This document shows positions 1 to 34,340 of a DNA stretch of 34,340 nt, piece by piece (positions within the stretch are counted from its first letter, which is position 1; each line of letters starts with the position of its first letter). The notes under the pieces were generated by a model. That model saw only the letters and a program-made list of their open reading frames with translations, did no database searches and was not told the DNA's origin. This DNA is from Actinomycetes bacterium (GTDB lineage Bacteria > Actinomycetota > Acidimicrobiia > Acidimicrobiales > UBA8190): assembly GCA_021819525.1 (NCBI GenBank), contig JAKAQW010000023.1, forward strand, positions 1-34,340. Direction: 5' to 3'. Position numbers and translations under genes: made by a program.

Positions 1-9
1 CTGCCCCGC

Positions 10-1161
10 TCATCGGGCCGGGCACGGGCTCGGGAGATCGACGGGGTGCCCAGTGCCGGTGTGGTTCTGGGTGTGGGTCTGGCTCTGGGTGTGGGTGTGG
101 GTGTGGGTGTGGGTGTGGGTGTGGGTGTGGGTGTGGGTGTGGGTGTGGGTGTGGGTGTGGGTGTGGGTGTGGGTGATCGCAGCCAGGAGACGCAGCGCCA
201 GACCGGGGTCGCCGACCATGCGGCCGGCTTGGCGGGCGAGCTGCTCGCCGATCAGCACGGGCCAAGCCGGCGGCGACGATCCTGCGAGCGCTCGGGCCAC
301 CGCTACCCGGCGCCGGAGGGATCCGCTCGCCTCCATGGCGATGTGTGCCTCGTGGAACGACCGGCACGAGGGCGACATGGCGTGCGAATAGCTCTCGTAG
401 AAACGTTCGAGCCCGCTTCTCTTGACGAGCGGGTCGCTCAGTCGAGGCCCGGTATGTGCCACGTAGTGGACCAGTGGGCGGCTCACTGTGGCGACTGGCG
501 CCAGCTGGGCGCAGCGGAGCCACAGATCCCAGTCCTCTACGCTGCGGTACCCCTCGTCGATCGAGATGTCGCCACCGAGACGAGACCGGCGAAGCATCAC
601 CTGGGAAAAGCCGCCGACGAAGTTGGCCCATAGCAGCTGTGCAGCGGTGAAGTTGGCCGGCGTGCGCACCACCCTCGGCGGCCGAGCGCTCGTCTCCTCC
701 ACTGCGAGGCAGTAGCAGGAGACCAGCCCGTGCTCCGGATGGCGCTCGAAGAACGCCACCTGCTGTGCCACCTTGGTTCGCTCCCAGCGGTCGTCGTCGT
801 CGAGGAAAGCCACGAGGTCACCTCGGGCACGCGCCAGCCCGGCATTGCGCGCCCCGGCGGCGCCCACCGGGAGCGGGAGACGGACCAGCTCGACGAGGCG
901 CCGGGCTTCGGATGGCGCGGCCTGGCGTCCGATCCGACGCGCAGCGTGGAGCCAGGGGGCCACGAGGTCGGCGACGGGTTCGGCGGATCCGTCATCGACG
1001 ACGATCACCTGGAGGTTCTCGTAGCTCTGGGCCAGGATCGAGTCGAGCGCCCCGACCACTCGCTCGGGACGGTCTCGGGTCGGGAGGACCACTGACACGA
1101 GCGGTGCCGGCGCCCCGGTCGGCCGGCGGTGTCGATGGGCGGTCGGTTCGATGGTCTCCAC
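10..1161 (-). CDS. Family 2 glycosyltransferase with C-terminal (Thr-His)n tail
   Basis: PLVSVVLPTRDRPERVVGALDSILAQSYENLQVIVVDDGS and FLDDDDRW motifs typical of GT2; GTG start; C-terminus is a (TH)n tract encoded by a hexamer repeat. Confidence 0.9.
   Translation of the reverse strand: METIEPTAHRHRRPTGAPAPLVSVVLPTRDRPERVVGALDSILAQSYENLQVIVVDDGSAEPVADLVAPWLHAARRIGRQAAPSEARRLVELVRLPLPVGAAGARNAGLARARGDLVAFLDDDDRWERTKVAQQVAFFERHPEHGLVSCYCLAVEETSARPPRVVRTPANFTAAQLLWANFVGGFSQVMLRRSRLGGDISIDEGYRSVEDWDLWLRCAQLAPVATVSRPLVHYVAHTGPRLSDPLVKRSGLERFYESYSHAMSPSCRSFHEAHIAMEASGSLRRRVAVARALAGSSPPAWPVLIGEQLARQAGRMVGDPGLALRLLAAITHTHTHTHTHTHTHTHTHTHTHTHTHTHTQSQTHTQNHTGTGHPVDLPSPCPAR
87..175. repeat. Hexanucleotide tandem repeat (GGGTGT)~14, in-frame in the GT2 gene
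   Basis: Direct reading: gggtgt repeated 14 times from 87 to 170 plus a partial copy; encodes (TH)n on the minus strand. Confidence 0.97.
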
Positions 1162-1370
1162 GAAGCAGAGGAACGGCGCAACAGCCGCTCCATGGCGGAT
1201 CGGGCGGGCGTCTGGTCGTCGAGACCGACCTCGACCGCCAGATCGTGCGTCGGTCGGCGTTGTCAGCGCGAAGCGTCGTCGCCGCGTGCGCCTGGTACGG
1301 CACTGCGCGGCGCTCGGCTGTCATATCGGGGGGCCGGTGCGTGCCGGTCCGTGTCCGCTGGGATACCACC

Positions 1371-2132
1371 ATGAACGAAGCGAACAACGCTACGGTGATC
1401 GTCGGCCCGGTCTCGCCACCCTCGGCGCCGGTGACGAAGTCGACGGTGACGGTTCGAGCGGCGAACCACCCCCGATCAGGGGGCCTGGAAGGGCCGCCGG
1501 CGCCACGCTGGCAGCTCAGGCTGTGGCGCATCGTGGCCACCCAGGCCCGCTTCGCGCTCGTGGTCGGTGCGGTGGTCGCAGTGGTGGCCGGCGTGCTCGG
1601 CGGGCTGGCCGCGGCGAGCGGGGCGACGCGTTACTCGAGCACCACGCTCATGATGATCGACGACCCCTACCAGCTGGCCACGGCGGGCGACGCCGGCCAG
1701 CTGCTCAAGCTGGAGTCGCTGCGCGTGAAGTACGCCGGGTTGATCGGCACCGACGTCATCGCCGGTCCGGTCGCCGCCGAGCTGGGCCTGACTCCCCAGC
1801 AGGTCATCGGCGCGGTCACCCCCGAGGTCAGCGGCGTGACGTTGCTCATGGGGGTACAGGCGACGTGGAGGTCGCCCCAGATGGCCCAGCGCCTGTCGAG
1901 CGCGGTGGCTGACGAGGTGACCAGCTATGTGAGAGCACAGGACGTGGCATTCCGGATCCCGGCCGCCGATCGCTTCACGTTCGACACTGTCGACCCGGCC
2001 ACGCCGGCTGTCGCCGAGCAGCCATCTCGGTACAAAGCCGCGACTGTGGGCGTGGGGGCGGCCGTCATCGGCTTCGTGCTGGGCTTCGGGGTCGTCCAGG
2101 CGGTACGCAACCGTCGTCTGTCGGCGGCCTGA
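1371..2132 (+). CDS. Wzz-like chain-length determinant / polysaccharide co-polymerase-like membrane protein
   Basis: ATG at 1371 within the longer ORF 765..2132; two TM segments flank an extracytoplasmic region (ALVVGAVVAVVAGVLGGLAA ... VGVGAAVIGFVLGFGVV), Wzz-like layout. Confidence 0.65.
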   Translation: MNEANNATVIVGPVSPPSAPVTKSTVTVRAANHPRSGGLEGPPAPRWQLRLWRIVATQARFALVVGAVVAVVAGVLGGLAAASGATRYSSTTLMMIDDPYQLATAGDAGQLLKLESLRVKYAGLIGTDVIAGPVAAELGLTPQQVIGAVTPEVSGVTLLMGVQATWRSPQMAQRLSSAVADEVTSYVRAQDVAFRIPAADRFTFDTVDPATPAVAEQPSRYKAATVGVGAAVIGFVLGFGVVQAVRNRRLSAA

Positions 2133-2138
2133 CCGGCG

Positions 2139-3977
2139 GTGGGCTCGGTCGGCGACATCCTGGTCGCGCTGGCCGGGGTGCTGGTCGCGCTGCTGGGCCC
2201 GCTGGAGGTAGGGTTCGCCGCGGTCGTCGTCTTCTGGCTGCTGGTCCCGGGCACCTTGGTCGTGCCGCACCTCCCGCACATCGTGCTGGCCGACCGGGCG
2301 GTGCTGTACTGCTTCGCCGGCCGCCTGCTGCTGCGCTCTGGCACGCCCGGTGAGCCGCGGGGTCGGGCCTACGCGCTGACCCCGCTGCACGCCACGTTGG
2401 CGCTCTTGCTGGTGGTGGGGTTCGTGGTAGGGGTCGTGGTGGCACCGGCCGACGCCTCGCTGGCCGGCGATCTCCACGTCTGGCTCTCCCTGCTCGATCT
2501 GGCCGTCTTGCTGGTGGTGGTGCTCGCCGTGGCCCGCACCGCCGGCGCTACCACCGTGGCCAGGACGGTGGTGGCCGTCGCCGTGGTAGCTGCCGGCATC
2601 GGCGTGATCGAGCGCCTGACCGGATGGAGCTGGTCGCACTTCTTCTTCGAAGGGCTGCCGATCAAGTACCTGGCGGCCGGCGACGGGCTGCTCAGCACCC
2701 GAGGCGGTGCCGTCCGCGCCCAAGGTGCGGCCCAGTTCGCCCTGGAGTACGGGTGGGTGATGGCCGTGCTGTTCCCCGTGGCGGTGGTCACCTGCGTGCA
2801 GTGGGCCAGGGGGCGGCGACCGGTGCTCCAGGCGGTCGCGGTCGCGGCGCCGCTGCTCATCGCGCTGGCCTCCGTGATGTCGGGGTCCCGGAGCGCCGAC
2901 ATCGTGCTGCCGGTCAGCGCGGTGGCGCTCTTGGTGCTCTCCAGGGACCGGCGGCTGCTCGGCTGGGTGGTGGGGGCCGCGCTGGTCAGCGTGGTGGCAG
3001 TCGCGCTCCATCCGTCGCTTGTGACCAAGGTCTTCGACATCGGCGCGCTCACCGATCCGGCCTCGGTGCGCCTCGACCGCCTGCCCCCGCTGTTCTCGCT
3101 GGTCACCGGTAGGGCGTACCTGGGGACCGGTTTCGTGAGCGCGGCCACCTCCGCGTTCGGCGGTCTCGACGACGCCTTCGCGGTGCTCTACGCCACCGTC
3201 GGCGTCGTAGGGCTCGTGGCGTGGTGCGCCGTGCTCGCCAGCGCGGTGAGCGGCCCGGCCAGGGCCCTACGGGCGCCCGCTGGCAGCGAGGAGCGCTTGC
3301 TCGGCGCGGCGTGCGCGGTTGGGACGCTGGCTCTGGTGGTCGCTTGCGCCGCCTACGACGTCACCCAAGTGGTGGAGACGCCGTGGCTGCTGGTGGTGCT
3401 GGGGGCGCTGGGGACAGCCGCGGCTGATGTCGTGCCTCGTCAGCTGCCGAGCTGGCGCCAGGTGGTCGTTCGAGCCGCCTTGCCGTTGGCCGGCGTGATC
3501 GTCGGCCTCGCTGTGCTCGCGGCGGCGCCGGTGTCCTACGGCGAAGGCCTGTCGATCTTCCCGGTGGCTCCGTTCGTGGCTGCCGAGAGCAGCAGTCCGG
3601 TCGACCAGTTCACCGGGCTCACGCTCGCGTCGACGGTGTGCGCCGTGGTGACCGATGCGGCGGTGGTGGCGCCGAGCACCCAGGTCCAGTGCTCGGAGGC
3701 CACGAACTTGTTCTCCTACTCGGTCTACCCCAGCCTGGTGGTCACCACCGTGCGCGGGCCGAGCCCCGCTGCGGTGCGCGCCGAGGTGAAGCGGGCGTTC
3801 ACCCCGATCTTCGACCGCATGTACCTGTCGGGGGGGGTGTCGAGCGCCATGCAGCACGGAAAGCCGGCGTGGGCGACGACGGCGCCGCTATGGGTAGGAG
3901 CCGTCGGTCTGGGCCTGGCGCTGGTCGGCCCGGTGGGGATCAGGCGCCGGCGTCGGTCGGTCGAAGCGGAGCGCTGA
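2139..3977 (+). CDS. Polytopic membrane protein, O-antigen polymerase/ligase-like, with C-terminal extracytoplasmic domain
   Basis: 612 aa, many TM helices; position after the Wzz-like gene; TGRAYLGTGFVSAA loop of Wzy/WaaL type; final soluble domain before a last TM. Confidence 0.6.
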   Translation: MGSVGDILVALAGVLVALLGPLEVGFAAVVVFWLLVPGTLVVPHLPHIVLADRAVLYCFAGRLLLRSGTPGEPRGRAYALTPLHATLALLLVVGFVVGVVVAPADASLAGDLHVWLSLLDLAVLLVVVLAVARTAGATTVARTVVAVAVVAAGIGVIERLTGWSWSHFFFEGLPIKYLAAGDGLLSTRGGAVRAQGAAQFALEYGWVMAVLFPVAVVTCVQWARGRRPVLQAVAVAAPLLIALASVMSGSRSADIVLPVSAVALLVLSRDRRLLGWVVGAALVSVVAVALHPSLVTKVFDIGALTDPASVRLDRLPPLFSLVTGRAYLGTGFVSAATSAFGGLDDAFAVLYATVGVVGLVAWCAVLASAVSGPARALRAPAGSEERLLGAACAVGTLALVVACAAYDVTQVVETPWLLVVLGALGTAAADVVPRQLPSWRQVVVRAALPLAGVIVGLAVLAAAPVSYGEGLSIFPVAPFVAAESSSPVDQFTGLTLASTVCAVVTDAAVVAPSTQVQCSEATNLFSYSVYPSLVVTTVRGPSPAAVRAEVKRAFTPIFDRMYLSGGVSSAMQHGKPAWATTAPLWVGAVGLGLALVGPVGIRRRRRSVEAER

Positions 3978-5058
3978 CCACATGGCCGTCGACCACCACG
4001 TCGTGGCGGGCACCCCACACGCCGCGCACGGCGCCGGCCAGCTTCACCGCCTCGGCCAGCGCGCCCATCTGGTAGCCGTCTGCCGCGTTCCGGAGGACTT
4101 GGCGCAATCCCTGCTCCCACAGCAGAGCCCGAGCAGCGTCCGACAAGCGCTGGCCGTCTCGGGCGGGTCCGGCGCTGCGCCACTGCTTCACGGCAAGGGT
4201 GCCGCTGCCCACGCCGTAGCCGAAGTACGTCTCGAGCTGGCGCCTGCGGCTCCGCCACTGTTCGTGGACCACGACCGCTGCCGGCTCGTAGCGCCCCTTC
4301 GCACCGGCGCGCAGTGCCCGCCACAGCAGGTCGTGGTCCTCTGCGCCGCGTCCGGGCGCCCCGGGCCCGAACCGCTCGTCGAAGCCGCCGAGCTCCTCGA
4401 GCACTGTTCGCCGCCAGGCCATGTTGGCGCCGTGGCCGGCACGGGAAGCGTCTGCTGGGCTCCGGAGCACTCGGGGCTGGTCGTCGACGAGCAGCGACAA
4501 GCCGATCCGGGCCCTACCGGTAGCGCCGTCGTCGGCGAGCACCTTGCCGGTGACGAAGACGGCATCAGGGTGGTCGGTCATGGCGAGGGCCATGGCGCTC
4601 ACCCAGCTCGCGGCTGGCCGGCAATCGTCGTCGGTGAACAGCACGAGCTCGCTCGTAGCTGCGCGCCAGCCGATGTTGCGGGCCAGGCACACGCCTGGTC
4701 GAGGGCTGCGCAGGAGGAGAGCCTCGAAGGCCCGAGCTACCACGGCCACCTCGGTGCTCGTCGATGCCGAGTCGACGACGATCACGCTGTCGCCGGGGGC
4801 GACGGAGGCGGACACGGCGTCCAGGCACCGGGTCAGCAGCACCGGGCGGTCACGGGTGGCCACCACCACCGTCACCGGCGGTCGCCTGGCACTGCGCAGG
4901 TCAGCAGCGATGGTCCTCGTGCTCGGCTCGAGGTTGGTCGCAGATCCCGGGTCGGTCTCGGCGTGGCTGATCGATGGCTTCGAGGTGCCGGCATCGCCGG
5001 AACCCTCGGCGCAGAACGCGGCGTCGGTGGCTGCAGCCAGGCGATGGGTGCTGATGGT
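3940..5058 (-). CDS. Family 2 glycosyltransferase (start uncertain)
   Basis: PPVTVVVATRDRPVLLTRCLDAVSASVAPGDSVIVVDSAS, FTDDDCRPAASW, GGFDERFGPGAPGRGAEDHDLLWR. ORF is open to 5241 but the divergent gene starts at 5100; an AGGAGG lies near 5062-5067 on the minus strand. Confidence 0.85.
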   Translation of the reverse strand, partial: TISTHRLAAATDAAFCAEGSGDAGTSKPSISHAETDPGSATNLEPSTRTIAADLRSARRPPVTVVVATRDRPVLLTRCLDAVSASVAPGDSVIVVDSASTSTEVAVVARAFEALLLRSPRPGVCLARNIGWRAATSELVLFTDDDCRPAASWVSAMALAMTDHPDAVFVTGKVLADDGATGRARIGLSLLVDDQPRVLRSPADASRAGHGANMAWRRTVLEELGGFDERFGPGAPGRGAEDHDLLWRALRAGAKGRYEPAAVVVHEQWRSRRRQLETYFGYGVGSGTLAVKQWRSAGPARDGQRLSDAARALLWEQGLRQVLRNAADGYQMGALAEAVKLAGAVRGVWGARHDVVVDGHVVSAPLRPTDAGA

Positions 5059-5099
5059 GACCGACCTCCTGCGGCGGTGGTGGTGGACGGGGGAACCAG

Positions 5100-6194
5100 G
5101 TGAAGATCGCTGTGGTGGCCGGTGAGCTGCCTCACCCCGAGGGTACAGCGGCAGGGCGGGACCTGTGGGCTTGGTGCGAGGGCGCGCGCCACCTGGGTCA
5201 CGAGGTGCGAGCGTGGCTGTGGATGCGTTCACCGTCGTCACCTTCGGGACCGCCGCCGCCGTGGTGCGACGAGGAGCCCTTCACGGCACCGAACCGGTGG
5301 CGAGCCCACGTGCGAGCGGTGCTCCGACCACGCCAGGAGCTCGAGCTGGCGGGCTGGTGCGCTCCCGACGACGCCGTGGCGGTGGCCGATCACCTGTGGT
5401 CGTTCGCCGCGGTGCGCCACGCGCAGCGATCGGTGGCCACGATGCACTTCCGGTCGCTGCTCGACGCCAGGGCTGTGGGCTCGCTCACGGTGCAAGACGT
5501 GCAGATGGCCCGGGCGGAACGGCTCGCCGGTCGCCACGCCGGTCTGGTCGTGGCCTACTCGGCGCGGGTGGGTGCTGGGCTGCGCCGGCCGGTCGCGGTG
5601 GTGCCGATCGCCTTTCCGGTGCCGACGAGCACGCCGGCGCAGGTGGACGAGCCGGTGGCCGCGCTGCTGGCCGACTGGTCGTGGCCGCCGAACAGGCGGG
5701 CGTTGGCGGTGCTGCTGCGCTGTTGGCCCGAGGTGCGCGACGCGGTGCCCGGCGCCCGTCTGGTGCTGGGGGGGCGGAACCTCGAGCGAGCCGGGGTCGG
5801 TGCCATGGCCGGCGTGGAGCAGGTCGGCCCGGTGGCTTCGAGCGTCGAGGTGCTCGCACGGGCCGCGGTGGTGGCCTTTCCGTGCCCGGCGTCGAGCGGG
5901 CCGAAAGTGAAGGTCCTCGAAGCCTGCGCGTACGGACGGGCGGTGGTCACCACAGCGAGCGGGGTGGAAGGGCTGGCGCTCGGCGCCGGCGCCGGCGCAG
6001 TGGTGAGCGACGACGCCGGGTTCTGCGGCGCGCTGGTCGCGACGCTTCGGGATCCGGCTGGCCGCTCCGCCATGGCCGCTTTGGGGCGACAGCAAGTCGA
6101 GTCCCACCACGCGCCGGTCCCCGCCGCGGCGTCACGGGTGGCAGCCATGGCGAAGGCGTTCGGCTTGGAAGCGGCACCGAGCACGCTGGCCTAG
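5100..6194 (+). CDS. GT4-like glycosyltransferase
   Basis: MKIAVVAGELPHPEGTAAGRDLWAW N-terminus and GPKVKVLEACAYGRAVVTTASGVEGL C-terminal GT-B motif. Confidence 0.85.
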   Translation: MKIAVVAGELPHPEGTAAGRDLWAWCEGARHLGHEVRAWLWMRSPSSPSGPPPPWCDEEPFTAPNRWRAHVRAVLRPRQELELAGWCAPDDAVAVADHLWSFAAVRHAQRSVATMHFRSLLDARAVGSLTVQDVQMARAERLAGRHAGLVVAYSARVGAGLRRPVAVVPIAFPVPTSTPAQVDEPVAALLADWSWPPNRRALAVLLRCWPEVRDAVPGARLVLGGRNLERAGVGAMAGVEQVGPVASSVEVLARAAVVAFPCPASSGPKVKVLEACAYGRAVVTTASGVEGLALGAGAGAVVSDDAGFCGALVATLRDPAGRSAMAALGRQQVESHHAPVPAAASRVAAMAKAFGLEAAPSTLA

Positions 6195-6204
6195 GCTCGC
6201 CGCC

Positions 6205-6807
6205 GTGCGGGCCAAGGATCTGCGGTCTCGGCTACGGGACGTGATGGACGAGCCGTTGCTCGTCACCAGCCTGGTCGGGCGGGCAGTCGAACCGTACCGG
6301 CGGATGCGTTTCGGGCAGTTCGGCCGGCGATCGATCGTCTACCGACCGACCTGGCTGTACGGGACCCGGTGGATGGCGGTGGGTGAGGGCGTGCTCGTCA
6401 TGCCCGGTGCCTGGCTGGCCGTAGAACGCGTCGCCTGGGGCGCCAGCGCTCCGGTGCTGCGCATCGGCGACCGGGTCGGCATCCGGGCCAACTGCACGCT
6501 CAGCGCGGCAGCCTCGATCGTCATCGAGGACGACGTGGTCCTCGGCGGATCGGTGACGGTGGTGGACTCGGACCACACCTGGCGTGACGGCCACCCGAAC
6601 GTGCTGTACAACCCGGTGGACGCCGAGCCGGTCCGCATCGGCCGGGGCACGTGGGTGGGAGACCATGCCACCATCCTGCGCGGCTCCCAGATCGGCGAGC
6701 TCTGCGTCATCGGTGCGAACAGCGTGGTGCGCGGGACCGTCCCCGACCGCTCGGTCGCTGTCGGGATCCCGGCCAAGGTGGTCGGCACCAACGACGTCCC
6801 GCTCTGA
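6205..6807 (+). CDS. LbetaH (left-handed beta-helix) acyltransferase, WbbJ/Maa-like
   Basis: Hexapeptide repeats: IGDRVGIRANCTLSAAASIVIEDDVVLGGSVTVVDSDHTWRDG...IGRGTWVGDHATILRGSQIGELCVIGANSVV. Confidence 0.88.
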   Translation: MRAKDLRSRLRDVMDEPLLVTSLVGRAVEPYRRMRFGQFGRRSIVYRPTWLYGTRWMAVGEGVLVMPGAWLAVERVAWGASAPVLRIGDRVGIRANCTLSAAASIVIEDDVVLGGSVTVVDSDHTWRDGHPNVLYNPVDAEPVRIGRGTWVGDHATILRGSQIGELCVIGANSVVRGTVPDRSVAVGIPAKVVGTNDVPL

Positions 6808-6917
6808 GCGTCGGTCGGCCGGCGCCGGAGCGACCGGCGTCGAGACGATGCCGGCGTCGACGGCTCGCCGCTACGCACGGCCAGAGGTGTGGGCACCGGT
6901 GTGCGGACGTGGCGGGC

Positions 6918-7793
6918 CTATCGCCGCGCGCGTGCCGTTCCTCCCCGGTGCCGGGGTCGTGCCGGCCCCGGCGAACGTGCCTCGGCCCAGATGTCGGCCA
7001 CGCCGAAGGTGGCGGTGAGGGGCCGTCGGGCGAGGTGGCTGTAGAGACGCCGGGCACGGCGGTCGGGGACGAAGTCGTCGTACACGCTGGTGCCGAGGTC
7101 GACTCGGATGTCGCTGAAGCCGGCGAGGCACAGTGCCCGCCTGAGTGATCGACGGGACTGCTCGTTCACGTGCATCAGCCGCTCCAGCTCACCTCGGGGG
7201 TCGGCCGGCCACTGCCGCCAACGCGAGGGGCGCGCACGACGCTGCCAGCGGTAGGTGACGTCGTAGATGCGACGGTTCGGGAGGGTGTGGGCGAACAGCC
7301 TTCCCGAGGGTCGCAGCACCCGGCGCGCTTCGAGCAGCGTCGCGTGGAGCTCCTCGGGCGACAGGTGCTCCACGATGTCGAGCATGGTGACCAGGTCGGC
7401 GAAGTGCTCGGGCAGCGGGAGGCAGCGAGCGTCCGCGGCCACGACGGCGCCGCGACCACCGAGATCGTGCCGGTCCAGGGTGCGTCTGGCCAGTGCCAGT
7501 GCGTCGGGCGAGTACTCCACCCCGACGGCCAGGGCGGCTCCGCGCGCGATCGCCACGGCTATCAGCTCTGCACGCCCGGTTCCGAGGTCGACCAGCACAT
7601 CGCCGGGTCGGAGCTGCGCGAGCTCGAGAGAGCCCTGGTAGAGCGGGTCGAACTGCGTTCCGTCGGACGAGGCCCACTGGGCAGCGCCTGCGCATCGGTG
7701 TAGGTAGTAGTCGGCGTCGTAGACCTTGGGGGGGACCGCCGGACGGGCAGGGGCACGAAGCGGCTGCTCGGTCGTCCGCCCTGGTGGTCGCAC
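6918..7793 (-). CDS. Class I SAM-dependent methyltransferase
   Basis: GDVLVDLGTGRAELIAVAIARGA (motif I), DLVTMLDIVEHLSPEE. Confidence 0.85.
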   Translation of the reverse strand: MRPPGRTTEQPLRAPARPAVPPKVYDADYYLHRCAGAAQWASSDGTQFDPLYQGSLELAQLRPGDVLVDLGTGRAELIAVAIARGAALAVGVEYSPDALALARRTLDRHDLGGRGAVVAADARCLPLPEHFADLVTMLDIVEHLSPEELHATLLEARRVLRPSGRLFAHTLPNRRIYDVTYRWQRRARPSRWRQWPADPRGELERLMHVNEQSRRSLRRALCLAGFSDIRVDLGTSVYDDFVPDRRARRLYSHLARRPLTATFGVADIWAEARSPGPARPRHRGGTARARR

Positions 7794-7808
7794 GGCGAGA
7801 TGCTACTG

Positions 7809-7869
7809 GGTGCCCGGTGCCCGGTGCCCGGTGCCCGGTGCCCGGTGCCCGGTGCCCGGTGCCCGGTGC
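7809..7869. repeat. Heptanucleotide tandem repeat (GGTGCCC)8 plus partial copy, intergenic
   Basis: Direct reading, 8 exact units 7809-7864; lies immediately upstream of the minus-strand methyltransferase gene. Confidence 0.97.
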
Positions 7870-7938
7870 TCCACCTCCGAGGTGCTCGGTGCTCGGTGCT
7901 GCACCTACGAGGTGGCCGGCCTCTCGCCACAGCCGAGA

Positions 7939-9396
7939 TCAGCCGAGATCAGCCGCAGCAGGAACTGGTAGCTCGAGCCGCTGCTCGCAAGGCCACGCGC
8001 TCCTGTCTCGGGCGCCGGCGTCGGCCGCTTCGAGCGCGGCGCGGTTCCAGGCGCGCAGCAAGCGGGCCAGGCGCTCCACGTCGAGTTGGGCTGCGGTGGC
8101 CCGTCCACCGTCGACGAGGTGCTGGCGGAGCGACGCGGCACCGGCCAGGCGGCGCAGCGCTGCGGCGATCGCAGCGGGATCGTCAGGGGGGACTTCGAGG
8201 CAGTTGCCCTCGTGCACCAAGAATTCGGCGGCACCGCCGACCCTGCAGGCGACCACCGGCAGGCCGCAGGCCATGGCTTCGACCGGGACCAGCCCGAACG
8301 GCTCTTCCCAGGTCGAGGGGAAGATCAGGGCGTCGGCCTGGCGGTAGACGTCGGCCAGCTGCTGGCGGGGAGTGGAGGTGAACGTCACCCGCTGCGCGAT
8401 GCCGAGCTCGCCGGCCAGCTGGCGCAGCTCGTGGAGGTGGACCTCGTCGCCGGTGCCGTGGACGGCCAGCGTCGCCGAGGTCGGGCAAGCCGCCAGGGCG
8501 CGTAGGGCACTGGCGATGCCCTTGCGGGGATCGATCCGCCCCACGTAGAGCAGCCGCCACCGCCACGGGGAGGCCAGGGGCGCGGCGGACCCCGCACATA
8601 CCTGGAGGGGGGTCGCGACGACGGAAGATCCGCCGCTCGGGCCAGCAGGAGGACCAGATGGCGCGTCGCCACTGTGAGCCTCGCGAGCCGGAGTGCGCTC
8701 GGCTCGGAACTGCTGGGCACAGACGCCGCCGGGCACCCCTCCGACCAGGGGGAAGTCGCTGGTGTCGATGCCCGAGTGGACCACGGCGGAGACGGGGAAC
8801 GTCCAGGACGTGGCGTGGCGAGCTCGCTCGCGCAGGAAGTCGCTCACGAAGCAGGCAGGGCCGAGGGTGTCCAACGGCGGGAGCGTGGCGTGCCAGCGGA
8901 CACGCCCGTGGCGGCGGCTCACCTGCTCCACGAGGTGTCCCAGACGAGGCCGGTGGACGAACAGGCGTAGCCAGGCGTCGAGCTCGGGCCCGTAGACGGG
9001 CCACTCGTCGCAGATGACCAAGACAGTCGGTCGAGCTTGCTCGGCGAGCTCCGACAAGACGCCCAACGACAGCGCGCCCATCGCCCACACCGACACCACG
9101 TCGGGATCGACGTCTCGCAGCGCCTCACGCACGCTGCGAACGTTGGAGCAGTCGACGGCCAATCGCCGCGCGACCGGCGGGTGGAGAACCCGGTGGTCGC
9201 GCCAGTACAGGCGGAGCTGGCGCCGCACGGGGACCGGCCCCTCGGTCTCGGTGCGGCCGGGAAGGTGCAAGTCGCTGGTGAGCACCGTGACCTCGTCGCC
9301 GTCGCGCTGCCACCGCTCGGCCACGTCGCGGCACGAGTACTCGTACCCGCCGTAGGCATGCGGCGGGTACATGGTGGTGACGACCAGCACCCGCAT
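7939..9396 (-). CDS. Family 4 glycosyltransferase with low-complexity insert
   Basis: Start ATG at 9396: MRVLVVTTMYPPHAYGGYEYSCRDVAERWQRDGDEVTVLTSD; WRLLYVGRIDPRKG; FPSTWEEPFGLVPVEAMACGLPVVA. Confidence 0.92.
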   Translation of the reverse strand: MRVLVVTTMYPPHAYGGYEYSCRDVAERWQRDGDEVTVLTSDLHLPGRTETEGPVPVRRQLRLYWRDHRVLHPPVARRLAVDCSNVRSVREALRDVDPDVVSVWAMGALSLGVLSELAEQARPTVLVICDEWPVYGPELDAWLRLFVHRPRLGHLVEQVSRRHGRVRWHATLPPLDTLGPACFVSDFLRERARHATSWTFPVSAVVHSGIDTSDFPLVGGVPGGVCAQQFRAERTPAREAHSGDAPSGPPAGPSGGSSVVATPLQVCAGSAAPLASPWRWRLLYVGRIDPRKGIASALRALAACPTSATLAVHGTGDEVHLHELRQLAGELGIAQRVTFTSTPRQQLADVYRQADALIFPSTWEEPFGLVPVEAMACGLPVVACRVGGAAEFLVHEGNCLEVPPDDPAAIAAALRRLAGAASLRQHLVDGGRATAAQLDVERLARLLRAWNRAALEAADAGARDRSAWPCEQRLELPVPAAADLG

Positions 9397-9605
9397 GCGC
9401 GCAGCACGATAGCGGTTCTCCGAGGGGGGAGCTGGACCGCCTCGGGCGAAGCCGCCACCTGGGAGCTTTTCCGGTGGGAGCTGGTGCCAGGCGGTTCTGC
9501 AGCAAGATCGGCCCGCTGCGACCGTTACCTGGCCACGGGGCTGTCGCGTCCGGCTGGGACCAGCCGGGGCCAGCTCGCAGGAGCGTGATCGATGGGAGGT
9601 CGACC

Positions 9606-10547
9606 GTGTCCGGTGCTCGGGGGCAGCCGGGGGACGCTGCGCAACAGAAGCTGGCGAGGATGGCGGTGACCCAGCGCGTCGAGCGGGGGTCGCGCGTGGC
9701 GCTCGAGGCGCGCGATGAACCGTCGGCACCTCGACCGGTACTGGCGCTGCACGGCGAGTCGACGTCGCCGGCTGCGCTGTGGCGATCACTGTGGCGCTCC
9801 CGGGAGCTGCTCGCCATCTTGGCCCGCAAGGAGTTCCAAGTCCGCTACCGGCGGGCCTCGCTCGGTCTGATGTGGGCGGTAGGGCTCCCGCTGCTGCAGT
9901 CGCTGGTGATGGCCGTCATCTTCTCCAAGGTGGCTCACATCCGAGCCGCGCCGCACTACGTCGTGTTCGTGCTCGCGGGCATGACGGCGTTCATCACGTT
10001 CTCCGCCGCCCTCGGGCCGGGGTCGACCGCCATCGTCGACGGATCGGATCTCTCCAGCCGGGTCTACTTCCCCCGCTTGCTGCTGCCGATGATGCAGGTG
10101 GCTACCAACCTCTACGGGTACGTGATCACGCTGGCCATCCTGCTGGCTCTGTGCCCCGTGCTCCACGTGGGCCTCGGTCTTCGGACACTGCTGCTCATCC
10201 CGGCCACGGTGCTGCTGGTGGCCGTGACGGCCGGGTTCTGCCTGCTGAGCTCGGCGCTGCACGTCTATTTCCGTGACATCCGGTACATGGTGGCCGCCGC
10301 GCTCATGTTGTGGATGTACGTCACTCCTATCGTCTACCCCCCTGGGGACGTGCCGGGGCTGCTGCGCGGGGTGCTCGACGCGAACCCCATGACCGCGGTG
10401 GTCGACCTGTTCCACATGGCCACCGTCGGCTACGGCGGCCCTTCTGAGCTGACGGTGGTCGTGGGCGTGCTCTGGGCGGTAGGCCTGCTGGTGGTGGCGA
10501 CGGCAGTGCACTGCCGGTTCGATCGAGTGTTCGCGGACCTCTTGTGA
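9606..10547 (+). CDS. wzm: ABC-2 type polysaccharide export permease (Wzm/TagG-like)
   Basis: LLAILARKEFQVRYRRASLGLMWAVGLPLLQSLVMAVIF and six-TM layout; overlaps the Wzt-like gene by GTGA. Confidence 0.88.
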   Translation: MSGARGQPGDAAQQKLARMAVTQRVERGSRVALEARDEPSAPRPVLALHGESTSPAALWRSLWRSRELLAILARKEFQVRYRRASLGLMWAVGLPLLQSLVMAVIFSKVAHIRAAPHYVVFVLAGMTAFITFSAALGPGSTAIVDGSDLSSRVYFPRLLLPMMQVATNLYGYVITLAILLALCPVLHVGLGLRTLLLIPATVLLVAVTAGFCLLSSALHVYFRDIRYMVAAALMLWMYVTPIVYPPGDVPGLLRGVLDANPMTAVVDLFHMATVGYGGPSELTVVVGVLWAVGLLVVATAVHCRFDRVFADLL

Positions 10548-11800
10548 GCGCGGCCATCGAGCTGCAAGGGGTCGGCAAGCGGTTCGCCAAGTACGTCGAC
10601 ACCCCCATGCTCGTCTCCTCGGCGCTGCGGTGGCGCCCGAAGACCCGCCGGGACCGGCTCTGGGCGGTGCGCGGTGTCGACTTCACGGTGGAAGCCGGGG
10701 AGTGCGTGGGGGTCATCGGTCGCAACGGGTCGGGCAAGTCGACGCTCATGACCATGATCGCCGGCATCACCGGCCCGACCGAGGGGTCAGTGACCGTCCG
10801 CGGGCGCGTGGCGCCGCTCATCGCGGTCGGGGTGGGGTTCCACCGTGAGCTCACCGGGCGGGAGAACATCTACGTGAACGGCGCGATCCTCGGTCTCGGT
10901 CGCCGGCAGATCCGCCGACGTCTCGACGCGATCGTGGCTTTCTCGGGCGTCGAGGACTTCATCGACACGCCGGTCAAGTTCTACTCGTCGGGGATGTTCG
11001 TGCGACTGGGTTTCGCGGTGGCCGTGCACGCCGAGCCCGATGTCCTCATCGTCGACGAGGTGCTGGCGGTGGGGGACCTCGCGTTCCAGGTGAAGTGCTT
11101 CGAGAAGATGAACGAGATCCGGGCCAGTGGCACCACGGTGGTCATGGTCAGCCACCACCTGGGGGTCGTGCGCCGGATGTGCGAACGGGTGATGCTCATG
11201 GAAAGGGGCCGTCCCCGCGTGGTCGCGCCCCCGGAGCAAGCCATCGCGGCGTTCCACGAGGTGCTGACCGAGGTCACCGACACAGTCGTCGACGAGGTGT
11301 CGGGACTGCGCTACGAGCCGAACGTGGCACGCATCGAGACAGTGGAGATCCTCGGGCCCGACGGCCAGAGGAACAGCCACGTCGAGTCAGGGCTCCCGAT
11401 GGCCGTCCGCGTCCGTGCCACTGTCGTGCAGGACGTGGAGGATCTCGTCGTCGGGTTGACGCTGCTGGCCGGTGACGGCACCACCCTCTACAGCGATTCG
11501 ACGGCCGGGTTCCGCTTCGGGGCAGCTTCCGCGGGTGAGACCGTGAGCTGGGACATGCAATTCCGGGCTCAGCTGCCCACCGGTAGCTACAGCGCGGTGG
11601 CCCGGGTGGACCGTCCCGACCTGCGCACGACGCTGGCCTACCATCCACCGGTCTCCTTCTTCGTCACCGGACGCCACACCGTCACCGGCGTGGCTGACTT
11701 GGAGGCCGTGGTGGTCCGTCACGACGGCGACGTCGACGGGTCGGTGTCCACCGTGGTCGATCCCTCGCCCGGGGCCTTGCTGGCACCCGATCCCCGATGA
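10544..11800 (+). CDS. wzt: ABC polysaccharide export ATPase with Wzt C-terminal carbohydrate-binding-like domain
   Basis: Walker A GRNGSGKST, YSSGMFVRLGFAVAVHAEPDVLIVDEVLAVGD; C-terminal beta-rich extension resembling Wzt_C. Confidence 0.92.
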   Translation: MSAAIELQGVGKRFAKYVDTPMLVSSALRWRPKTRRDRLWAVRGVDFTVEAGECVGVIGRNGSGKSTLMTMIAGITGPTEGSVTVRGRVAPLIAVGVGFHRELTGRENIYVNGAILGLGRRQIRRRLDAIVAFSGVEDFIDTPVKFYSSGMFVRLGFAVAVHAEPDVLIVDEVLAVGDLAFQVKCFEKMNEIRASGTTVVMVSHHLGVVRRMCERVMLMERGRPRVVAPPEQAIAAFHEVLTEVTDTVVDEVSGLRYEPNVARIETVEILGPDGQRNSHVESGLPMAVRVRATVVQDVEDLVVGLTLLAGDGTTLYSDSTAGFRFGAASAGETVSWDMQFRAQLPTGSYSAVARVDRPDLRTTLAYHPPVSFFVTGRHTVTGVADLEAVVVRHDGDVDGSVSTVVDPSPGALLAPDPR

Positions 11801-11882
11801 GCGCCCCCGTGGCGAAACGCTCGGGTGCCGTCGCCGGCTCCCGCTGTCGGCGCGGGGTGAAGCCCGGTGGGCGAGGTGGGCG

Positions 11883-12488
11883 GTGACGCCGGCGACGCGG
11901 TCGGTCCAGCGCCTGCCGTGGCGATTGCGCTACGAGGCCGCGGCATCGTTGGCGTCGCGCTGGCGGCGGTTGGCAGTGACCGTGACCCACCGCCACTGCC
12001 GGGTGGTCTTCGCCGGCCCGGTGCGTCTCGGGCCGGGCTTCGAGCTGTACATCCCCGACCGCGGCAGCCTGGTGGTCGGAAGCGGCGTGGAGCTCCGGCG
12101 GGGGTTCGTGTGCGAGATATCGGGGGAGGGGGAGGTGCGCATCGGGGACGGTTCGGTGTTCACTGCCGGGGCGCTCCTCCAGTGCTCGACGTCGATCCAG
12201 ATCGGCAGGCGCTGCGTCTTCGGCCAGGACACCATGTTGGTCGACGGCAGCCACCGCTTCGGAGATCCCGATCGCCACCTCCTCGACCAGGGGTACGACT
12301 ACCGCCCGCTGCGGATCGACGACGGCGCGGTCGTCATGTCCAAGTGCACCGTGTTCGCCGATATCGGCGCAGGCACGGTGGTCGGTGCCCACTCGGTGGT
12401 GAGCCGACCGCTCCCCGGGCGCTGCCTGGCGATCGGTGCGCCGGCTCGCCCGGTGCGGTTCTTCGAGCCGGCGCTGGAGCCCAGGTGA
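11883..12488 (+). CDS. LbetaH acyltransferase
   Basis: IGDGSVFTAGALLQCSTSIQIGRRCVFGQDTMLVDGSHRFGD...IGAGTVVGAHSVVSRPLPGRCLAIGAPARPVRF. Confidence 0.88.
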   Translation: MTPATRSVQRLPWRLRYEAAASLASRWRRLAVTVTHRHCRVVFAGPVRLGPGFELYIPDRGSLVVGSGVELRRGFVCEISGEGEVRIGDGSVFTAGALLQCSTSIQIGRRCVFGQDTMLVDGSHRFGDPDRHLLDQGYDYRPLRIDDGAVVMSKCTVFADIGAGTVVGAHSVVSRPLPGRCLAIGAPARPVRFFEPALEPR

Positions 12489-14392
12489 TCACTGCATCGG
12501 ATCTGAGCGTGGTGATCCCCACGGCCACAGCCGGCTCGGCGCTGAGCGAGACGCTGGCCGGGCTGTCGCTCCAGGACGTGACCGGGTTCGAGACGGTGGT
12601 GGTGGTCGACGGCCTCGACGTCCCGGCCCCGGCTGCCGGCGACGGCGTGGACGGTCCCGTGGTGCTGGTGCAGCCCCATCGCGGTCCGGGCGCTGCGCGG
12701 AACCGGGGCGTGGCGCGCGGAGAGCGGCCGTTGGTGCTCTTCCTCGGCGACGACATGGTGCCCGCACCGGATCTGGTGCGCCGGCACCTCGAAGCCCAGG
12801 AGCGCCACGTGGCACGGCACGGCGATCGTCGCACGGTCGTGCTCGGTCGGGCCCGCTGGCATCGTGCGGTGGCCGGCGGAAGGTGCGAACGGTGGCTGGA
12901 GCGAAGTGGCGCCCAGTTCGACTACGGAGCGGCCTCTGGATCCCAGGCCCACTTCGCCCAGTTCTACTCGTGCAACGTGTCGATGTGGCGGGAGCTGTTC
13001 GTGTCGGCAGGGGGGTTCGACGAGCGCTTCGCGTTCGCGTACGAGGATCTCGACGCCGGGTACCGCTTGGAGCGAGCCGGCATGCGCCTGGTGCACGATC
13101 CGCAGGCGGTGACCTGGCATCGCCACGCCTACGACCTGGCCGCGCTGCATCGTCGGTTCCGGCTCGTCGGCGAAGGCGAGCATCTCATGGCGACCTTGCA
13201 CCCGTGGTTCGAGCCGTACTTCTTGTCTCGCTGGGTGCCGGCGCTCGACGAGCCCGAGCCGTCGCCGCTGTGGCCGCGGCTCGAGAGGTGGATCCCGCGT
13301 CAGGCCGGTCGGCTGGCCGAGATGGCCTGGTACCGAAGCGACCTTTGGTACCGCCGCACGCTCGTTCCGAGCCTCCTCGCGGGGTGGTGGGCCGCTGACG
13401 ACCTTGCCGAGCTGCGGGACTACCTCGGTGAGCGGTTCGACGAGACGATGCTCGAGGCACACGTAGCGGCCGTCGACCAGGAACGGGACCGAGCCGCCGA
13501 CGAGGCGTCGTTCTACCGCACCAGCGACGCCTACCTCTACGACCTGACGGTGTTCTCCATGTCGGCCACGAAGGCGCCCTACCTGGCCGAGCTGCGACGC
13601 CTGCTCGCTCCCGACGCCCGGGTCCTCGACTACGGCTGCGGCATCGGCGCGGACGGGTTGCGCCTGGCGGCGGCTGGCATGACCGTCTCCTTCGCCGACT
13701 TCGCCAACCCGAGCACGCAGTACCTGCGGTGGCGTCTCGCCCGACGGAACTGGGACTGCCCGGTCCACGATCTCGACGCGGGCCCCGTGCCCGGGAGCTT
13801 CGACGCAGCGTTCTCCTTCGACGTGATCGAGCACGTCGACGACCCGTTCGCCTTCTTGGAGCAGTTGGAGCAGCGAGCCGGCCTGGTGGCGGTCAACCTG
13901 CTCGAAGCGGAGCCCGGCGACACCGACTTGCACCGGCCGCTGCCGATCGCGGCGCTCTTGGACCACGGGGCACGCCGGGGCCTCGTGCGCTACCGGCGCT
14001 ACCACGGGCGGTCGCACCTGATGATCTACCGGGGATCGGGCCCCGGCGTGTCGCGCTGGCGGAGCCGGGCACAGCGGCAGGTGGGGCGATGGCTCGCTCG
14101 CGCGACGCCGTGGTTCCCTCGGCCGCTCCCGGCGGGCGCGCCCCGAGCGTCGTCGTCATCATCGTCATCATCGTCATCGTCGTCGTCATCGTCGTCGTCA
14201 TCGTCATCGCCGCCGCCGCACACCCCGCCGCACACCCCGGTGCCCGAGCCGGTGCCGGCAGCGACGCCGGTGGTCAGGCCTCCCACGCCGAGTGCCCCCG
14301 CCCGGGCAGCGGTGCCCGCGTACCGGGGGTGCCTCAGGGCGCTTCTCGACACGCGTGGCGCCGATGCAGACGGTGGCGAGGTCCTCCCGTGA
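12485..14392 (+). CDS. Bifunctional GT2 glycosyltransferase - SAM methyltransferase fusion with poly-Ser/Pro-rich tail
   Basis: GTG at 12485 overlapping the previous stop (GTGA); GT2 motifs SDLSVVIPTATAGSALSETLAGLSLQD, GGFDERFAFAYEDLDAGYR; MT motif ARVLDYGCGIGADGLRLAAAGMTVSFAD. Confidence 0.9.
   Translation: MITASDLSVVIPTATAGSALSETLAGLSLQDVTGFETVVVVDGLDVPAPAAGDGVDGPVVLVQPHRGPGAARNRGVARGERPLVLFLGDDMVPAPDLVRRHLEAQERHVARHGDRRTVVLGRARWHRAVAGGRCERWLERSGAQFDYGAASGSQAHFAQFYSCNVSMWRELFVSAGGFDERFAFAYEDLDAGYRLERAGMRLVHDPQAVTWHRHAYDLAALHRRFRLVGEGEHLMATLHPWFEPYFLSRWVPALDEPEPSPLWPRLERWIPRQAGRLAEMAWYRSDLWYRRTLVPSLLAGWWAADDLAELRDYLGERFDETMLEAHVAAVDQERDRAADEASFYRTSDAYLYDLTVFSMSATKAPYLAELRRLLAPDARVLDYGCGIGADGLRLAAAGMTVSFADFANPSTQYLRWRLARRNWDCPVHDLDAGPVPGSFDAAFSFDVIEHVDDPFAFLEQLEQRAGLVAVNLLEAEPGDTDLHRPLPIAALLDHGARRGLVRYRRYHGRSHLMIYRGSGPGVSRWRSRAQRQVGRWLARATPWFPRPLPAGAPRASSSSSSSSSSSSSSSSSSSSPPPHTPPHTPVPEPVPAATPVVRPPTPSAPARAAVPAYRGCLRALLDTRGADADGGEVLP
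14150..14209 (+). repeat. TCG/TCA trinucleotide tract encoding about 20 consecutive Ser
   Basis: Direct reading of tcgtcgtcatcatcgtcatca...; in-frame with the GT2-MT fusion. Confidence 0.95.
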
Positions 14393-16725
14393 GCGCTGGC
14401 ACGGGGCAGGGGATCGCCGCGCCCGCCGAGGGCCTGGTCGACGCCCCGGATGCAGCCGCGCGAACGGCGCCTGTCGAGCAGGTCACCCCGATCCGACGAC
14501 CTCAGGTGGACGTGGGGGTGGTCACCTTCAACACGGCCGCGCTGTCGACGCACGCGCTCCGTCACCTGCTCGACAGCGACCAGGGGTGCGACCTGCGGGT
14601 CCTTGTCCACGACAACGCGTCGGCCGACGGCACGGTCGGGCAGCTGGCGCGGGAGGTGCCCGAAGCCGAGGTGGAGGCCGGGAGCGAGAACGTCGGGTTC
14701 GCCCGCGCCGTGAACCGCCTGCTGGCACGGTGCGACGCGCCGTGGTTCTTGGCACTGAACTCCGACGCCTGGCCGGAGCCCGGTGCCGTCGGCCGCCTGC
14801 TGGCAGCCGGCGAGCGACACGCCGATGCCGCGGCGGTGGCACCGCGGCTGCTGCGTCCCGACGGATCGGTCGAGCACTCGACCCACGGGTTCCCGTCGCT
14901 GGGAGTGGCGGCTGCCGACGCCCTCGGACTGCGTGGTCACCTCCCGGTGCGCTGGGCCCAGCAGCGATGCCTGGCGGGCTACTGGAGCCACGATCGCGCC
15001 CGGCAAGTGGACTGGGCGGTGGGCGCCGCGCTCCTGGTGCGGCGCAGTGCCGTCGAGGAGGCAGGTGGGTTCGACGAGCGCTTCTTCATGTACGTCGAGG
15101 ATCTGGCTTGGTGCTGGTCGGTCCGCCAGGCGGGATGGACGGTGTGGTTCGAGCCGGCCGCAACGGTGCGCCATGTCGGGAACGCTTCGGGGGCGGCGCA
15201 CTTCGGTGGTCGTCGGGCGGCCTTGGAGGTCGCCAACCGGCAGCTGTTCTTGGTGGGCACCCGAGGCAGGGCCTGGGCAGAAGCGTTTCGAGCGCTCGAG
15301 GTCGCCGCGAGCCTGAGAGCCTCGGCGTCGGCAAGGCGAGGTGGCGACTGTGAGACCGCTGCCCACTGGCGTCACCAGGCGAAATGCCTGCTCGGGGTGG
15401 TGCCGGTCCCGGTCCCCGGCGTCCACCTGGCACCTGGAGGCACGACGGGGGCGCACGCGGCGCCCGGACATAGCGCAGCCGAGCCGGAGGCCTCTTCGGA
15501 GCGCTCCGAAGTGCGAGATGCCTCGGGAGAGAGCGCCGTGGACGAGGCTGGGCTGTGGACCTCCCCTGCCGCTCGCGAGGACGCGCGGCGCTCGCCACAG
15601 GACCCACCCCTGGTGTCGGTGGTGGTACCGACCTGCGATCGAGCCGATCACCTCGGCCGCCTGCTTCGGGCGTTGGCAGCGCAGACCTTGTGGCAGCACG
15701 ACGCGTGTGGTGCGCAGGGCCCCGAGCCTGGAGGCGGAGATCCCGGGCCTGAAGGCGCAGTGGCTGACCGCGGGGCCGAGAAGGCGTGCGGGGGCGGGAG
15801 GGCCCCCCGATGCGGCGGTGGGGTGCTCGCCCTCCACGGCAGTACGAGGTCGCGGCGATGGAGCCCGGGCGAGATCGTGGTGGTCGACGATGCGTCCGCC
15901 GACGACACCCAGGCGGTGGCGGCCGAGGCGGCTCGCTGGTGTCCGGTGCCGGTGACCGTGCTGCGCCAACCCGTCCGCCTCGGGCCCGCCGCTGCTCGCA
16001 ATCGGGGGTGGCGCCGTGCACGAGGGTCGGTGGTGGCCTTCACCGACGACGACTGCATGCCGAGCCCCAGGTGGCTGGCTGCGGGTTTGGCGGCTATGGA
16101 CGGCACCCCGATGGCGGTGGTCGGCCGGACCGAGCCACCACGGGAGCAGCTCGCGCTCGGCGGGCTGCCCTTCGCCCGGGTGCTCCGGGTACGAGACGCC
16201 CGTTTCGCCGAGACCTGCAACGTCTTCTACCGTCGCAGCGACCTTGCCAGCGTCGGCGGGTTCGACGAGCGTTTCCGCCGCCCGAGCGGCGAGGACACCC
16301 GATTGGCGCTGGACCTGCGTGCAGCGGGGCTCGTGCACCACTACCACCCTGACGCCCTCGTGCACCACGACGTGCGCACCGGTGGATGGCGGGCCGCGTG
16401 GAGCGAGACGTCGCGGTGGGCGGATCTTCCTCTCGTCGTGGCCGGCCGGCCGTGGGCACGCCGGGAGCTGGCGCATCGCATGGTGTTCTGGAAGCCGACC
16501 CATCCTCCGGCGCTGGGGTTGGTGGTGGGGCTGGCAGCGGCGCGGCGCCGGAGGACGGCTTTGGTCCTCTGCGGGCCGTGGCTGTGGCGACGCCTGGTGA
16601 GCGACCCGGTATGTGGCTCACCTGCCGGTCGCGTCTGGTACCTCCCGGCTGCCGCGGCGCTGGATCTGTTAGAGGTGGCGGTCATGGTGCGCGGTTCGTG
16701 GCGGCACCGGACTGTGTTGCTGTGA
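14389..16725 (+). CDS. Bifunctional GT2-GT2 glycosyltransferase
   Basis: GTG at 14389 in GTGA overlap; GT2 a: VDVGVVTFNTAALSTHALRHLL...VHDNASADGT...GGFDERFFMYVEDLAWCWSVRQ; GT2 b: LVSVVVPTCDRADHLGRLLRALAAQT...GEIVVVDDASADDTQ...FTDDDCMPS...GGFDERFRRPSGEDTRLALDLR. Confidence 0.9.
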   Translation: MSAGTGQGIAAPAEGLVDAPDAAARTAPVEQVTPIRRPQVDVGVVTFNTAALSTHALRHLLDSDQGCDLRVLVHDNASADGTVGQLAREVPEAEVEAGSENVGFARAVNRLLARCDAPWFLALNSDAWPEPGAVGRLLAAGERHADAAAVAPRLLRPDGSVEHSTHGFPSLGVAAADALGLRGHLPVRWAQQRCLAGYWSHDRARQVDWAVGAALLVRRSAVEEAGGFDERFFMYVEDLAWCWSVRQAGWTVWFEPAATVRHVGNASGAAHFGGRRAALEVANRQLFLVGTRGRAWAEAFRALEVAASLRASASARRGGDCETAAHWRHQAKCLLGVVPVPVPGVHLAPGGTTGAHAAPGHSAAEPEASSERSEVRDASGESAVDEAGLWTSPAAREDARRSPQDPPLVSVVVPTCDRADHLGRLLRALAAQTLWQHDACGAQGPEPGGGDPGPEGAVADRGAEKACGGGRAPRCGGGVLALHGSTRSRRWSPGEIVVVDDASADDTQAVAAEAARWCPVPVTVLRQPVRLGPAAARNRGWRRARGSVVAFTDDDCMPSPRWLAAGLAAMDGTPMAVVGRTEPPREQLALGGLPFARVLRVRDARFAETCNVFYRRSDLASVGGFDERFRRPSGEDTRLALDLRAAGLVHHYHPDALVHHDVRTGGWRAAWSETSRWADLPLVVAGRPWARRELAHRMVFWKPTHPPALGLVVGLAAARRRRTALVLCGPWLWRRLVSDPVCGSPAGRVWYLPAAAALDLLEVAVMVRGSWRHRTVLL

Positions 16726-19100
16726 GCGACCGATCACCTGGCGCGCTGGCGGTGGCGCTGGCCCACCCCTTCCTCTGGCCCGAAGTCCGTCGCGGCGCCG
16801 AGCGCTACCTGGAGGATCTGGCGCGGTTCCTCGCCGGACGGGGGCACCAGGTGACGGTGGTGACCGGCACGTGGGACGCACCGTCCACCGTGCGCCGCTC
16901 CGATGGCGTGGTCGTGCGCCGCTTCCGCCACCGACGTGCCGGGCCGATCGCCCGCTTCGGGATCGGTGAGGTGGAGACCTTCGGACAAGCGGCGTTCTCG
17001 GCGCTGTGGCGCCAGCGGTTCGACCTGGTGCATGCCTTTACGCCGACAGCGGCCCTCGCGGCTCGCGCCGCTGGTTTGCGGACGATCTACTCGGTGCTGG
17101 GGCATCCGGTTCGTGCCCAGCTCCCTGCCGACCGGCTGCCGCGCTGGCTGTTCGCGGCAGCTGCCCGCCATGCCACGGTGACTGCGGCGCTCAGCGAGGC
17201 CTCGGCCGACGCGCTGCGGTCTTGGTCGGGCTTGTCGGCCCGTGTGCTGGCGCCCGGGGTCCACATGTCAGGGTTCGAGCCGGCGCTGGGCGCACGGGCC
17301 GGACCGCCGCGGCTGCTGTTCTCTGCGTCGCTGGCCGATCCCCGCAAACGAGCAGACCTGGCCATCGCCGCGTTGGCAGGCGTCCTTCCCCGGCACCCTC
17401 ATGCCCGACTGCGCCTCTCGGGGGCGGGCGATGCGAAGCCGATCCTGGCGGCGGCGGCGGTGTTCGGAGACAAGGTGGCCCAGGCCGTAGACGTGCTCGG
17501 CCCCGGCGAGCCCGACGAGGTTCCCGAGCGCTATCGTCAGGCGACAGTCACGGTGCTTCCCGCCGATCACGAAGCCTTCGGGCTGGCTCTGGTGGAGTCG
17601 CTGGCCTGCGGGACGCCGGTGGTGTGCAGCCCCTCGGGAGGCATGCCCGAGATCGTCGTCCCCGAGGTGGGCCGGGTCGCTGCCTCGGCCTCGGCGGCGG
17701 ATCTGAGCGTTGCCGTGCTCGAGGCCGTCGACCTCGCCGCCGAGCCCGGCACCGCGGCACGCTGTGTGGCCCGGGCGCGCCACTGGGACTGGGATACCTC
17801 GGTGGGACCTGCTCACGAAGCGCTCTACCGGGAGGTGGCCGCGTCTCGGGGCGCCTGGAGGCGCCGCCTGCCAGCGTCGGCTTGGCTGAGCGCGCCTGTG
17901 GCTTCGGAGAAGGGGTCGGTGCCCGAGGGCCAGCGCGCGGAGCCGTCCAGGCCCGACCGTGGATCTGAGCCGGGTGGCGCACGTCTGTCTGCGGTCCCGA
18001 GGTCCGCTCGCCGCGAGGCGGTACTGCACTTCGCGGCGGACTGGCTGCCCCCCTCCGAGGTCTTCGTCCACGACCTGGTGCGCAGCCTCCGGCGACCAGG
18101 TGTGGTCGTGGCCGCTGATCCCGTGCACGACACGGAGCGGTTCCCCGTCCCCGAGCTGCACAGCCTGGCCCGGTACCAGCGCTACGTGCGGCCCCTGGCG
18201 TTACGCCCACCGCTCGAAGCGGTGTACCTCGAGATCTTGGCCCGTCGCCGCCAGGTGTCCGTGGTCCACGCCCACCACGGCTATCGAAGCGACCAGGCAG
18301 CCCGCCTGGCCCGTCGCCTGGGGATCGCCATGGTGCTGTCCCTGCACGGCCACGACGTGACCGGCTACTTGGAAGAGCGGCCCGACGCCTACCGGCTCGT
18401 GGTGCCGGCGGCCGACGCCGTGGTGGTGCCGAGCCGCTTCCTGGCCGCTTTGGCCGTCGAGGCGGGTTTCCGTGCCGAGCAGGTGCGAGTCATCCCGTCG
18501 GGAGTCGACACCACGGTGTTCCGACCGACCCCGCTGCCCGCAGGTGACCCGGTCGTCTTGTTCGTCGGGCGGTTCGTGGCGAAGAAAGGCATCGACGTGC
18601 TTGCTCGGGCCTGGCCGCTCGTGCAGCGGGCTGTGCCCGCAGCTCGCCTGCGCCTGCTCGGCTTCGGCCCCCTCGAAGCGCAGGCCCGGGCCATCGCCGG
18701 GCGGGTGAGCGTGGAGCGTGCCCCGGACCGCCGGCAGGTGGCGGCGGCCATGCGCGAGGCCCGGGTGGTGGTGAGCCCGAGCCATCGCGCCGCTGACGAC
18801 TCTGTGGAGAGCCTCCTCATGGTGAACCTCGAAGCCCAGGCGTCAGCGCGGCCGGTCGTCACCACCGCGCACGGGGGCATCTGCGAGTACGTCCGGCACA
18901 TGGAGACCGCGGTGGTGGTCCGGGAGTCCGACGCCACGTCGCTGGCCGAGGCCCTCGTGCGCCTTTGCCTGGACGACGACCTCGCGCGGCGCCTTGGCCA
19001 CCTGGGGCCGAGGTGGGCTGCACAGTTCGACCTGCGGGCCACCGCCGCTCGGATCGACGCGCTCTACGACGAGCTGGTCGACGCCCGCCGCAGCACCTGA
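16722..19100 (+). CDS. Bifunctional GT4-GT4 glycosyltransferase
   Basis: GTG at 16722 in GTGA overlap; first GT4: FLWPEVRRGAERYLEDLARFLAGRGHQVTVVTG...DHEAFGLALVESLACGTPVVCSPSGGMPE; second: VHAHHGYRSDQAARLARRLGIAMVLSLHGHDVTGY...VRVIPSGVDTTVFRP...VVLFVGRFVAKKGIDVLARA. Confidence 0.92.
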   Translation: MSDRSPGALAVALAHPFLWPEVRRGAERYLEDLARFLAGRGHQVTVVTGTWDAPSTVRRSDGVVVRRFRHRRAGPIARFGIGEVETFGQAAFSALWRQRFDLVHAFTPTAALAARAAGLRTIYSVLGHPVRAQLPADRLPRWLFAAAARHATVTAALSEASADALRSWSGLSARVLAPGVHMSGFEPALGARAGPPRLLFSASLADPRKRADLAIAALAGVLPRHPHARLRLSGAGDAKPILAAAAVFGDKVAQAVDVLGPGEPDEVPERYRQATVTVLPADHEAFGLALVESLACGTPVVCSPSGGMPEIVVPEVGRVAASASAADLSVAVLEAVDLAAEPGTAARCVARARHWDWDTSVGPAHEALYREVAASRGAWRRRLPASAWLSAPVASEKGSVPEGQRAEPSRPDRGSEPGGARLSAVPRSARREAVLHFAADWLPPSEVFVHDLVRSLRRPGVVVAADPVHDTERFPVPELHSLARYQRYVRPLALRPPLEAVYLEILARRRQVSVVHAHHGYRSDQAARLARRLGIAMVLSLHGHDVTGYLEERPDAYRLVVPAADAVVVPSRFLAALAVEAGFRAEQVRVIPSGVDTTVFRPTPLPAGDPVVLFVGRFVAKKGIDVLARAWPLVQRAVPAARLRLLGFGPLEAQARAIAGRVSVERAPDRRQVAAAMREARVVVSPSHRAADDSVESLLMVNLEAQASARPVVTTAHGGICEYVRHMETAVVVRESDATSLAEALVRLCLDDDLARRLGHLGPRWAAQFDLRATAARIDALYDELVDARRST

Positions 19101-19774
19101 GCGGGCACCCCCGAGGCGAAGTGCTCGGAGGGAACGTCTTTCACCACGACGGAATTGGCGGCGATCACTGCCCGATCGCCGATGGTCACGCCCCGGGCCA
19201 CCGTGACCTTGGCGCCCAGCCAGGTGTTCTCGCCGATGGTGACCGGTGCCGTGCGGACGTTCGCGATCACCCACTCGCCGGTCCCGTCGTAGGTGTGGCT
19301 GGAGTCGACCACCGAGGCGTACTCGCCCATCGATGTCCATCGTCCCAGGACCACCGCTTCGTCGCAGTGGATGGTGACCCCGTGCTGGAGGACGTTGTGG
19401 CCCACGAGGTCGACGGCGCCGCTCGCGCCGATGGTGCAGCGGGCCCTGATGTCGACCCCTTCACCGAGCGACAGTGCCCCGCCGCGCAGCTCGATGCGGA
19501 CGTCGTCGCCGATCTTGCAGTCCGCGGCGATGGCGAGCGTGCTCGCAGAGCGTGGTTCGACGACAACGTGAAGGCGGCGTCCGAGGCGGACGTCGGGGGA
19601 GATCTGGCAAGCGACCCTCGCCCGATGCCACCAAGCCCGCACCGCGATGCCGGTGAGCAGCTGCCGGCGGCGCCAGCGGCCCGTGGCGGCGCTGCTTGCC
19701 GCGTAGCCCACGTGGGCCAGGTGGAACGCGGCGCGCAGCGGGTGGGCCAGCGCCTCGCTCGCGGACCGGCTCAC
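19064..19774 (-). CDS. LbetaH acyltransferase
   Basis: IGDDVRIELRGGALSLGEGVDIRARCTIGASGAVDLVGHNVLQHGVTIHCDE...IGENTWLGAKVTVARGVTIGDRAVIAANSVVVKDVP; start GTG 19774 overlaps the upstream stop. Confidence 0.88.
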   Translation of the reverse strand: MSRSASEALAHPLRAAFHLAHVGYAASSAATGRWRRRQLLTGIAVRAWWHRARVACQISPDVRLGRRLHVVVEPRSASTLAIAADCKIGDDVRIELRGGALSLGEGVDIRARCTIGASGAVDLVGHNVLQHGVTIHCDEAVVLGRWTSMGEYASVVDSSHTYDGTGEWVIANVRTAPVTIGENTWLGAKVTVARGVTIGDRAVIAANSVVVKDVPSEHFASGVPAQVLRRASTSSS

Positions 19775-20781
19775 GGGACGGCGAACGGTGACGCCGGATC
19801 CGCGAGCTCGCGGCGGTACCAGGCGATGGTCTTGGCGAGCCCGTCGCTCAGTGAGTGCTGCGGCTTCCACCCGAGGCGGTCCACCGCCCGCCGGCTGTCC
19901 GAGCGCATGGTCCAGATCTCGGTGGGACGTTCGGGAAGGGCTCCGAAGTGGGCTTCGACTGGGTTCCCGAGCATGGCCAGGACGGTGCTGGCGACGTCGC
20001 GGACAGCGACGTCCTCGCCGCAGCCGAGGTTGAACAGCTCGCCTTCCACGCCGTCGGTGGCAGCAGCGCGCACCATGGCGTCGACGAGATCGGCGACGTA
20101 GTTGAACTCCCGGGTCTGGCGACCCTGGGTCATCCGCACCGGTTCACCGCGCAACGCCCGGACGATGATCTCGGGGATGACCCGGTCGGTGCTCTGGGCC
20201 GGCCCGTAGGCGTTGAACGGCCGGAGGAAGACGATGGGGGCACCTCGGCCCTGGTGCAGGACCCGGGCGAAGCACTCCGCGCCGTACTTGGAGGCGGCGT
20301 ACGGCGAGATGGGTCGCACCGGCTGGTCTTCGCGAAACGGCGCGGGGACGTCGCCGTAGATCTCGCTGGTGCCGACGTTGACGAAGCGCCGGTAGCCGAC
20401 CCGCTCGAGGGCCTGGAGCAGGTTGACGGTGCCCTGCACGTTCACCTGGATGCACTCGTCGACGCGCTGCCAGGACTTGCCCACGTGGGTATAGGCGCCG
20501 AGATGGAAGACGTGGGTGGGGCGCACCGCGCCAGCGAGGGCGTCCATCGCGCTGCGGTCGGCCAGGCTGCCTTCGTGCACGGTGATCTGCTCGCGCACGG
20601 GGACCAACCGGACGCCGTACACGCTCGAGGTGGCACTGGTCAGCGCATGGACCTCGACCCCGTCTGCCACCAGGCGCCGCACCAAGTGCGATCCGATGAA
20701 CCCGCTGGCCCCGGTGACCAGCGCTCGGCTGCCGGCGGGAAGGGCGGCCGCCGGTCTTGCGACGCCACGCTGCGCGTTCAC
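19771..20781 (-). CDS. NAD-dependent sugar-nucleotide epimerase/dehydratase (extended SDR)
   Basis: ALVTGASGFIGSHLVRRL, TSEIYGDVPAPFREDQPVRPISPYAASKYGAE (YxxxK), LRPFNAYGPAQSTDRVIP. Confidence 0.92.
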   Translation of the reverse strand: MNAQRGVARPAAALPAGSRALVTGASGFIGSHLVRRLVADGVEVHALTSATSSVYGVRLVPVREQITVHEGSLADRSAMDALAGAVRPTHVFHLGAYTHVGKSWQRVDECIQVNVQGTVNLLQALERVGYRRFVNVGTSEIYGDVPAPFREDQPVRPISPYAASKYGAECFARVLHQGRGAPIVFLRPFNAYGPAQSTDRVIPEIIVRALRGEPVRMTQGRQTREFNYVADLVDAMVRAAATDGVEGELFNLGCGEDVAVRDVASTVLAMLGNPVEAHFGALPERPTEIWTMRSDSRRAVDRLGWKPQHSLSDGLAKTIAWYRRELADPASPFAVP

Positions 20782-21602
20782 GATCGAGCACCTGAGATGG
20801 CCCCGATGCCGTCGGGGTCGGGCTGCTGGCCACCGCCACGCCCGCCGCCTTCTGCACCGCCGCCACGCCCGCCGCCTTCTGCACCGCCGCCCGCGCCCGC
20901 CTCGGCGTGAACCGACCACGGTGGGCGCGGGCCGCTACCGGCCAGGGCCGAAAGCTCCATGGCGTCTTTGTAGGTGTCCATGGACTGCCAGAAGCCGTGG
21001 TGACGGTACGCGAAGAGCTCCCCGGCCCTGCCAAGAGCCGGGAGGACCTGGCGCTCGAAGTCCTCAGCGCCGAACCAGGTGCTCGCCCGCTGGTCGACGA
21101 CGAAGAACCCAGCGTTCACCCAGTGGTCAGGTAGCCGGGGCTTCTCCCGGAAGTGCACGACTCGGCCGTCGGGGCCGATGTCGATGGTCCCGTACGGCGA
21201 CGGCAACGGGACGGTGGTGACTGTGACCGCCCCCCCATGGCGGGCGTGGAAGGCCGCCAACGCGTGGAGGTCCACCGCGCCGAGCCCGTCGGCGTAGGTG
21301 AGGAACCAGCGTGCTCCCATCTCGGGCGCGCACCGGGCCACCCGCGTGCCGGTATCGGCGTCGACGCCGGTGTCGCGCACCTCCACCGTCCAGTGCGCCG
21401 GCAGCCGAGCGGCGAGCTCGGCCACCATGTCGGCTTTGTAGCCCGCGGCGAGCACGAAGTCTGTGAACCCTTGGCTGGCGTAGATCCCCATGACGTGCAG
21501 GAGGATCGGCTGCCCGGCCACGTCCATGAGCGGCTTGGGGACCTCCACGGTGTGGGGACGGGCCCGGGTGCCCTTGCCGCCGCAGAGGATGAGGGTTCGC
21601 AT
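20778..21602 (-). CDS. Sugar nucleotidyltransferase, RfbF (glucose-1-phosphate cytidylyltransferase)-like, with Gly-rich repeat tail
   Basis: MRTLILCGGKGTRARPHTVEVPKPLMDVAGQPILLHVMGIY; FREKPRLPDHWVNAGFFV; QSMDTYKDAMEL. Confidence 0.85.
   Translation of the reverse strand: MRTLILCGGKGTRARPHTVEVPKPLMDVAGQPILLHVMGIYASQGFTDFVLAAGYKADMVAELAARLPAHWTVEVRDTGVDADTGTRVARCAPEMGARWFLTYADGLGAVDLHALAAFHARHGGAVTVTTVPLPSPYGTIDIGPDGRVVHFREKPRLPDHWVNAGFFVVDQRASTWFGAEDFERQVLPALGRAGELFAYRHHGFWQSMDTYKDAMELSALAGSGPRPPWSVHAEAGAGGGAEGGGRGGGAEGGGRGGGQQPDPDGIGAISGARS
20835..20888. repeat. 2 x 27-bp direct repeat in the 3' end of the rfbF-like gene (GGGRGGGAE repeats)
   Basis: gccacgcccgccgccttctgcaccgcc twice in tandem. 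Confidence 0.95.
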
Positions 21603-21722
21603 GCAGTCTCCCGTGTCAGTCGCCGAGATCGATCCGCGTCACCGGCGGCGCCCGGTACGTGGACAACGGATCGCAGGCGTCTATCTTTCGATCCGGATCC
21701 CGGTGGGTGCTACCGTGCGCGG

Positions 21723-22820
21723 GTGTCCGGCACGAGGACCGTTGGCGGAGGAGATGTCGCAGACATCTGCACCAGCGCCAGTTGGGAAGGGCCTCGGCCG
21801 GCGGTGTCGGTCGTGGTGGCGACCTACCGACGACCATCGTGGCTTGCGGACCTGCACCAGGCGCTGAGCGAGATGCAGCGACCTCCCGGGGGCTTCGAGG
21901 TGGTGCTGGTCGACGACGCGTCAGGCGACGGCACCTGGGACGTGATCCGCCGGCTGGCAGAGGGCTCCGCTCTGCGGCTCCGAGGCGTGCGGCTCGTCGC
22001 CAACGCCGGCCAGGGGACCGCGCGCACCATAGGCGTCGGACAGGCTCGGGGAGCAGTCGTCGCGTTCACCGACGACGACTGCCTGCCGAGCGAGGTGTGG
22101 CTGGTGGCGTTGGCTGCACCGCTGCTGCGCGCGTTGGCGTCGGGAGACGATGGCGCAGAGGGCGCGGCCACCTCCTTGGTGGTGCAGGGACGGACCGTAG
22201 CGTGGCCGGGTGACGCGGGGGGAGCGGGCGCGTGGGCGCGCACCATCTGGGTGCTGCGCCCGAGCTGGCTCTTCGAGACCTGCAACATCGCCTACCGCCG
22301 AGACGACATCCTCGCGGTCGGGGGGTTCGCCGGACGCGGCGACGCGCCGCAGGGCGCGCACGGTCGGCTGGTGGGGGAGGACGCGCTCGTGGGGTGGGCG
22401 GTGATGGCCCGGGGCGCCACCCTCGTCTTCGTGCCCGCTGCGCTGGTCTACCACCGCCATCATCGGGCCAGCTACTGGCAGTTCGTGGCTGACCAGCGCG
22501 GGCGCGCCGTGTTCCCGGCGCTGGTCGGCTGTAGCCCGCAGGCCCGATCCGCGATGTGGCACCGATGGTTCCTGGCACGGCGCACCGCTCTGTTCGACCT
22601 GGCTGTGCTGACCGCGGCGATTGGATCGATCGGCCGCTCGCGTGCTTGGCGGTGGTGGTGGCTGGGAACCGTACCGTGGCTATGGTCTGCCGCCGGCGAA
22701 GCACGCCACCGTCCGGGCAGACCGCTGGCGGTCCGCCTGGTACAGCTGGCGCTGGCAGACGCGGTGGGTGGTGCGTCGTTGGTGGGTGGGAGCATCCGCC
22801 GGCGGCACTTGGTGATCTGA
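21723..22820 (+). CDS. Family 2 glycosyltransferase
   Basis: PAVSVVVATYRRPSWLADLHQAL, FEVVLVDDASGDGTWDVI, FTDDDCLPSEVW, ETCNIAYRRDDILAVGGF. Confidence 0.9.
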   Translation: MSGTRTVGGGDVADICTSASWEGPRPAVSVVVATYRRPSWLADLHQALSEMQRPPGGFEVVLVDDASGDGTWDVIRRLAEGSALRLRGVRLVANAGQGTARTIGVGQARGAVVAFTDDDCLPSEVWLVALAAPLLRALASGDDGAEGAATSLVVQGRTVAWPGDAGGAGAWARTIWVLRPSWLFETCNIAYRRDDILAVGGFAGRGDAPQGAHGRLVGEDALVGWAVMARGATLVFVPAALVYHRHHRASYWQFVADQRGRAVFPALVGCSPQARSAMWHRWFLARRTALFDLAVLTAAIGSIGRSRAWRWWWLGTVPWLWSAAGEARHRPGRPLAVRLVQLALADAVGGASLVGGSIRRRHLVI

Positions 22821-22839
22821 GCCACGGTCGGTTCGGGCT

Positions 22840-24837
22840 GTGGCGGCGCTCGACGCGGTGATCGCGCGGCTCGCAGTGCCTTGGCGGCGCAAGGATCGCC
22901 GATCGCAGCCGTTCCCAGGACGACAGGGATGGGCGCGCCGTGCCCGGGAGCGCTGGCGAAGATGGCAGCGGGGAGTGGTCCATCGGCGCTGGCTCACGGA
23001 TCGGGTCGGATCCGAGACGCCTTCGGTCGCCTCGGAGCAGTCGGTGGAGGGACAGGGTGCGGCATCGGAGCCGGGCATCGAGACGGGGACCGGGCGAGCG
23101 CTCGGCGGTGATGGTGCAGCTTGGCCGGCCAAGGGGGAACCAGTGACGGACGACCTGCTGGGTGTGGGAGAGCTGGACGGTCACTCCGTGGATGTGCGGT
23201 TGGGGGATCTTGCCGAGGGAGATCTTGTCGAGGGGTGCCTTGTCGAGGGGGCCACCGCCGTCGCTCCTGGCCTGGGCGCTGGTCCTGGGTGCCAGGAGGC
23301 CGGTCCGGCGCTCGACGGTCGGGGAACCAGCGCTCCGGGTGCAGATCTGTCGATGGGGACAGTGAGCGATGGTGAATTGTGGGCGGAGCTGGCTGGCGAC
23401 GCGATGTCGCTCACGGCGCCGGAGGTGTCGCTGGGAGGGATGCGCCTGCGGGGGCAGGCCGGAGCCGAGGCGCTCGCCATGGACGTCTTCGGAGTGCTCG
23501 TGGCCATGGTGGTCGCCGCCTTCACCGTGGGCGCCATCGAGGTCCAGCGCCACGGCCCGGGTGGGGGTGCGGTGTTCGGAGGGACGCTGCTGCGCCTGGT
23601 TGTCTGCCTACCGGTGTTCGTGACGGTGCTGGCGTCGACGCGTCGCCCCGTGCGCGCACAGCTGCGAAGCACGGTGGGTTCGCACATGGGGCAGGTGGCC
23701 GGTCCGCTCGCGGCGGGGGGCCTGGCTGCGTTGGTGCTCTTGCGGGTGCTCCATCTCTTCGGCGTGTCGGAGCCCGGGCTCGACAGCGTCCTTCTCACCT
23801 GCGCCGCCGGTGTGGCGAGCGTCGGGATCTGCCGCAGCATCGTGCACGGTGTGCCTCGCCGCCAGGGCAGACGGGCTCGCCGTGTCGTCGTCGTCGGCAC
23901 TGGGATGGTGGCCGGCCGTGTGGCAGATTGCCTGCGTGCGGCAGGCGACACCGAGATGCTCGGGTTCGTCGACGACGACCCGATCGATCGCAGGCAGTGG
24001 CTGGGGCGGCTCGATCGCCTGACGGAGATCTGCGATCGCTCTGGCGCCGATCACGTCGTGGTGGCGTTCTCCGCAGCGCCGGCAGAGCGGCTCGTCGACG
24101 CGCTGCGCCCGTTGCAAGGGACGCTGCCCATCAGCGTGGTGCCGAGGCTCTTCGACGTCCTGCCGGCGTCTGTGACCATGTCGGAGCTCGGAACGGGGTT
24201 GCCGGCGCTCACCATGGCGCCGTCGGCGTTGGGGTGGTGGCCGACGGTGCTCAAGCGGACCATGGACGTGGTGGGGGCGAGCGCCGGCCTGCTCTGCTTG
24301 TGGCCGGTCCTGGTGGGCGCAGCAGTAGCGGTTCGCGCGAGCTCCCGAGGCCCCGTGGTGCTGCGCCAGACCCGGATCGGCCGCTACGGCCAGGAGTTCC
24401 GCATGTACAAGTTCCGCACCATGGTGGTCGACCGACCCGCGGTCCACCCCGCTGGTGCCACGTTCGACGTCGCAGACGGACCGTTCTTCAAGCTGAAGCG
24501 TGACCCGCGGGTGACCGGGGTAGGTCGCTGGCTCCGGCGCACCAGCATCGACGAGCTCCCGCAGCTGGTCAATGTGCTCATGGGCCACATGTCCCTGGTC
24601 GGGCCGCGCCCGTTCCTCCCGCAGGACTCGGCCCATATCCGGGGCTGGGCTGCCCGGCGCTACAGCGTCCGCCCGGGGGTGACCGGTCTGTGGCAGGTGT
24701 CGGGTCGCAACGACGTCACCTTCGACGACATGTGCCGCCTCGATCACCTCTACGTCGCGTGCTGGTCCGTAGGCCTGGACCTGCGGGTCCTGGTTCGCAC
24801 GGTGCGCGCCGTGCTGGCCGGGCGTGGCGCCTACTGA
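22840..24837 (+). CDS. Exopolysaccharide polyprenyl-glycosylphosphotransferase (WbaP-like initiating sugar transferase), N-terminal start uncertain
   Basis: [23 protein letters not shown]...[46 protein letters not shown]...[24 protein letters not shown]; TMs from ~23480; ~200 aa low-complexity N-terminal extension. Confidence 0.9.
23206..23250 (+). repeat. 3 x 15-bp imperfect repeat ([15 protein letters not shown]) in the wbaP-like gene
   Basis: gatcttgccgaggga / gatcttgtcgagggg / tgccttgtcgagggg. Confidence 0.9.
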
Positions 24838-24935
24838 ACGCCAGGCGTCGCGTCGGTCGCTCGGGCCGGGGTCGATCTGGCAGCTGCGCGAAGCGGGACG
24901 CGGCGGGTCGCGCGTCCGCTTCGCGGCGCTCGGTA

Positions 24936-24951
24936 GGCGGGCCTGCCCGCC
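24936..24951. other. GC-rich inverted repeat GGCGGGC-CT-GCCCGCC downstream of the wbaP-like gene (possible hairpin)
   Basis: Perfect 7-bp arms; no T-tract, so termination role unproven. Confidence 0.45.
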
Positions 24952-24987
24952 CCACGAGCACCGGCATGGCCGACGGGTGGGGCTCGC

Positions 24988-25088
24988 CGGTCGATCGTCT
25001 CGCGTACGCGAAGATCGTCTGCTGGCGGTTCGGTCGGCCGACGACACGGTCGATCGTCTCGCGTACGCGAAGATCGTCTGCTGGCGGT
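24988..25088. repeat. Pair of identical 42-bp direct repeats (59-bp period), each with palindrome TCGCGTACGCGA
   Basis: cggtcgatcgtctcgcgtacgcgaagatcgtctgctggcggt at 24988-25029 and 25047-25088. Confidence 0.95.
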
Positions 25089-25280
25089 GACCTGGTTGTG
25101 GCAGAACAAGCTCCCGATGTGTCACGACACCCTGCGGCTCTCGCCGTCGAGCGATCGTGGACCACTCGGGCCCCATTGTCGCCTGCCTACCGCCGGTTCG
25201 GCAGGTGTCGACCGTTCCTCTAGGTACCAGGCGCACTGCCCGACGGGCTTGGCTGGCGAGGTGGACTGGCGAGGTGGACG

Positions 25281-26045
25281 ATGACCCCCGGTATCGAGGT
25301 CGACGGTGTATCCAAGCGCTTCGGCTCGACGTGGGCGTTGCGCGACGTGTCGTTCACCGTGCCGGCCGGGCGTGTCGTGGCCCTCATCGGTCACAACGGT
25401 GCGGGGAAGAGCACGCTCATGCGTATCGTGGCCACGGCGGTGCTCCCGGACAGTGGGAGCGCCCGGGTGGCAGGGGTCGACGTGGTGGCCGATCCCGCCG
25501 CTGCCCGCCGGCGCATCGGGCTGGTGCTCGGCGAGGACCGCTCCTACTTCTGGCGCCTGTCGGGTCGCCAGAACCTGGCCTTCTTCGCCGCGCTGCGAGG
25601 GCTGGGCAGAGCCGCCGCCGAGCACGGCATCGACGCCGTGCTCGATGCGGTGGAACTGGACCACGGAGCTGATCGGCGCGTGGACCGCTACTCGACCGGC
25701 ATGCGCAGCCGGCTCGGGATCGCTCGGGCGCTCCTCGGCGAACCTGGCGCTCTGCTCCTCGACGAGCCGACCCGGAGCCTCGACCCGACATCGTCAGCCG
25801 AGGTCCGGAAAGTGTTGGGGCAATTGGCGCACCGCCGTCAGGTGGCGGTGCTCGTCGCGACCCATGACCTCTCCGAGGCATCGAAATTGGCAGACGAAGT
25901 GGTAGTCCTGGCCGGCGGAAAAGTAGTGGCGACCCTGGGATCCGGCGAGGCGCCCTCCGCGCTCCAACTGGCCATGGACGCCGGTTCTCCCAGGGCCGGC
26001 GACCCTGGGCGGCCGACCGGCGAGCCGGTGGGGGCGCAGCGGTGA
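25281..26045 (+). CDS. ABC transporter ATP-binding protein (ABC-2/NodI-like), no adjacent permease
   Basis: Walker A GHNGAGKST, YSTGMRSRLGIARALLGEPGALLLDEPTRSLDP signature/Walker B, ATHDLSEASKLAD. Confidence 0.92.
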   Translation: MTPGIEVDGVSKRFGSTWALRDVSFTVPAGRVVALIGHNGAGKSTLMRIVATAVLPDSGSARVAGVDVVADPAAARRRIGLVLGEDRSYFWRLSGRQNLAFFAALRGLGRAAAEHGIDAVLDAVELDHGADRRVDRYSTGMRSRLGIARALLGEPGALLLDEPTRSLDPTSSAEVRKVLGQLAHRRQVAVLVATHDLSEASKLADEVVVLAGGKVVATLGSGEAPSALQLAMDAGSPRAGDPGRPTGEPVGAQR

Positions 26046-26099
26046 GCAATGCGATGTTGACGAGCACGGTCGTCGTGCACTACCGATTGGAGGATGGAC

Positions 26100-26267
26100 A
26101 TGAACCGAAGCGAGCAGCCGGGGGGCGTGGCCGAAGTGTACGAACCGCCGAGCTTGACGGTCCACGGGTCGATCGTCGACCTCACCCGGGCGACCGCCGC
26201 CGGCAGCATGACCGACCGGGCGTTCCCTGCCGGAACGCCGCTGACGGGGCTGACCTTCTCCGGCTGA
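26100..26267 (+). CDS. Putative lasso-peptide-like RiPP precursor, 55 aa
   Basis: Translated by hand: MNRSEQPGGVAEVYEPPSLTVHGSIVDLTRATAAGSMTDRAFPAGTPLTGLTFSG. YEPPSLTVHGSIVDLT matches YxxPxLxxxGxxxxxT; GGAGG 6 nt upstream of the ATG; next gene is a PqqD-like RRE. Confidence 0.85.
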   Translation: MNRSEQPGGVAEVYEPPSLTVHGSIVDLTRATAAGSMTDRAFPAGTPLTGLTFSG

Positions 26268-26430
26268 GCACTCCTGCTTGCCACATGGCCGGCGGTGAGG
26301 CGCCCGGCACCGCTCGTCGTCGCTCCGGGTGCCCGAGGGGCGGCCGGCAGCGTGAGCGATGTCGGCTGCGCCAGCCGCGTGCCGAGAGCCGGGCGTCCAG
26401 CCAGAAGGTCGTGCGCGCGCTCAGGCGGCC

Positions 26431-26685
26431 GTGGTGAAGCGGCGGGGGGATCTCGCCTGGCGCTCCGTCGATGGCCAGGTGGTCGGCCTCGACCTGGAGG
26501 CATCGTGCTACTTCTCGGTCAACGCCACCGGTGCGCTGCTGTGGGAGCGCCTGGGCGAGGAGGCCGACCTGGAAGAATTGGTCCAGCTGGTGGTCGACAC
26601 CTACGCGCTCGACGCAGACCAGGCTCGACATGACGTGACCGCCTTCCTCGCAGCGCTGTCGGACCAGGGCCTGCTGGCGACGTGA
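26431..26685 (+). CDS. PqqD-like RiPP recognition element protein (lasso B1-like)
   Basis: VVKRRGDLAWRSVDGQVVGLDLEASCYFSVNATGALLWERLGEEADLEELVQLVVDTYALDADQARHDVTAFLAALSDQGLLAT: canonical PqqD fold sequence pattern. Confidence 0.87.
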   Translation: MVKRRGDLAWRSVDGQVVGLDLEASCYFSVNATGALLWERLGEEADLEELVQLVVDTYALDADQARHDVTAFLAALSDQGLLAT

Positions 26686-26707
26686 TCGGTGGGATGCAGG
26701 CGGCGGG

Positions 26708-27907
26708 GTGAGCCGAGCTGGCCTCGCCGTGGCAGCCTCGAGCACCTCGGAGTGCCCAGCGGAGGCCCGCGATCCACATCTCGGTGCGTTGGCGGTGCTG
26801 TGGGCTGCCTGCGCGGTCGGGGTCGATCCGGCTCAGCTTCGGAGCCTGGCCGAGTCGCTCGATCCGGCGACGGATGGCCCTTGGCTGACTTCGGTGGCCG
26901 CGATCAACCGGGTCGGGCCGCTGCTGTGGCACGTCTTGTCTGATGCAGGCTGCCCGCAGGTCCTCGGGTCGGGGGCCGAGCCGTTGCGCCGCCTGGCTGT
27001 GGCACAGGACCTCGAGGCGACTGCAGTGGTGCCTTTGACGCTGAAGCGTGCCGTGGAGCCGTTGACCGGCGCCGGGCTGGAGCCGCTCGTGTTGAAGGGG
27101 CCGCTCTTGGCCCGGCGGTACCCCGCCGCCGGTCTTCGCCCCATGGACGACCTCGATCTGCTGCTCCCACGGCGACAGCACGACCAGGCCGTAGCGGTGC
27201 TGACCAGCTCTGGATGGGTGGTCCGTCGTCGACGGCATGTCGACAGGTACGACACGGTGCTGGTGCACGAGCAGACGCCGTCGTTGCCGCTCGAGCTGCA
27301 CGCCGGTCTGCAGACGTTCTACGAGTGGGCCACCAGCCTGCGAGCGCCTGTCATCTGGGGTCACCGCCAGCCAGTCGAGGTGGACGGCACGGCGGCCTTC
27401 GGCCTCGACCCCGAGATCGAGCTGGTGACGATCGCTGCCCATGCTGCCAAACCGTTCCACGGCTTCAGCCGGATGATCTGGGCAGTGGATCTCGCCGTCG
27501 TGGTGGAGCACGCGGCGGCCAGCCGAGGTGTCGACTGGGACCGCTTGTGCCAGCTGGCCAGACGCTGGCGATGTGCGAGCGCGGTAGGGGTCGGACTGAC
27601 CTTGGCGCGGCGCTTGGGCGCTCGAGTGCCCGAAGAGGTGCTCCGAACGCTTTGCGGCGAATGGGCTGTCTGGCAGCGCCGGGCGCTCGCCCCGGTGCTG
27701 GCACCTACGTGGCCGGCCGTCGGCACCTTCTCCGTGGCGTTCCACGTGCGGTTCGCGCTTGCCGACACGGCCGTGCACCGGCTGGCGCTCGCCGCCGGGG
27801 CCGCCTACCAGATGCCGTGGGCCGAGCGCCTGGCGTGGCCGGCGGTGGGGCTCGGAAGGGCGGCGAGGCGCTGGCAGCAGCTTCACGGCGGGCTGCAGGT
27901 CCGGTGA
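26708..27907 (+). CDS. Nucleotidyltransferase family protein (NTP_transf_5-like)
   Basis: LEPLVLKGPLLARRYPAAGLRPMDDLDLLLPRRQHDQAVAVLTSSGW; typical LKG...R..DDLDLL motif of that family. Confidence 0.82.
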   Translation: MSRAGLAVAASSTSECPAEARDPHLGALAVLWAACAVGVDPAQLRSLAESLDPATDGPWLTSVAAINRVGPLLWHVLSDAGCPQVLGSGAEPLRRLAVAQDLEATAVVPLTLKRAVEPLTGAGLEPLVLKGPLLARRYPAAGLRPMDDLDLLLPRRQHDQAVAVLTSSGWVVRRRRHVDRYDTVLVHEQTPSLPLELHAGLQTFYEWATSLRAPVIWGHRQPVEVDGTAAFGLDPEIELVTIAAHAAKPFHGFSRMIWAVDLAVVVEHAAASRGVDWDRLCQLARRWRCASAVGVGLTLARRLGARVPEEVLRTLCGEWAVWQRRALAPVLAPTWPAVGTFSVAFHVRFALADTAVHRLALAAGAAYQMPWAERLAWPAVGLGRAARRWQQLHGGLQVR

Positions 27908-27999
27908 CACGCTCATGACGCGCTGCCGACGGACTCGGCGCCAGCGCCCTCGGCCAGGTCGCGGAGGTACGCTGGCGGTGGCCGAGGAAGCGGGGAGCG

Positions 28000-28401
28000 G
28001 TGATCGAGCGAACAGATGCTGTGGAGGGGGACGGCTGGGTCGGCGACCCGCCGTTCGACGGGCCAGGCGACGGAGCGGGTTGGACGCCCGAGGAGCTGGC
28101 AGCGTGGTGCTGCCCCGAGGAGATCGAGCTGGCCGAAGCCGAAGCCGGGCGGCGCCGAGGGCGTCAGCGGCGCATGGCGGTGGTCGGCGTCGGACTGCTC
28201 CTGGTGGCTGCGGCATCGACGGTGAGCGCCGCTGTGGTGGGAAGCGGTGCTCACCTCCCCCGCTCCAGGGCCACGATCGCCGTGCTCAACCAGGAGGCGT
28301 GCAGGCTTTCGCCGAGCACGGGTCCTGCGCCCCGGCACCTGGCACCGAGGGCCGTGCAGCATCGCCGGTGTGGGGTGCCACTGGTGCACGTGGTGCCGTA
28401 G
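28000..28401 (+). CDS. Small single-TM hypothetical protein ending at the first unit of the 9-bp repeat
   Basis: Acidic N-terminus then RRRGRQRRMAVVGVGLLLVAAASTVSAAVVG TM; stop TAG is in the repeat. Confidence 0.45.
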   Translation: MIERTDAVEGDGWVGDPPFDGPGDGAGWTPEELAAWCCPEEIELAEAEAGRRRGRQRRMAVVGVGLLLVAAASTVSAAVVGSGAHLPRSRATIAVLNQEACRLSPSTGPAPRHLAPRAVQHRRCGVPLVHVVP

Positions 28402-28500
28402 GTGCCGTAGGTGCCGTAGGTGCCGTAGGTGCCGTAGGTGCCGTAGGTGCCGTAGGTGCACGTGGTGCCGTAGGTGCCGTAGCTGCCGTAGCTGCCGTAG
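28384..28500. repeat. 13-unit 9-bp tandem repeat, structured as GTGCACGTG-(GTGCCGTAG)7-GTGCACGTG-(GTGCCGTAG)2-(CTGCCGTAG)2
   Basis: Direct reading of 28384-28500. Confidence 0.97.
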
Positions 28501-28539
28501 TCGGTTCCCGCCACGGCGGACCCGGAGGAGCCACGTCGA

Positions 28540-29385
28540 TCATCTCGGCAGCACCGCCAGGCGTCCGCTGTAGTCGATGCGGTGGAGGTAGAGATGCGTA
28601 CCTCGTGCGGCCATGGCCTCGAGATACTCGTCGGTGGCTTTGCGGCTACCGCGCCAGTGGCCGTAGTCGTCGATGAGCAGGACACCTCCGGGCGCCAGGC
28701 GCGGCGCCAGGTGTTCGAGCTCGTGGCGAGTCGAGGTGTAGTAGTCGGTGTCGAGGCGCAGCAGCGCGATCTCCTGTGGCGCGTGTGCCGGCACGGTCTG
28801 CTCGATCAGCCCGGCGACGAAGTGCAGCTTGGAGTCGGGGTAGCCGGTGGTGACCAGCAGGGCGTGGACATCGTCAACCGGCAGGTAGTCGTAGGCGTGG
28901 TCGTACGTACCGTGTGCGAATTGCTCGTGGTAGGTGGCCGCGGCGGTCCCCGTCAGGTCGACGTCGTCGTCACCGGGAGGGGGCATTCGGTCGAAGGTGT
29001 CGAAGAGGTAGACGTCCCTGTCGGTGACGCCGAGCTCGAGCAACGTACGCAGCATGGCCAGCACGCTGCCGCCGCGCCACACTCCGCATTCCACGAGCGG
29101 GCCAGGAACACCGGCTGCCACCAGGTATCGCACCGCATCGCACAACGCGACCACGCGCTGCGCCGAGGTGAGGGTGAGCCCACGAGTGGCCTCGACGGTC
29201 GCACGCGTCGCCTCGTCGACATCGGCGAGGTCTCCGCCGCCTGGCACCGTGGCTGAGCTCCGCGCGGGGCAGCGCACGATGTCGTAGCCCAGACGCCGAA
29301 CGCCTCGGCGTACGAGTGGGCCGAAGCTCGCTCGCAGGGCGCTAGCCACCTCTCGCGCTCGATCTTCGGTGGACTTGGTCGCCAT
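28540..29385 (-). CDS. TylF/MycF-family (macrocin O-methyltransferase-like) methyltransferase
   Basis: GPLVECGVWRGGSVLAMLRTLLELGVTDRDVYLFDTFDRMPPPGDDD; LLRLDTDYYTSTRHELEHLAPRLAPGGVLLIDDYGHWRGSRKATDEYL. Confidence 0.9.
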   Translation of the reverse strand: MATKSTEDRAREVASALRASFGPLVRRGVRRLGYDIVRCPARSSATVPGGGDLADVDEATRATVEATRGLTLTSAQRVVALCDAVRYLVAAGVPGPLVECGVWRGGSVLAMLRTLLELGVTDRDVYLFDTFDRMPPPGDDDVDLTGTAAATYHEQFAHGTYDHAYDYLPVDDVHALLVTTGYPDSKLHFVAGLIEQTVPAHAPQEIALLRLDTDYYTSTRHELEHLAPRLAPGGVLLIDDYGHWRGSRKATDEYLEAMAARGTHLYLHRIDYSGRLAVLPR

Positions 29386-29540
29386 GACGCTCTCCGTAGG
29401 TGCTGGTCGTCGGGCAGACGGCTGGGACGGAGGAAGAACGGCGACCGACGACAAACCTGGCGCACGCAGAACCGCTCTTCGGAGCACGACGACGCAGAGG
29501 CCGTAGCGCTCTGTCGCAGGGGGCTGCCTAGCTGTTCCCC

Positions 29541-29635
29541 GGCCAGTGTCCACCGCAAGGGCCAGTGTCCACCGCAAGGGCCAGTGTCCACCGCAAGGGC
29601 CAGTGTCCACCGCAAGGGCCAGTGTCCACCGCAAG
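29541..29635. repeat. 5 x 19-bp tandem repeat (GGCCAGTGTCCACCGCAAG) between divergent methyltransferase genes
   Basis: Direct reading; five consecutive exact units. Confidence 0.97.
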
Positions 29636-29707
29636 GAAGGGCGTGGGCCGGCGTTCCCGAGCCGACCAGCCGGTGTCGGAGCCGGCTCCAGCCGAAAGGT
29701 GTGCATC

Positions 29708-30445
29708 GTGGAGGTCGAGCGCGACGTGGCTGAGCTGCGAGCGGTGGTCGACCAGTTCACCTGGTACCACAGCATCGACCTCGGCGACGGAGTGGTGACG
29801 CCAGGGATGTTCGACCACCGCGCAGCGGTCGATCGCTACCTGGTACCCGAAGACCTGAGCGGCCTGCGCTGTCTCGACGTGGGCACGATGGACGGGTTCT
29901 GGGCGTTCACCATGGAGCGGCGTGGCGCAGCCGAGGTGGTCGCGCTGGACGTCGAGGACCCCGAAGCGCTCGACTGGCCGCCGGCGCTGAGGCCGCGGAT
30001 CGTGAAGACGCTCGACGAGACCAAGGCCGACCGCTTCGAGCTGGTGCGTCGGGCGCTGGGATCGAAGGTCCAGCGCCAGATCTGCTCGGTGTACGACCTC
30101 GGGCCCCAGCTCGGGCGGTTCGACGTGGTGTTCTGCGGGGACCTGCTGGTCCATCTGAAGGATCCGGTCACCGCGGTTCAGCGGATCCACGGCGTGACCG
30201 GGCACAGTGCCATCGTGGCCAACCCGGTGAAGGAGCACTTCTTGTACCGGCGGCGTCCACTGGCCCAGTTCGACGGTATCGCCGAGTTCGAGTGGTGGCT
30301 GCCGAACCAGGCCGCGCTCGAACGGCTGATGGCTTCGGCGGGGTTCGTTCGCCTCGAGGCAGGCCGTCCCTTCGATCTGCCGGCGGTCGGTGGAGGTCCT
30401 TGGAAGGGTCGCCGCGGGGTCGTGCGCGGCTTCGTCGACGATTGA
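29708..30445 (+). CDS. Class I SAM-dependent methyltransferase
   Basis: FTWYHSIDLGDGVVTPGMFDHR; GLRCLDVGTMDGFWAFTMERRGAAEVVALDVED; DVVFCGDLLVHLKDPV. Confidence 0.87.
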   Translation: MEVERDVAELRAVVDQFTWYHSIDLGDGVVTPGMFDHRAAVDRYLVPEDLSGLRCLDVGTMDGFWAFTMERRGAAEVVALDVEDPEALDWPPALRPRIVKTLDETKADRFELVRRALGSKVQRQICSVYDLGPQLGRFDVVFCGDLLVHLKDPVTAVQRIHGVTGHSAIVANPVKEHFLYRRRPLAQFDGIAEFEWWLPNQAALERLMASAGFVRLEAGRPFDLPAVGGGPWKGRRGVVRGFVDD

Positions 30446-30700
30446 TCGGTCGGTCCGCGGGCGGTGGCCGCTGCGTCTCCTGCGCCTCGTGAGGCGAACC
30501 ATCGGGGTGAAGCCTGATCCGACGCCGGGAGATCGGGGGGCTGTCGACCTCGAGGTAAAGGTCGTTCGATCGCCGCGAAGGCGCGGGCGGTCGCGGCGCA
30601 GGCAAGGAAGCTCGTGGGTTCACGGCAAACGCGCACGGATCGCGGGAGAGGGATCGCGGGTCGCGGCGAAGGCTCTGGCTGGCGGTGCGAGACTGGCGCC

Positions 30701-31423
30701 GTGCGTGTGGTCAGTCTGGTGCCTTCTGTCACAGAGACCCTGGTGGCGTGGGGTGTGGTGCCGATCGCCTGCACCCGGTTCTGCGAGCAGCCGGGTATCG
30801 CCACTGTGGGGGGCACGAAGAACCCGGATGTGGCCGCAGTGGTGGCCCTGGAGCCGGACCTGGTGGTGATGGACGAGGAGGAGAACCGGCGGCAGGACTA
30901 CCAGGCCCTGGTGGGTGCGGGGGTGGCGGTGCATGTGTTGGCAGTGCGGAACCTGGCCGACGTCCCCTCGCACCTCTCCGACCTGGCAGAACGCGTAGGG
31001 ATCGCCGTGGACATCCCCGTTCCGGGCCCGACGCTGCCCCAGCGTGCCCGGGCGCTGGTGCCCATCTGGCGTAGGCCCTGGATGGTCCTCGGGCAACCGA
31101 CCTACGGCGCCTCGGTGCTCGCGCACCTGGGAGTGCCGGTGGTGTTCCCCGACAGCCGGGGCGCCTATCCGACGGTCAGTGTCGAGGAGATGGCCGCCCA
31201 GGTGGCGGACGTGGTCCTGGCCCCGAGCGAGCCGTACCCGTTTCGAGAGCGGCACCGCGCTGAGCTGGCCGAGCTTGGCGGGGGTGCGCCGGTGGTCCTG
31301 GTCGACGGCAAGGATCTCTTTTGGTGGGGAGTGCGAACAGCTCCAGCGCTCGCTCGCCTCGCTCAGCAGATCGCCACGGTGAGGACTGACGCGGCCGCGC
31401 CAGGCGCCACGCCGATCAGCTGA
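30701..31423 (+). CDS. BtuF-like helical-backbone metal receptor / cobalamin-binding protein, no signal peptide
   Basis: VRVVSLVPSVTETLVAWGVVPIACTRFCEQPG; TVGGTKNPDVAAVVALEPDLVVMDEEENRRQDYQAL. Confidence 0.85.
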   Translation: MRVVSLVPSVTETLVAWGVVPIACTRFCEQPGIATVGGTKNPDVAAVVALEPDLVVMDEEENRRQDYQALVGAGVAVHVLAVRNLADVPSHLSDLAERVGIAVDIPVPGPTLPQRARALVPIWRRPWMVLGQPTYGASVLAHLGVPVVFPDSRGAYPTVSVEEMAAQVADVVLAPSEPYPFRERHRAELAELGGGAPVVLVDGKDLFWWGVRTAPALARLAQQIATVRTDAAAPGATPIS

Positions 31424-31593
31424 CCGAACCCGAACCCGAGTGACGTGTGGCGAGAGGTCCGTGGGCCGGGTTCACGGCTGTCCTGGTCCGTCGGGGCTGC
31501 CCGCGGGCCAGGAGGCGGATGCGTGGCCAGCCCAGCAGCATCAGACCGAAGGCCAGCATCCCGACCAGGTAGGCGTGGTGCCGGCGAAGGTGC

Positions 31594-31950
31594 TCAGCGG
31601 AACCAGAGCCGCTGGTACTGCCGGCTCATGGGGTGTACCAGCAGGGCCACCAGGACGCCGGCGAACAACAACAGCAAGATGGAGGAGATGCCTGGAGCCA
31701 CGGCGAGCACGTACAGCGCGTCGAGCAGGGTGAGCCCGGCGAGCACCACTGCCGACCAGTAGCCCCAGCGCTTGTCGTTGGCGATCCCGAAGCCGCCTAC
31801 CCCGAGGAGGATGGGGAGCAGGAGCAGTATCCCAGCTCCGCCGGCCAGCACCCCGCTCAGTAGGGCGAGGCCGGCATCGATGTAACAGAGGATCACCGCG
31901 TTCTGCAGCGTCTGAGGTTGCGACCGATCGAGCCACTGATGCTGTGCCAT
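31594..31950 (-). CDS. Small multi-TM hypothetical membrane protein
   Basis: 118 aa with three to four hydrophobic segments; ATG start. Confidence 0.7.
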   Translation of the reverse strand: MAQHQWLDRSQPQTLQNAVILCYIDAGLALLSGVLAGGAGILLLLPILLGVGGFGIANDKRWGYWSAVVLAGLTLLDALYVLAVAPGISSILLLLFAGVLVALLVHPMSRQYQRLWFR

Positions 31951-32429
31951 GGCACCAGTTTGTCAGGCGGGCGCACTCGGGGGTGGGCGCCTGGCCCGGT
32001 TCGTTGGAACCGGGGGGCCGGTGACGGTCCCGGGCGGGGTTCGGGAGGGCGAACGATACAGGTGCGGCCGGCCGTCGGAGAGTGTTATGGCTGGCCAGCT
32101 GGGGTCTTTTCGTACTGGCCGGCCGACGCGTTCGGTAGGGTGGCGCGGTGGGCCGAGCAACGGGTGAGAGTCGAGCAGCCGGGGCGGACGAGGGAGCGGC
32201 GCTGTCTGGTGCCGGCTCCGGGCAGGAGGTCGATGGCTCGCGAGCCGGTGGCGGTAGCGGGGAAGGGGCTGGCACCGCTCGGCGGGGTGGGGGTGAGGAA
32301 CCCGGCTCTCGGGACGTGCGCCGCAGCGACCGCGATGGCCGACGCGCGCGCGGCTGGCGAGACGTCGACGCGATCCGCCGGGTTCGCCGGTCGACGCGGT
32401 CGCCGGCACGTCGGCGAGGTGCGCCTTCG

Positions 32430-33137
32430 GTGGCCGGTCCTGATCACCCCGTTCACCATCGCGACCTGAGCGGGGGATGGGCCCGAGCTGCCGTGTTCGG
32501 GATCAGCGACGGGTTGGTCACCAACGTCTCGCTGGTGCTCGGCATGGCCGGCGCGCACGCCACCTCAGGCGTGGTCCGCCTGGCCGGGCTGGCTGGGCTC
32601 ATCGGTGGGGCGTGCTCCATGGCGGCCGGCGAGTACGTCTCGATGCGAGCCCAGACCGAGCTGCTCGAACGCGAGCTTGCCCTCGAGCGTGACGAGATCC
32701 GCCGACGTCCCGAGGGTGAGCGGCGTGAGCTGATCCACATCTACGAGAGCCGCGGCGTGGATCCAGACGCAGCCCGTCGTCTCGCCGACGAGATGATGCG
32801 CACGCCCGAGCTGGCGCTCGATACCCATGCCCGCGAGGAGCTGGGAGTCGATCCGGATGCCTTGGGCTCACCGGCGAAGGCAGCCTTCTCCTCGTTCGTC
32901 ACCTTCGCGCTGGGAGCGGTGTTGCCGCTGATGCCATGGTGGGTGGTTGGTGGTGGAGGAGCGACGGTGGCCTCGGTGGCGGTGGGCGGGACCGCGGCGG
33001 TGGGAGTCGGGATCGCCTTGTCGTACTTCACGGGGCGGCGATGGTGGTGGTCGGCTATCCGGCAGCTGCTCATCGCGGCAGTCGCCGCAGCCATCACCTA
33101 CGGCATCGGTGCGGTCGTAGGGGTGTCGGGCGGCTGA
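32430..33137 (+). CDS. VIT1/CCC1-family transporter
   Basis: HHRDLSGGWARAAVFGISDGLVTNVSLVLGMAGA; GGACSMAAGEYVSMRAQTELLERELALERDEI; GTG at 32430 preferred over the ORF start at 32148. Confidence 0.9.
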   Translation: MAGPDHPVHHRDLSGGWARAAVFGISDGLVTNVSLVLGMAGAHATSGVVRLAGLAGLIGGACSMAAGEYVSMRAQTELLERELALERDEIRRRPEGERRELIHIYESRGVDPDAARRLADEMMRTPELALDTHAREELGVDPDALGSPAKAAFSSFVTFALGAVLPLMPWWVVGGGGATVASVAVGGTAAVGVGIALSYFTGRRWWWSAIRQLLIAAVAAAITYGIGAVVGVSGG

Positions 33138-33246
33138 AGCCTCGTCGTGAGGCTCGCCACCCACGGGGCGTCGACCTGCGGCGGAGCTTCGCCTGCCCCC
33201 GGGCATCCGGCGAGATGGCACCTTCCGACGATCCGGCGGAGAGATC

Positions 33247-33327
33247 ACGGGTAGCGGAGCCGGTGGGGGGCTCACGGGTAGCGGAGCCGGTGGGGGGCTC
33301 ACGGGTAGCGGAGCCGGTGGGGGGCTC
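33247..33327. repeat. 3 x 27-bp tandem repeat (ACGGGTAGCGGAGCCGGTGGGGGGCTC), intergenic
   Basis: Direct reading between the VIT1-like gene and mshD; the third copy ends with 1 nt difference downstream. Confidence 0.95.
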
Positions 33328-34237
33328 AGGCGGCGGGTACGTCACCGGTGTAGGCCCGGTCCACGTGGTCGACGTGGAAGCCGAGCGATCGGTAGAGGCT
33401 GACAGCCGGCGTGTTGGTCGCGTCCACGTACAGCATGCCGGTGCCCGTCCCCTTGGCGGCCAGGTGCTCGAGGCCGGCAACGGCGAGCGCCCGACCGAGG
33501 CCGATGCCGCGGAAGGCGGGGTCCACCGAGATGACGTAGATCTCCCCGAGCGGTGGTGAGGTGTCGGGGTGCACCTTGGTCCAGCAGGACCCGGCGAGGA
33601 CGCCGTCACGTTCGTGGAGGAGGAAGCCGTCTGGGTCGAACCACGGCTCGTTCTCGCGTTCGCGTAAGGTCTCGAGCGTCCAGCCACCCTGTTCGGGATG
33701 GTTGGCGAACGCGCGGTTGTTCACTGCTAACCAGGCGGCCTCGTCGTGCGCGGGGTTGAACGGTCGTACGGGCAGGGTGCTGTGGCTATCTTCCAGGGGA
33801 AGTGACACCCGCATCTGGAGCAGATCCCGTCCCTGGCGCAGACCGGCGGCGGTGGCAATGGTGTCGGAGAGCGGGGTCGGCTTGGGTACCCAGAGATGGA
33901 CATGACCCCCTCCTTGGTCAGCCACCTCGCGCAGTGCGGCGCGTAGCAAGTCGATCCCGACCCCGTCTTCTGCCCCGCGCCGGTCCGGAGCGACGACGAC
34001 CTCGATGCCCCAGGTGTGGTGCCCCTGGCTGAGCTGGGCGTACCCCACGAGCCGGCCATCGGGCCGACGCCTCGCCACGAAACCGGCGAAGCCCGTGCGT
34101 CCGCCGTGGACCAGGTCGAGCCACTTGTGCTCGCCCAAGGGACGGTGGCCGTCAGCTGTCTGTGCCTCGGCCAGCAGGGCCGATACTTCGGCGATGTCGG
34201 CCTCGCCCATCCGCCGCTTCACTTCCACATGGTGCAT
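33326..34237 (-). CDS. mshD: Mycothiol synthase
   Basis: Two GNAT domains; EIYVISVDPAFRGIGLGRALAVAGLEHLAAKGTGTGMLYVDATNTPAVSLYRSLGFHVDHVDRAY is MshD-type. Confidence 0.92.
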   Translation of the reverse strand: MHHVEVKRRMGEADIAEVSALLAEAQTADGHRPLGEHKWLDLVHGGRTGFAGFVARRRPDGRLVGYAQLSQGHHTWGIEVVVAPDRRGAEDGVGIDLLRAALREVADQGGGHVHLWVPKPTPLSDTIATAAGLRQGRDLLQMRVSLPLEDSHSTLPVRPFNPAHDEAAWLAVNNRAFANHPEQGGWTLETLRERENEPWFDPDGFLLHERDGVLAGSCWTKVHPDTSPPLGEIYVISVDPAFRGIGLGRALAVAGLEHLAAKGTGTGMLYVDATNTPAVSLYRSLGFHVDHVDRAYTGDVPAA

Positions 34238-34280
34238 CGCCGGCAGGCTACTGCCGCCGCGGCGAGCCGACGCGCTACGT

Positions 34281-34332
34281 GCCAGAGGCACGCCCGCCAG
34301 GGAGAGGGCAGCCCGCCAGAGGCACGCCCGCC
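34281..34332. repeat. 18-bp direct repeat GCCAGAGGCACGCCCGCC, two copies 34 bp apart, near the window end
   Basis: Copies at 34281-34298 and 34315-34332; a further partial copy runs to the window edge. Confidence 0.9.
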
Positions 34333-34340
34333 CAGAGGCA

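Follow-up and report, generated by a model that had tools for sequence, protein, structure and literature searches.

The 55-amino-acid open reading frame at positions 26100 to 26267 of the window (the whole stretch of DNA analyzed, 34,340 nucleotides) is almost certainly a real lasso-peptide precursor gene. Peptides of this class are shaped like a slipknot. Judged by its sequence, the encoded peptide is a new, class-II-like lasso precursor. The window contig (C341) carries only the lasso gene set ATPase-A-B1-N, where A is the precursor, B1 the RRE, and N a nucleotidyltransferase. Genes for the protease (B2), the HPr-type kinase (K), the cyclase (C), and the permease are missing there. They are on two other contigs of the draft genome, permease-K-C on C121 and B2 on C302, which is beyond what the window sequence could show. 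We consider it probable that an ancestral cluster broke up into three loci with complementary gene content and that their products act in trans.

Precursor gene and its neighborhood

The reading frame, its sequence, its coordinates, and the GGAGG 6 nucleotides before the ATG were confirmed by direct reading. The NCBIfam model NF033521 (lasso_leader_L3) matches residues 14 to 30 with 24.6 bits (cutoff, 19). This match and the alignment of homologs bear out the lasso-type leader of the original prediction. The score against NF033528 (lasso_cyano) is 21.7 bits, under the cutoff of 33. The lasso leader register Tyr(-17), Pro(-14), Leu(-12), and Thr(-2) (PMC10368454) fits the precursor exactly with a core start at Ala31, so that Asp39 is core position 9. 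The precursor has both sequence features of lasso membership: a YxxPxL...G leader with Thr at -2, and an Asp or Glu within core positions 7 to 9 (here Asp9). For this precursor, as in the original prediction, an Ala31-Asp39 macrolactam with a 9-residue ring is predicted; threading of the tail also is predicted. A leader-model search of the same genome found no second match over the cutoff.

Table 1. Coordinates of features in the window
Feature	Position	Strand	Remarks
Surface-glycan biosynthesis cluster	5100..24837		Pfam matches; glycosyltransferases, sugar epimerase, nucleotidyl transferase
Wzm/Wzt-type exporter	9474-11797		Pfam matches; within glycan cluster
Undecaprenyl-phosphate sugar transferase	22840-24837		Pfam matches; within glycan cluster
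ABC transporter ATPase	25281..26045	+	PF00005, 101 bits; upstream of A
Shine-Dalgarno-like GGAGG	26089..26093	+	Upstream of ATG 26100
Lasso precursor gene A	26100..26267	+	55 aa; leader residues 1-30; predicted core ATAAGSMTDRAFPAGTPLTGLTFSG = residues 31-55
B1, PqqD-type RRE	26359..26685	+	PF05402, 60.4 bits; downstream of A
N, NTP_transf_5 nucleotidyltransferase homolog	26708..27907	+	PF14907, 127 bits; predicted tailoring enzyme

Homologs of the precursor were found in three genomes of the same order (G062, two in tandem; G014, two; G005, one) in a search of 99 genomes, mostly from that order. They are 38 to 53% identical to the window precursor. Y14, E15, P17, H22, G23, T29, G35, D39, and P43 are invariant across the window and same-order precursors (n = 6). 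Mesorhizobium sp. ES1-4 (L119) and a Frankiaceae MAG (L120) encode precursors whose alignment with the window precursor runs from the leader Tyr through the last residue without a gap. The Mesorhizobium precursor reads ...TQ before the core start and GGASGAVTDAAFPAGTPFQDITFS after it; the Frankiaceae precursor reads ...TL and then GHHTGNFTDATFPTHTPFSQLTFS. Tyr(-17), Pro(-14), and Thr(-2) are common to the six same-order precursors and these two. Asp is core position 9 in 6/6 same-order precursors and in both distant ones. The core start and the Asp at position 9 given in the original prediction hold against all of these homologs. Because the frame has homologs in its own order and ungapped matches in Mesorhizobium and the Frankiaceae MAG, chance is excluded as its explanation.

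Pairwise dN/dS values between the leader Tyr and the stop were 0.16 against Mesorhizobium, 0.38 against the Frankiaceae MAG, and 0.47 to 0.48 against G062; synonymous sites are partly saturated and the values are rough. All are below 1, the outcome that the original prediction had proposed as a check of the gene. As far as the sequence comparison goes, purifying selection acts on A, which is intact.

Core position 1 is Ala in most relatives, and Gln1, Glu1, and Thr1 also are present in the order. Ala1 is not unusual in this group, contrary to the original prediction. Core residues other than Gly are frequent at this position in the order (Ala, Gln, Glu, Thr), as seen in the Thr(-2) register at L046, L185, L187, and L188. 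The C terminus is Ser-Gly in the window precursor and in the two from G062, and Ser in the Mesorhizobium and Frankiaceae precursors. A last residue of Ser is a paeninodin-type feature; the window precursor ends in Gly.

The window ATPase is 58 to 71% identical to that of G014 over two stretches. The G014 homolog sits with its own permease directly upstream of A. B1 supplies the RRE of a lasso system. It starts at either ATG 26359 or GTG 26431, the latter being the start in the original prediction. The solved chains nearest to it are TbiB1 (5v1u) and TfuB1 (6jx3), both lasso B1 proteins, and another lasso PqqD protein. N shares 42% identity with its counterpart in the complete G062 cluster.

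Precursors of this type lie inside or beside glycan or exopolysaccharide clusters at four loci (the window, L119, L120, and L046). The window also contains perfect or near-perfect short tandem arrays at 28383-28500 (9-bp unit) and 29541-29636 (19-bp unit). Further arrays are at 7809-7869 (7-bp unit), 58-175 (6-bp unit), and 33245-33328 (27-bp unit).

Complete clusters of this type were found in two relatives. The G062 cluster is contiguous with the order A-A-B1-B2-K-C-N. The G014 cluster is contiguous with the order ATPase-permease-A-A-B1-B2-K-C-N. Conserved homologs beside RRE genes, which the original prediction had named as a check, are therefore present in both. The Mesorhizobium precursor passes NF033528 (35.4 bits; cutoff, 33). 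The B2 beside it scores over the NF033537 cutoff, and the neighboring C matches the curated cyclase model NF033535 over its cutoff, at 796 bits. The complete G062 and G014 sets and these curated-model matches place the window's precursor type in genuine lasso clusters. Most other loci in the order with the same cyclase contain B1, B2, K, and a leader-like frame within about 7 kb.

The original prediction also allowed for another, non-lasso RiPP with a lasso-type leader. Such a peptide would be modified solely by window genes, for example by N, and the only genes adjacent to A are indeed those for the RRE and the NTP_transf_5 protein. Against this, the core aligns without gaps to precursors in canonical lasso clusters (Mesorhizobium and the Frankiaceae MAG), Asp9 is invariant, and a lasso B2 and a cyclase are present in every close relative examined. 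We give this reading very little credence.

Remaining genes on two other contigs

B2 is the sole PF13471 member over the cutoff in the genome (C302:36.8-37.5 kb). It passes the lasso_biosyn_B2 equivalog NF033537 with 46.5 bits (cutoff, 33). This transglutaminase-like protease keeps its Cys and His, and the motifs CLRHAL and AHAW are intact. It is just 28 to 32% identical to B2 of the relatives.

The genome contains one cyclase of the C family (C121:4.3-5.8 kb). It is Asn-synthetase-like, with a PF00733 match over the cutoff, and is 43 to 47% identical to C of the complete clusters. The motifs FSGGRDSS, GEGGDE, and RSKARFN are intact. The short C gave no score over the cutoff with curated lasso-cyclase models, and a profile sequence search found no solved structure for C. 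An AlphaFold model of the Frankiaceae short C from single-sequence input had a pLDDT of 36 and was discarded. Cyclases of about 400 to 520 aa with an Asn_synthase match only and no GATase domain are encoded at L045:2974-4173, at L120:106-1302, and on C121 (L052:4260-5822). Mesorhizobium has the same core type as the short-cyclase loci and a two-domain cyclase. PF00733 matches on C47 and C196 were rejected as lasso genes; neither contig has a meaningful match to lasso genes, and the C47 frame looks queC-type by eye.

K is encoded on C121 and keeps its Walker A motif (GPSGTGKST). An HPr-like kinase is a paeninodin-type feature. The permease (C121:7234-8031), which appears to be the partner of the window ATPase, is on the same strand directly upstream of K-C and is 51% identical to the G014 permease (E value, 1.4e-72). 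It is the sole close homolog of that permease in the genome; two other matches are weak (E values of about 1e-5). One PqqD protein, the window B1, and one NTP_transf_5 protein, the window N, were found in the genome. These one-copy results cover B1, B2, C, N, and the permease, the families searched genome-wide. Low-complexity in-frame insertions that were not seen in relatives are present in B2 (C302, L050:9820-10524) and in C (C121, L052:4260-5822); the genome is rich in short tandem repeats.

The clustering of A, B, and C genes is a usual lasso trait, though not a strictly defining one. Here, A and B1 are in the window, B2 is on C302, and C is on C121. The contents of the three contigs are complementary, and the G014 gene order is preserved inside each fragment. 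The stretch between the permease and K on C121 showed no trace of A, B1, or the ATPase. The window locus could instead be decaying. B2, K, C, and the permease would then have departed, leaving A-B1-N as relics and the precursor unmatured. The missing window genes fit such a loss, as do the low-complexity insertions in the distant B2 and C. However, A appears intact and selected, and B1 and N are intact. Each lost gene also is retained once elsewhere with its motifs intact, and random decay would not give complementary retention. We regard decay as unlikely and favor three complementary loci.

The source genome is a draft MAG in 341 contigs that is 88% complete with an estimated contamination of 0.88%. 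In so fragmented a draft, C121 and C302 could come from another organism, or the window contig could be misjoined. The low contamination estimate speaks against this, and so does composition. When tetranucleotides are compared with those of the remaining genome, the correlation is 0.973 for C341, 0.959 for C121, and 0.945 and 0.928 for the halves of C302. In sampled contigs of at least 7 kb from relatives, it is 0.82 to 0.92 and at most 0.923, so that C121 and C302 (0.93 to 0.96) exceed every one of them. Dense short tandem repeats are common to the three contigs. The lasso segments are interior in all three and flanked by other genes, for example fdhD on C121 and frames resembling glnD and mobA on C302. 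A misjoin also would need to part interleaved genes at several gene boundaries. A binning or assembly artifact is thus quite improbable.

Phylogeny and co-occurrence point the same way. K clusters with K of precursor-bearing relatives (support, 98/98), and B1 does likewise (85/85). The tree position of C is compatible with those relatives, and B2 is too diverged to place. The C family occurs in 13/248 genomes of the order, and this B2 family occurs in 10/248. Given this rarity, chance co-occurrence of both in a precursor-bearing genome is unlikely. The membership of C121 and C302 in the same genome is statistical and rests on composition, co-occurrence, and phylogeny.

Other loci in the order also show signs of dispersal. 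The only precursor found in G005 (L047:2381-2554, C127) lies between GGDEF and PLP decarboxylase genes, and its B1-B2-K-C set is on C223. G223 has two partial, mutually complementary loci (L189 and L190, on C43 and C37; contig ends limit this reading). One holds B1, K, C, and N with a leader but lacks B2, and the other holds B2 and C with a leader but lacks B1. G031 was rejected as a dispersed case. Its K and B2 are both a few hundred bases from contig ends, so an assembly gap is probable.

Proposed pathway and origin

In established lasso biosynthesis, B1 binds the leader, B2 makes its cut one residue beyond Thr(-2), and Asp is where C closes the ring (PMC10368454, PMC9266682). By analogy, the window B1 would bind the precursor leader at YxxPxL, and B2 from C302 would cleave it after Arg30. 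The ATP-dependent C from C121 would then join the Ala31 amine to the Asp39 side chain to give the 9-residue ring, and the 16-residue tail would be threaded through it. K from C121 and N from the window would probably act on a hydroxyl residue, first by phosphorylation and then by glycosylation or nucleotidylation. Pseudomycoidin receives a phosphate at its C-terminal Ser, and also hexoses, from kinase and N homologs (PMC9266682). The last residue of the window peptide is Gly rather than the Ser modified by known C-terminal kinases, and this counts against the proposal. The proposal also is weakened by the draft state of the genome, the low identity of B2, the insertions in B2 and C, and the lack of a curated-model match over the cutoff for C. 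The window ATPase and the C121 permease may export the product. We infer the joint action of the separated products, the cleavage site, the ring, the threading, the tailoring site, and the export.

The three loci most likely would have arisen by the break-up of an ancestral, G014-like ATPase-permease-A-B1-B2-K-C-N cluster. Duplication and reciprocal loss could account for the order kept in each fragment, but this is speculation. A more specific scheme would have the lasso peptide made in trans from three loci with a glutaminase-less cyclase, given a sugar-phosphate from nucleotide sugars of the glycan cluster, and joined to or acting on the surface glycan. We regard that scheme as a long shot.

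Comparison with known systems

The unusual features here are the predicted partition of the core genes over three loci and the predicted cyclase without a glutaminase-like domain. A literature search, which was not exhaustive, found no published report of scattered lasso core genes, of the window core motif, or of a glutaminase-less cyclase of about 400 aa. Lasso peptides usually are found through adjacent protease and cyclase genes, and a scattered layout is probably missed by standard cluster searches. If the three-locus arrangement is true, lasso peptides are undercounted by co-localization searches, and this group is a natural test of RiPP cluster break-up without loss of function. From a short cyclase acting on a core type that elsewhere is paired with a two-domain cyclase, one could learn which portion of the enzyme can be spared.

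Paeninodin, pseudomycoidin, and the Bradymonas bsf system resemble the window set in the YxxPxL leader, the split B1 and B2, and the HPr-like kinase and N that accompany A and C (PMC9266682, PMC10368454). They are compact clusters (PMC9266682, PMC10368454), whereas the set here occupies three loci. The window peptide also differs from theirs in Ala1, the predicted 9-residue ring, and a Ser-Gly end instead of Ser.

Mesorhizobium ES1-4 is like the window over 41 ungapped residues from the leader Tyr to ...TFS, with Asp9, FPAGTP, and a glycan-cluster setting in common. It differs in Gly1, a compact cluster, and a canonical two-domain cyclase. G062 and G014, which have tandem precursors, share the gene set, Asp9, and the short cyclase with the window genome, but their genes are contiguous. 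Lanthipeptides with unclustered proteases also have a RiPP maturation enzyme away from the precursor (PMC8960859). Those belong to another RiPP class, and the protease alone is remote (PMC8960859); here, the protease, cyclase, kinase, and permease all are remote.
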